The translations under genes and the position numbers were made by a program. The notes beneath the pieces are model-generated. The model ran no database searches, was not told the DNA's origin, and saw only the letters and a program-made list of their open reading frames with translations. Shown here one piece after another: positions 1-41,120 of a stretch of 41,120 nucleotides of DNA; position 1 is the first letter of the stretch, and each line of letters starts with the position of its first letter. The stretch covers positions 1 to 41,120 of IMG/VR virus record IMGVR_UViG_3300046001_009273; one strand, 5' to 3'. This DNA comes from a virus.

Positions 1-188
1 AGACACTTACTACATTTTTTATGATTAAGAGGTAATAAAGGGAGAGATAATTTATTTTGTAATCTTTTTATTAATGTCTCCTCATTATTACATTTCTTAC
101 ACCAGCTTTGTAACCCATCCTTACTTTTTACCTTTTTACAGAAATCACTAAATAATTTTAATTCTTTACATTTACTACATTTTTTCAT
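1..188 (-). CDS. Zinc-finger/HNH-type endonuclease-like protein, N-terminal part (runs off window)
   Basis: An open frame starts with ATG at 188 and continues to the window edge, giving 62 residues. It begins MKKCSKCKEL, with CxxC pairs near residues 4-7 and 30-33 and a third CSKC pair starting at the edge. The spacing (KLFSDFCKK then WCKKC) is that of the treble-clef module found at the N-terminus of many phage HNH endonucleases. No catalytic HNH is within the window, so endonuclease function is inferred from family resemblance only. A structured non-coding stretch precedes it. Confidence 0.6.
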   Translation of the reverse strand, partial: MKKCSKCKELKLFSDFCKKVKSKDGLQSWCKKCNNEETLIKRLQNKLSLPLLPLNHKKCSKC

Positions 189-310
189 TTGAAATAAGAA
201 ACCTACAGCTTTCGAGGTCGGAGTCTCTACTTGCTATAGGTTCTAAATTAATATTTTATATATGTAGCTCCGACACTACGAGTATAAATATTACAAAACT
301 CATTTTTAAT
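189..310 (-). ncRNA. Candidate pseudoknotted RNA / structured leader
   Basis: This 122-base gap holds a 10-bp hairpin (AACCTATAGC with GCTGTAGGTT, about 196-242). Its 23-base loop contains CTCCGAC, which is complementary to GTCGGAG about 45 bases upstream (268-274). CTAC next to the upstream strand can also pair with GTAG in the loop, giving up to 11 bp in a pseudoknot. No tRNA, known riboswitch or group I intron core was recognised. It could be a leader that controls the downstream endonuclease-like gene, or a remnant of a mobile intron. Confidence 0.4.
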
Positions 311-619
311 TTAATTTAAGGTTTCTAATAATTTTTTTACTTTAATACACATTTCATAATCTTCTACTTCTTCGAAGTATACTAACCCCATTTCTAAAGC
401 AGGTTCCCATTCATCTTCATTAACTGTTAAAATAACCTCATCCATTTCTTCATCCTCAGTTAAGGTAACAATAAATAGATCAACCATTGAAATTTTTTTA
501 TTTTTCTTCCAAAGATGATTTAACATCTCATAAGTTTGAATATGAATAACCTCTGGGTGTGATTCAGTATATTCAATTAAGTCATCTGTGTCTTTTAATG
601 TTAATTTTTTGGTTTTCAT
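311..619 (-). CDS. Hypothetical acidic phage protein, 102 aa
   Basis: No recognised domain. The N-terminus is lysine-rich (MKTKKLTLKD), and the rest is strongly acidic with a TLTEDEEMDE stretch and many Glu/Asp in the C-terminal half. It has no Cys motif or membrane segment. Its start abuts the stop of the upstream 119-residue gene, so the two are probably co-transcribed from the promoter at 984-1015. Function unknown. Confidence 0.75.
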   Translation of the reverse strand: MKTKKLTLKDTDDLIEYTESHPEVIHIQTYEMLNHLWKKNKKISMVDLFIVTLTEDEEMDEVILTVNEDEWEPALEMGLVYFEEVEDYEMCIKVKKLLETLN

Positions 620-979
620 TTATTTGGTTTTACGAGGTTTTCTTACTTTAGGACGGTCAGAAGGGAAATGGTTATAAAATATTTCACATAACTCCTTTTC
701 TAATGTTTCAATTGCTTCCTTATCAGCTTTAGTAATACGAGTTTTTCTTTCGTTTTTCTTAGGCTCATATTTACTTTTTAAAGCACTTAATTGTGCTTCT
801 TTTCTATCAAATACACCCCATACAGGGTCTTTGATAGTGACACTTAAAGGACCTTGTGGGTTAATGTTTTTATCCCATTCCCAAATAAATGTTTCGCCAT
901 TATGATCTTTAAATTCTTGTGTGTATTGTAAAATAGGAGTATCGTTTTCAGCTATTCTACCTCGTCTTTCTACTTTCAT
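620..979 (-). CDS. Hypothetical basic phage protein, 119 aa
   Basis: Not assigned to a family. The N-terminal half is Trp-containing and probably beta-rich. A lysine/arginine-rich segment follows (KYEPKKNERKTR), and the tail is basic (RPKVRKPRKTK), so nucleic-acid contact is possible but unproven. It is the first gene behind a clear promoter whose -7 box lies only 4 bases from the ATG, so its mRNA may be leaderless. Its stop directly adjoins the ATG of the next gene. Confidence 0.75.
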   Translation of the reverse strand: MKVERRGRIAENDTPILQYTQEFKDHNGETFIWEWDKNINPQGPLSVTIKDPVWGVFDRKEAQLSALKSKYEPKKNERKTRITKADKEAIETLEKELCEIFYNHFPSDRPKVRKPRKTK

Positions 980-983
980 AACC

Positions 984-1015
984 TTAATATACGAAAAAAA
1001 TTTTACTTAACCAAA
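984..1015 (-). promoter_or_regulatory. Promoter TTTG-N20-TATATTAA
   Basis: On the minus strand, TTTG at 1015-1012 is followed after 20 bases by TATATTAA at 991-984. This matches the window-wide promoter pattern and the known Bacteroidota -33/-7 layout. The ATG of the 119-residue gene lies 4 bases beyond the -7 box. Confidence 0.7.
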
Positions 1016-1428
1016 CTTTTTACTTCTTTTATATGCTTACATTCTCTGTCCTTAGCTCTCCATACTCCTGGACAATTGCAACTAAATTTGAATCCATTTC
1101 GTTTAGTAACATATTCTCCATCCCCACTTGAGGATTTGAATTTCCAAGTATCAATTTCTTTTACTTGTTCTTGTTTTGATATCTTTTGTGCCCATTTTAT
1201 ATCACTCAATTCAGTATTTGGGTGACATGGTACCCAACCAGGAACAATATATCTACCACTAAGTGTGTTTATTAAACTTGGTGGAATTAAGGATTCAATT
1301 TGGTATTTGTGAACTTGAACTATAGATGTTCTTACATTGGGGTTATCTATAGTAATAGCAGTATTAGAATGTACTGTATAATCTTCCATAAAACCACAAT
1401 TCCAAGTATTTGAAACATTGTATAACAT
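1003..1428 (-). CDS. SWIM-type zinc-finger protein, 141 aa
   Basis: The C-terminus carries C117-N-C119 and C130-K-H132, the CxC-x10-CxH pattern of the SWIM zinc finger. This domain is generally thought to bind DNA or protein. The N-terminal 95 residues have no recognised domain. The gene stands alone behind the promoter at 1454-1484, and its end overlaps the promoter of the next gene. Phage SWIM proteins are usually hypothetical, so the role here is unknown. Confidence 0.75.
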   Translation of the reverse strand: MLYNVSNTWNCGFMEDYTVHSNTAITIDNPNVRTSIVQVHKYQIESLIPPSLINTLSGRYIVPGWVPCHPNTELSDIKWAQKISKQEQVKEIDTWKFKSSSGDGEYVTKRNGFKFSCNCPGVWRAKDRECKHIKEVKSLVK

Positions 1429-1453
1429 AACCTTTCTTTTTTAAATTTATACT

Positions 1454-1484
1454 TAAATATACGAAAAAAATCTTAAATATCCAA
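1454..1484 (-). promoter_or_regulatory. Promoter TTG-N20-TATATTTA
   Basis: TTG at 1484-1482, a 20-base spacer with a T tract ending in CG, then TATATTTA at 1461-1454. It sits about 26 bases upstream of the SWIM protein start and just after the end of the degenerate HNH gene. Confidence 0.7.
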
Positions 1485-1488
1485 GTTT

Positions 1489-2169
1489 TTAGTCATTGTA
1501 TGATACAAAATCATCATTTTCATCTTTATCATCGTTTTCGTCTAATAAATTTAATGATTTGAATTGCTCATACATTGCATCATCCATTTCCCATTTAACT
1601 TCTTGGATTTTAGGTATTTCGTATGTGTCTTCTATACCTTGTATTTGTTTAGGAGTAAATATATCTCCGATAGTTAAATAATAACAATTGTAGCATAGAA
1701 ACTCTAAGTTATCCTGTTTCCAATCTCGTTTATTCCCATTTTTAAAATTAACTAACAATGGTACTCTATAATCTGATACACGTTGTTCCTTAAATCCACA
1801 ACAAGTACATTCTTCAGCTAATATTGCTTCTTGAATTAATCTACGTTTGAATTTATCTATACTAAATGACTCGGTGTATAATTCTCCTGATAGTATTTTT
1901 TGTAGGTCAGGGTCTCTACCATGATGTTTTAGAAATTTAGGAATACCTTTACCCACTTGATTTTTATGAACATCAAATAGTGTTGGTGAGTTAGGATCGT
2001 TATCGTCTACTCTGAATGATTTGAAATATGGTTTAATATGTTGGTAGGAACAATTTAAGTATCGAGCTGCTGCTCTAATACTTTTAGTAACCTTCATTGC
2101 ACGTAACAAATCTTCTTTTGAGTATATTTTTGGTTTTGGACCCTTACGAAAATCATTTGGATGAGCCAT
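1489..2169 (-). CDS. HTH plus degenerate HNH-fold protein, 226 aa
   Basis: Residues about 15-50 look like a helix-turn-helix (KEDLLRAMKVTKSIRAAARY). Residues 121-165 have the HNH/treble-clef frame with C121/C124 and C159/C162. Where active HNH enzymes carry Asp-His, this protein has N141-F142. The closing His after CxxC is Tyr, while the GN..W..DNLEFLC core is kept. This suggests a DNA-binding protein derived from an HNH enzyme without nuclease activity. The C-terminal about 35 residues are acidic. The next gene upstream ends 6 bases before its start. Confidence 0.7.
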   Translation of the reverse strand: MAHPNDFRKGPKPKIYSKEDLLRAMKVTKSIRAAARYLNCSYQHIKPYFKSFRVDDNDPNSPTLFDVHKNQVGKGIPKFLKHHGRDPDLQKILSGELYTESFSIDKFKRRLIQEAILAEECTCCGFKEQRVSDYRVPLLVNFKNGNKRDWKQDNLEFLCYNCYYLTIGDIFTPKQIQGIEDTYEIPKIQEVKWEMDDAMYEQFKSLNLLDENDDKDENDDFVSYND

Positions 2170-2174
2170 ATAAC

Positions 2175-2603
2175 TTATTTTTCGTTTAAAAAGTCGGGTA
2201 TTATTTGGGATAAATAATTATAAAGATCTTCAGCTGTTTTTAGAAATATTTCTACTTCAGTTCCATCTTCTTTAGTTTCAATCAAGTAATTTATTGTACC
2301 ATCTAAATTGGCACGTTCATATAAATAGAATGTAATTAATTCATATACGTTCGTTCCCCAAGTTAATAACATTAATTTATCTATAACTCCATAGAATGGT
2401 TCCTCGTATTCAAATAGATCTAATCCAAATTCACTTTGCAATCGAGCAGATTTATTAAGTGCTTTTTCATATTGTTCTATAAGTGATATAAATAGAATTT
2501 TCTTTTTGAATGCCTTATTTCGTCTTTGTTTTTTAATTAAAACTGGAGAATTAAGTAACTGTTCAAATGCTTCTTGAAGACTATTTTGTAGGTTGGGATC
2601 CAT
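2175..2603 (-). CDS. Hypothetical phage protein, 142 aa
   Basis: Unrecognised, probably mostly helical, with a basic patch (KKQRRNKAFKKK) near residues 24-35 and an acidic C-terminal half. Its start overlaps the end of the upstream gene by 23 bases, indicating translational coupling within the 3313-to-1489 cluster. Function unknown. Confidence 0.75.
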   Translation of the reverse strand: MDPNLQNSLQEAFEQLLNSPVLIKKQRRNKAFKKKILFISLIEQYEKALNKSARLQSEFGLDLFEYEEPFYGVIDKLMLLTWGTNVYELITFYLYERANLDGTINYLIETKEDGTEVEIFLKTAEDLYNYLSQIIPDFLNEK

Positions 2604-2907
2604 TTTTTTCTAATTCTTTATATAAACTATCAATTTGGGAGCATTTACGGTAATCCTCTATTCTAATAAAGTATTCTAATGAAGATTTTAGTGTAGATAA
2701 ATAATTTTCTTTAGTTATTATTATATTAGCTTCTAATTGTGGTATAGCACATACCGTAAATTCTTTTTTATTATCTTTAATGGCCTGTTTCATCCCGTCT
2801 ACAACGTTTTCAAATATAGAATGTTGTATTTTAGGAGCAAAAAGGGTATCTAAAATACCCCTTGTACTATACTCCTTTAATAATATGTTAGGCAGGTGTC
2901 TCTTCAT
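2581..2907 (-). CDS. Hypothetical phage protein, 108 aa
   Basis: No domain recognised. The start is placed at MKRHLPNIL (ATG at 2907) because the longer reading from 2949 would overlap the upstream gene by over 60 bases. The chosen start overlaps by 20 bases. The protein looks helical, with two Cys and no motif. It is coupled to both neighbours by short overlaps. Confidence 0.65.
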   Translation of the reverse strand: MKRHLPNILLKEYSTRGILDTLFAPKIQHSIFENVVDGMKQAIKDNKKEFTVCAIPQLEANIIITKENYLSTLKSSLEYFIRIEDYRKCSQIDSLYKELEKNGSQPTK

Positions 2908-3313
2908 TATCAGAACTTGTTGATTGAGCTTCTCCTTCCATACTTCCACCCAATACTTTATCTTTAATAAAGGTAAATACTGAATCTAATGGGATTTGGA
3001 AGTTAGCAGCCATTTTATCAGGCGCGTCTGTGTCTCTATCAAATTCTAAACCATAGTCAACGAATTTTTTAGATACTGCTGTTGATATTGAACTTTGTAG
3101 TGAATCAACTTCTTCAGGTGTTAGATTAGTTAATACTTCTCCATTTTCATTTACAGGAAAAAATTTAACTTTAATACCTTTTTTAGTTGGGTTTTTATTT
3201 ACATCTACTACTACTTTAAAGCTTTCACCACCAATAGTAGCGTTATAGTTTAATTCACCTTCTTCTTTAAGAAATTCTTCACTTAGAAAGAAATCACGTA
3301 ATTTGTATTCCAT
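2888..3313 (-). CDS. Hypothetical acidic phage protein, 141 aa
   Basis: No recognised family. Residues 20-65 look beta-rich and residues 75-125 mixed. The C-terminal tail is Ser/Glu-rich and probably disordered (EGEAQSTSSDNEETPA). It is the first gene after the glycan cluster. An ATAAATATT element (3329-3337) lies just upstream, but no convincing -33 box accompanies it. Confidence 0.7.
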   Translation of the reverse strand: MEYKLRDFFLSEEFLKEEGELNYNATIGGESFKVVVDVNKNPTKKGIKVKFFPVNENGEVLTNLTPEEVDSLQSSISTAVSKKFVDYGLEFDRDTDAPDKMAANFQIPLDSVFTFIKDKVLGGSMEGEAQSTSSDNEETPA

Positions 3314-3335
3314 GTTGTTAATTTTGGTATAAATA

Positions 3336-4103
3336 TTAAAGATATTTTAAATTATTTAAAGGATTATGTTTAATGTTAGTCCCCCATTTATATATTGAAT
3401 AATTAAAGCATTCTTGTTCTATAAGTTGCTTTTCTTGCTGTTTCTCAGGAGTAGGAGCAGTACCTAATGATACAAAATGATAAAAACTACAATTATATGT
3501 TCTTAGCATCTTCATTCCATTTAATTGACATTTCAAGAAAAATTCCCAATCAACTGTCCATGGACCAGGGTATGTTTCATCAAACCCCCCAATTTTTAAA
3601 TAGTCTATTTTAGAGATTAAAAATGGGAATGTTGAACCTTCTTCTGTAGTTTCATTTCTCCTATTATTAATCTCATAAGCCCAAAACGCTTTCAAATCAA
3701 ACGTTTTAGGATCACGACCTAAATCCTTAATATCAAACTGTCTAAACATGCTATGAGTAGGTTCAATTTGATTTGGGGATAATACTGAATTAGATTGATA
3801 GGCCTCTAGTAAGTACTTATCCCAATTAGTAGGAAATATATTATCGTCTTGAACATGAAATACTAAATCAAATTTAGCATTACAATGACCAAAGTTCATT
3901 GCTCGTATCATCCCAACATTCTCTTCAAGATTTAGGATTTCAATATCATTAGAGTATTTATCTAATACTTCCTTATTAACATCATAGTAACCATCTACTA
4001 CAACTATAATCTGATTTTTATATAACTGTCCCGTTATAGCTGATTTAAGACATAAGTCTAATGCTTCAGGTTCTTTATAAGTTGGTATTACTACTGTTAT
4101 CAT
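3336..4103 (-). CDS. GT2-type glycosyltransferase, 255 aa
   Basis: A GT-A fold family 2 transferase: MITVVIPTYKE at the N-terminus, then ENVGMIRAMNFG (61-72) and the DXD-like metal site QDDN (85-88). The later GPWTVDWEFF resembles the ED-type acceptor region. It should transfer a sugar from a nucleotide donor; the acceptor is unknown. It is the last gene of the glycan cluster and overlaps the upstream gene by ATGA. No membrane segment, so it is probably cytosolic. Confidence 0.85.
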   Translation of the reverse strand: MITVVIPTYKEPEALDLCLKSAITGQLYKNQIIVVVDGYYDVNKEVLDKYSNDIEILNLEENVGMIRAMNFGHCNAKFDLVFHVQDDNIFPTNWDKYLLEAYQSNSVLSPNQIEPTHSMFRQFDIKDLGRDPKTFDLKAFWAYEINNRRNETTEEGSTFPFLISKIDYLKIGGFDETYPGPWTVDWEFFLKCQLNGMKMLRTYNCSFYHFVSLGTAPTPEKQQEKQLIEQECFNYSIYKWGTNIKHNPLNNLKYL

Positions 4104-4795
4104 ATGTTATTCCAATCTGTTAAAGGGGTTAGCCATGCTGTTTCTCCATGTGTTGAATACCCTGGTAATGGAGTAATTAGTAATTCATTTTGATCTCTTA
4201 GATCTAAAAACATATGAAAATCTTGTGGATAAGTCCCAGTTGTATATTTCCTTAATGTTGATTCTGTTTTTTTTAAGGTACTAACTTTAGAAGCAAATGT
4301 CATAGTAGTAGCATTAGTTATTTTCCAGTGGATTGAGTCTGTTAAGTAAACTCTGGTGTCTTCAGCTCCACCTTCGCAATATGGATTTCCCCCTTGTGAT
4401 GGAGTCATGTATTTATCGGGATGATCATAGAGTGATATAAAAGCTGGATCTAAATTAAAACCTTCCTCTAATATTTTATCAGATCCGGGTTTATGTAAAT
4501 AATCATTTTCAACAAAGTAGATTATCTCATCATCATTATATTTTAAAGCTTTATCTAAAGCTAAATTAAATGTTCCTGCTCCATGACCTATGGATACTTT
4601 TTCTATATTAACTGGGTCAATATATTTTATAATCATATTTAAAGTATTCTCACTACAGTTATCTGCTATAATTAATATATCATGAATATGGTCAAAAAAC
4701 ACATTACATAAATTTTTTAGGCAGGATTCATTATTAATATAATCAGGTTTTATTTTGTTATAACCTGCATCGGATATTCTATAAATTATTTTCAT
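4100..4795 (-). CDS. GT-A-like putative glycosyltransferase, 231 aa
   Basis: The N-terminus (MKIIYRISDAGYNK) and the central IIYFVENDYLH around residues 91-101 resemble the donor-binding strand and DXD-like site of GT-A enzymes, here END. A later PQDFHMFLDLR may form the acceptor side. Overlaps of 4 bases with both neighbours place it inside the glycan operon. Family membership is inferred from fold signs and context; the substrate is unknown. Confidence 0.6.
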   Translation of the reverse strand: MKIIYRISDAGYNKIKPDYINNESCLKNLCNVFFDHIHDILIIADNCSENTLNMIIKYIDPVNIEKVSIGHGAGTFNLALDKALKYNDDEIIYFVENDYLHKPGSDKILEEGFNLDPAFISLYDHPDKYMTPSQGGNPYCEGGAEDTRVYLTDSIHWKITNATTMTFASKVSTLKKTESTLRKYTTGTYPQDFHMFLDLRDQNELLITPLPGYSTHGETAWLTPLTDWNNI

Positions 4796-5592
4796 ATTAT
4801 AGTCATTAGTTGTTCTTTATAATGCATGTGACATATCCCTTCTATTAGTAGATTTTTATGACTACAATCATGTATGACATCATCTTTAATTATTTTGAGT
4901 AAATATAAGTATTTTTCTTCAGATATCAAATGGAATTTTGATAAATTATTTCGTTGGATACAATTTTTTAAAAAATCCTCACAACTCCATCCAGGGAGGT
5001 GTTCCCATATTTTACCATTATAATTTTCTAGGGTTTGGAGGTGATTATAAGTTTTATCTAAATATTCTTGATTATTTAAATAATCACATTTAGAAACATT
5101 TATAAAATATAAATTAGTTTGTGGATAAAAATCTTCATTTAATATTCTTACAAAATCAAAATTATATTTAACCATTCCCCCATAACCCACCCCATTTAAA
5201 TAATAAAAATCAACTTCAGGTATTTCTTTTTCAAAAAGAATATCCATTAATATAGTATCATTTGCAGATTTACATAACCAATCTATATTACTTTTTTTAC
5301 AGAAATCAAATATTAAATTATCTAAATCTGCATAACCATGATTATGACCCCTATTTACTTCATTATCTATTAACCTAACATTAGGAAAATACCTTTCCCA
5401 CATATCAATATGTCTGTTAATTAAGTTTAAATCAAATTCCTTATAATTAGTGGCTACAATAATATGTTTAAATTCCTTTAATACAGGTAAGTTATATATT
5501 AAATATTGCTCTAAAGTATCTATATCTTCTTGAGAAGAGATATAACCTATGGTACCATATACTGATTTGTTGATTAATTCTTTAATAAGCAT
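4792..5592 (-). CDS. Putative GT-A-like glycosyltransferase, 266 aa
   Basis: The pattern NRGHNHGYADLDNLIFDF followed by DWLCKSANDTILMD around residues 80-116 resembles the GT2 stretch that leads to the DXD motif, but the metal site reads SANDT rather than a clean DXD. The region after it has no strong signature. It overlaps the reductase gene upstream by 19 bases and the next transferase gene by 4. Probably a sugar-transfer enzyme or a degenerate relative. Confidence 0.5.
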   Translation of the reverse strand: MLIKELINKSVYGTIGYISSQEDIDTLEQYLIYNLPVLKEFKHIIVATNYKEFDLNLINRHIDMWERYFPNVRLIDNEVNRGHNHGYADLDNLIFDFCKKSNIDWLCKSANDTILMDILFEKEIPEVDFYYLNGVGYGGMVKYNFDFVRILNEDFYPQTNLYFINVSKCDYLNNQEYLDKTYNHLQTLENYNGKIWEHLPGWSCEDFLKNCIQRNNLSKFHLISEEKYLYLLKIIKDDVIHDCSHKNLLIEGICHMHYKEQLMTII

Positions 5593-6293
5593 TGTTTTAA
5601 TTTATTAATATTCATAGTTGTATTTGAGGGAACATTTTTAGGTTTAAAAGCAGCATTAACATTAGGATTTGTTTTTTCAGCTAACTCATACATGGTTTTA
5701 ACTTCAGTACCTACATTATATAACCCTTTAGCATCTGCTGTTATTAAAGCAATAATCCAAGTAGCTATACAGTCTACATAGTCAAAATTACCTATTTGAT
5801 CTACCCAGGCTTTATCATAAGGAAAAGGTTTTGATTTATGAGTACCTCTACAAATTAAATAATTATTTGATTTTAATTCAATGTAAGCATCAGCTAACAA
5901 TTTTGTATATGAATACCAATTATTACCATGAATAGGAATATCATTCTCTGAAGCATTATTTATAGAGTTAGTATAAACATAATCAGATGATATATGTACT
6001 AATTTAATATTATGTATATTACAAAAATCAACTAGATTTGCTACTCCTTTATAATTAACATCCCAGTGGTTATTAGGGTCATTAGAATAAGTATTAGTAT
6101 TTGCTATGCAATTTATTATAACATCATATTTTGTAGTAAAAACAACCCCTTCATAACTCTCTATAAAATACTTATAAAACAATTCAGGTTGTGTAATATC
6201 AAAACCATCTTGCTTTCTAGATATCATATCCCATCCCATTATTTGATGAATATCACTTCCTAGTAATCCATCACCTAAAATAACTACTTTCAT
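5574..6293 (-). CDS. RmlD-like NAD(P)-dependent 4-keto-sugar reductase, 239 aa
   Basis: An extended short-chain dehydrogenase: Rossmann GDGLLG at residues 7-12, SSDYVYT at about 102-108 and the YxxxK pair Y127/K131. This is the dTDP-4-dehydrorhamnose reductase (RmlD/RfbD) type that reduces a nucleotide-linked 4-keto sugar. It is shorter than the usual about 290-300 residues. It lies two genes after the PLP dehydrase, so the two may act on the same nucleotide sugar. The exact substrate cannot be read from sequence. Confidence 0.8.
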   Translation of the reverse strand: MKVVILGDGLLGSDIHQIMGWDMISRKQDGFDITQPELFYKYFIESYEGVVFTTKYDVIINCIANTNTYSNDPNNHWDVNYKGVANLVDFCNIHNIKLVHISSDYVYTNSINNASENDIPIHGNNWYSYTKLLADAYIELKSNNYLICRGTHKSKPFPYDKAWVDQIGNFDYVDCIATWIIALITADAKGLYNVGTEVKTMYELAEKTNPNVNAAFKPKNVPSNTTMNINKLKQCLLKN

Positions 6294-6493
6294 TCTGGAA
6301 ATATTTCAATGCAAAGAACATTTTTATCATTTATTAAAATCATTCTACCATCTTTAGTTAATAATTTAGTAAATTGACCTTGCTTTACTGTTGTTGATTC
6401 TATATTCTCAAAAGTACGTTTATCACCATATATAAAATGGATAATTTGAGTAACGTACTTACCTTGTGATTTTATACTAGATTGTAAATCCAT
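6290..6493 (-). CDS. Small hypothetical protein in glycan operon, 67 aa
   Basis: No recognised domain; a short beta-rich protein with the core KLLTKDGRMILINDKNV. It lies between the PLP dehydrase gene (1 base away) and the RmlD-like gene (ATGA overlap), so it is co-translated with two sugar-modifying enzymes. The spacing favours a real gene, but function is unknown. Confidence 0.65.
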   Translation of the reverse strand: MDLQSSIKSQGKYVTQIIHFIYGDKRTFENIESTTVKQGQFTKLLTKDGRMILINDKNVLCIEIFPE

Positions 6494-6494
6494 T

Positions 6495-7784
6495 TTATTT
6501 ATTAAATTTTTTAACTACTTCTTCAACATAATTAAATACTTCTTCAGTGTAATGTGGTGCAGCACCTATAAAAAATACTTTATCTAACACTTTATTAGCT
6601 TCAGGAAATTCTTTATAATCACCTAAATGTTTATAACCAGGATGCATTAATATGTTACCGGCAAAATAATTTCTAGTTTGGATTAGATTCTCTTCTAAAT
6701 GCTGAACTAGTTTATGTTTTAAACCTGGATCATCACATATAAATGGAGTTCCAAACCAATTAGTACTTGCTTTATCTAATGAATGAATAGCTCTAAGTCC
6801 TGGTATGTTATTAGTAAAGATTTTGTCTAATCTTTCTTTAGAATTTTTTCTATTGGTATCAATTTCATCTAGTTTTTCTAATTGTACTAAACCAATTGCA
6901 CCTTGTAAATCTAGTGGTTTTAAATTATAACCCATGTTATCAAAGACATATTTATGATCAATATCATTTTCATAACCTTCTAAATGTCTACCAAATCTAC
7001 ATCCACAACTACCTTGCTGCAGTAAATTAGCAGCACCTACACAGTAACAAGCTCTACCCCACCATGAATAACTCATGATTAACTTTTTAAGTTCCTCATC
7101 ATTGGTGCAAATCATACCACCTTCACCTGTTGACATGTGATGTGATGGATAAAATGAATTTGAATAAGCAACATAGTACTCATTTAAGTATTTATCCCCC
7201 CATTTAGAACCTAAACTATCACAATTATCACCAACTAATAATATATTATGTTTTTGAGTTATTTCTACTAACCTATCAAAATCAGGAGCATTACCCAACA
7301 CAGGTGATACAAAGATTGCTTTAGTACGAGATGTAATTTTGGCTTCAATTAAATTTAAATCAAAATTTAAAGTATCCCATTCAATATCAATGAATACAGG
7401 TTTTAATCTATTTTGATCGATTACTGATATAGTGGTTGCAAAACCCACAGGTGATACTATAATTTCATCTCCATCAGTCCAATTGAATCGTTTTTTCAAG
7501 GCAGCAATCAATACTAGGTTAGCAGATGAACCTGAATTAACCATATGAGAGTATTTGGTTTTAAATTTTTTACCAAATTTCATTTCAAAACGATTAACTT
7601 TAGCTCCAGTTGTAACCCAAGCTCCATTTAAAAATGTATCTATAGCAGCTTCAATTTCTTTATTATCCCAATAGGGACCTGAATACCATACAGTACTTTC
7701 ACCAGGTGTAAATTTCTTACTGTTAAGTAAATAAGGTGGTAAATGATTACCTACTAGTTTTTGAATGTCTTCTAATTGAATCAT
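6495..7784 (-). CDS. E1/RfbH-type PLP-[2Fe-2S] sugar 3-dehydrase, 429 aa
   Basis: A DegT/DnrJ/EryC1/StrS-fold protein with the PLP region SGSSANL (84-90) and D186. The usual Schiff-base Lys is replaced by His in FYPSHHMSTGEGG (H215/H216), as in CDP-4-keto-6-deoxyglucose-3-dehydrase (E1, RfbH) and ColD. The cysteines C188, C246, C248 and C260 give C-x57-C-x1-C-x11-C. Known E1 enzymes use C-x57-C-x1-C-x7-C to bind a [2Fe-2S] cluster. This points to C-3 deoxygenation of a nucleotide 4-keto-6-deoxyhexose on the way to a 3,6-dideoxysugar. The partner reductase (E3/RfbI) is not in the window. Confidence 0.88.
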   Translation of the reverse strand: MIQLEDIQKLVGNHLPPYLLNSKKFTPGESTVWYSGPYWDNKEIEAAIDTFLNGAWVTTGAKVNRFEMKFGKKFKTKYSHMVNSGSSANLVLIAALKKRFNWTDGDEIIVSPVGFATTISVIDQNRLKPVFIDIEWDTLNFDLNLIEAKITSRTKAIFVSPVLGNAPDFDRLVEITQKHNILLVGDNCDSLGSKWGDKYLNEYYVAYSNSFYPSHHMSTGEGGMICTNDEELKKLIMSYSWWGRACYCVGAANLLQQGSCGCRFGRHLEGYENDIDHKYVFDNMGYNLKPLDLQGAIGLVQLEKLDEIDTNRKNSKERLDKIFTNNIPGLRAIHSLDKASTNWFGTPFICDDPGLKHKLVQHLEENLIQTRNYFAGNILMHPGYKHLGDYKEFPEANKVLDKVFFIGAAPHYTEEVFNYVEEVVKKFNK

Positions 7785-8650
7785 ATTTTTGATAATATAT
7801 AGTTAGCGATATTTTTTGTTGTTAAGTGATTTTTAGTATAATTAAATAACTCGTTTAATATAAGAAAGTATTTTGTGGAATCAAAATTTTCTGCTAGATA
7901 TTTTGCATCTAAGAGTAATTCTTTAGGTAAGTTAGCTAAAGTGTTTTTAGGACAATCTTCCAATCCCACAAAATATGGGACACAATTATTACCTAGTATT
8001 TCATAATGTCTCATACAATCCCATCCTGCTTTTTTCATTGTCACCCCATAAAATGACTTTTGATAGTCTTCATAATAAGGTTGTTCAGTTTTAAAAATAT
8101 AAGTCTCAGGTTGGCCTGGAATGCAAGTAGCATATTCTTGGGTTTTAGGAGTAGTTGTATCTGATAGTTTACAAGTTGGTATTCCAAATGTTATAGGTAA
8201 TAGGTTAGGATGATCTGTGATTAATTCCCTTTTAAAATACAAATGTTTCTCATATAGGGGATCTAAATCAGATTCATCATTACCATCAATTAAAATTACT
8301 TTATTGGGTGGGTAGTATTTAGAGACTAAATCATAATAATTTTTGCAACGTTTAATAGCACCATAAATTATTAAATCATAGTATTGATCCTTAATTTTTT
8401 CTTCAATATTAGTTCTATCTATATTGTTATCCCCAATTAGCCAAAAAGCAGTCATACCACCCCATAAGTGTTGAGGATTAATAGTATTTTCATATTCTTT
8501 ATAGAGTGATACAATTTGAGTACTATCAACAACATCATCACCAAATAATTCTCTTAAACCATAGAATACAAGATCGTTTTGATAGTCATTTATAAATCCC
8601 CCACTGGCTTTTGCTATGTCAATGTGATTGGTTATATAGAGTATTTTCAT
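7781..8650 (-). CDS. Unassigned glycan-operon protein, glycosyltransferase-like, 289 aa
   Basis: The N-terminus MKILYITNHIDIA resembles a GT-B first strand. A C-terminal segment, KKAGWDCMRHYEILGNNCVP around residues 202-221, looks like the donor-binding part of GT-B enzymes where the chain picks up a nucleotide sugar. No standard EX7E motif is present. It overlaps the upstream and downstream genes by 4 bases each. Probably a divergent glycosyltransferase, but not securely assigned. Confidence 0.5.
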   Translation of the reverse strand: MKILYITNHIDIAKASGGFINDYQNDLVFYGLRELFGDDVVDSTQIVSLYKEYENTINPQHLWGGMTAFWLIGDNNIDRTNIEEKIKDQYYDLIIYGAIKRCKNYYDLVSKYYPPNKVILIDGNDESDLDPLYEKHLYFKRELITDHPNLLPITFGIPTCKLSDTTTPKTQEYATCIPGQPETYIFKTEQPYYEDYQKSFYGVTMKKAGWDCMRHYEILGNNCVPYFVGLEDCPKNTLANLPKELLLDAKYLAENFDSTKYFLILNELFNYTKNHLTTKNIANYILSKI

Positions 8651-9567
8651 TTTAAAAATACATTATTAAATTGTTTCATTACTTTTTTAGGAGTAAATTC
8701 TTGATAACAATTCCATTCTTTTTGGGTAATATCATTATGAGTTATACCATCTAATATACTATATAATTCATTATAATTTGAATAATAAATACCTTTATCT
8801 TGAAGTATTTCAATATGATTTCGTTCTGGGGATAATTTGTAAGTTATGATAGGTTTGTTTTTTGATGAGAACTCAGCTATAGCTAACCCAAAAGTTTCAC
8901 CTCTTTCTCGGGCATGAATCATAATATCACAAGTATTTATAAAAGCTGCTTTCTGCTCTTGATTGATTGTTCCTTCAATAAAAATAATATTAGGCACATC
9001 ACAAAATGAATCTTGATTCATAAATAAAAATATAATATCATCTCGTTTATGGGCAATATTAATTACTGCTTGTTTTGCAAATGGAATTTCAAAATTATTA
9101 CCCCCATACCAACCTACTACTAATTGATCCTTTATATTTAAAAATTCTTTAAAATTTTCTTTAATTTCAGGTAAATTTATCATATGAGGGACATAGGGTT
9201 GACCTTTCCCATGAGACTCAGCCAACCATTTAGAGATATATGCATAGACATCTCCATGTGGATTATGGGAAGGGAAAACAGCATGAACTAAATTTTTAGC
9301 ATTTGGATGAAAATTTCCATCATTAAATCCATATTTTAAAGAATAAAAATAATCACCTTGAATTTTTTGAATATCTAAAAATGAGTTTAGTATATGAGTT
9401 TCAAAACGTTTATTAAATTTTTTATAACTTTTTAACTCTGCTGTATTTAAAGAAACAATAATTGATTTATTCCCTAATATGGTTTTATTATAATGAGCAT
9501 AATCATATGTTGCTATACTAGTACCCCTTTCATTTAAGTTAGGGTCAAAAAATATTATTTCTTTCAT
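8647..9567 (-). CDS. GT4-like glycosyltransferase, 306 aa
   Basis: The C-terminal half shows the GT-B family 4 pattern: IMIHARERGETFGLAIAEF with an EX7E-type pair, then KPIITYK, typical of retaining transferases such as WaaG or PimA types. The N-terminal domain is short and divergent, and the whole protein is shorter than the usual 350-400 residues. It sits in the middle of the glycan operon with ATGA overlaps on both sides. Confidence 0.75.
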   Translation of the reverse strand: MKEIIFFDPNLNERGTSIATYDYAHYNKTILGNKSIIVSLNTAELKSYKKFNKRFETHILNSFLDIQKIQGDYFYSLKYGFNDGNFHPNAKNLVHAVFPSHNPHGDVYAYISKWLAESHGKGQPYVPHMINLPEIKENFKEFLNIKDQLVVGWYGGNNFEIPFAKQAVINIAHKRDDIIFLFMNQDSFCDVPNIIFIEGTINQEQKAAFINTCDIMIHARERGETFGLAIAEFSSKNKPIITYKLSPERNHIEILQDKGIYYSNYNELYSILDGITHNDITQKEWNCYQEFTPKKVMKQFNNVFLK

Positions 9568-10298
9568 ACTTCAACTAATGGTAAAATATCTTTTAAAATT
9601 TCAATTTTATCTATATTATTAATGGTACAAATATGATCACAGGGATATTCATTGTTTATTTTAAACATTCTGTAACCTAGTGATTTAATATAATCTATTA
9701 ATTGAACCTCAGTAATATCAAATTTAGCTAATTGATGAGGTTCTATTTCAATAAACAAATCGGGTTGATTGGTATTAAGTAATTTTTCAGCACCTTTAAG
9801 AGTAAATAATTCATACCCTTGAACATCCATTTTAATAAAATTTACTTTATCAAATTCAAAATCATCTAAAGCATAAACATTTACTTCTTCACCTCCTTCT
9901 CCAATAGAAGTATCTCCTATATTTACCCAAGAATCTTCATAATTTACGGGCCTCATTGTAGTCTTTGTTTGAGAACCATCTCCTAAAGCTACTTGATAAG
10001 TTAAAGAATTAAAGATATTATTTAAAATAAGATTTCCATTTAATTGTTGTTGGATAATCCTTTGTGGCTCAAATGCTACTAATAAACCTTGATTATTAAG
10101 TCTTTTTCCCATAAGAACAGCATTATAACCAAAATTTGCCCCACAATCCACAACGGTATCTCCAGGAGAAATAAAATGTTCAATAACAGTTTTAAAATGT
10201 GGTTCCCAAAGTTTATCTTGTTTAATATGTTGAGATATAGCATCATTTGGGAAAATAATAAAATCACCATCAGGATTGGAAAATATTTCTGATATCAT
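9564..10298 (-). CDS. FkbM-family SAM methyltransferase, 244 aa
   Basis: SAM-binding motif I GDTVVDCGANFGYN at 46-59, an acidic residue after AFEP about 20 residues later, and the family signature IKMDVQGYELFTLKGAE near 155-171. FkbM proteins O-methylate hydroxyl groups, often on sugars. Its position between glycosyltransferase genes suggests it caps or decorates the glycan. The start overlaps the upstream GT2 gene by 4 bases. Confidence 0.85.
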   Translation of the reverse strand: MISEIFSNPDGDFIIFPNDAISQHIKQDKLWEPHFKTVIEHFISPGDTVVDCGANFGYNAVLMGKRLNNQGLLVAFEPQRIIQQQLNGNLILNNIFNSLTYQVALGDGSQTKTTMRPVNYEDSWVNIGDTSIGEGGEEVNVYALDDFEFDKVNFIKMDVQGYELFTLKGAEKLLNTNQPDLFIEIEPHQLAKFDITEVQLIDYIKSLGYRMFKINNEYPCDHICTINNIDKIEILKDILPLVEV

Positions 10299-10912
10299 AA
10301 TAAATCGTATAAATTATTTTGTCTTTCTTGCCTTTCGATTTGTTTTGGGTGATATAAACAATAATCTTCCTCCAAGGGTAAAGTAGCCCAAGTATTATGA
10401 CCCATTAATACCTCATGTACTTTATTGCCCCAATTAATTTTTGGTGAGTTTTGAAGTATACGAGGTTGTAAATCAGGGAAATTAACCCATCCTTTCTCAT
10501 TTACATTCCATCTCCATTTATTGATATGTTCTTGAGTTAATCCTTCTACAGTATTAATTCTAGGGAGTAAAAATACATCAATAGTTGGATTATCTTGTAA
10601 AATTAAGTGTAAATTTTGTAGAAACTCAATTTTAATATACTCATCTGCATCTAATTGCATTATCCATTCTCCAGTACAATGTTTTTTAAGGTTGTTTTTA
10701 AATGCTGAGAAATTACCTTTTAATGGAAATTCTATAACACTTATTCTACCATAAAATTGATCTAGTACTTGATATACTTCAGGTGTAGTATTACCTTGAT
10801 CACATTGAACTACTATTTCATCCTCGTCTCTTTTATTAGTGACGAGAATGCTTAGTAATCTCATTAATTCTTCATGTTCATTACATGTAGGTATAGCGTA
10901 AGAAATTCTCAT
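10295..10912 (-). CDS. GT2-type glycosyltransferase, 205 aa
   Basis: Start placed at MRISYAIPTCNE (ATG at 10912), which clears the upstream gene's stop by 1 base; the longer reading would overlap it. GT-A features: IPTCNEHEELMRLL at the N-terminus and the DXD-like LDADEY at 87-92, followed by W and H residues of the acceptor side. The length is short for a GT2 enzyme but complete for the catalytic core. Donor and acceptor unknown. Confidence 0.85.
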   Translation of the reverse strand: MRISYAIPTCNEHEELMRLLSILVTNKRDEDEIVVQCDQGNTTPEVYQVLDQFYGRISVIEFPLKGNFSAFKNNLKKHCTGEWIMQLDADEYIKIEFLQNLHLILQDNPTIDVFLLPRINTVEGLTQEHINKWRWNVNEKGWVNFPDLQPRILQNSPKINWGNKVHEVLMGHNTWATLPLEEDYCLYHPKQIERQERQNNLYDLL

Positions 10913-10913
10913 A

Positions 10914-11369
10914 TTATTCTGAAAAGAAAGAAATATAGTCGAGTGCTTCAATAAAGTCACTTTGTGAGTAATTCTTCAAAGATTTAATATCAGTTTTATG
11001 GGTATAATATTCTTCAGTACCAGGTATTTTAAATTTACCTTTTTCTTCTTCGTTTACTTCGATTGCTTTTACACCTGCCCACTGCCAATCATATTTGTTT
11101 TTACCATTGGCAAATACCGTTCCTTTATCCTGAATATTAATAGTAATTGGGTACCATACTCGTTTTTCTGAGTCAGTATTTTTGAGATCTTTGTAGAGTT
11201 CAGGTAAAGTTTCTTCGTATGTTTCAAAATCAAATTCACCTTCTTTCATTAGATCATTTGTTTGAAATCCACATCCAAAACAAAAATAATTGTTTTTTAT
11301 TTCGTTTACAGGAGTGACATAACATGCGTCCGAAGAACATTTTGGACAAATATCTAATTTATCTTTCAT
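10914..11369 (-). CDS. Zinc-ribbon hypothetical protein, 151 aa
   Basis: A zinc ribbon is formed by CPKC near residues 8-11 and CFGC near 31-34. The remaining about 110 residues are beta-rich with several Trp (WYPITINI, YDWQWAGVKAIEV). It lies inside the glycan cluster but has no sugar-enzyme signature; similar small Zn-ribbon proteins are common in T4-like phages. Function unknown. Confidence 0.7.
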   Translation of the reverse strand: MKDKLDICPKCSSDACYVTPVNEIKNNYFCFGCGFQTNDLMKEGEFDFETYEETLPELYKDLKNTDSEKRVWYPITINIQDKGTVFANGKNKYDWQWAGVKAIEVNEEEKGKFKIPGTEEYYTHKTDIKSLKNYSQSDFIEALDYISFFSE

Positions 11370-11373
11370 TTTA

Positions 11374-11916
11374 TTATATTTTTTTAGTTATGTACCAAGC
11401 ACTATCATCTTCAGAGTACCCTTTATTAAATTCAAACTCACTACTATTTAATTTTCTAAACATGTTTTGAAAATAACTTAATCTATCATCTTCAAGACCG
11501 TCTCCATCATAGGGTTCAAATTTTATACCCTCACTATCAGTACTATTTAAAAAAGGAATTATCTCATTATTCATTACTTTCTGTAAAAATATTGCTTTAG
11601 GTAATCGATTTGGATCATTATCATCCCACTTAAACTGCTCTTCAGGAGTAGGTGCATTTAGATTTCCAAATTTTAATTCCCAAAAATTATCACTTGGATC
11701 ATACACTAACCTAACTTCAAAAGGAGAACTATCGTTAGTTCCTTTAAATTCTTTTGGTTTGAATATTATAATATTACCTTGGTTTAATTTTCTTACCCCC
11801 CATTGAGATATTTCAGTAAGAAGGTATTGTTTTGTAGCTTCTTTCTTTTTTGTTAAGTTTGAATATTTACCTAATGCCTGGTAAACCTCAGTTGCTAGTA
11901 TTGTTAAGGATCTCAT
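11374..11916 (-). CDS. Hypothetical phage protein, 180 aa
   Basis: No domain recognised. Mixed alpha/beta, with an acidic central part (FKWDDNDPNRLP) and the ending SAWYITKKI. It is separated by 4 bases from the next gene and adjoins the GT4 gene upstream, so it is within the same transcription unit. Function unknown. Confidence 0.65.
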   Translation of the reverse strand: MRSLTILATEVYQALGKYSNLTKKKEATKQYLLTEISQWGVRKLNQGNIIIFKPKEFKGTNDSSPFEVRLVYDPSDNFWELKFGNLNAPTPEEQFKWDDNDPNRLPKAIFLQKVMNNEIIPFLNSTDSEGIKFEPYDGDGLEDDRLSYFQNMFRKLNSSEFEFNKGYSEDDSAWYITKKI

Positions 11917-13224
11917 TTATTCTATTTTTTTTAAAGTAGGTAACTCAATTTTTTTTAGTTGAGGTAATTTTAATTGTACTTGTTTTGGAAATTCAGGTAC
12001 ATTAGTAGTTAATATTGTATCTAGTTTTTTTTGCATCTTTTCAAATGAGAAATTAGTTTTACAATAATGAGCTAAACGTTTACCATTATCTTGATATTTT
12101 TTATAATTTTCAAAATAATCTTTTAATAACCCTCCAGCAAATCCATAATCTACAGTAAACCATTGAGACCCTTCAATTAACATATCAGGTACTTGAGCAG
12201 ATGGATGAATATTAGTTAAAGTACCAGGTATTAATGAAGTGAATTCAGGATTTAAAAAATCTAAATGACCACTCCAATTTGAAGCAATAACAGGTTTTTT
12301 AGTTTGAGTAAATTCAAGTAATGGTCTACCAAATCCTTCACCTTTAGTGAAACTAACCATTGCTTTAATTTTAGAATGGTTATATAGTTGATTCATTTCA
12401 TCATCTGAAATTTCACCGTGAAATAAGTAGATGTTAGGTAAGTTTTTAGTAGGCATAGATTGTCTTATAGTATCTATTTTTTTCAAGATATTATCTCTAT
12501 CTACAATACTAGTAGGGCCTGACATAGTTTTTAATATAAGAGCAGGTTTCTTAGATTTGTTTTTAAATGCTTCTAAAAACATTCTAACTAAACCACCTAC
12601 ATCTTTTCTGTCTTGACCCCAATCTCCTTGCAACCAATGACCAGCAAATAGAAAAGCAAAATCTTCTTTTACATTATCTAGAGCATTTTTAATCTCAGAA
12701 TCTTTAGGTAAAGGTGATTGAAAGTATTTAGTAATATCTACTCCTTCAAATAATACTTCAATAGGAGCAGTTAATTCTACTGTACCAACAACTTGTTTAG
12801 TTTTTTCGTCTTGTTTTTGAAATTTACTTTCTTGAAATACTTTTTTAGCATGTTCTGAAGATACTAAATTTAAACTCATTCTGTTCATACCTTCAATCCA
12901 TTGTGGAGCACAGATTGTAGTTTCAATACCTGCAGTAATCCCAATATTATATTTTCCAACTGTTTGAAATTCATTAGGTACTGTAATTTGAGCCCAAATA
13001 TCAGGTTGTTGAGTCATTTGACCTTGTATAATATGAGGTTGTAAGAATCCCCATTCTTCTTGATGATGTTCAATAAATCCCCAAGGTGTATTTCCCCAAC
13101 GTTGTGGTAATATTTTAACATCGTACTTATCAAGATTAATTAACGCTTTAACTAAATCACGTGAGCGTGCTCCATAGCCAGCATAGCAATCTATGGGGCA
13201 TGATATAACGAAAGTATTTTTCAT
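11917..13224 (-). CDS. GT4 glycosyltransferase, 435 aa
   Basis: The N-terminal GT-B domain begins with a beta strand and Gly-rich loop (MKNTFVISCPIDCYAGYGARS). The C-terminal domain holds FTKGEGFGRPLLEF with the EX7E pair, followed by KPVIASNWSGHLDFL, diagnostic of family 4. Length is normal. The C-terminus carries a short repeat-like tail of PQLKKIELP then PTLKKIE, possibly a flexible contact segment. An HNH gene lies directly upstream. Confidence 0.85.
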   Translation of the reverse strand: MKNTFVISCPIDCYAGYGARSRDLVKALINLDKYDVKILPQRWGNTPWGFIEHHQEEWGFLQPHIIQGQMTQQPDIWAQITVPNEFQTVGKYNIGITAGIETTICAPQWIEGMNRMSLNLVSSEHAKKVFQESKFQKQDEKTKQVVGTVELTAPIEVLFEGVDITKYFQSPLPKDSEIKNALDNVKEDFAFLFAGHWLQGDWGQDRKDVGGLVRMFLEAFKNKSKKPALILKTMSGPTSIVDRDNILKKIDTIRQSMPTKNLPNIYLFHGEISDDEMNQLYNHSKIKAMVSFTKGEGFGRPLLEFTQTKKPVIASNWSGHLDFLNPEFTSLIPGTLTNIHPSAQVPDMLIEGSQWFTVDYGFAGGLLKDYFENYKKYQDNGKRLAHYCKTNFSFEKMQKKLDTILTTNVPEFPKQVQLKLPQLKKIELPTLKKIE

Positions 13225-13247
13225 TTATTTTTTATTTAATATAATAA

Positions 13248-13919
13248 TTATTTTTTGTATTTCCAAATAAAACCTGCAGCAGTTTTTGATCTACCTTTTA
13301 AAGCTGATTTTATATCTCCTCCTATTTGTTTTTGAGCTTCTGATATACTAGACCATTCTTTAATAAAGTTCTCATGTTTATCAAATTGGAGTATAGTTTT
13401 ATTAAGTCCCCTATCCCAAGTGATTTCTCGACCTTTTAATGCTTTACTTCTATTAATACTTTTAACTTTAGTAGTCCCATTTTTAATTCTAGTATCCCAT
13501 ATTTTTTGCCCTATCTTAGATTTTTCTTCTTGGGTTTTATCTTCCCAAATCCCTAACATAACTTTACTCTTTTTTAAACAAGTTTCAATTGAATGTTTTT
13601 TACCTGCTAAAAATTGAGAATATTCAGTTTTAAGTCTTTCATAAACTCTAGAACCTATAACATAATGATTTTCTTTAATTCTTTGTTTACCAATAGACAT
13701 TAAAAACAAAGCATGTTTTAGTTTGTTTTCTTTAGGATGAATCTCACAAAGTAACATATGACATAAGAAATGTTCTCTTGCTGTTAATTCTACTAGGTTT
13801 TCTTTATCATTACTTCCTCCTAGACATTTAGGGATAATATGATGTTTTTCAGTATAGCCTTCTAAGGTTCTACTTTGAGCCCTTTCTATTAATTGGTTGT
13901 AAATTCTTGTATATTCCAT
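13248..13919 (-). CDS. HNH homing endonuclease with C-terminal NUMOD-like DNA-binding module, 223 aa
   Basis: H26-H27 in YTEKHHIIPKC, then NLVELTAREHF, form an HNH nuclease core like that of free-standing phage endonucleases. The C-terminus (FIKEWSSISEAQKQIGGDIKSAL) matches a NUMOD1-type DNA-binding repeat. It is a clear paralogue of the HNH gene at 33734-34453 over the first about 75 residues. It sits between two intact GT4 genes without splitting either. A promoter and hairpin lie just upstream. Confidence 0.85.
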   Translation of the reverse strand: MEYTRIYNQLIERAQSRTLEGYTEKHHIIPKCLGGSNDKENLVELTAREHFLCHMLLCEIHPKENKLKHALFLMSIGKQRIKENHYVIGSRVYERLKTEYSQFLAGKKHSIETCLKKSKVMLGIWEDKTQEEKSKIGQKIWDTRIKNGTTKVKSINRSKALKGREITWDRGLNKTILQFDKHENFIKEWSSISEAQKQIGGDIKSALKGRSKTAAGFIWKYKK

Positions 13920-13921
13920 TA

Positions 13922-13953
13922 GGCACGTATTTATGATAATAAATATATGTGCC
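13922..13953 (-). other. Hairpin upstream of HNH gene
   Basis: GGCAC pairs with GTGCC, and inside it TATTTAT pairs with ATAAATA around a 4-base loop. It overlaps the -7 region of the promoter and lies just before the HNH ATG. It may fold in read-through transcripts and limit translation of the endonuclease, as is known for free-standing endonuclease genes in T4. Confidence 0.5.
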
Positions 13954-13968
13954 CAACGGAAAACTCAA
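13938..13968 (-). promoter_or_regulatory. Promoter TTG-N20-TATTTATT
   Basis: TTG at 13968-13966, 20 bases, then TATTTATT at 13945-13938, 18 bases before the ATG of the HNH gene. Spacing matches the other promoters in the window. Confidence 0.5.
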
Positions 13969-13977
13969 TATTATTTA

Positions 13978-15402
13978 CTAATATATAAGAGGATGAACTA
14001 ATTCTAAGGGCTCCAAATCTTCTATCATAAAGAATTCAAATGATTTTTTAGGTGTAAATTTTTCTAAAGTTAAATCAATATCTTTGATCACATTATTACA
14101 CATCATACGAGCAGACATTCCTGATTCATCTGAAGTTACCCATTCTCTAGCGGCTTTACCATTCTCTTCTCTTTCTTCAGGAGATAATTCATAAGCTTGT
14201 TGAATAGCATTAGCTAAATCTCTAAAATCTAATCTATCATCCCAAATATAAGGAGTTGTAGGTGAACCCACTAATGACATATTATTTGGGAATACTGGTA
14301 TAGCCCATTTACCATGTTTTTTATAAGTACCGAAATGATTTGAAGGGAATTCAGGTGTAAAATCAATCCATTTACCATCTTCATCTTCAAATCTCATTTG
14401 ATCTTGCATACCACCTGTTACATTAGCAATAACCATTCTACCTGCCATCATAGCTTCAGTTAACGCTAATCCCCATCCTTCATTTGAAGAAGGTAATACA
14501 GTCACATCAGCAATATTGTATAGATTATTTAGTTCAGCTGTATCAATTCTTTGATCTGAAAAGAATATATTTGATTTTGGGCCAAATAATAATGTTTTAA
14601 CTGCATCTAAATCTGTACCATTTCCATCTACAACTTGTGTATGTAATACTAAAGCAATTTTATCTGCTTTTTCTTTAGGTAATGAATCTAAAAACATTTT
14701 GTGAGCAGCCATTAAATCACTAACACATTTTCTTCTAATGTTTCTTGAATTAAAAAACACTACAAAATCAAATTCTTTATCACCAAATAATTTTTTCTTA
14801 GTATTTTGTAATTGTGATTTATCTTCTATAGGGAAAAATTGTTTTTCATTAATTCCATGAGGTACATAAGAGATAAGTTTACCATCTGCTCTTTTACCTA
14901 AAACCATTTCATTGATGTTTTTAGTTTGTTTAGATATTGCTAACAATGTATCACATGACTCATAAAAAGCTCTATTGTATAGAGGAGCAGGCAAGTCATC
15001 CCAAATGTTTAAATAAATCATTGGAATTTGCTTTCTTATTTCATTCTCAATAGCAAATAACCAATCATAATATCTTGGATCTGTAAAAAACATTAAACCA
15101 TCAGGTTTTTCATTTTTCAACATATATCTTATTAAATCAGCATTACCATATCCATTATTTGGGTAAATAACTACATCTGTATCTGTAAGTTCAGTTTCAG
15201 TATTAGTGGCTTGAGATAAATCTAATCTCTGTCCATGTTCAGGATGATTAATAGCAGCTCCTATTATTACCCAATTGTAGTGGTGGGCAGTCCCTAAAAC
15301 TATTTCTCGAGCCATTGTAGCAATACCCGAGTGCATTCTAATGTCATCACAAATAAATAATATTTTTTTCCTTTGCTCTTTAGGTAGATAACCTTCTTTC
15401 AT
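13978..15402 (-). CDS. GT4 glycosyltransferase, 474 aa
   Basis: Full-length GT-B enzyme: N-terminal KKILFICDDIRMHSG with a Gly loop, and C-terminal SSNEGWGLALTEAMMAG with the EX7E pair followed by VIANVTGGMQDQM. Retaining family 4 transferase, likely cytosolic. It is the second gene behind the promoter at 15632-15663, after the small RHH-like gene, and so near the head of the glycan operon. Confidence 0.88.
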   Translation of the reverse strand: MKEGYLPKEQRKKILFICDDIRMHSGIATMAREIVLGTAHHYNWVIIGAAINHPEHGQRLDLSQATNTETELTDTDVVIYPNNGYGNADLIRYMLKNEKPDGLMFFTDPRYYDWLFAIENEIRKQIPMIYLNIWDDLPAPLYNRAFYESCDTLLAISKQTKNINEMVLGKRADGKLISYVPHGINEKQFFPIEDKSQLQNTKKKLFGDKEFDFVVFFNSRNIRRKCVSDLMAAHKMFLDSLPKEKADKIALVLHTQVVDGNGTDLDAVKTLLFGPKSNIFFSDQRIDTAELNNLYNIADVTVLPSSNEGWGLALTEAMMAGRMVIANVTGGMQDQMRFEDEDGKWIDFTPEFPSNHFGTYKKHGKWAIPVFPNNMSLVGSPTTPYIWDDRLDFRDLANAIQQAYELSPEEREENGKAAREWVTSDESGMSARMMCNNVIKDIDLTLEKFTPKKSFEFFMIEDLEPLELVHPLIY

Positions 15403-15413
15403 AAACTAATTTG

Positions 15414-15602
15414 TTATTTTTCTAATTCTAGATTCATATGATTGTGAACTAATTTTTGGAACTCAGGGTCCGTTAAATACAGATGCATACATCTGTCTGC
15501 TAATTTTTGTAGAGAGAATTTGGTTTTAATTGTCTCTATTTTAAATGCTTCAAAGATATCTTTATCTACCTTCACACTTGTTAATTGTTGATTTGTACTC
15601 AT
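15414..15602 (-). CDS. Ribbon-helix-helix-like small protein, 62 aa
   Basis: Residues about 7-40 (LTSVKVDKDIFEAFKIETI then TKFSLQKLADRCMHLYL) fit the strand-helix-helix pattern of MetJ/Arc-type DNA-binding proteins. It is the first gene of the transcription unit that continues into the glycosyltransferases, so it could autoregulate the operon. The assignment rests on pattern only. Confidence 0.6.
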   Translation of the reverse strand: MSTNQQLTSVKVDKDIFEAFKIETIKTKFSLQKLADRCMHLYLTDPEFQKLVHNHMNLELEK

Positions 15603-15631
15603 GTTTTTAATGATTATTAGTTAATGTTATA

Positions 15632-15663
15632 TATAAATATACTAATATCTAATAAAATGCAAA
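15632..15663 (-). promoter_or_regulatory. Promoter TTTG-N20-TATTTATA heading the glycan operon
   Basis: TTTG at 15663-15660 lies inside the last codons of the nuclease gene. It is followed after 20 bases by TATTTATA at 15639-15632, 29 bases before the ATG of the RHH-like gene. Confidence 0.65.
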
Positions 15664-16620
15664 GGATTTTTTAACTTCTTCATTCTTATCACATAAATCT
15701 GAGTTGTTAGAGTAAGGACAAAAATGACAGTTATGTTTGCTTGGTACCTTTTCTAGTAGGGTTGGATTATAAGACCCTTCATCTGTAAACACTTGAGTCA
15801 AAAAACTCTCTAATAATTGTGTTGACTTATTTATCTTTACTTTACCAGCTGCTGGTTTGAATTCTTGAATTCTTTTTTGAGGAAAATCCCCACCTTCATA
15901 TACTTTTCTTCTAGTAATAAAATATTCTACTTCAATGTTATCAATTGGAAAATTATATTGTTCTGCAAAGAATTTTTTGTAAAGAATTAATTGAGACATT
16001 TTAATGTCATCTTTCTTTTCTTTATCACCCCAACCTCTAGTTGAAGTTTTTATATCAAGAATTTTGATTGTATTAGTTGGCTCATGATAGAATACTACAT
16101 CTATAAACCCATTAAATAAAACATTGTTTAGTTTTTTGATTGGATTTAAAACAATAGGTACTTCACAACCTACTAAGTACCACCCACGTTTTGAAAAATA
16201 ATTTCCTTTTTTCTTTTTAATATAATCTAAAATTTGAAGACCATCATCACAAAATTCGGCTAATTCTGCAGGGTTTGAAAAGTGGATGTTTTTATTTTTA
16301 GTATAAAAATTCTTGTACTCTTCTCTCAATGCAGTTTTAAATTCAGTTTCAATATCTAATCTATCAGCCGCTGCTCCACTTTCATTGTAAAATACCGTTA
16401 GATAATGTTGAAGAGCACGATGTAAAGCCGTACCAAATACCGCATGTATACTAGGTTCAAAAACCTTATACCCATCTCTATACTTCAAACCCCAATGATG
16501 AGGACAAGTTGAAAATATACTTAATTGAGAATAAGATACAGATTTATGGTAAGCATAGTTTATCTCAGGTACAGTTATTTTTTGTAAGTCTTTTAATATT
16601 TTAGGGAGTTTTTTAACCAA
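15649..16620 (-). CDS. Cas4/RecB-like PD-(D/E)XK nuclease with Fe-S cysteines, 323 aa
   Basis: The nuclease core is visible in NGFIDVVF followed by KILDIKTST, giving the D...DxK catalytic pattern. C39 near the N-terminus (STCPHHW) and C298, C301 and C310 near the C-terminus match the four-Cys iron-sulfur arrangement of Cas4/AddB-type nucleases. YSQLSIFSTCPHHW is the typical start of the PDDEXK_1 family. In phages such enzymes are linked to recombination or host DNA breakdown. It overlaps the DUF3310 gene by 8 bases. Confidence 0.85.
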   Translation of the reverse strand: MVKKLPKILKDLQKITVPEINYAYHKSVSYSQLSIFSTCPHHWGLKYRDGYKVFEPSIHAVFGTALHRALQHYLTVFYNESGAAADRLDIETEFKTALREEYKNFYTKNKNIHFSNPAELAEFCDDGLQILDYIKKKKGNYFSKRGWYLVGCEVPIVLNPIKKLNNVLFNGFIDVVFYHEPTNTIKILDIKTSTRGWGDKEKKDDIKMSQLILYKKFFAEQYNFPIDNIEVEYFITRRKVYEGGDFPQKRIQEFKPAAGKVKINKSTQLLESFLTQVFTDEGSYNPTLLEKVPSKHNCHFCPYSNNSDLCDKNEEVKKSFAFY

Positions 16621-16897
16621 GGTTTTTTCTGTTTTGGATTTCTCTATCTAAATAAAATAAAGCTTTTTCTAAATCCTGAATAATATTGTCTTTTTTACCT
16701 GCTCTGGAAATGTATTTGAGTGTGTTACCTAAATTAAAACCTACTCCCCATGCTTCGATTACTTTAATAGCCTCGTATGGATTATCTTTACCTCCATAAT
16801 GTTGAGGGTGGATTACTTGGTTATTATCATCTTCATCCATTGTAACTATTACTTCTCTTGGATTCATTTCTTCAAATTTTTTTCTTGAGTCACTCAT
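16613..16897 (-). CDS. DUF3310 family protein, 94 aa
   Basis: The segment VIHPQHYGGKDNPYEAIKVI followed by FNLGNTLKYISRAGKK and a helix with LEKALFYLDREI is the DUF3310 signature common in phages, related to the T7 gp1.7 C-terminal region. The N-terminal about 25 residues are charged and probably flexible. It overlaps the gp62-like gene by 4 bases. The family's role is linked to nucleotide metabolism but not settled. Confidence 0.85.
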   Translation of the reverse strand: MSDSRKKFEEMNPREVIVTMDEDDNNQVIHPQHYGGKDNPYEAIKVIEAWGVGFNLGNTLKYISRAGKKDNIIQDLEKALFYLDREIQNRKNLG

Positions 16898-17319
16898 TTT
16901 AATAACTTTTTTATTTCTTTTTCTTCTTTACCTAACTGTTGTAAGATTGCAATTATATCCTGTTGAGTTAGTATGTTACAGTAATCTAAAACCTCTCTAG
17001 TACTTATTTGAAAGTATTCAGATAGCAAACTTAGTACTTCTTTTACGTACTGTTGTTTTGTTGGTTTTACATATTTGTTGAAGAATTTTTGTTTGGGTAA
17101 AGTTTTACAATAAAACTCATATAACCTTTGTTTTGGTAATTGGTGTTCTTGAATTTCAGCTACTAATTCGATATAATTAGGATTCATGGAGATAATTTTA
17201 TTAATCATGAAATTGTTAAAGATCTCATGCTCCTCGTTCGAAAACGAGGACCATGGCTCTTTATCATAGGACATTTGTTTTACCCAATCAAAAATACTTG
17301 ATATTTTAATTTTGGTCAT
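16894..17319 (-). CDS. gp62: T4 gp62-like clamp loader small subunit, 141 aa
   Basis: The pattern SIFDWVKQM, then FNNFMINKIISMNPNYIELV, then LYEFYCKTLPKQKFFNKYVK matches the core of T4-type gp62. This protein forms the clamp loader with the gp44 ATPase and loads the gp45 clamp. The C-terminal half holds further helices. It is shorter than T4 gp62 (about 187 residues). Its place two genes after the ATPase gene supports the call. Confidence 0.75.
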   Translation of the reverse strand: MTKIKISSIFDWVKQMSYDKEPWSSFSNEEHEIFNNFMINKIISMNPNYIELVAEIQEHQLPKQRLYEFYCKTLPKQKFFNKYVKPTKQQYVKEVLSLLSEYFQISTREVLDYCNILTQQDIIAILQQLGKEEKEIKKLLK

Positions 17320-17551
17320 CTTCTAAAATGAATTTGAATTCATCAGGTAAACCATCTTTTAAAACTTCACCTGTTTCTGGATCGTAGAATACTTGAATAG
17401 GTAATACATTATCTTCGTTAGTACCTGTAATAAATTTAGATACTTTTCTTAGTAAGTATCCTTGATGCCAAATTTTACCGCCAGCGGCAGTTAAAATTGG
17501 GGTTGTTTTGCTTAAATCTAAGCTCATTTGTGGTTGTTGTTGATCTTCCAT
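17306..17551 (-). CDS. Hypothetical replication-cluster protein, 81 aa
   Basis: A small acidic protein with no recognised family. The N-terminus is Gln-rich (MEDQQQPQMSLDLSK), and the middle IQVFYDPETGEVLKDGLPDEF is probably a beta hairpin. It lies between the two clamp loader genes and overlaps the gp62-like gene by 14 bases, so a role near the replisome is possible but unproven. Confidence 0.7.
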   Translation of the reverse strand: MEDQQQPQMSLDLSKTTPILTAAGGKIWHQGYLLRKVSKFITGTNEDNVLPIQVFYDPETGEVLKDGLPDEFKFILEDDQN

Positions 17552-17554
17552 CTT

Positions 17555-18466
17555 TTATTTAGTTGTTAATAATTTACTTATAGCTCCCATAAAACATATC
17601 TCTTTGTCTGGGGAGTTTATACTCTTATGTTGGTAATCTGCTATTACAAGAGTAGCAATTGATGAATCTGTAAATTCATCTGCTCGCTCAAATAACACTC
17701 TATATAACTCATTGTAATCTCTAATATTAGAATCCATTACTAACTGTCTTATAGTAGTAAAATTCTTAACATTTTTGGTTTTAAGTAATTCTATTACTTG
17801 ATCTGATGTTTGTTTGAAATTAGTAATAGTTCTACTTTCTACTAATTCACCATTTTTAAGAGAAGATTGTAGTAAGTTTAAGGTTTTTCTAATATCGGGA
17901 TAAGTTTGTTTAACAATTCTTACTATATCAGCTTTAGTATAAGTAATTTTTTCTAAATCTAGAATTTCAACACATTTAAATGCTACATCCTGCATTGATG
18001 GAGGAGTTAATTCAAATATTACTGTTCTAGATTGAATGGGATCAATTATACGTTCAATGTAATTGCAAGTAAAAACAAAACGAGTATTTAAACTGTATGT
18101 TTCAATTATATTACGAAGTGCTGCTTGAGCGTTTATTGTTAAGAAATCTGCTTCATCCATTATAACCACTTTTTGTGGTTTAAAACTAGCTGCTGAAGCA
18201 AATGATTTTACCTTATCTCTAATAGTATCAATACCATTTTCATCAGAACAATTAATGTATAATGAATCACAATCAATATTATTGATAATTAATTTGGCTG
18301 CAGTAGTTTTACCTGTTCCAGCTCCTCCTGTTAGTAATAAGTGAGGAATATCATTAGAATCAATCCATTGTTGTAATGATGATTTAAAATCTTCATTACC
18401 GATGTATCCTTCTAAGGTATCAGGACGATATTTCTCTGTAAATAAGGTGTGTTTTTTATTGAACAT
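17555..18466 (-). CDS. gp44: T4 gp44-like clamp loader AAA+ ATPase, 303 aa
   Basis: N-terminal TEKYRPDTLEGYIG as in clamp loaders, Walker A GGAGTGKTT at 47-55, Walker B VVIMDEAD near 100-107, and an S-R pair (S146-R147) at the SRC position. Length is close to T4 gp44 (about 319). With the gp62-like subunit it should open the sliding clamp and place it on DNA using ATP. It follows groEL with a hairpin and a weak promoter in between. Confidence 0.92.
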   Translation of the reverse strand: MFNKKHTLFTEKYRPDTLEGYIGNEDFKSSLQQWIDSNDIPHLLLTGGAGTGKTTAAKLIINNIDCDSLYINCSDENGIDTIRDKVKSFASAASFKPQKVVIMDEADFLTINAQAALRNIIETYSLNTRFVFTCNYIERIIDPIQSRTVIFELTPPSMQDVAFKCVEILDLEKITYTKADIVRIVKQTYPDIRKTLNLLQSSLKNGELVESRTITNFKQTSDQVIELLKTKNVKNFTTIRQLVMDSNIRDYNELYRVLFERADEFTDSSIATLVIADYQHKSINSPDKEICFMGAISKLLTTK

Positions 18467-18473
18467 AACTTTT

Positions 18474-18505
18474 ATAATATAAGACTCCCCTTTCGGGGAG
18501 CCTAA
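18474..18505 (-). promoter_or_regulatory. Weak promoter TTAG-N20-TATATTAT
   Basis: TATATTAT at 18481-18474 is a good -7 box; the -33 position has TTAG instead of TTTG. It lies directly upstream of the clamp loader ATPase, and its spacer contains the groEL terminator hairpin. Confidence 0.4.
18483..18502 (-). terminator. Terminator-like hairpin after groEL
   Basis: GGCTCCCC-GAAA-GGGGAGTC, an 8-bp GC-rich stem with a stable GNRA loop, followed by TTATATT. It lies 8 bases after the groEL stop. The U tract is short, so it may be partial or serve as an RNA end stabiliser. Confidence 0.7.
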
Positions 18506-18509
18506 TTTA

Positions 18510-20150
18510 TTACATCATCCCTTGCATAGGATTGATTTCTTCTTTTTTATCTTCTTTTTTCTCGTAAATTACAGATTCGGTTGTTAGGATTGTACCTGCA
18601 ACTGAAGCTGCATTTTCTAAAGCAATACGAGTTACTTTTTTAGGATCGATAATACCTGCTTTTTTAAAGTCCATTGTTGATAAGTCTTTATAGTTAAGAC
18701 CATCCCAATTGCTTCCGTTTTCTGAATCTGTTAGTTTAGAACCTAAGTATTGAACTTCTACAATATCATGACCTGCATTAGTTAGAATTTTTTGGAATGG
18801 AGAAGCAACTGCTCTATAAACGATTTTCTTACCTAAAACAAAATCATGAGATCCTTCAAAAGTAATAGATTTTCTAGCATATAATAAAGCTGTTCCACCA
18901 CCAATTACAATCCCTTCTTCTAAAGCGGCTTTTGTAGCAAATAAAGCATCTTCTACTCTATCTTTTTTCTCTTTGATTTCTAATTCACTATTACCACCTA
19001 CATTAATAATAGCTACACCACCAATCATTTTACCTAAACGCTCTTGTAATTTTTCTTTTTCAAATGGTGAACCTGCGTCATCAATTTGTTTTTTAATTTC
19101 TTGAGCTCTGGTTTCAATTGCTTCTTCTGATCCTTTACCATCAACAATTGTTGTTTTATCTTTACCAATTGTAGCGGTACGAGAATTACCTAGACATTGT
19201 TTTAAGGTGTTAACATCAATTTTATCTAGTTTATGACCTTTATCTTTAGACAAAACTTGACCACCTGTAATAGTAGCTAAATCCTCTAAAGCCATTGTTC
19301 TACGATCTCCAAATTCAGGTGCTTTAACTGCTACTACATTTACAATACCTCTCATTTTATTAACGATAGACACGGCTAATGCTTCTCCATCAACGTCTTC
19401 TGCTACTACTAATAGTGCTCGTTTTTCAGTGTTGGCTAATGTTAAAGCTGGTACTAATTCGTTTACTGAAGTGATTCTACCATTGTATATTAAGATATAA
19501 GGATTATCTAATATAGCAGTCATAGTATTGTTATCGGTTACAAAATATGGTGATTTATAACCTCTATCAAATTGCATACCTTCAACAATTTCAAGTGAAG
19601 TTTCACCTGATTTTGATTCCTCGATAGCTACAATTCCATCTCTACCTACTTTTTCTAAAGCAGTAGCAATTAAATTACCAATTTCTTCATCATTGTTACC
19701 TGAAATAGTAGCAACTTCTTTGATTTGTTGGTTATCGGAAATGTCTTCTGTTAGATTATTAAGAGCTGTTTTAAGTTCTTCTACAGCTGCATCAATACCT
19801 TTTTTAATTTCAACTGCGTTTTGTCCTGCATTAACATGCTTTAAACCTTCTTCCAAGATAGCGTATGTTAATAAGGTACTTGTAGTTGTACCATCACCTA
19901 CTTCATTAGCTGATTTAATTGATACTTTTTGTACTAATTCTGCTCCTGTTGATTCAATTGGATCTTCTAATTCTTTAAAGGCTTTAGCGACAGTTACACC
20001 ATCTTTGGTTACTGTTAATTGACCATAATCTCCTTTAATTAATACTGTTCTACCTGCGGGTCCTAAGGTAGAGGATACACTATCATTAAGTTTTTTAACT
20101 CCTGATAGTAATTTTGATTTTAATTCTGTTCCGAATGCTGTTTCTGTCAT
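18510..20150 (-). CDS. groEL: GroEL-type chaperonin, 546 aa
   Basis: Full-length group I chaperonin. Signatures: STLGPAGRTVLI, KDGVTVAKAF, the ATP site GDGTTTSTLL, and the C-terminal ALEEGIVIGGGTALL. The C-terminus ends NPMQGMM, a short variant of the usual GGM tail. The sequence departs from normal bacterial GroEL in the N-terminal region (MTETAFGTELKSKLL), as expected for a phage copy. It should form a folding chamber with the GroES encoded 2 bases upstream. Confidence 0.95.
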   Translation of the reverse strand: MTETAFGTELKSKLLSGVKKLNDSVSSTLGPAGRTVLIKGDYGQLTVTKDGVTVAKAFKELEDPIESTGAELVQKVSIKSANEVGDGTTTSTLLTYAILEEGLKHVNAGQNAVEIKKGIDAAVEELKTALNNLTEDISDNQQIKEVATISGNNDEEIGNLIATALEKVGRDGIVAIEESKSGETSLEIVEGMQFDRGYKSPYFVTDNNTMTAILDNPYILIYNGRITSVNELVPALTLANTEKRALLVVAEDVDGEALAVSIVNKMRGIVNVVAVKAPEFGDRRTMALEDLATITGGQVLSKDKGHKLDKIDVNTLKQCLGNSRTATIGKDKTTIVDGKGSEEAIETRAQEIKKQIDDAGSPFEKEKLQERLGKMIGGVAIINVGGNSELEIKEKKDRVEDALFATKAALEEGIVIGGGTALLYARKSITFEGSHDFVLGKKIVYRAVASPFQKILTNAGHDIVEVQYLGSKLTDSENGSNWDGLNYKDLSTMDFKKAGIIDPKKVTRIALENAASVAGTILTTESVIYEKKEDKKEEINPMQGMM

Positions 20151-20152
20151 GA

Positions 20153-20446
20153 TTAGTCTTCTATAACTGATAAAATATCATTTTGGTTAGCGATTAAGTA
20201 ATCTTCTCCTTCTAATTTAACTTTATGAACTCCCATTGGTGGTAATACAACTTTCATTCCTGTTTTTAAGTCCATAGGAGCAAATTCCCCTTTACTGTAA
20301 TTATAAACTTGGGATACTGCTAATATTTCTCCCATAATTGGTTTTTCATTTCCCATATCAGGAATGATAATGTTACCCACCATCATTTCTGATTCTTCCA
20401 TGGGTTTTAGAATAACATTGCCGTTTCTCGGCTTTAATTTACTCAT
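20153..20446 (-). CDS. groES: GroES-type co-chaperonin, 97 aa
   Basis: Compact GroES fold: KPRNGNVILKPMEESEMMVG at the N-terminus, a mobile-loop region, then KTGMKVVLPPMGVHKVKLEG and the final YLIANQNDILSVIED. Standard length. It overlaps the preceding 98-residue gene by 4 bases and is 2 bases from groEL, so the three form one operon. Confidence 0.92.
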   Translation of the reverse strand: MSKLKPRNGNVILKPMEESEMMVGNIIIPDMGNEKPIMGEILAVSQVYNYSKGEFAPMDLKTGMKVVLPPMGVHKVKLEGEDYLIANQNDILSVIED

Positions 20447-20739
20447 AGTGTAATTGAATTGGTTAAATTGTTAAAATTAATTTCTACTGCTTTAGCATAC
20501 TCTTTAATAGTATATTTAGAGGTATCTAAAGCTTGTTGTTTTGAAATAGAAAATAATGCTGAGGAGAGTTTAGTGAAATAACCATAAGGTTTTTCTGATT
20601 GAGTTGTTGGGTCAATTAGAACCACATTGTAACAACCTTCATCAATAATAATCTTATAGTCTCCTAAAGCAGGATCCTCAATCATTGATCTTTTCTTAAT
20701 TGTGCCTTTTTGTCGGCCTTTAAAATTTACATTTGCCAT
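20443..20739 (-). CDS. Unknown first gene of the chaperonin operon, 98 aa
   Basis: Not recognised. The N-terminus is basic (MANVNFKGRQKGTIKKRS), then comes a beta-rich middle (YKIIIDEGCYNVVLIDP) and a helical C-terminal third. It sits directly behind a strong promoter and overlaps groES by 4 bases, so it is made together with the chaperonins. It could be a co-chaperone, a client-specific adaptor or just a cargo gene; nothing in the sequence decides this. Confidence 0.75.
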   Translation of the reverse strand: MANVNFKGRQKGTIKKRSMIEDPALGDYKIIIDEGCYNVVLIDPTTQSEKPYGYFTKLSSALFSISKQQALDTSKYTIKEYAKAVEINFNNLTNSITL

Positions 20740-20760
20740 AACTTTTTTTATTTGTTTCGT

Positions 20761-20792
20761 ATAATATACGAAAAAATTTTTGGGTATCCAAA
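20761..20792 (-). promoter_or_regulatory. Promoter TTTG-N20-TATATTAT of the chaperonin operon
   Basis: TTTG at 20792-20789 and TATATTAT at 20768-20761, spacer 20. The -7 box lies in a 17-base inverted repeat, TTCGTATAATATACGAA (20756-20772), a possible operator. Confidence 0.7.
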
Positions 20793-20800
20793 CAAAACTT

Positions 20801-20819
20801 AACCTAAGGGCGTAAGGTT
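20801..20819 (-). terminator. Weak terminator-like hairpin after hsp20
   Basis: AACCT and AGGTT flank a 9-base centre just after the Hsp20 stop codon, followed by TTAAGTTTTG. The stem is only 5 bp, so termination is likely partial. Confidence 0.35.
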
Positions 20820-20820
20820 A

Positions 20821-21228
20821 TTATTTTATTTTTATAGTTTTGGGTTTTGCTTTTTCAGCAATAGGGATAGAAATTTCTAGCAAACCATTTTCTAGTTTTG
20901 CTAACGCTAAAGATAAGTCATATTTAGCTGAAATTTTGTAACCTAAACTAAAGGATTTTTTAGATAATCCTCTATGAATTGTTCCAGGATGAAGTTCTTT
21001 TTCTTCTTCTGGTTTATCATAACTGATTTTTAGAATATCATCTTCGATATCTACTGTAACATCGTCTTTAGTAAGACCAGTACATGCTACTTCAAAGTAA
21101 AGTCCTGCAGCGTCGGAAAAGATATTTAAGGGGTGAGGTTGTTTTGTGGTTGCTGCTGAACCGTATCCACTTGTTGGGTAAAAGAAATTGTGGAATAGAA
21201 TGTCAAATTCATTAAAGTTTGTACTCAT
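20821..21228 (-). CDS. Hsp20/alpha-crystallin small heat-shock protein, 135 aa
   Basis: The alpha-crystallin domain runs from about residue 30 (PLNIFSDAAGLYFEVACTGL) to the AxLxNGLL hallmark (LAKLENGLLEISIP), and the C-terminal TIKIK supplies an I-x-I anchor. Such ATP-independent holdases occur in T4-like phages, especially cyanophages. It has its own promoter (21290-21320) and precedes the groES/groEL unit. Confidence 0.93.
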   Translation of the reverse strand: MSTNFNEFDILFHNFFYPTSGYGSAATTKQPHPLNIFSDAAGLYFEVACTGLTKDDVTVDIEDDILKISYDKPEEEKELHPGTIHRGLSKKSFSLGYKISAKYDLSLALAKLENGLLEISIPIAEKAKPKTIKIK

Positions 21229-21289
21229 ATTGATTTACGTTTTGTGAGTGCTTTTGCTACTCGTTATTAATTGCCCTTAGGTCATTTGT

Positions 21290-21320
21290 CATAAATATTA
21301 TTACTCATGTAAAGCCACAA
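21290..21320 (-). promoter_or_regulatory. Promoter TTG-N20-TATTTATG of hsp20
   Basis: TTG at 21320-21318 lies within the last codons of the sliding clamp gene, followed by 20 bases and TATTTATG at 21297-21290. The hsp20 ATG is about 60 bases downstream. Confidence 0.5.
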
Positions 21321-22023
21321 GAAAATATTCAGATTTTACACCTTCTTCTTCTAAATTAATTTTTAATAAACCATCTTTATAAAGATATGCTTTACCAACT
21401 GAATCTTTATTTACAGATACTATTTCTCTGAAGTTATTAGCACTAAATGCTACTGATTTTATGTGATTAGTAATATTGCCGGGTTCAGAAAAATTTACTT
21501 TATTTGAGTAAGATGATTTTTCCCCAATTATAAAACCAACAACATCCTCTTTTTGGAAATCTTTAGTTATTCCAATCTCAAAACGAGGTGGTTTATCTAG
21601 TGCATTGTGTGCTTTAATATATTTTTGAGTAAAATCAAAATTAATATCAAATTCTAAATCATGTGGGGGTAAATTTGGGGCTACACCTGGATCCTGAATT
21701 AATCCTAAATCACTTAAATTATAAGATAAATCAAATTGGTTATCACTAATATGAAGTTTTAAAAAGTGATTACCTTGTTTTTCTAACTTTAATTCAATGT
21801 AATCGTTTGTAATATTAAGTAATTTAAGCAATTGACCAGTATTAAAAATACCAATCTCGCAGTCTTCTAACGTTATAGGCGCAGTAATTTCTCCAATACA
21901 ATCCTTGTTATCGACTGCAAATTTAATGTGAGCTTCGTTGTTTTTAACCTTAAATTTAACCTGAGATGTTAGTCCGTTTAAGTAGAAACTTTCAATTATT
22001 TGTGCTAATATTTTTTTATCCAT
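21301..22023 (-). CDS. gp45: T4 gp45-like sliding clamp, 240 aa
   Basis: Length and layout match phage sliding clamps (T4 gp45 is 228 residues). Features include alternating beta strands, LKLLNITNDYIELKLE in the first domain and a long linker near residues 125-140 before the second half. Motif conservation in this family is low; position beside the polymerase and Hsp20 and near the clamp loader supports the call. It should form a ring that tethers the polymerase. Confidence 0.8.
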   Translation of the reverse strand: MDKKILAQIIESFYLNGLTSQVKFKVKNNEAHIKFAVDNKDCIGEITAPITLEDCEIGIFNTGQLLKLLNITNDYIELKLEKQGNHFLKLHISDNQFDLSYNLSDLGLIQDPGVAPNLPPHDLEFDINFDFTQKYIKAHNALDKPPRFEIGITKDFQKEDVVGFIIGEKSSYSNKVNFSEPGNITNHIKSVAFSANNFREIVSVNKDSVGKAYLYKDGLLKINLEEEGVKSEYFLVALHE

Positions 22024-22024
22024 T

Positions 22025-22960
22025 TTATGAGAATGTAAAGAATTTATGTATTAAGGGGTTTGCGGGCGGTAATGACCATTCAAGATCTGTATAAAAGCCT
22101 TGTAATTTATTTTGTAATATAGTTTCAAAACTTTTACCTCTATCAATATATTCATTGATAAAGTCTTTCATCTTTTGAGGTAAATCAAATTCTAAGAAAG
22201 CTATAGCTTCCATTTGATAAGGATTATCTTTTAAATAAACCCATTTGATTTTATCACCTTGAACTATTTGACTATGATCTTTATCTAATTGCCAAAATCT
22301 TAATAAATCATTATAACAAGTAGCAGCTTTAATATTAGCACCTGCACCTTTTTTAAGTGTAGATAATATTTTACCTGGTTTAGGAGTAGCCTCAACATAG
22401 TCATTTAATACTTTAACTGATGTTGGATTACCTATTAAAGTAAAATCAATGTCAGGTGAAGTTGCTTCAGTTCTAAAATCATGGATTTTTTTATCTATAA
22501 TACTTTGTGGAGTACCTTTAATAATTAATTCAAGTATTTCTTGATAAAACTTACCAAAGTATTTTGGAAAATTAGCTTTTTTAAATTCTAATCCTTTAAT
22601 ATCAAGTTCTTCTTTTGATATGCCCTCTTTTTTAGTAATCCATTGAGCATAACGTCTTGTAGCTCTAAAATAAGCAGAACGAATAACACACTCGGTTTTC
22701 ATTTCTAATCGGTGTGTACTAATGTTAAAGGCTTCTCTAGCGAGTGTGTTATAATGTTCTGTTATAATATCTTGATATTTGAGAGCTACTTTCTCTAGTA
22801 AATCATCTTTTTCCTGATCAGGTTTTCCATCAAAATCAGGATATAAATGTTTTAATAAAGGTTCAGCATTGAAGTAATTAGAGTCTGTATCCACATAGGC
22901 ACAAAAATTAAAATCACCTTCATCACAAATCCACCATGGAGTATCTTCTAAATGTTTCAT
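22025..22960 (-). CDS. gp43: Family B DNA polymerase, C-terminal half (palm motif C and thumb), 311 aa
   Basis: Start placed at MKHLEDTPWW (ATG at 22960), one base after the stop of the upstream small gene. Motif C appears as YVDTDSNYF near residue 22, the catalytic Asp pair of family B polymerases, followed by palm and thumb sequence. The exonuclease domain and motifs A and B are on the separate protein at 24045-25790. Both halves look intact, so activity by association of two chains is plausible. Confidence 0.9.
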   Translation of the reverse strand: MKHLEDTPWWICDEGDFNFCAYVDTDSNYFNAEPLLKHLYPDFDGKPDQEKDDLLEKVALKYQDIITEHYNTLAREAFNISTHRLEMKTECVIRSAYFRATRRYAQWITKKEGISKEELDIKGLEFKKANFPKYFGKFYQEILELIIKGTPQSIIDKKIHDFRTEATSPDIDFTLIGNPTSVKVLNDYVEATPKPGKILSTLKKGAGANIKAATCYNDLLRFWQLDKDHSQIVQGDKIKWVYLKDNPYQMEAIAFLEFDLPQKMKDFINEYIDRGKSFETILQNKLQGFYTDLEWSLPPANPLIHKFFTFS

Positions 22961-22961
22961 A

Positions 22962-23225
22962 TTAAAATGTTCTTTCTCCTGGTACTGGTGGTAAATTAAC
23001 TGGTTTGTTACCTTTGGAGTCAATATCTGTTCTTTCTTTAATTGTTATTTCAAAAGAATTTCCATTAACTTTACATCTTCCTCCTTGTTGTAGCATTTTT
23101 TTAAAGAATTTTTCTTGCGATTCATTCCACTCTTGAGATAGAGCAATTACTTCAGCTTTATCGGCTTTCTCTCCATTTAAGGTAATACTTACTCCGTTTC
23201 TAATTGATTGTCCTTTTAATGCCAT
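22962..23225 (-). CDS. Small hypothetical protein within the split polymerase locus, 87 aa
   Basis: No recognised family. The middle contains NESQEKFFKKMLQQGGRCKV, and the C-terminus is Pro-rich (KPVNLPPVPGERTF). Its ATG overlaps the stop of the HNH gene (TAATG), and it ends one base before the second polymerase half. It may be part of the inserted cassette, a displaced neighbour, or a partner for the split enzyme; sequence alone does not decide. Confidence 0.75.
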   Translation of the reverse strand: MALKGQSIRNGVSITLNGEKADKAEVIALSQEWNESQEKFFKKMLQQGGRCKVNGNSFEITIKERTDIDSKGNKPVNLPPVPGERTF

Positions 23226-24001
23226 TATAATTTATTTGATTTTTTTCGGTTTTCTGTAATTGTTAGAGGTTGAGTATTAGTATAATGAAAACTACCATTC
23301 TTACTTAAAGGAACAATGTGGTCAATTTCCCAATAAGTTCCGTAATTTCCCCAAGTCATATTTTTTGTAAATTGTTTTTCTAAATGTAATTTAAAATCTT
23401 GAATAGAACAACCTATTTCATTAATAGATTTATCTTTTTTATTAAGATTATAATTTTTCACACATAAATAAATTCTAGTTCTTAAATCACTAATTAATTT
23501 AAAATCTAAATCAAATTTACGTCTATTTTTTCTATAATTATTCATATACTCTTTAGTATAATCTTTAGACCAACTATTTCTTTGCCCTTCACTTAATGTT
23601 TTTTTTCTTCCCGCAATATTACATTTAGGACATCCTTGACCCATAGTATAATGATTATTCCATACTTGTTGGAATACCCCATGGATATTACATTTTATGT
23701 CATATTTTTTAATATTTAAAATAATTTGATCTTTTATAAGAGAATAATCATATCTATTACTATGAACTTGATGAGCTAAATTTATTTTTTCTTCTTTATT
23801 TAAATTAAATCCCTTACATTTAGGACACCCACTCCTTTTTGTTAAATGGTTATCAGGAGTAACTTCCCAATCTCCATGATCTTTACAAGTAATTATAACC
23901 TTAGTCATAGTGTTAATATAAATACATTTGGAGTAATTATATAAATCTTGATATAATTCTTTTGATTCCTTAATAAATTGTTCTGTTGTTTTTTTTCTCA
24001 T
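23225..24001 (-). CDS. HNH homing endonuclease with two N-terminal zinc modules, 258 aa
   Basis: Two tandem treble-clef-like modules (residues about 8-62 and 70-125) end in GCPKC and precede a C-terminal HNH domain (YWEIDHIVPLSK then NTQPLTITENRKKSNK). The tandem modules are typical DNA-binding parts of phage homing endonucleases. The gene lies exactly between the two halves of DNA polymerase. A 8-bp hairpin lies just upstream. Confidence 0.88.
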   Translation of the reverse strand: MRKKTTEQFIKESKELYQDLYNYSKCIYINTMTKVIITCKDHGDWEVTPDNHLTKRSGCPKCKGFNLNKEEKINLAHQVHSNRYDYSLIKDQIILNIKKYDIKCNIHGVFQQVWNNHYTMGQGCPKCNIAGRKKTLSEGQRNSWSKDYTKEYMNNYRKNRRKFDLDFKLISDLRTRIYLCVKNYNLNKKDKSINEIGCSIQDFKLHLEKQFTKNMTWGNYGTYWEIDHIVPLSKNGSFHYTNTQPLTITENRKKSNKL

Positions 24002-24021
24002 AATTAAATTCCTTATATGGT

Positions 24022-24042
24022 GTTTAATAATAAATATTAAAC
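24022..24042 (-). other. Hairpin before the HNH gene in the polymerase locus
   Basis: GTTTAATA (minus strand) pairs with TATTAAAC around a 5-base loop; the AT-rich element ATAAATATT lies in the loop and arm. It sits 20 bases upstream of the HNH start and just after the stop of the polymerase N-terminal half. A TTTA-N20-TATTTATT match gives at best a weak promoter. Confidence 0.45.
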
Positions 24043-24044
24043 TT

Positions 24045-25790
24045 TTATAAAGAATTTAAAAATTCTTCTTTAAATTTAGGATCTTTTAAAATTTTATTCA
24101 TATGACGGTTAGCGCATAAAGCACTTTCCTGGATGATTCTCTGACCAGTTAATGTTGTGGCTTCTGCTAATAATACATTTCCGAATCTAAAACTTGGTAA
24201 AGCTAATGCACCATACATACTATTTAATAGAATTTTTTGAGTATACTGCATTAAGTGATATTTTTCACCTCCTACTACATCACCTGCTTTATAAGCGGCT
24301 TTCATTTTGTTTTTATATAAAACCCTTTCATCAAACCATTTATTCAAAATAGTAGATAATACTGACTCTTTATCTGTACGGAATATAACACCATTTGCTG
24401 AGATAGCCAAATTGTATTGTTGAAGTAGTTTAGCTATTTTAGAAGAAGTCCAATCAATTTTATTGAATTTATCTTTATTAGCAAACCATTCAGTAGTACG
24501 AGGTTTATCTTCAGTATCATTTATTAAGTCATTTAGACCTAAGTGATTGTTTCTATCATTAAAATCCACAATTCTACCTACTAATGTTTCCTTACCAATG
24601 TTTAAGGACATAATAATTGAAGGATATAGTGAAGTTAAATCCTCATCAAACATATAACGGTATAAACCTGCTTTAGGACAAAATAAATAACCACCAGCAT
24701 AATTAGATTTTTTAATAGGATTTCTATCACGTGAAGGTGGTACTATATCTTCTGATAGTAAAAACGCTGAAATAGCACCATCATGAATTTTAGATGATTG
24801 ATAAACATCATCATAGTGGATTTTACCTTTGTGAGCTAAATTTTTAGTTAAACTGATGTAGTTAAATTTATGGTCTAAAGCTTTTAAGATTTCAACGTCT
24901 CTAAAGTTATATTCAATGAATTTATCTTTATCAGTTTCAAACAATCTGTCTAAACTACCTTCATACTCGATTTTAGATAATTTACAATATTTTTCCCCTA
25001 ATGAATCTAATTTATAAGAGGGTTCATCCGCAAATGAATATTTTTTATGTAAACGAATATAATCTAAAGAATACATCCCTTCAATTCTTATGGGTTGATC
25101 TTCGTTATAGATAGTAATTCCAGTATCGTTAGTGAATTTTTGTTCTTTAATTTTACCTATTGGAGATAAAGCACTAGCTCTACGTTCGCCTAATTGATTT
25201 AAAATTCTATAATAAAGATAAGGTATATCAAAATAATCACTGTTATAACCAATTAGAATATCAGGACTAACTTTAGTTAAATAATTTAACCATTTGTTTA
25301 ATAGTTCTCTTTCACTAGGTACAGGTATAATTTGTTTATTACCTATAGTGGTTTTTTCAATTTTATTATCTTTATCTAAAATTAAAATGTACCACTTATC
25401 TTCTTGTTTATGCCACCAAGCAATTGAGGTAACAGGTTTAGGTGCTTTTCTGATGTATTCAGGAGTGAGAGCACCACCCATTTCAATCTCGATATCGAAG
25501 AATACTTCTTGGTGAGTAGTTGAAGGTTCATCATTTATACCATATTTGTCAATTAAAAACTTTTGATGAATAGGCATATCATGATAATGGATAAATGGAT
25601 TACTCCCATCCCAATATGTAGTTTTCTTTAGAGGTTCTCCGTTTAGACCAAAATGTGTAGCCTGGTTTTGGCTACACACTTCATAGGCATAATTTTGGAA
25701 TTCATATTGTTCTACTCCATCATCTGTGTATAAAATAACATTATATTTATTTTTACCTAATGAAGTAGTTGTTATATTTTTATAACTCAT
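24045..25790 (-). CDS. gp43: Family B DNA polymerase, N-terminal half (exonuclease and motifs A/B), 581 aa
   Basis: Exo I D99-I-E101, Exo II NSDYFD (N183-D188), Exo III with D298, motif A DLTSLYPSII at 384-393 and motif B KILLNSMYG at 519-527 are all present. The protein stops shortly after motif B, before motif C, which is on the next large gene. So proofreading and half of the polymerase active site are on this chain. It is the head of the split locus and lies 18 bases after the small membrane protein gene. Confidence 0.95.
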   Translation of the reverse strand: MSYKNITTTSLGKNKYNVILYTDDGVEQYEFQNYAYEVCSQNQATHFGLNGEPLKKTTYWDGSNPFIHYHDMPIHQKFLIDKYGINDEPSTTHQEVFFDIEIEMGGALTPEYIRKAPKPVTSIAWWHKQEDKWYILILDKDNKIEKTTIGNKQIIPVPSERELLNKWLNYLTKVSPDILIGYNSDYFDIPYLYYRILNQLGERRASALSPIGKIKEQKFTNDTGITIYNEDQPIRIEGMYSLDYIRLHKKYSFADEPSYKLDSLGEKYCKLSKIEYEGSLDRLFETDKDKFIEYNFRDVEILKALDHKFNYISLTKNLAHKGKIHYDDVYQSSKIHDGAISAFLLSEDIVPPSRDRNPIKKSNYAGGYLFCPKAGLYRYMFDEDLTSLYPSIIMSLNIGKETLVGRIVDFNDRNNHLGLNDLINDTEDKPRTTEWFANKDKFNKIDWTSSKIAKLLQQYNLAISANGVIFRTDKESVLSTILNKWFDERVLYKNKMKAAYKAGDVVGGEKYHLMQYTQKILLNSMYGALALPSFRFGNVLLAEATTLTGQRIIQESALCANRHMNKILKDPKFKEEFLNSL

Positions 25791-25808
25791 TATAACCTTT
25801 ATTTAATA

Positions 25809-26069
25809 TTATTTAATATTTTTAGGATAATATTTTCTTTTTTTCTTAGATTTAGTAGTTACCTCATCTGCTATAACTTCTATTTCTTCAATTACTTTGG
25901 GTCTTTGATCTTTATTGTATAATTCCTCTGCAAGTTTAATATTTTCCAATTCCTCGGGTGTATAAGGTGGTGTTTGAGTTGGTTGATTCTTGTCTTGATA
26001 ATTAAACATTAGATAAGCCGCTACTGTTAGTACAATTAGCACACCCGCTACTATTAGTAAGTTTGTCAT
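25809..26069 (-). CDS. Small membrane-anchored protein, 86 aa
   Basis: A single hydrophobic segment, LLIVAGVLIVLTVAAYLMF, at residues about 4-22 is followed by a charged, Pro/Thr/Glu-rich tail ending KKKRKYYPKNIK. N-terminal anchor with a cytoplasmic basic tail is likely. No family recognised. Confidence 0.7.
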   Translation of the reverse strand: MTNLLIVAGVLIVLTVAAYLMFNYQDKNQPTQTPPYTPEELENIKLAEELYNKDQRPKVIEEIEVIADEVTTKSKKKRKYYPKNIK

Positions 26070-26086
26070 ATTTTTTTAATTTTAAA

Positions 26087-26626
26087 TTAGTTTCCGGTTA
26101 GTTGTTTTAAATAAGATTTTTGAATTTCTTTATCTGTAAAGAATTGTTTTAAATTAGGTCTGAAGTAGTTAATATTTTTCATTACTTTTCTATCTCTTGT
26201 TCTATATACGATAAAATAATCTCCAACTTTTTCGTAATGACATTCTTCACCTTGCTCACTCGATCTTTGAATGACAGTTGATTTAGCGTCTTCTTCAGTT
26301 TTGCAAGCTTTAGATAAATTTGAAGCTTGTACCTCTTGATATGCCGGCCATATCTTATCCTTAAGGCCATGTAACATAGTACCGTCCCCAGTGGCAACAT
26401 AAGTAATATCACACAAAGCATCCAGAACCTCAACGATGTCTCCTTTCTCGCAAGCTGCTCTATATTCTTCAAGTTCTTCAATGATGAAATTGTATACAAA
26501 TTCCCATTCTTTTCGTTCGGGGATTGTGGGCTCATAATTGTTGGGTTTGCCCATTACGGCGTTAAATTCTTCTACCTCGTCTACAAAAGGCACACTTCCA
26601 TTTTTGATTACTTTAAAATTTGTCAT
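26087..26626 (-). CDS. MazG-like NTP pyrophosphohydrolase, 179 aa
   Basis: The EEL.EY helix (FIIEELEEYRAACEKGD) followed by EVLDALCDITYVATG is the all-alpha PRA-PH/MazG-type pattern with its metal-binding Glu and Asp residues. The C-terminal about 60 residues are an extra beta-rich part (YFIVYRTRDRKVM). Phage MazG-like enzymes hydrolyse NTPs or signalling nucleotides. It is near the PRTase gene, consistent with nucleotide handling. Confidence 0.8.
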   Translation of the reverse strand: MTNFKVIKNGSVPFVDEVEEFNAVMGKPNNYEPTIPERKEWEFVYNFIIEELEEYRAACEKGDIVEVLDALCDITYVATGDGTMLHGLKDKIWPAYQEVQASNLSKACKTEEDAKSTVIQRSSEQGEECHYEKVGDYFIVYRTRDRKVMKNINYFRPNLKQFFTDKEIQKSYLKQLTGN

Positions 26627-26636
26627 AACTTTGTTT

Positions 26637-27026
26637 TTAGTTTATTTTTTTAACTGCACCTATTATTAGGTAATAAGGCCAATCTAAATATAATAAATTA
26701 TCTTGGGTAAGCAAAACTTTTTCGCCAATAGAATAATTTATTTTTTGTCCTGCTTTAGAGGCATGAATTTCATGTAATATCTCGTAAATTCCTTCTTCTG
26801 CAGGTGTAGCAGTAGAACGATCATAAACTTGAGGGGAATTAGCTTCTACGTTGTAAGGTACGGCTCCATTTAACCATTCTTGTCTACTACCACAACCACA
26901 ATCTTCAATTCCTAAAGCTTCAGTTACAACTTCTACAGCTTTTGCTATACCAGTTGCATGAATAATTTTAGCAATTGTATCACCTAACCCTCTTGAAGGG
27001 GTATTTGAATCGAAATCTTCTATCAT
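26637..27026 (-). CDS. Hypothetical phage protein with Cys cluster, 129 aa
   Basis: Contains GLGDTIAKIIHATGIAKAVE followed by the CGCGSRQEWLN cysteine patch, a pattern that recurs in small phage proteins of unknown role. The C-terminal half (YSIGEKVLLTQDNLLYLDW) looks like a beta-barrel fragment. It overlaps the PRTase gene upstream by 4 bases. Confidence 0.65.
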   Translation of the reverse strand: MIEDFDSNTPSRGLGDTIAKIIHATGIAKAVEVVTEALGIEDCGCGSRQEWLNGAVPYNVEANSPQVYDRSTATPAEEGIYEILHEIHASKAGQKINYSIGEKVLLTQDNLLYLDWPYYLIIGAVKKIN

Positions 27027-27424
27027 TTTTTTAAATAGTCTTGTATTGGTTCAGCATCTTTTCTTTCCCATGGGTAATAAATAAATTCATCACCTTCATG
27101 AATTTGAGCATAAATATTTGGTGTGTAACAAGAGGTATGAGGTTTGTAGTGTAATACTGCCGTATAAACACCTACTGTATTTTTTAATGTTACTCCAGTA
27201 TCGCAAATGTCATCTATTACTAAAGTATTAGGATACATCACGTCAGACCACGGTAAACCTAATTTATGTGACACCATCACGGCAGGTATAAGCCCGCCGC
27301 GTTTTAATCCAAATACTGAATCAATGTTGGGCTGTTCTGTAATTATTTTTTCACAGAGGGTGTCAATTAAATCATTGATATCATCCCAACTTAAATATAA
27401 TTTATTCTGTATTTTGAGGCACAT
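27023..27424 (-). CDS. Purine-type phosphoribosyltransferase, 133 aa
   Basis: The PRPP-binding loop VIDDICDTG at about 69-77 and FGLKRGGLIPAVMVSHKLG in the N-terminal half are typical of hypoxanthine/xanthine phosphoribosyltransferases. It would join PRPP with a purine base. The enzyme is shorter than usual (about 150-180). Co-located with MazG-like and queuosine-type genes. The exact base cannot be read. Confidence 0.82.
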   Translation of the reverse strand: MCLKIQNKLYLSWDDINDLIDTLCEKIITEQPNIDSVFGLKRGGLIPAVMVSHKLGLPWSDVMYPNTLVIDDICDTGVTLKNTVGVYTAVLHYKPHTSCYTPNIYAQIHEGDEFIYYPWERKDAEPIQDYLKK

Positions 27425-27435
27425 ATTAGTTCATT

Positions 27436-28071
27436 TTAAAAGTTATTTTTATATTCCCACTTAAAACCATAGGAAGTTATTTGTTTTTTTCTTAAACATG
27501 ATGAAATACCATCATTTCTTATATTTAATCCCCTTGAAGCTTCATTAATACTTTCCCACTCTTTTATAAATTTACCTTCTAAATCTAATTGATTAATTGG
27601 TTTTTTGTTTGTACTAGCATTTCTACAATTTTGAATCATATCAGGTGTAGTAATTCTAGGATTTAATCTTTTAGTAAGAGATATTTTTTCAATAGTTTCT
27701 TTAGATCTAGGTTTTGAATTTTTTTTCCAATATTCTTTCATTTTATTTATAGTAATTGATGTATGAATTTTTCCTATATTATTTTCCCAAAAATAATTCC
27801 CTCCTCTTGTTAAGTTTAAACCTAAATTAAAAGAATCATACAACTTAATATAAAAAATTTCTCTTTCTTCTAAATCCTCAATATTACATTCTTCTATTAC
27901 TTCAAATTTATGATTAATTATATCATATTTCTTAAAGGAATAATATAATTTCTTTTGTTGAGGAAGAGTTTTTTTGTTTATTGAGTAGCCTTTCCATCTA
28001 GATTCTATATCTTTTGATAACCCAATATAGATCTTATTTGAAGGTGATGTTATTTTATATATTCCTACCAT
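27436..28071 (-). CDS. GIY-YIG homing endonuclease with NUMOD modules, 211 aa
   Basis: G3-I-Y5 and Y15-I-G17, then R25, form the catalytic core of GIY-YIG nucleases. Downstream, SKETIEKISLTKR is NUMOD3-like, and FIKEWESINEASRGLNIRN is NUMOD1-like DNA binding. It is inserted between folE and the PRTase gene and splits neither. Its ATG lies 3 bases after a -7 box, so a leaderless mRNA is possible. Confidence 0.9.
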   Translation of the reverse strand: MVGIYKITSPSNKIYIGLSKDIESRWKGYSINKKTLPQQKKLYYSFKKYDIINHKFEVIEECNIEDLEEREIFYIKLYDSFNLGLNLTRGGNYFWENNIGKIHTSITINKMKEYWKKNSKPRSKETIEKISLTKRLNPRITTPDMIQNCRNASTNKKPINQLDLEGKFIKEWESINEASRGLNIRNDGISSCLRKKQITSYGFKWEYKNNF

Positions 28072-28074
28072 AAT

Positions 28075-28106
28075 TATAAATATTGCGTCCCTTAAAGGGA
28101 CGCAAA
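28075..28106 (-). promoter_or_regulatory. Promoter TTTG-N20-TATTTATA before GIY-YIG gene
   Basis: TTTG at 28106-28103 and TATTTATA at 28082-28075 with a 20-base spacer. Nearly the whole spacer is the folE terminator hairpin. Confidence 0.5.
28083..28105 (-). terminator. Terminator after folE
   Basis: A perfect 11-bp inverted repeat, TTGCGTCCCTT with AAGGGACGCAA around one central base (the tip must open to form a loop), lies 6 bases after the folE stop. It is followed by an AT-rich tract. Confidence 0.8.
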
Positions 28107-28111
28107 ATTAT

Positions 28112-28795
28112 TTATCCCATTTTCATTTTAATCATTTCTAATACTTCTATTTTAGCAGTTTTAGTATGGTCAGCAAATACCCCACTGACTTCGGATGTCA
28201 TCATTGAAGCCCCTTGATGTTTAACACCTCTACATGAAACACATTGGTGAGTAGCTTGTATCATTACCATCACACCAACATTACCTTCACATATTTTACT
28301 TACAGCATTATGTATAGCGACTGTTAATTGTTCTTGTATTGCTCCTCTTCTCCCAAAATGTTCTACAATTCTATTTAATTTACTTAATCCTACTACTCTA
28401 CCTTTAGGTCCTGGTATATAAGCAATGTGAACTACTCCTTGGATTGTTTGGTGGTGGTGAGAACATTGGCTAACAAGTGGTATGTCTTTTTCTAGAACTA
28501 TCCCTTGATAACCGTCTGAAGGGAATGAAGTAATTTCAGACATTGCTGTATATCGACCTTTCCATAAGTCATTAACATAAGCCTTTGAGACCCTTAAAGG
28601 AGTGTTATTACTATTGGGATCGTTTTCCCAATCACAACCTAATGCTGTTAAAAATTGACCATAAGCCTTAGCTGCTTTTTCAATCATTTTAGCTTTAGCT
28701 TTGTCATCTAATGGGAAACCAGGTGCAACACCATTTGCAAAACCTTCTTGTACCACTTCTAAATCGTTGTGAATCTTTTTTCTGTTTTCTGTCAT
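28112..28795 (-). CDS. folE: GTP cyclohydrolase I, 227 aa
   Basis: Zinc ligands in C111-S-H113-H114 and C185 (HQCVSCRG), with VVHIAYIPGPKGRVVGLSKL and NRIVEHFGRRGAIQEQLT in the canonical places. It converts GTP to dihydroneopterin triphosphate, the first step for both folate and 7-deazaguanine. Together with queD and queE upstream it suggests preQ0 synthesis. It has its own promoter and a strong terminator. Confidence 0.93.
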   Translation of the reverse strand: MTENRKKIHNDLEVVQEGFANGVAPGFPLDDKAKAKMIEKAAKAYGQFLTALGCDWENDPNSNNTPLRVSKAYVNDLWKGRYTAMSEITSFPSDGYQGIVLEKDIPLVSQCSHHHQTIQGVVHIAYIPGPKGRVVGLSKLNRIVEHFGRRGAIQEQLTVAIHNAVSKICEGNVGVMVMIQATHQCVSCRGVKHQGASMMTSEVSGVFADHTKTAKIEVLEMIKMKMG

Positions 28796-28814
28796 TTATA
28801 ATTTTTTTAATAGG

Positions 28815-28846
28815 TAAATGTAATAAATTCTATTTTAATATCCAAA
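28815..28846 (-). promoter_or_regulatory. Promoter TTTG-N20-TACATTTA of folE
   Basis: TTTG at 28846-28843 and TACATTTA at 28822-28815, spacer 20; the closest match in the window to TAnnTTTG. The folE ATG follows 19 bases after the -7 box. Confidence 0.7.
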
Positions 28847-28849
28847 TCT

Positions 28850-29686
28850 TTATACAAATCTGTTTTTACCAAACATCATAATATGAAGCCTAGGAGCGAA
28901 TCTCCAACCTCTTTTTAATGCTTGTTCAGCTATCCATCCAGTTCTAGAATTTAGAGTATTTACATCTACTCCTTCTGGCATTAGGCATATATCTGAGGGT
29001 TCCCATCCTGTTAATTGTCCCAATATTTGCTCTATTTCAACAATATCTTGATCTGTTGCTACAACGAACTTTAATTGAAAATCAGTTAAATATTTTTTAC
29101 TTCCGTCAATATAAGATTGAATTACAGGAATATTAATTCTCAATCTTTCATGCTTTTCAGCCCACTTTTCACTATACTTAATATTGGTTCCTTCAAGGTT
29201 AGCCTGATGTGGAGTTGAAGTAGATAATTTAGGTGACATTGAAACTAAGTCTGTATGTTGTGCTATCTTATCACTAAAAATAGTTGCATTTGTTTCAATG
29301 GTAGTGTGATACCCTAATGTTTGTAGTTTTTGTAATAATTCCTCCAGTGCTTCTGTTTGCATTGTAGGTTCTCCTCCGGAAATTACAACATGTTTAATTT
29401 TTTGCTGTAAAGTATTTTCTACAACTATTTGAACAATATCATCAATTTCCATTTTATTCTTCTCTGGATGATGAGAGGAATATGGTGTATCACATGGAGA
29501 TCCTTTTCCATCCAATCCAACCCAAGCACATCTTAAATTACATGCTGAGGTTCTAATGAAGAGGCAGGCTGTTCCTGTTAATTTTCCTTCTCCTTGGAAA
29601 GTACCTGCATACTTAAACCCCGTTGAATCATTTGTGAGGTTATCCTTTATTGGGAAAATTCCTCCTTGTACTAAATTTATTTGCAT
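28850..29686 (-). CDS. queE: 7-carboxy-7-deazaguanine synthase, radical SAM, 278 aa
   Basis: QueE family: YAGTFQGEGKLTGTACLFIR before the cysteine motif, and VVISGGEPTMQ for SAM binding near residue 100. The cluster cysteines are C49, C53 and C65, that is C-x3-C-x11-C. The usual phage and bacterial form is CNLRC.WCDT.Y; here nine residues are inserted between W55 and C65-DTPY. It turns 6-carboxy-tetrahydropterin into CDG. One base separates it from the next gene upstream. Confidence 0.88.
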   Translation of the reverse strand: MQINLVQGGIFPIKDNLTNDSTGFKYAGTFQGEGKLTGTACLFIRTSACNLRCAWVGLDGKGSPCDTPYSSHHPEKNKMEIDDIVQIVVENTLQQKIKHVVISGGEPTMQTEALEELLQKLQTLGYHTTIETNATIFSDKIAQHTDLVSMSPKLSTSTPHQANLEGTNIKYSEKWAEKHERLRINIPVIQSYIDGSKKYLTDFQLKFVVATDQDIVEIEQILGQLTGWEPSDICLMPEGVDVNTLNSRTGWIAEQALKRGWRFAPRLHIMMFGKNRFV

Positions 29687-29687
29687 A

Positions 29688-30020
29688 TTATTCTTGTTTT
29701 TTATTCATTTGATCTCTAGCATATAGAGATATAAACTCTGGCGTTGTTCTTCCCTCTGGTACTAGTATTTCTGTTAGAGGAGCTGCTACTCCCATAATCC
29801 TTTCGTTATGGTGTATTAGGATATCTTCCTCCGGATCTAACTTTTGTAGAAACTCTATTACCTGCCCTACAGTTAGAGGTTTTCTATAATCTTGATTAAT
29901 TAATAATTTCATACTATGTACATACTGTTTTGTTTTACCTTCTAATTTATCTGCTAGAGATATTTTCCCCGTATTATCATCTAAAAAACCATTCTCTTCT
30001 AAAAATTTAATATCCAACAT
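29688..30020 (-). CDS. Hypothetical protein between queD and queE, 110 aa
   Basis: No recognised domain. It has RKPLTVGQVIEFLQKLDPEEDILIHH, a pattern that often appears in small phage proteins. It overlaps queD by 14 bases and sits 1 base from queE, so it is translated with the preQ0 genes. Function unknown. Confidence 0.7.
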   Translation of the reverse strand: MLDIKFLEENGFLDDNTGKISLADKLEGKTKQYVHSMKLLINQDYRKPLTVGQVIEFLQKLDPEEDILIHHNERIMGVAAPLTEILVPEGRTTPEFISLYARDQMNKKQE

Positions 30021-30486
30021 ATATTGATGAATTCTTAGGAGCTTCCCAGCACTCTACTTTTACCACCTTAACTCTACCTCCTCCATTCTTGGACATTACA
30101 TCATTAAATTTATCAAAGACCATTTTTGCAGCAGATTCTGCTCCAATTCGATCCATAACTCTTAAGTGACATAGTCCCAATTCTTGCATGTATTGGAATG
30201 TTTCCAGTTGTGGATCGTCTTTCTCGATTAGTAGAGTATGATCCCACATATGATCCATCCATGCTTTTAGTCCATTACCTACTGGTTGTTCTTTAAAACC
30301 ACCGTAGTCCATAATCCAGTTCATTTCATCTAACTGTTTTTCTTCTAAAGGTTCAATTGACTCAAACCACACTTTAAATTCTAAAGCATACCCGTGAAGT
30401 AACTGGCAATGCGAGTGTTGTGCTTTCCACTGTCTAATTGCTACTGAATAATTATCAAATAACTTTGTTGATTGGTATTTTCCCAT
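30007..30486 (-). CDS. queD: QueD-type 6-carboxytetrahydropterin synthase, 159 aa
   Basis: Zinc ligands H24/H26 and H31 in QHSHCQLLHGYALEF, then DYGGF and WMDHMWDHTLL in the usual places and E in VKVECWEAP near the C-terminus. Catalyses the second preQ0 step after FolE. The Cys-xxx-His loop (C27-x3-H31) matches the catalytic Cys arrangement. It overlaps the next gene by 14 bases. Confidence 0.85.
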   Translation of the reverse strand: MGKYQSTKLFDNYSVAIRQWKAQHSHCQLLHGYALEFKVWFESIEPLEEKQLDEMNWIMDYGGFKEQPVGNGLKAWMDHMWDHTLLIEKDDPQLETFQYMQELGLCHLRVMDRIGAESAAKMVFDKFNDVMSKNGGGRVKVVKVECWEAPKNSSIYVGY

Positions 30487-30496
30487 ATTTAATTGT

Positions 30497-30976
30497 TTAC
30501 CAGTTGTTTATTTCTATTTTAAATTCTTTTGGTGCTACTTGTTGTCCTCCAAAATATGGGAACAATAAATATCTAGGTCCCCACCATCTTGATGTTCTTG
30601 GAATAATTACTTTTTTATCTAAAGCTATAACGGTGTAGCTATTCTGTGAGATATCTATATAGCAAATATACGGCTTATCTTGTTCAATTGCTCCTAAATC
30701 CTCTACAAAATGCTTTCCATCTCTATAGAAATACACACAGCCTATTGACTTTTTTAATTTACTATCGTATCTCCATCCTATCCGAATTGAATGTTTATGG
30801 TGATACCATGAATCACAAATTCCAAATATCTTATTTGTATCTCCTTGATCTGCTTTATTGTCTAAAGTATATGCAGGATCTGATAGAAATTCAAAACTAA
30901 ATCTTAAATTTGTTTCAAAAGTGAATTTAGGCAACCAAGTACTTCTATGACTTCCTTTATTAATTGTGTATACCAT
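30497..30976 (-). CDS. Hypothetical beta-rich protein, 159 aa
   Basis: Alternating hydrophobic and polar strands with many aromatic residues (FETNLRFSFEFL, IRIGWRYDSKLKKSIGCVYF, WWGPRYLLFPYFGG) suggest a jelly-roll or lectin-like beta sandwich. That is a guess from composition only; no family was recognised. Its start overlaps the stop of the small membrane protein gene. Confidence 0.65.
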   Translation of the reverse strand: MVYTINKGSHRSTWLPKFTFETNLRFSFEFLSDPAYTLDNKADQGDTNKIFGICDSWYHHKHSIRIGWRYDSKLKKSIGCVYFYRDGKHFVEDLGAIEQDKPYICYIDISQNSYTVIALDKKVIIPRTSRWWGPRYLLFPYFGGQQVAPKEFKIEINNW

Positions 30977-31140
30977 TAGTCTTTATTAAAAAATGTTCGT
31001 TTAATTGCATACCAGGATGCTGTTAAAAATACCCAAGCTAAATAAGCAGTTGGAATTAGTAGTACCCAGTTTGGAAGTCCTACATTGTAAATTACAGGTA
31101 ATAGCACAATTGCTGCTATAATTAGATAAAATGATTTCAT
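30976..31140 (-). CDS. Small two-segment membrane protein, 54 aa
   Basis: An open frame from ATG at 31140 encodes MKSFYLIIAAIVLLPVIYN and a second hydrophobic stretch WVLLIPTAYLAWVFLTA, ending in a short charged tail. Its stop overlaps the start of the downstream gene (TAATG), and it starts 1 base after the stop of the upstream gene. The tight fit makes it a real gene. Confidence 0.7.
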   Translation of the reverse strand: MKSFYLIIAAIVLLPVIYNVGLPNWVLLIPTAYLAWVFLTASWYAIKRTFFNKD

Positions 31141-31141
31141 A

Positions 31142-31681
31142 TTAATTATTTTTCTTTAAGATTATACTTGTTATATTTTTTCCATTATGTGACCACTTTA
31201 CTATAGATTTTCTAGAGTATCCTGGTATGCTGTTTGTTTTGGTTAGGTTGTTGTAGTATGGAAAGTACCCACTTTCGTCATAACTTGATAGTAGGATGTT
31301 ATTAGGAGCTTTAGCTTTTGCTACGGTTAGTATAATTTTATATATTGTTGAGTAAATCTTAATTAGATTAGCTCTACCTCCTTTAGGTAAGTTACTAGCA
31401 AAATCAGTACCACCTCCGTGTTCCGTAAATCCTAAATCACATACTGTTCCCTCAAGTCGAATCCGATCTTTATCTCCAGGTAATACAATATCAGAAGGAT
31501 AGTCTGTCACGGTATAGTCGTATACTATATCACCAACTGTAAAATTACCTTCACTGATCCCACCATTTATTTTAGCTGCATTTTTAACGTTGAGTTGTAT
31601 TTCTTTTAAAATACTGAGACTTTCACTAAGTAGTTGTTCCTGCTCAGATAACTCAATAATATCTTTTAGTTTTATTTTCAT
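31142..31681 (-). CDS. Hypothetical phage protein, 179 aa
   Basis: An N-terminal helix rich in Glu, Leu and Ser (ELSEQEQLLSESLSILKEI) precedes a mixed domain. The C-terminus NSIPGYSRKSIVKWSHNGK followed by ITSIILKKN has a pattern seen in unassigned T4-like phage proteins. No catalytic motif recognised. It ends 1 base before the small membrane gene. Confidence 0.65.
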   Translation of the reverse strand: MKIKLKDIIELSEQEQLLSESLSILKEIQLNVKNAAKINGGISEGNFTVGDIVYDYTVTDYPSDIVLPGDKDRIRLEGTVCDLGFTEHGGGTDFASNLPKGGRANLIKIYSTIYKIILTVAKAKAPNNILLSSYDESGYFPYYNNLTKTNSIPGYSRKSIVKWSHNGKNITSIILKKNN

Positions 31682-31682
31682 A

Positions 31683-31847
31683 TTAAAATATTAAATTGTA
31701 AAGTGCTTTAAAAATATTATATGCTATAAACCCTATTAATAGCCAGATAATAATGGCTGTCCAATTCCAATTCTTTGGATTGAATGATGGTTTAGGTTGT
31801 TTTGGTATTCCCATAACTTGTTTCATGTGATCATTTATTTCTCTCAT
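31683..31847 (-). CDS. Small single-pass membrane protein, 54 aa
   Basis: From ATG at 31847: a soluble N-terminal 28 residues with several Lys, Pro and Trp (PKPSFNPKNWNW), then one hydrophobic segment AIIIWLLIGFIAYNIF. It is the first gene behind the promoter at 31852-31883; the -7 box ends 4 bases from the ATG. It ends 1 base before the next gene. Confidence 0.65.
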   Translation of the reverse strand: MREINDHMKQVMGIPKQPKPSFNPKNWNWTAIIIWLLIGFIAYNIFKALYNLIF

Positions 31848-31851
31848 AACT

Positions 31852-31883
31852 TTAATATACGCACTTTATTTTATGATTCCAAA
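31852..31883 (-). promoter_or_regulatory. Promoter TTTG-N20-TATATTAA
   Basis: TTTG at 31883-31880 (inside the end of the Zn protein gene) and TATATTAA at 31859-31852, spacer 20. It probably drives the 31847-to-28850 unit, including queD and queE. Confidence 0.65.
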
Positions 31884-32323
31884 CTTTTTGGATAATATAT
31901 TTCATAAAGTTCTGCTTCTTTCTTTCCACAGTCATCACATTGCACACCTCTTCCAACTGTGTTTAGTAATTGATCGTATGTAGCTAAGTCGTCAAGTTCT
32001 TTTGATTCCTCTTCAGTAAGATCTGTTCTTTCTAGATTTTTCCACCAAGTTTTAGTATACCATTTTTTTGAGAATTCTGGGTCTGTCTTTATTTTATTGT
32101 TGAATTCTTCTTGGCTTATCAAAGAACCTTTAACTGGTACTTCCCACACTTTTTGAGGGTTCATTATACAGTTATAAGTGTATGTATTGTAAGCATCAAT
32201 CAGATTCCATTTCTCAATTTTTTCTTCTGCTTCAGGAATAGGAATAGTCATTGCTATATATCCGTGATAACAATTTTCTTTTTCCTCACCGCAGTGGTGA
32301 CATGTTTCTAGTCTACTTTCCAT
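31871..32323 (-). CDS. Double zinc-ribbon protein with shared EEF-KTD motif, 150 aa
   Basis: CHHC near residues 8-11 and CDDC near 131-134 suggest one zinc ribbon built from both ends or two half sites. In between, residues about 71-90 (SQEEFNNKIKTDPEFSKKW) match a segment found in both thymidylate synthase fragments. Its start overlaps the upstream stop. Function unknown. Confidence 0.65.
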   Translation of the reverse strand: MESRLETCHHCGEEKENCYHGYIAMTIPIPEAEEKIEKWNLIDAYNTYTYNCIMNPQKVWEVPVKGSLISQEEFNNKIKTDPEFSKKWYTKTWWKNLERTDLTEEESKELDDLATYDQLLNTVGRGVQCDDCGKKEAELYEIYYPKSLES

Positions 32324-32586
32324 TAGTAAAATTGTTTTATGTTCATCAATTCGTTTAATATTTCCTGTAATTCTTCATCAGACCTATCCTCCAAACTGTT
32401 ATTATGAACGTGTTTAAACCCTGATAAGCACCAATTATAAGGTTCGATTCTACTACCATCTAAGTCGTATTCATATTGTAATGATAACCGCCAATTAGTC
32501 AATTCGTAATTGGAAGTTTCGTTATCTCTATTACCAAATCTTTGCAGCCATGCTTTAATAGTGTATACTAATTCTAGTTTTTTCAT
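32323..32586 (-). CDS. Hypothetical protein, 87 aa
   Basis: The start is placed at MKKLELVYTIKAW (ATG at 32586), forming an ATGA overlap with the upstream membrane gene; the longer reading would overlap it by 88 bases. The C-terminal half is acidic (SDEELQEILNELM). Not recognised. Confidence 0.6.
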   Translation of the reverse strand: MKKLELVYTIKAWLQRFGNRDNETSNYELTNWRLSLQYEYDLDGSRIEPYNWCLSGFKHVHNNSLEDRSDEELQEILNELMNIKQFY

Positions 32587-32921
32587 TTCCAAAATAGTTG
32601 AATTGCCATGATTGCTACTGCTAGTGTCAGGCATGTTAGTGTTTTTAAAGTAAATGGTTCTTGGAACCATGAATGTGCCATATAACTAAATACTATTGCT
32701 CCTATGGAAAATCCTAGTAATCTTGAAGGCCAAAACTGGACTTTAAAATGAAGTACTAAATGTTTAACAGATCCCATATAAAGTAGTGAGATTGGAAAAC
32801 CCATCATTGCCACTAGATAAGGATGATCTTTAAACCATTGCCATCTGAATTGACCTTGTAGTTGTACAAATGTAAATATTTGAGCAAGTAGCCCTAAGAT
32901 AAAACCTATTAGTAGATTCAT
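32583..32921 (-). CDS. Multi-pass membrane protein, 112 aa
   Basis: The start is placed at MNLLIGFILGLLAQ (ATG at 32921), one base after the stop of the thymidylate synthase C-terminal part. Three to four hydrophobic segments follow (residues about 2-20, 36-55, 70-85, 95-111). A small integral membrane protein; no family assigned. Confidence 0.75.
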   Translation of the reverse strand: MNLLIGFILGLLAQIFTFVQLQGQFRWQWFKDHPYLVAMMGFPISLLYMGSVKHLVLHFKVQFWPSRLLGFSIGAIVFSYMAHSWFQEPFTLKTLTCLTLAVAIMAIQLFWK

Positions 32922-32922
32922 A

Positions 32923-33507
32923 TTAATTTGATAGTGGTGCTTTAATTGCTGGGTGTGATTGATAGTCGAATAGTAAGACGTCTTGTACTGAGGAGCAATA
33001 TATTCCATCTCTAATATGAACTTTTGGTAAATCAAATCCTTCTCTTTCGATTTGCTCTTTGGCTTGTTCAATATGGTTTGAATATAAATGAACATCACCT
33101 AAGTTACCAATCAATTGGTCAGGAACCATATTCATTTCATCTGCTAACATCTCTAATAACAATCCATAAGAAGCAATGTTAAATGGTAAACCTAAGAATG
33201 TATCTACTGAACGTTGATTCCACATTAAAGAGATTGCTCTTGTTGGAATGTTTTTTTCTTTAACTTCTTTAGAGTCAATTATTAATTTACCGCTGAATGT
33301 CATTCCTTTAAGATTAAATCCTCTTTTATTCGCTTCAAACGCAATTTCCTCATTACTCAACTCTCTTGTATAAACTTGAAATCCATAATGACAAGGTGGA
33401 AGTACCATTTTACCTTCCGTGATATGTTTTCTTCCGTATCTATTATTAAAATCTCTATCTGTTTTTAGTTTTTCTAAAAACTCTTCCTTTGTTAATTTTT
33501 TACTCAT
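32923..33507 (-). CDS. thyA: Thymidylate synthase, C-terminal fragment with catalytic Cys, 194 aa
   Basis: From MVLPPCHYGFQVY onward this is classic ThyA: the catalytic Cys, SLMWNQRSVDTFLGLPFNIASY, GNLGDVHLYSNH and the C-terminal region. The first about 33 residues are extra (KLTKEEFLEKLKTDRDFNNR) and resemble an internal segment of the N-terminal fragment. It should make dTMP from dUMP and methylene-THF only together with the N-terminal chain. Its own ATG has an AAAGTTATG context as at other true starts. Confidence 0.9.
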   Translation of the reverse strand: MSKKLTKEEFLEKLKTDRDFNNRYGRKHITEGKMVLPPCHYGFQVYTRELSNEEIAFEANKRGFNLKGMTFSGKLIIDSKEVKEKNIPTRAISLMWNQRSVDTFLGLPFNIASYGLLLEMLADEMNMVPDQLIGNLGDVHLYSNHIEQAKEQIEREGFDLPKVHIRDGIYCSSVQDVLLFDYQSHPAIKAPLSN

Positions 33508-33513
33508 AACTTT

Positions 33514-33750
33514 TTAATTTGCAAATGTATCAAAACCGTATTCTAAACCATTAATCAATGTTTTTAGTTGGCCAATTAATGCTTCCTTATTGTCACCACA
33601 TTGATGTTGAACGATTAACATTCCGTGACCACCAGTGAGTTCGTCAATTGATTTTCCTTCAGTAGTTAGTGGTTCACCAATCCACGTTGATATTTGTTCT
33701 GTTTTATACCATTTTGTCGGTATTGTTGTTTGGTTAATTTCCTGTTCCAT
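33514..33750 (-). CDS. Small hypothetical protein within the split thyA locus, 78 aa
   Basis: Start placed at MEQEINQTTIPTKWY (ATG at 33750), 17 bases inside the HNH gene end; the longer reading would overlap more. Short beta/alpha protein with ELTGGHGMLIVQHQCGDNKE. Position matches the small gene found in the split polymerase locus. Function unknown. Confidence 0.65.
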   Translation of the reverse strand: MEQEINQTTIPTKWYKTEQISTWIGEPLTTEGKSIDELTGGHGMLIVQHQCGDNKEALIGQLKTLINGLEYGFDTFAN

Positions 33751-34453
33751 AACTCCAATTTTTAAAATTTTCACTCTTACTTTTAATCCTATCACTAACT
33801 TTATCCCATTTAATATTTAAAGCTTTTGACGCTTCTGCGATACTTTCATATCGCACACCTTCAATATTACAAGGTCTTTTATTAACTGATGATTCGCTCC
33901 TCTTTTTTCTAGTTTCTTCACTTATAGTACGTCCTTTTAATTTATTCCTAACTTCTTCACGATTCATACCATTGTTATCTTTTATTTTTTTCTTGGTTTC
34001 TTCGGAATGTTTCCACTCACCGCTTTCTCTCCTGGTGTTAACTATTTTACTAGTAACTTCCGTAGGTCTTTTTCTACCTTTAAGTGTTTCACTTGTCTTT
34101 CTTTTTTGTTCATCGCTTACCTTAGTACCCTTTTTCTTTTCACTAATCAACTTTACTACTTCATTTTTAGCCCTTTCATAGATTCTAGAACTTGGTGTAT
34201 ATCTGTCCTGTCTCTTACTTTTCATATTACACATTGCCCATAGTGCAAATTTAAGTTTTGGATTTTCAGGATAGATTCTAACTAGTAGCTGGTGACATAT
34301 AAAATGTTCCCTAGCAGTTAAATTCACTAAATTATCTCTATCATCAGAACCATTCATACATCTTGGTAGTATGTGATGTTTCTCAGTATATGATTCCAAC
34401 ACTCTATTTTTCGCCCTGTCTACTATCTGACTGTATATTCTTTCGTAGTTCAT
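33734..34453 (-). CDS. HNH homing endonuclease with NUMOD-like modules, 239 aa
   Basis: H26-H27 in YTEKHHILPRC and NLVNLTAREHF form the HNH core, closely matching the gene at 13248-13919. The middle is rich in Lys/Arg/Glu (NUMOD3-like ETLKGRKRPTE and KLKGRTISEETRKKR), and the C-terminus (YESIAEASKALNIKWDKVSD) is NUMOD1-like. It sits exactly between the two ThyA fragments. Confidence 0.88.
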   Translation of the reverse strand: MNYERIYSQIVDRAKNRVLESYTEKHHILPRCMNGSDDRDNLVNLTAREHFICHQLLVRIYPENPKLKFALWAMCNMKSKRQDRYTPSSRIYERAKNEVVKLISEKKKGTKVSDEQKRKTSETLKGRKRPTEVTSKIVNTRRESGEWKHSEETKKKIKDNNGMNREEVRNKLKGRTISEETRKKRSESSVNKRPCNIEGVRYESIAEASKALNIKWDKVSDRIKSKSENFKNWSYGTGN

Positions 34454-34574
34454 AATATTTTTCCATTGTTTTTTTATTTATTATCTCTTTGTTACGGTGA
34501 TAGTACTCCTTAGCCCAAGCTCGTTGTGCTTCTACTTTTTCTTGCTCCGTCTTGTATTTTTTGAACCGTCCCAT
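34404..34574 (-). CDS. Possible small basic protein overlapping the HNH start, 56 aa
   Basis: An open frame from ATG at 34574 encodes MGRFKKYKTEQEKVEAQRAW, a basic helical peptide resembling short DNA-binding segments seen next to phage endonuclease genes. It overlaps the start of the HNH gene by 50 bases. It could be a real small gene or the remnant of an N-terminal module. Confidence 0.4.
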   Translation of the reverse strand: MGRFKKYKTEQEKVEAQRAWAKEYYHRNKEIINKKTMEKYYELRKNIQSDSRQGEK

Positions 34575-34615
34575 CTATAATAAATATATAACTAAAAGAA
34601 AAAAACTAAAAGAAC

Positions 34616-35305
34616 TTAACTATTTTTTCTTAAATAATCTTGATAAAGTTCATCATCGGTTCTATAATCAGTAACTGGTAAATCGGCAGGATTCCAGGCC
34701 GATACAAGAAGCCTTCTTGAGTCTGGATTTGTTTTAAGGTCGTTGATTAGGTTTTGGATTTGGTCTATTTGAGTCTCATCATATTCCCAACCACTTCTAG
34801 TATCTGAACCATATCCTTGGTACTCAGGGTCATTCCACCACTTTTTGGTAATTGAATTCCATCTACGCCAACCTGCCCCATAAATTGGACCTAAATCACC
34901 CCACTTCTTAGCAAACTCATCATCTGTTTTGATTTTGTTAATGAATTCTTCTTGTTTTAAATATTGAAAATCAATATCACGAGTCATCCAATCAGGTCCC
35001 TCACCGTGGTCAGCTTTTAAATTATTTAGGTAATATTTGTAGCAATCTCCATCCCAAATATGACAATTATTATCAACCAAAAACTTAATATTGGTATCAC
35101 CTCGTAAGAACCAAACAAGTTCTGTTACGATTGTTTTGAATGGCATTTTCTTAGTTGTAAGAAGTGGAAAACCATCCTTCATACTGTGACGTATTTGTCT
35201 TCCGAATACTGAGATTGTTCCCGTTAAGGTTCTGTCTTGTTTTGTTACTCCGTTATCAAGAATGTCTTGAAGTAGGTCTGTGTAATCTTTATCTAGTTTG
35301 TTCAT
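34616..35305 (-). CDS. thyA: Thymidylate synthase, N-terminal fragment, 229 aa
   Basis: Start placed at [14 protein letters not shown] (ATG at 35305), overlapping the upstream stop by ATGA. Contains the ThyA N-terminal features [43 protein letters not shown] and SAWNPADLP. It then leaves the family with [19 protein letters not shown] and stops, just before the catalytic Cys loop. An insertion around residues 115-140 ([19 protein letters not shown]) recurs elsewhere. The missing part is at 32923-33507. Confidence 0.92.
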
Positions 35306-35529
35306 ATTAAAAAAAAGTAATCTGTTGTAATCCAATTCCACCCTTTGTCGTCAATACCGATAATGTTATCGGTTCTTTTGTAGTAAGATTTTTTACAGTG
35401 TACACAGTGGAGCACATTCCGGGTTAAGTAACATCCTGAAACGTAATCTACCTCCTTTGTTCTCTCTTTTTTAATTATCTCTCCTGTATGGTTTCCAAAC
35501 CAACACTTAATCTTATCTAGTTTGTTCAT
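35302..35529 (-). CDS. Small Cys-containing hypothetical protein, 75 aa
   Basis: Start set at [16 protein letters not shown] (ATG at 35529), or 9 bases earlier at 35538. CWFGNH and [10 protein letters not shown] suggest a small zinc site. The first five residues MNKLD are the same as those of the adjacent ThyA N-terminal fragment, which may reflect local duplication of the start region. Confidence 0.65.
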
Positions 35530-35932
35530 AAAGATCATATAACTGTTCAATATTTTCGTATGCTTTTCCATCATAAAAGAACGTATCTACTACTGCTTCG
35601 TACATTACAACTCTTCTCATCCATTTTGCAAATTCAATTGCTGTCTCTTTTACTGGACGTTCTACTTTAAGGAAGTTATAAAGTGCTTTTTTAGTTGGTT
35701 TGGCATTTGCATGTTCTTCTGCAAAGTTGTATACTCTACCGTGGGCACTTCTAAGTTGTACTCTTCCTTCCATTACTTGTATAATGGTATCTGCAGTACA
35801 AGTTACCACAGTATTCATCTTTTCATCTACTATCGTGAAAATTCCATTTCCTTCTTCATAAGCTCTAAAAACATCTCCTTCGAAATTTAGTAACCCTATG
35901 TAAGCCTTGTTATGCCTGTCTGTGTATCTCAT
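35513..35932 (-). CDS. Hypothetical phage protein, 139 aa
   Basis: Mixed alpha/beta with an N-terminal beta region (YIGLLNFEGDVFRAYEEGN) and a helical C-terminal half (LYNFLKVERPVKETAIEFAKWM). No motif recognised. The ATG overlaps the upstream dioxygenase stop region. Confidence 0.7.
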   Translation of the reverse strand: MRYTDRHNKAYIGLLNFEGDVFRAYEEGNGIFTIVDEKMNTVVTCTADTIIQVMEGRVQLRSAHGRVYNFAEEHANAKPTKKALYNFLKVERPVKETAIEFAKWMRRVVMYEAVVDTFFYDGKAYENIEQLYDLYEQTR

Positions 35933-36570
35933 TAGTTTATTATTTCAATTATACTTGTTATTGCAATTCTGTAATCGTCTGATAAATTAGGTGAACTGAA
36001 GTGCATACAGTCCTTATCGTGAACTAATATCTCTCCCATTTTCATAGGTACTTTTACAAAATCTTTATTTTGGTAATAGTCAGAGTACAAAGAGAAACCT
36101 GTCTTTCCTGTCCTAGTTCTTACATTTGTACCTATTACTTTGTGTTCTACTAACCCCTCTTTGTGACTTCCAGGAACGTAAAACATACATGAATTTAGTG
36201 TATCTACATCTTGTAACGGTATCCAAAAAGTGTAAACTTTCCTATTACTTTCAAAATAGGCATTATCTTGATGAGCTGATGTCATTTTATAATTTGGTGG
36301 TTTACAGAAGTACTGGTTATTCAATACTTTAAACTTCTTTGCACCTATTAAGTTAGCAAGAATACTATTTACTCCTTCAAAATTTAGATTCTGAATCTGT
36401 TTTATATCACCCAACTTTGTTCTAAACACATCCCTACTTTCCACTTCCTTTGCAATCTTCTCTAAATTTTTCTCGTAATAAGGGATAAGTTCACTCATCA
36501 CAGGGTGAGTAAATACTTGAAATCCATCTTCTATTAATGTTTCTTTACCTGTATATGTTTTAAATTCCAT
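35932..36570 (-). CDS. PhyH-type Fe(II)/2-oxoglutarate dioxygenase, 212 aa
   Basis: The iron-binding triad is visible as H100-Q-D102 and H190, with R201 for 2-oxoglutarate. TFWIPLQDVDTLNSCMFYVPGSHKEG is the phytanoyl-CoA dioxygenase family signature. It would hydroxylate an unknown small molecule or biopolymer using O2. No partner gene in the window explains the substrate; overlaps the downstream gene by one base. Confidence 0.85.
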   Translation of the reverse strand: MEFKTYTGKETLIEDGFQVFTHPVMSELIPYYEKNLEKIAKEVESRDVFRTKLGDIKQIQNLNFEGVNSILANLIGAKKFKVLNNQYFCKPPNYKMTSAHQDNAYFESNRKVYTFWIPLQDVDTLNSCMFYVPGSHKEGLVEHKVIGTNVRTRTGKTGFSLYSDYYQNKDFVKVPMKMGEILVHDKDCMHFSSPNLSDDYRIAITSIIEIIN

Positions 36571-36571
36571 T

Positions 36572-36973
36572 TTATTTAACTTTTCTTCCTACAATTTTTG
36601 AAAAAGCCTCAGCAAGTCTTCTATTCTCTTTTTCGTACATCTGTTTTATGTCCTCAGTTCTACTATCGTCAATAAAAGTTTTGTTTACTAATTTTTCAAT
36701 TTTACCTACTGTGTTGAATTCTATAGAATCTGGGCTAGAATTACATGGCATAAAGAATATCTGTTCAATCTCATACCTATCAAATGTTAGTTTTAATTTA
36801 GCAGATCTTGAATACTTTTCCACTACTTCAATTTTAACTTTACAGTGTACAGTAGGCCCTAACTTAACCTGCACTCTGGAACCGTTCTCACACGGTTTGT
36901 AAAGTTGCACAGTTACCCTATCCTGAATGATACTGTCTAGAATAAAGTCTACGTATTTATGTGTTATAGTCAT
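36572..36973 (-). CDS. Hypothetical phage protein, 133 aa
   Basis: Beta-rich first 85 residues with many Lys and Val, helical C-terminus (EKENRRLAEAFSKIVGRKVK). No recognised domain. It is separated by one base from the dioxygenase gene downstream. Confidence 0.65.
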   Translation of the reverse strand: MTITHKYVDFILDSIIQDRVTVQLYKPCENGSRVQVKLGPTVHCKVKIEVVEKYSRSAKLKLTFDRYEIEQIFFMPCNSSPDSIEFNTVGKIEKLVNKTFIDDSRTEDIKQMYEKENRRLAEAFSKIVGRKVK

Positions 36974-36978
36974 ATCTG

Positions 36979-37188
36979 TTATGTTTTACCTGTTTTGTCC
37001 TGTAGTCTTTGATAAGCTATCATCCAGTGTCCATCTAACCTAGATTTTAGTTTGACATCATCAAACCTGTCATTAAATTTTCTTTCCAATCTTTTAGTTG
37101 CCAGTAAATGTTGTAAAGTTTCACAAGAACTGTAAATGCTCACTATCCAACTAAAAACATCGTACTTATTACCTGAAGTTGCTGCCAT
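36979..37188 (-). CDS. Small hypothetical protein, 69 aa
   Basis: Helical, mildly basic protein (LLATKRLERKFNDRFDD). No recognised family. Its ATG overlaps the stop of the DUF3307-like gene by one base, a sign of coupling. Confidence 0.65.
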   Translation of the reverse strand: MAATSGNKYDVFSWIVSIYSSCETLQHLLATKRLERKFNDRFDDVKLKSRLDGHWMIAYQRLQDKTGKT

Positions 37189-37550
37189 TATTTAGTTAGT
37201 ATTAGTAGTGTTAGTACAAGTTGTACATAATGTAAGAGTTGGTCAAAACCTATTACTACAAACCCGTTGTGTAAATCACCTTTGTCCCAAAATGGTTTAC
37301 CTATTCTACTTGTAAAGAAATCTGTGATCCAGTGTACTAAAAATGTTACAAGTGAAAACTGTAAAGCTAATGCTAAATCTCCATAATAAGCAAATGTTGC
37401 AAATAACCACATTAGTGAGTAAACAGCTACGTGATAGGTTAACCATATTACATCTGTGCTCTTTTTTGTAGCCTGATCATGTGTCTGTAACCCGAAATCA
37501 GCTAAAAAATGTATCAGTAATACAAATACCAATGTTGAAAATGAAATCAT
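37188..37550 (-). CDS. DUF3307-like membrane protein, 120 aa
   Basis: HFLADFGLQTHDQA near the N-terminus, then HWITDFFTSRIGKPF and IGFDQLLHYVQLVL, are the conserved His/Asp-containing signatures of DUF3307. Three to four membrane segments. The family is common in bacteria and phages, role unknown; conserved His and Asp in the membrane hint at metal or proton handling. Confidence 0.8.
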   Translation of the reverse strand: MISFSTLVFVLLIHFLADFGLQTHDQATKKSTDVIWLTYHVAVYSLMWLFATFAYYGDLALALQFSLVTFLVHWITDFFTSRIGKPFWDKGDLHNGFVVIGFDQLLHYVQLVLTLLILTK

Positions 37551-37783
37551 ATCTCTTCTCTTTGTTTTAACATTGCGTCTGCTGCTTCATATGCCATTTC
37601 GGTTATATATACCAAAGGATGTTCATCTGTCAAATTATCAGCTAATGTTTGTGTTACTGTAGGATTTGATATATATCCTTGCATTGCTTTAGCTGCAAAA
37701 TAATCTCTAAGAGTCATTCCTGAATAACCTTCTGATTTATTATCACAAGGAAAAGCGTCCGGGTTTTTAGGTTTATTTTCCAT
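37547..37783 (-). CDS. Small phage protein with GMTLRDYFAAKAM motif, 78 aa
   Basis: FPCDNKSEGYSGMTLRDYFAAKAMQ is a pattern found in many unrelated phages in small hypothetical proteins. Overlaps the DUF3307-like gene by ATGA. Helical C-terminus. Function unknown. Confidence 0.75.
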   Translation of the reverse strand: MENKPKNPDAFPCDNKSEGYSGMTLRDYFAAKAMQGYISNPTVTQTLADNLTDEHPLVYITEMAYEAADAMLKQREEI

Positions 37784-38007
37784 TACAGTTTACTAAATTT
37801 TAAATACTTTGCTGCTTTTACTGCTTGTATGAATTTTTTATGTGCTGATGTTTGTGATGGTATCCTTCCTGAGGGAGTTAGTAGTTCAGTTGATGACTGG
37901 TAGTTATCTAGTGGTTCTCCCCAGTAAATAAAGTACCTATCGTATTGTTTTACTAAACTAACTTCATTGTCGTTTATAGTTGCTTTTGCTATTGTAACTT
38001 TTTCCAT
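37783..38007 (-). CDS. Small hypothetical protein, 74 aa
   Basis: Short basic protein with a beta-rich N-terminus (VTIAKATINDNEVSLVKQYD) and a helix at the end (KKFIQAVKAAKYLKF). Shares single-base start/stop overlaps with both neighbours. No family recognised. Confidence 0.65.
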   Translation of the reverse strand: MEKVTIAKATINDNEVSLVKQYDRYFIYWGEPLDNYQSSTELLTPSGRIPSQTSAHKKFIQAVKAAKYLKFSKL

Positions 38008-38366
38008 TATGCTGTTAATTGTAATTTAGTTCTTACTTGCTCAAGCATTTTGTTTTCATTGTCAAAGATTTGATCTTCTAGGGCTTGTCTATCTTTTTCA
38101 ATAAAATCATGTACTAATTCTAAAATCATATCATATGCTTTTTCATGGATTGATTTACAGAATGAGAATTTTGTATTAGTTATTTGTACGTTTGAATGTT
38201 GAAGCATCATATAGTAATGCTTTTTTTCGTTTGTTAAGAAATATTTTCTTGAAGAGAAAGTCATTCTAACTACTGTGTCTGGGTGATTTAATAAATCTTG
38301 AGCAATGTCTATAAATTGTTGTTCCTGAGTGGTAGGTGTGTACTTGAATAATTTTTTAAATATCAT
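38007..38366 (-). CDS. Hypothetical phage protein, 119 aa
   Basis: Helical protein with a central basic/aromatic part (SSRKYFLTNEKKHYYMML) and an acidic helical tail. It is the first gene behind the promoter at 38389-38419 and heads the long run of overlapping small genes down to the thyA locus. Not recognised. Confidence 0.7.
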   Translation of the reverse strand: MIFKKLFKYTPTTQEQQFIDIAQDLLNHPDTVVRMTFSSRKYFLTNEKKHYYMMLQHSNVQITNTKFSFCKSIHEKAYDMILELVHDFIEKDRQALEDQIFDNENKMLEQVRTKLQLTA

Positions 38367-38388
38367 AACTTTTATTTTGATTTATACT

Positions 38389-38419
38389 TAAATATACGAA
38401 GAAAAGCTTACCTAAGCAA
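38389..38419 (-). promoter_or_regulatory. Promoter TTG-N20-TATATTTA overlapping a terminator
   Basis: TTG at 38419-38417 is inside the terminator stem; TATATTTA at 38396-38389. The spacer of 20 bases holds the rest of the hairpin. Confidence 0.7.
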
Positions 38420-38425
38420 GCTTTT
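38402..38425 (-). terminator. Terminator after the 132-residue gene
   Basis: AAAAGCTTGC-TTAG-GTAAGCTTTT forms a 10-bp stem just after the stop at 38432, followed by CTTCG. It separates the 38830/39518 unit from the next. Confidence 0.75.
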
Positions 38426-38431
38426 TTTAAT

Positions 38432-38830
38432 TTATTTTACAATAATTTTATATCCTGTATCAATACTTTCAAATCGTTCTACAATCATTTGTTCAAACTC
38501 CTCACCATACCTACCCATGTTATCTCCACAACCAATGTAAGGACCACCTGAGGGATCTACCATATCAATGATGTCTTTATTTGATGTAACTAAATTTAGG
38601 TATTTTACATGAGTATATTCTCTTTTATCCTCATCGTACTTATGTACAGTATCTTTAAATTCACTGAAGCTTAATCTGCCTCCATCTGCTACGTAAGCAT
38701 TGTATGCTTTTGTGTAATCGTTTGGATAACCAATTCTACAGTAATTAAAATTCCCTTCCCATAAAATATTTTTATCACTGTCTAGTGTGAAAGTGAATTG
38801 ATCACCGTATCTGTTTTTGTATGTGTTCAT
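38432..38830 (-). CDS. Hypothetical phage protein, 132 aa
   Basis: Tyr- and Asp-rich protein (YPNDYTKAYNAYVADGG) with a mixed fold and two Cys (C24, C104). No family recognised. It follows the phosphoesterase gene by 1 base and ends before a terminator, so the two form a two-gene operon. Confidence 0.7.
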   Translation of the reverse strand: MNTYKNRYGDQFTFTLDSDKNILWEGNFNYCRIGYPNDYTKAYNAYVADGGRLSFSEFKDTVHKYDEDKREYTHVKYLNLVTSNKDIIDMVDPSGGPYIGCGDNMGRYGEEFEQMIVERFESIDTGYKIIVK

Positions 38831-38831
38831 T

Positions 38832-39518
38832 TTATATATCTATTTCAATTATATTTCCGTTACTACTTAGTGTACCAAATTTACCATCTGTTACAACTGA
38901 TCCGTTACTAAACCAAGTATCACATGTACTTAATTTTTGCATTCCAGCATTAACTATATCCTTACAGTTGTGAATGTGTCCAAACAAGTGATATTGTGGT
39001 TTTACTTGTAACACTTTGTTTAAAAGTGATTTATCACCACAGCACTCCAATACATTGTTTCTATCGTATGATTTATCTAAAATACCTTTTGGTGGACCAT
39101 GTGTTACTAGAATATCAACATAAGAAGGCATTGCCTGAGGCCAGTATCGATCTAATTTAACTCTGTCTTTCATGAAAGCCCAGTATCCAAAGTTTGGTGT
39201 GTATGGGTTTCCATAAATCAATAGCCCTTGTATTTCAACTAGATCATCCTCTAAATAGTAAATATTGTAGTCTTCAAAATCTTTTTTAGTAACTAATTTT
39301 TTTTCAATAGAGGTGTCGTGGTTACCTGCAACATATACTTTATGCTTGATAGGTAATGATTTAAACCAATGAATAAAATTTCTTACCTCAGGTTCGTTGT
39401 TGTAAGGATCTCTTGGGTTACTACAGTCACCTGAGTGTATAACCATGTCGATACCTTGTGGTATTTGTAATTGATCGTGATACGTGTGAGTGTCGCTAAT
39501 GTGCCAAATTTTTATCAT
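38832..39518 (-). CDS. Calcineurin-like metallophosphoesterase, 228 aa
   Basis: All five metal motifs are present: D9-x-H11, GD with D31, GNHD with N66-H67-D68, THGPP near 138, and GHIH near 180. A soluble two-metal hydrolase for phosphomonoesters, diesters or nucleotides; the phage role may be nucleotide or RNA end processing. First gene after the promoter at 39542-39572. Confidence 0.9.
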   Translation of the reverse strand: MIKIWHISDTHTYHDQLQIPQGIDMVIHSGDCSNPRDPYNNEPEVRNFIHWFKSLPIKHKVYVAGNHDTSIEKKLVTKKDFEDYNIYYLEDDLVEIQGLLIYGNPYTPNFGYWAFMKDRVKLDRYWPQAMPSYVDILVTHGPPKGILDKSYDRNNVLECCGDKSLLNKVLQVKPQYHLFGHIHNCKDIVNAGMQKLSTCDTWFSNGSVVTDGKFGTLSSNGNIIEIDI

Positions 39519-39541
39519 AACTCTTATTTTTTATTTATACT

Positions 39542-39572
39542 TAAATATACGAAAAAAGACCTGCGTAAGCAA
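39542..39572 (-). promoter_or_regulatory. Promoter TTG-N20-TATATTTA overlapping a terminator
   Basis: TTG at 39572-39570 within the hairpin arm, TATATTTA at 39549-39542, 20-base spacer ending in the terminator's T tract plus CG. It serves the phosphoesterase gene. Confidence 0.75.
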
Positions 39573-39579
39573 GCCTTTT
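39554..39579 (-). terminator. Rho-independent terminator
   Basis: AAAAGGCTTGC-TTAC-GCAGGTCTTTT gives an 11-bp stem (with two G-U pairs) and runs into TTTTTT. It closes the 285-residue gene, which ends at 39585. Confidence 0.85.
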
Positions 39580-39584
39580 CTCAT

Positions 39585-40442
39585 TTATTTTATTCCTAAT
39601 GCCTTTTTTACTAAATCTCTCATATAAGTACTCTTATTGAAATTGCTTGTTGACATGCATGTTATCTCCCAAAAATCCTCTATTGATAAACTTTTTGAGT
39701 TTAGTATTACATAGTTTTCTGCATTTTCAAATGTTGAGAAATATTTCCTTTCTGAGTATTGTCCAGCTCCTTGATGTGCTTTCATCATACTTACGCTAAA
39801 GTCTGTATCTACAAAATAACAAATATCTCCTTCTTTAATATCAACTCCATCCTCTGTTGTAAAAAGAACTTTGTTTTTATTAATATAATTTAAAGCTGCT
39901 TCTTGTGTTAGGAAGTATGCATTTAGGTTTGAGTAAAATTTCATTCCAGGCACTGATATAAGAGAATCGTAGTAGGAACTATCTTTTCTCACCCACCATA
40001 CTTTGTCTCCTTCAAAAATATCTTTTCCATCGTGTGTTAGAAAGATTGGATTTTTTGCTTTAGTTGCATATATTAATTCGGTACTACCATGCTTTTGTTC
40101 TAATCCAATTGATCCATCATATCTTATTTTAATTTCTTCAATAGCTCTAGCATCTGTGTGAGAATGTCCTGTAATTAAATCACCTACTGTAAATATTTCT
40201 CCATCAGAAAGACGTTTTACTGAGTGTATTTTAGTTCCAGATGCTTTGTAGTCATCTAAAGGATTGTATTTTGTAACTTGACTTACAATTTCATAATCCT
40301 TTTCAATTACTTCTTGCCAGAATTCTGGATATGTTTCATAGTAAGTGGTTCCTTTCCAAATATCAGTTGTACATTTTCTACTAACAATAGTACCTAATTC
40401 TACACTTCCTGGGTACTGTTTTATTAATTTGTATTTTTTCAT
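39585..40442 (-). CDS. Repeat-containing hypothetical protein, 285 aa
   Basis: Start placed at MKKYKLIKQYPGS (ATG at 40442), behind the promoter. The C-terminal half holds two copies of a module: THDGKDIFEGDKVWWV...LTQEAALNYI and TEDGVDIKEGDICYFV...STFENAENYV. The N-terminus (YKLIKQYPGSVELGTIV) begins another small beta-rich unit. The modules look like small beta barrels; no enzyme motif seen. Function unknown. Confidence 0.75.
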   Translation of the reverse strand: MKKYKLIKQYPGSVELGTIVSRKCTTDIWKGTTYYETYPEFWQEVIEKDYEIVSQVTKYNPLDDYKASGTKIHSVKRLSDGEIFTVGDLITGHSHTDARAIEEIKIRYDGSIGLEQKHGSTELIYATKAKNPIFLTHDGKDIFEGDKVWWVRKDSSYYDSLISVPGMKFYSNLNAYFLTQEAALNYINKNKVLFTTEDGVDIKEGDICYFVDTDFSVSMMKAHQGAGQYSERKYFSTFENAENYVILNSKSLSIEDFWEITCMSTSNFNKSTYMRDLVKKALGIK

Positions 40443-40462
40443 TTTATACCTTTTTATATAAC

Positions 40463-40493
40463 TAAATATACGAAATTTATTTTGAATAACCAA
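40463..40493 (-). promoter_or_regulatory. Promoter TTG-N20-TATATTTA
   Basis: TTG at 40493-40491 (just below the stop of the zinc-ribbon gene) and TATATTTA at 40470-40463, spacer 20. It precedes the 285-residue repeat protein. Confidence 0.7.
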
Positions 40494-40697
40494 CTATTTG
40501 TTTAAATTTCCTCTATTAAAATGTACTTCTTTTTCCATCAGTTCATAGAATGCTTGTACTTGTTTTTCTCCTTTACATTTTTCACAAAATAGTTCTTTAG
40601 TTGCTGGACCTGTGGAAATTATTGTTCTGCAGTTGTTACACAACATTGCTCCTCTACCGTTGTTGAATTTGTGGATTGGTCTTATTTCTTCTTTCAT
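40494..40697 (-). CDS. Small zinc-ribbon protein, 67 aa
   Basis: CNNC near residues 20-23 and CEKC near 38-41 form a compact zinc ribbon. The C-terminal helix is charged (AFYELMEKEVHF). Overlaps the upstream membrane gene by 4 bases. Function unknown. Confidence 0.7.
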   Translation of the reverse strand: MKEEIRPIHKFNNGRGAMLCNNCRTIISTGPATKELFCEKCKGEKQVQAFYELMEKEVHFNRGNLNK

Positions 40698-40897
40698 TGT
40701 TTTTCTTGTTTTTGTAATTCATCTAATCCGTCTGCTATTGTTACGTCCCAGTCTTTTATTTCATCATCGAAATCAAATCCTTCCTGCTTACCTCCTTTAT
40801 AGTCAGGATGATTCTCTTGCATATAAACAATTCCTCGTACCCATAGGAAAGCAACTACTATAGTTACTATTCCCATTAAAACATATACTTGCCACAT
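40694..40897 (-). CDS. Small membrane protein, 67 aa
   Basis: Start placed at MWQVYVLMGIVTIVV (ATG at 40897), two bases after the upstream stop. One hydrophobic segment at residues about 3-25 is followed by an acidic tail (FDFDDEIKDWDVTIADGLDE). Likely a single-pass inner-membrane protein. No family. Confidence 0.7.
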   Translation of the reverse strand: MWQVYVLMGIVTIVVAFLWVRGIVYMQENHPDYKGGKQEGFDFDDEIKDWDVTIADGLDELQKQEKQ

Positions 40898-40899
40898 AG

Positions 40900-41120
40900 T
40901 TAATCCCACCATCTTTCAATATTTTCTTCCATTATTTTAAATAGTAGTTTTTTTGCTCGATTTTGATTTAAGTGTGCAATATTCATTGCTATTGTTTTTT
41001 TTAGACCAGCTTCATCTCTACCATCCAAAGTAAATGGACCTGCTCCATTCATTACTTGTTTATAAACAAGAGGATACTTTTTAAAGAAATCATCAAAGTT
41101 TTCATAAAGTGTTTCTGTCC
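40900..41120 (-). CDS. Hypothetical protein, C-terminal part (runs off window)
   Basis: An open frame enters from the window edge and stops at 40900, leaving 72 residues. The visible part includes FDDFFKKYPLVYKQVMNGAG and ends MEENIERWWD, helical and charged. The start is outside the window, so no function can be given. Confidence 0.6.
   Translation of the reverse strand, partial: TETLYENFDDFFKKYPLVYKQVMNGAGPFTLDGRDEAGLKKTIAMNIAHLNQNRAKKLLFKIMEENIERWWD

Follow-up and report, generated by a model that had tools for sequence, protein, structure and literature searches.

Why should a phage carry a long run of sugar genes beside its replication genes, and to what would the resulting glycan be attached? 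The question is raised by positions 3336–15402 of the window (the whole 41,120-nucleotide stretch of viral DNA analysed here), a block of 14 genes on one strand plus one homing endonuclease. Eight of its proteins are glycosyltransferases (GTs). Family models recognise five of them and a sixth is a weak GT2, while the remaining two are otherwise unknown proteins, one with a predicted GT-A fold and one with a predicted GT-B fold. The phage belongs to a T4-like group whose host is probably a relative of Flavobacterium.

Genes and signals of the block

The features, all on the minus strand, are listed in order of reading.

15632–15639, minus: late-type motif TATTTATA, proposed block promoter, in the gap between the PD-(D/E)XK gene and s62, whose start lies 37 bases further on
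15414–15602, minus: s62, small conserved protein and first block gene; in 73 of 80 loci, no family match
13978–15402, minus: GT4-A, core glycosyltransferase; Pfam PF00534, 1.3e-13; in 79 of 80 loci
13248–13919, minus: HNH homing-endonuclease-like insertion separating the two core GT4 genes; matches to HNH and NUMOD-like families are weak
11917–13224, minus: GT4-B, core glycosyltransferase; Pfam PF00534, 1.6e-8; in 79 of 80 loci
11374–11916, minus: unknown protein, rare (elsewhere only in contigs G001 and L003); no family match
10914–11369, minus: zinc-ribbon-like protein, conserved core member; weak PF01807; in 69 of 80 loci
10295–10960, minus: GT2-C, core glycosyltransferase; Pfam PF00535, 1.8e-12; in 61 of 80 loci
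9564–10298, minus: FkbM methyltransferase, cassette; Pfam PF05050, 1.9e-19
8647–9567, minus: GT4-like glycosyltransferase, cassette; PF00534, 1.7e-5 (24.9 bits against a cut-off of 26.4); PHROG 2170, 6.9e-6
7781–8650, minus: GT-B-fold glycosyltransferase, cassette; AlphaFold pLDDT 95.4; Foldseek matches PimB' and EXT1/EXT2
6495–7784, minus: E1-type 3-dehydrase, cassette; DegT, 6.5e-72; best PDB match 3bcx, 6.2e-73
6290–6493, minus: small protein, often beside E1 or another aminotransferase-type gene
5574–6293, minus: RmlD-like reductase, E1 partner; PF04321, 1.4e-15; PDB 2ggs
4792–5592, minus: GT-A-fold glycosyltransferase, cassette; AlphaFold pLDDT 90.5; Foldseek matches GT-A enzymes
4100–4795, minus: probable GT2, cassette; PF00535, 0.0012, under the cut-off
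3336–4103, minus: GT2, final cassette gene; PF00535, 2.7e-15
3328–3335, minus: second late-type motif, upstream of the post-cassette gene at 2888–3313

Four-base overlaps occur at seven junctions (4100–4103, 4792–4795, 6290–6293, 7781–7784, 8647–8650, 9564–9567 and 10295–10298), and genes, order and strand agree with the original prediction of a single-direction glycan cluster with ATGA overlaps. The minimum of five recognisable GTs that it listed (three GT4, two GT2) are borne out by Pfam, supplemented by PHROG for the sub-cut-off GT4 at 8647–9567. Its further GT-like proteins correspond to the predicted GT-A fold at 4792–5592 and GT-B fold at 7781–8650, and the RmlD-like reductase, E1-type dehydrase and FkbM methyltransferase are all confirmed by their family matches. 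Beyond that prediction, or outside sugar metabolism, lie the HNH endonuclease, the zinc-ribbon-like protein, the unknown protein at 11374–11916 and the small protein at 6290–6493. As judged from sequence, the block genes fit a complex glycan that is methylated and contains a deoxy sugar. The HNH insertion, present at that site in only three loci and with its own late-type motif at 13945, is not part of the glycan function. With a GTG start GT2-C overlaps the preceding gene by 47 bases, so its true start may lie further in.

The dehydrase is of the RfbH/DdhC-like E1 type, in which a catalytic histidine replaces the PLP lysine and four Fe–S cysteines are kept; the columns of His220 and Cys193/251/253/261 (3bcx) are invariant in all 20 of the 20 phage E1 copies. 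The RmlD-like reductase adjoins E1 in 12 further contigs, and the pair stays together in unrelated phages. Neither an E3-type reductase nor a 4,6-dehydratase was found among the window proteins scanned; host enzymes may supply these functions for E1, and GDP-mannose-dehydratase-like ORFs were seen by eye near E1 in contigs G003 and G008. A scan of GTDB genomes for phage E1 by peptide patterns found no relative, and no literature was found on FkbM and DegT together in phages.

A fixed core and an exchangeable cassette

A nucleotide search of a phage collection returned a single short match, and protein searches were therefore used, giving a comparison set of 80 related viral contigs or loci. 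Chance or mis-assembly as the origin of the cluster was rejected, as contig G001 has the same sequence and the core is common to the 80 loci. Across these loci the cluster splits in two. The fixed core consists of GT4-A, GT4-B, the zinc-ribbon protein and GT2-C, and in most loci lies downstream of the clamp-loader and PD-(D/E)XK genes; it is followed by a hypervariable cassette, composed mostly of sugar-nucleotide, methyl- and glycosyltransfer enzymes according to Pfam tallies that cover only the 25 commonest families. The core is also found in Flavobacterium phage immuto, in Microcystis phage Mel-JY01 and, in diverged form, in Rhodothermus phage RM378. Homologues of two cassette genes occur in Mel-JY01: that of 3336–4103 is 45% identical, and that of 4100–4795, 29% identical, lies within a sugar cluster. 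The family of the GT-B-fold protein (7781–8650) extends to at least 145 viral stretches.

In immuto the motif TATTTATW, scored as a consensus match, precedes 9 of 20 virion or packaging genes but only 1 of 22 genes in the early region (p 0.003); some of the 11 virion-type genes without it are internal genes of units. Of 73 loci, 44 have the motif ahead of s62, where shuffles predict 4.3, and it is nearly missing ahead of neighbouring genes. Early genes have a different motif, and immuto folE, dpdA and queC have no late-type motif. This pattern suggests that the motif acts as a late promoter for the block. The original prediction had placed the cluster inside a replication region, which holds for its position but not otherwise, since the block carries a late-type motif of its own. 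An early assignment based on the replication-gene neighbourhood was dropped once this motif was found.

What the glycan may be attached to

Virion, host surface and DNA bases had been named beforehand as targets without ranking. The virion is now favoured by the late-type motif, by the lack of polytopic proteins (0 of 370 cassette ORFs with at least four hydrophobic segments) and by the combination of a constant core and a highly variable remainder, an arrangement known from the glycans of chlorovirus capsids; the other two targets are less likely. We consider it probable that late-made cytosolic enzymes glycosylate virion proteins of this T4-like phage.

It is unlikely that the core GTs instead glycosylate a modified base in phage DNA, hydroxymethylated or derived from 7-deazaguanine, which the cassette would elaborate against restriction. 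The narrower version, in which they place an oligosaccharide on 7-deazaguanine and cassette exchange yields strain-specific complex DNA glycans, is very improbable. Such a role would suit a block adjoining clamp-loader genes, with FolE, QueE and QueD in the window, and the T4 alpha and beta DNA glucosyltransferases are likewise encoded close to replication genes. Hypermodification of DNA by viral GTs that add a range of glycans has also been reported (Pyle 2024, as cited in PMC12619734). The replication genes next to the block, and QueD as a possible DNA link in all 11 long core-bearing contigs and in immuto, also count against the virion reading. However, the T4 enzymes need hydroxymethylcytosine, a base made by a PF00303-family hydroxymethylase, and no such requirement is seen for the GT4 pair: it is present in the complete genomes of Mel-JY01 and RM378, in which neither QueD nor a PF00303 thymidylate synthase/hydroxymethylase was found. 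The window itself encodes a thymidylate-synthase-type protein, and its exon contains FNIASY, with a residue that we take to be of the dUMP type and not of the dCMP hydroxymethylase type. DNA modification is weakened by those two genomes and by promoter class, as the T4 DNA glucosyltransferases lie behind middle promoters (PMC13216743) whereas this block has a late-type motif. Eight GTs and a hypervariable cassette also go beyond known DNA glycans.

Similar cyanophage clusters have been read as altering the host surface glycan during infection, as a means of excluding competing phages or freeing progeny (PMC7824862), and O-antigen gene sets resemble the cassette content. Here that role seems unlikely. 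The 370 cassette ORFs appear to lack any flippase, polymerase, initiating lipid-carrier transferase or GtrA/GtrC-type membrane protein, and this absence of export and lipid-carrier genes weakens a Wzx/Wzy-like route to the surface. The case against a flippase is based on hydropathy and not on Pfam, since the tallies hold only the commonest families; the E. coli K-12 O16/colanic region served as a control, and of 17 proteins from it 4 have at least five segments. Nor does a gtrABC serotype-conversion system fit, no window cluster protein having a 19-residue hydropathy maximum above 1.4, and late-type expression would leave little time for rebuilding the surface. Finally, the cassette could consist mainly of passenger DNA that homing endonucleases and recombination shift about, only the core GTs having a fixed function. 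Fast turnover of cassette genes, and homing endonucleases in and around the block, fit that account, but we rate it as highly unlikely given the invariant E1 active residues, the linkage of E1 to the RmlD-like reductase in unrelated phages and the dominance of sugar-nucleotide, methyl- and glycosyltransfer enzymes among cassette genes.

A proposed virion glycan and its known counterparts

On the virion reading, the motif at 15632–15639 would start a unit running through s62, GT4-A, GT4-B, the zinc-ribbon gene and GT2-C into the cassette. The three core GTs would assemble a common core glycan on a virion protein in the cytosol, which the cassette enzymes would extend and cap. E1 and the RmlD-like reductase may convert a host-made NDP-4-keto-6-deoxyhexose to a 3,6-dideoxyhexose, five more GTs would attach sugars and FkbM would methylate. 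Exchange of cassette genes would vary the outer sugars between phages while the core stays. The virion-protein acceptor and the sugar identities are putative, and the benefit may be altered recognition of the particle.

Virus-encoded GTs, the mark of known virion-glycosylating viruses, are present in the window cluster. In chloroviruses, the virus's own cytosolic enzymes glycosylate the capsid protein around a conserved core, and the Vp54 glycan machinery resembles the system proposed for the window in combining GTs and a methyltransferase with a conserved core and outer sugars that vary (PMC7826918). The best solved relative of both GT4-A and GT4-B is chlorovirus B736L. However, chloroviruses are eukaryotic giant viruses with a known acceptor, whereas the phage acceptor is only proposed, and the relation is remote. 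Mycobacteriophage GTs add sugars to capsid and tail-tube proteins, according to Freeman 2023 as cited in PMC12619734. Mycobacteriophages are unrelated to the window phage. Their virion glycosylation involves far fewer GTs than the window cluster, and we know of no variable sugar-making cassette in it.

Among phage clusters, those of T4-like cyanophages (P-SSM2 type; S-B43) likewise contain GTs, epimerases and methyltransferases and are polymorphic between related phages (PMC7824862). Synechococcus phage S-B43 has a 54% identical E1, but its sugar cluster adjoins tail-fibre genes whereas the window block lies beside the clamp loader. The position of that E1 by tail-fibre genes nevertheless counts towards the virion reading. 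In the cyanophage text consulted, no conserved GT4-A/GT4-B/GT2-C core that adjoins the clamp loader and has a late-type motif to itself is described. From gp181 onward, vB_FspM_immuto (Immutovirus) has the core in the same order, with both GT4s about 60% identical and sugar genes after it; its cassette differs in its aminotransferase, methyltransferase and epimerase set, and its annotation names only separate glycosyltransferases.

The usual interpretation of variable phage sugar clusters has been that they modify the host surface or are auxiliary genes of unspecified role. As a cultured relative, immuto, has the same core, the present prediction can be tested on an isolated phage and its host. 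From the constant set of three GTs, the exchangeable cassette, the block's separate late-type motif and the lack of polytopic proteins comes the prediction that hundreds of uncultured aquatic phages would bear strain-specific sugar coats on their particles, like chlorovirus capsids.

Gene content of the glycan locus

The window, a 41 kb viral contig, holds 14 possible glycan-locus genes and one homing-endonuclease gene at 3336-15402, all on the minus strand and with 4-base overlaps at seven junctions. Proteins of the cluster were assigned to families with Pfam and PHROGs:

3336-4103, minus: GT2 glycosyltransferase
4100-4795, minus: GT2 glycosyltransferase, weak match
5574-6293, minus: RmlD-like reductase
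6495-7784, minus: DegT-family enzyme (E1)
8647-9567, minus: GT4-like protein
9564-10298, minus: FkbM methyltransferase
10295-10960, minus: GT2 glycosyltransferase (GT2-C)
11917-13224, minus: GT4 glycosyltransferase (GT4-B)
13978-15402, minus: GT4 glycosyltransferase (GT4-A)

Two proteins without a family match were modelled together with relatives from other contigs. A GT-A fold is predicted for 4792-5592 (pLDDT 90.5; Foldseek matches are GT-A enzymes) and a GT-B fold for 7781-8650 (pLDDT 95.4; matches to PimB', EXT1/EXT2 and chlorovirus A075L). The predicted glycosyltransferases are eight in all, two of these by modelled fold alone.

The DegT protein is nearest to CDP-6-deoxy-L-threo-D-glycero-4-hexulose-3-dehydrase (3bcx, E 6.2e-73). 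In an alignment, the columns of His220, the catalytic base of E1 enzymes, and of Cys193, 251, 253 and 261, their Fe-S ligands, are identical in 20/20 phage copies of E1. An RmlD-like reductase gene directly after E1, or separated from it by the small 67-aa gene, recurs in 12 other contigs, among them phages of 123 and 347 kb. From a host NDP-4-keto-6-deoxyhexose, E1 and the reductase could together produce a 3,6-dideoxyhexose; the window proteins that were scanned include neither a 4,6-dehydratase nor an E3 reductase. The pair also occurs in contigs lacking the GT4 core (L010, L012, L015), one a 347 kb phage contig, and therefore acts like a mobile two-gene module.

Fixed core and exchangeable cassette

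Relatives of GT4-B occur in at least 587 stretches in IMG/VR. The recurrent order in 80 loci is clamp loader, two small genes, PD-(D/E)XK, s62 (a small conserved protein), GT4-A, GT4-B, zinc-ribbon and GT2-C. GT4-A and GT4-B are each present in at least 79, PD-(D/E)XK in at least 78, s62 in at least 73, zinc-ribbon in at least 69 and GT2-C in at least 61, these being lower bounds because some loci are incomplete. Three or more genes past GT4-B, the median gene is common to 2 to 9 loci. ORF direction is nearly uniform (1638 vs 31). These cassettes encode SDR epimerases, GDP-mannose dehydratases, NeuB, RmlC, nucleotidyltransferases and TPP enzymes, together with FkbM and other methyltransferases and transferases of the GT2, GT10 and GT61 families. 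Between the window and three related phages (G005-G007), E1 DNA is 83-91% identical and GT4-A 63-79%, so cassette genes have been exchanged. A phosphoribosyl-ATP-pyrophosphohydrolase-like (MazG-type) gene at 26087-26626 reaches 85-90% identity between phages with ~41% identical polymerases (G005), a further sign of gene exchange, or of strong constraint.

The core is present in Flavobacterium phage vB_FspM_immuto (same order, ~60% identity). Microcystis phage Mel-JY01 has it too, as does Rhodothermus phage RM378 in a diverged form. Mel-JY01 GT4-A is annotated as two consecutive ORFs (L046:18007-19498) and is thus split or frameshifted in that record. Because these three relatives and 7/9 long contigs searched carry a T4-type Gp23 capsid gene, the window's phage is placed in a T4-like group; from immuto and the low G+C we infer a Flavobacterium-like host.

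A late-type motif ahead of the block

In the complete immuto genome, with early and late classes assigned by us from annotation and position, TATTTATW lies within 60 bases upstream of 9/20 virion and packaging genes vs 1/22 early-region genes (p 0.003), hence our label 'late-type'; a second, different motif precedes 15/22 and 0/20, respectively, of the early-region and the virion and packaging genes (p 2e-6). TATTTATW lies 37 bases ahead of s62 in the window, is likewise found ahead of its immuto counterpart, and occurs upstream of s62 in 44/73 loci vs 4.3 expected from shuffles, always past the preceding gene's stop; the loci are mutually related, so p values overstate independence. In the same loci it was not found upstream of GT4-A, GT4-B, zinc-ribbon, GT2-C, PD-(D/E)XK, clamp loader or GroEL. 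The block, though placed among replication genes, therefore looks, on sequence evidence, like a late unit, with the motif as a candidate promoter.

The window's remaining intergenic copies lie before homing endonucleases or before the gene after the cassette. Homing-endonuclease-like genes are preceded by 5/7 of the intergenic motifs (28082, 24036, 13945, 34586, 290), which suggests that they too are late-expressed. Elsewhere, the thymidylate synthase gene is apparently interrupted, its N-terminal part (34616-35341) and its C-terminal part (32923-33507) flanking an HNH-type endonuclease (33734-34453) in an intron-like arrangement, and family B DNA polymerase is divided over two ORFs (22025-25790), with an HNH endonuclease (23225-24001) and a small ORF between them. 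GroEL, GroES and Hsp20 are encoded at 18510-21228, between clamp and clamp-loader genes, GroEL/GroES being retained in about half of related loci; 35932-36570 encodes a phytanoyl-CoA-dioxygenase-family (2OG-Fe) protein.

The acceptor of the glycan

Of 370 cassette ORFs, none reaches four hydrophobic segments; applied to the E. coli K-12 O16/colanic region as control, the same measure picked up an initiating transferase and a polymerase as well as two flippases. The acceptor should therefore be one that cytosolic enzymes can reach, namely DNA, a virion protein or a lipid-linked intermediate that already exists. T4-like cyanophages are known to carry variable sugar clusters, interpreted there as host-surface modifiers (PMC7824862), and glycosyltransferases are core genes in one lineage of Bacteroidota jumbo phages (PMC12619734). 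A limited literature search found no description of a conserved three-glycosyltransferase core that has a late-type motif of its own and is joined to an exchangeable, membrane-free cassette, and this combination seems new.

In favour of DNA as the acceptor, QueD is present in immuto and in each of the 11 long related contigs. Homologues of FolE, QueE and QueD at 28112-30486 form a 7-deazaguanine pathway, which may place such bases in the phage DNA. Against DNA, Mel-JY01 and RM378 possess the GT4 pair, yet neither QueD nor a PF00303 enzyme was found in their complete genomes, and the DNA glucosyltransferases of T4 use middle promoters (PMC13216743). We lean towards a virion protein, which is favoured by the late-type motif, by solubility, by the fixed core with variable tail, and by the relation, albeit remote, of both core GT4 proteins to chlorovirus B736L, their nearest solved relative. 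Chlorovirus capsid glycans likewise combine a fixed core with a variable tail (PMC7826918), as core and cassette do here.
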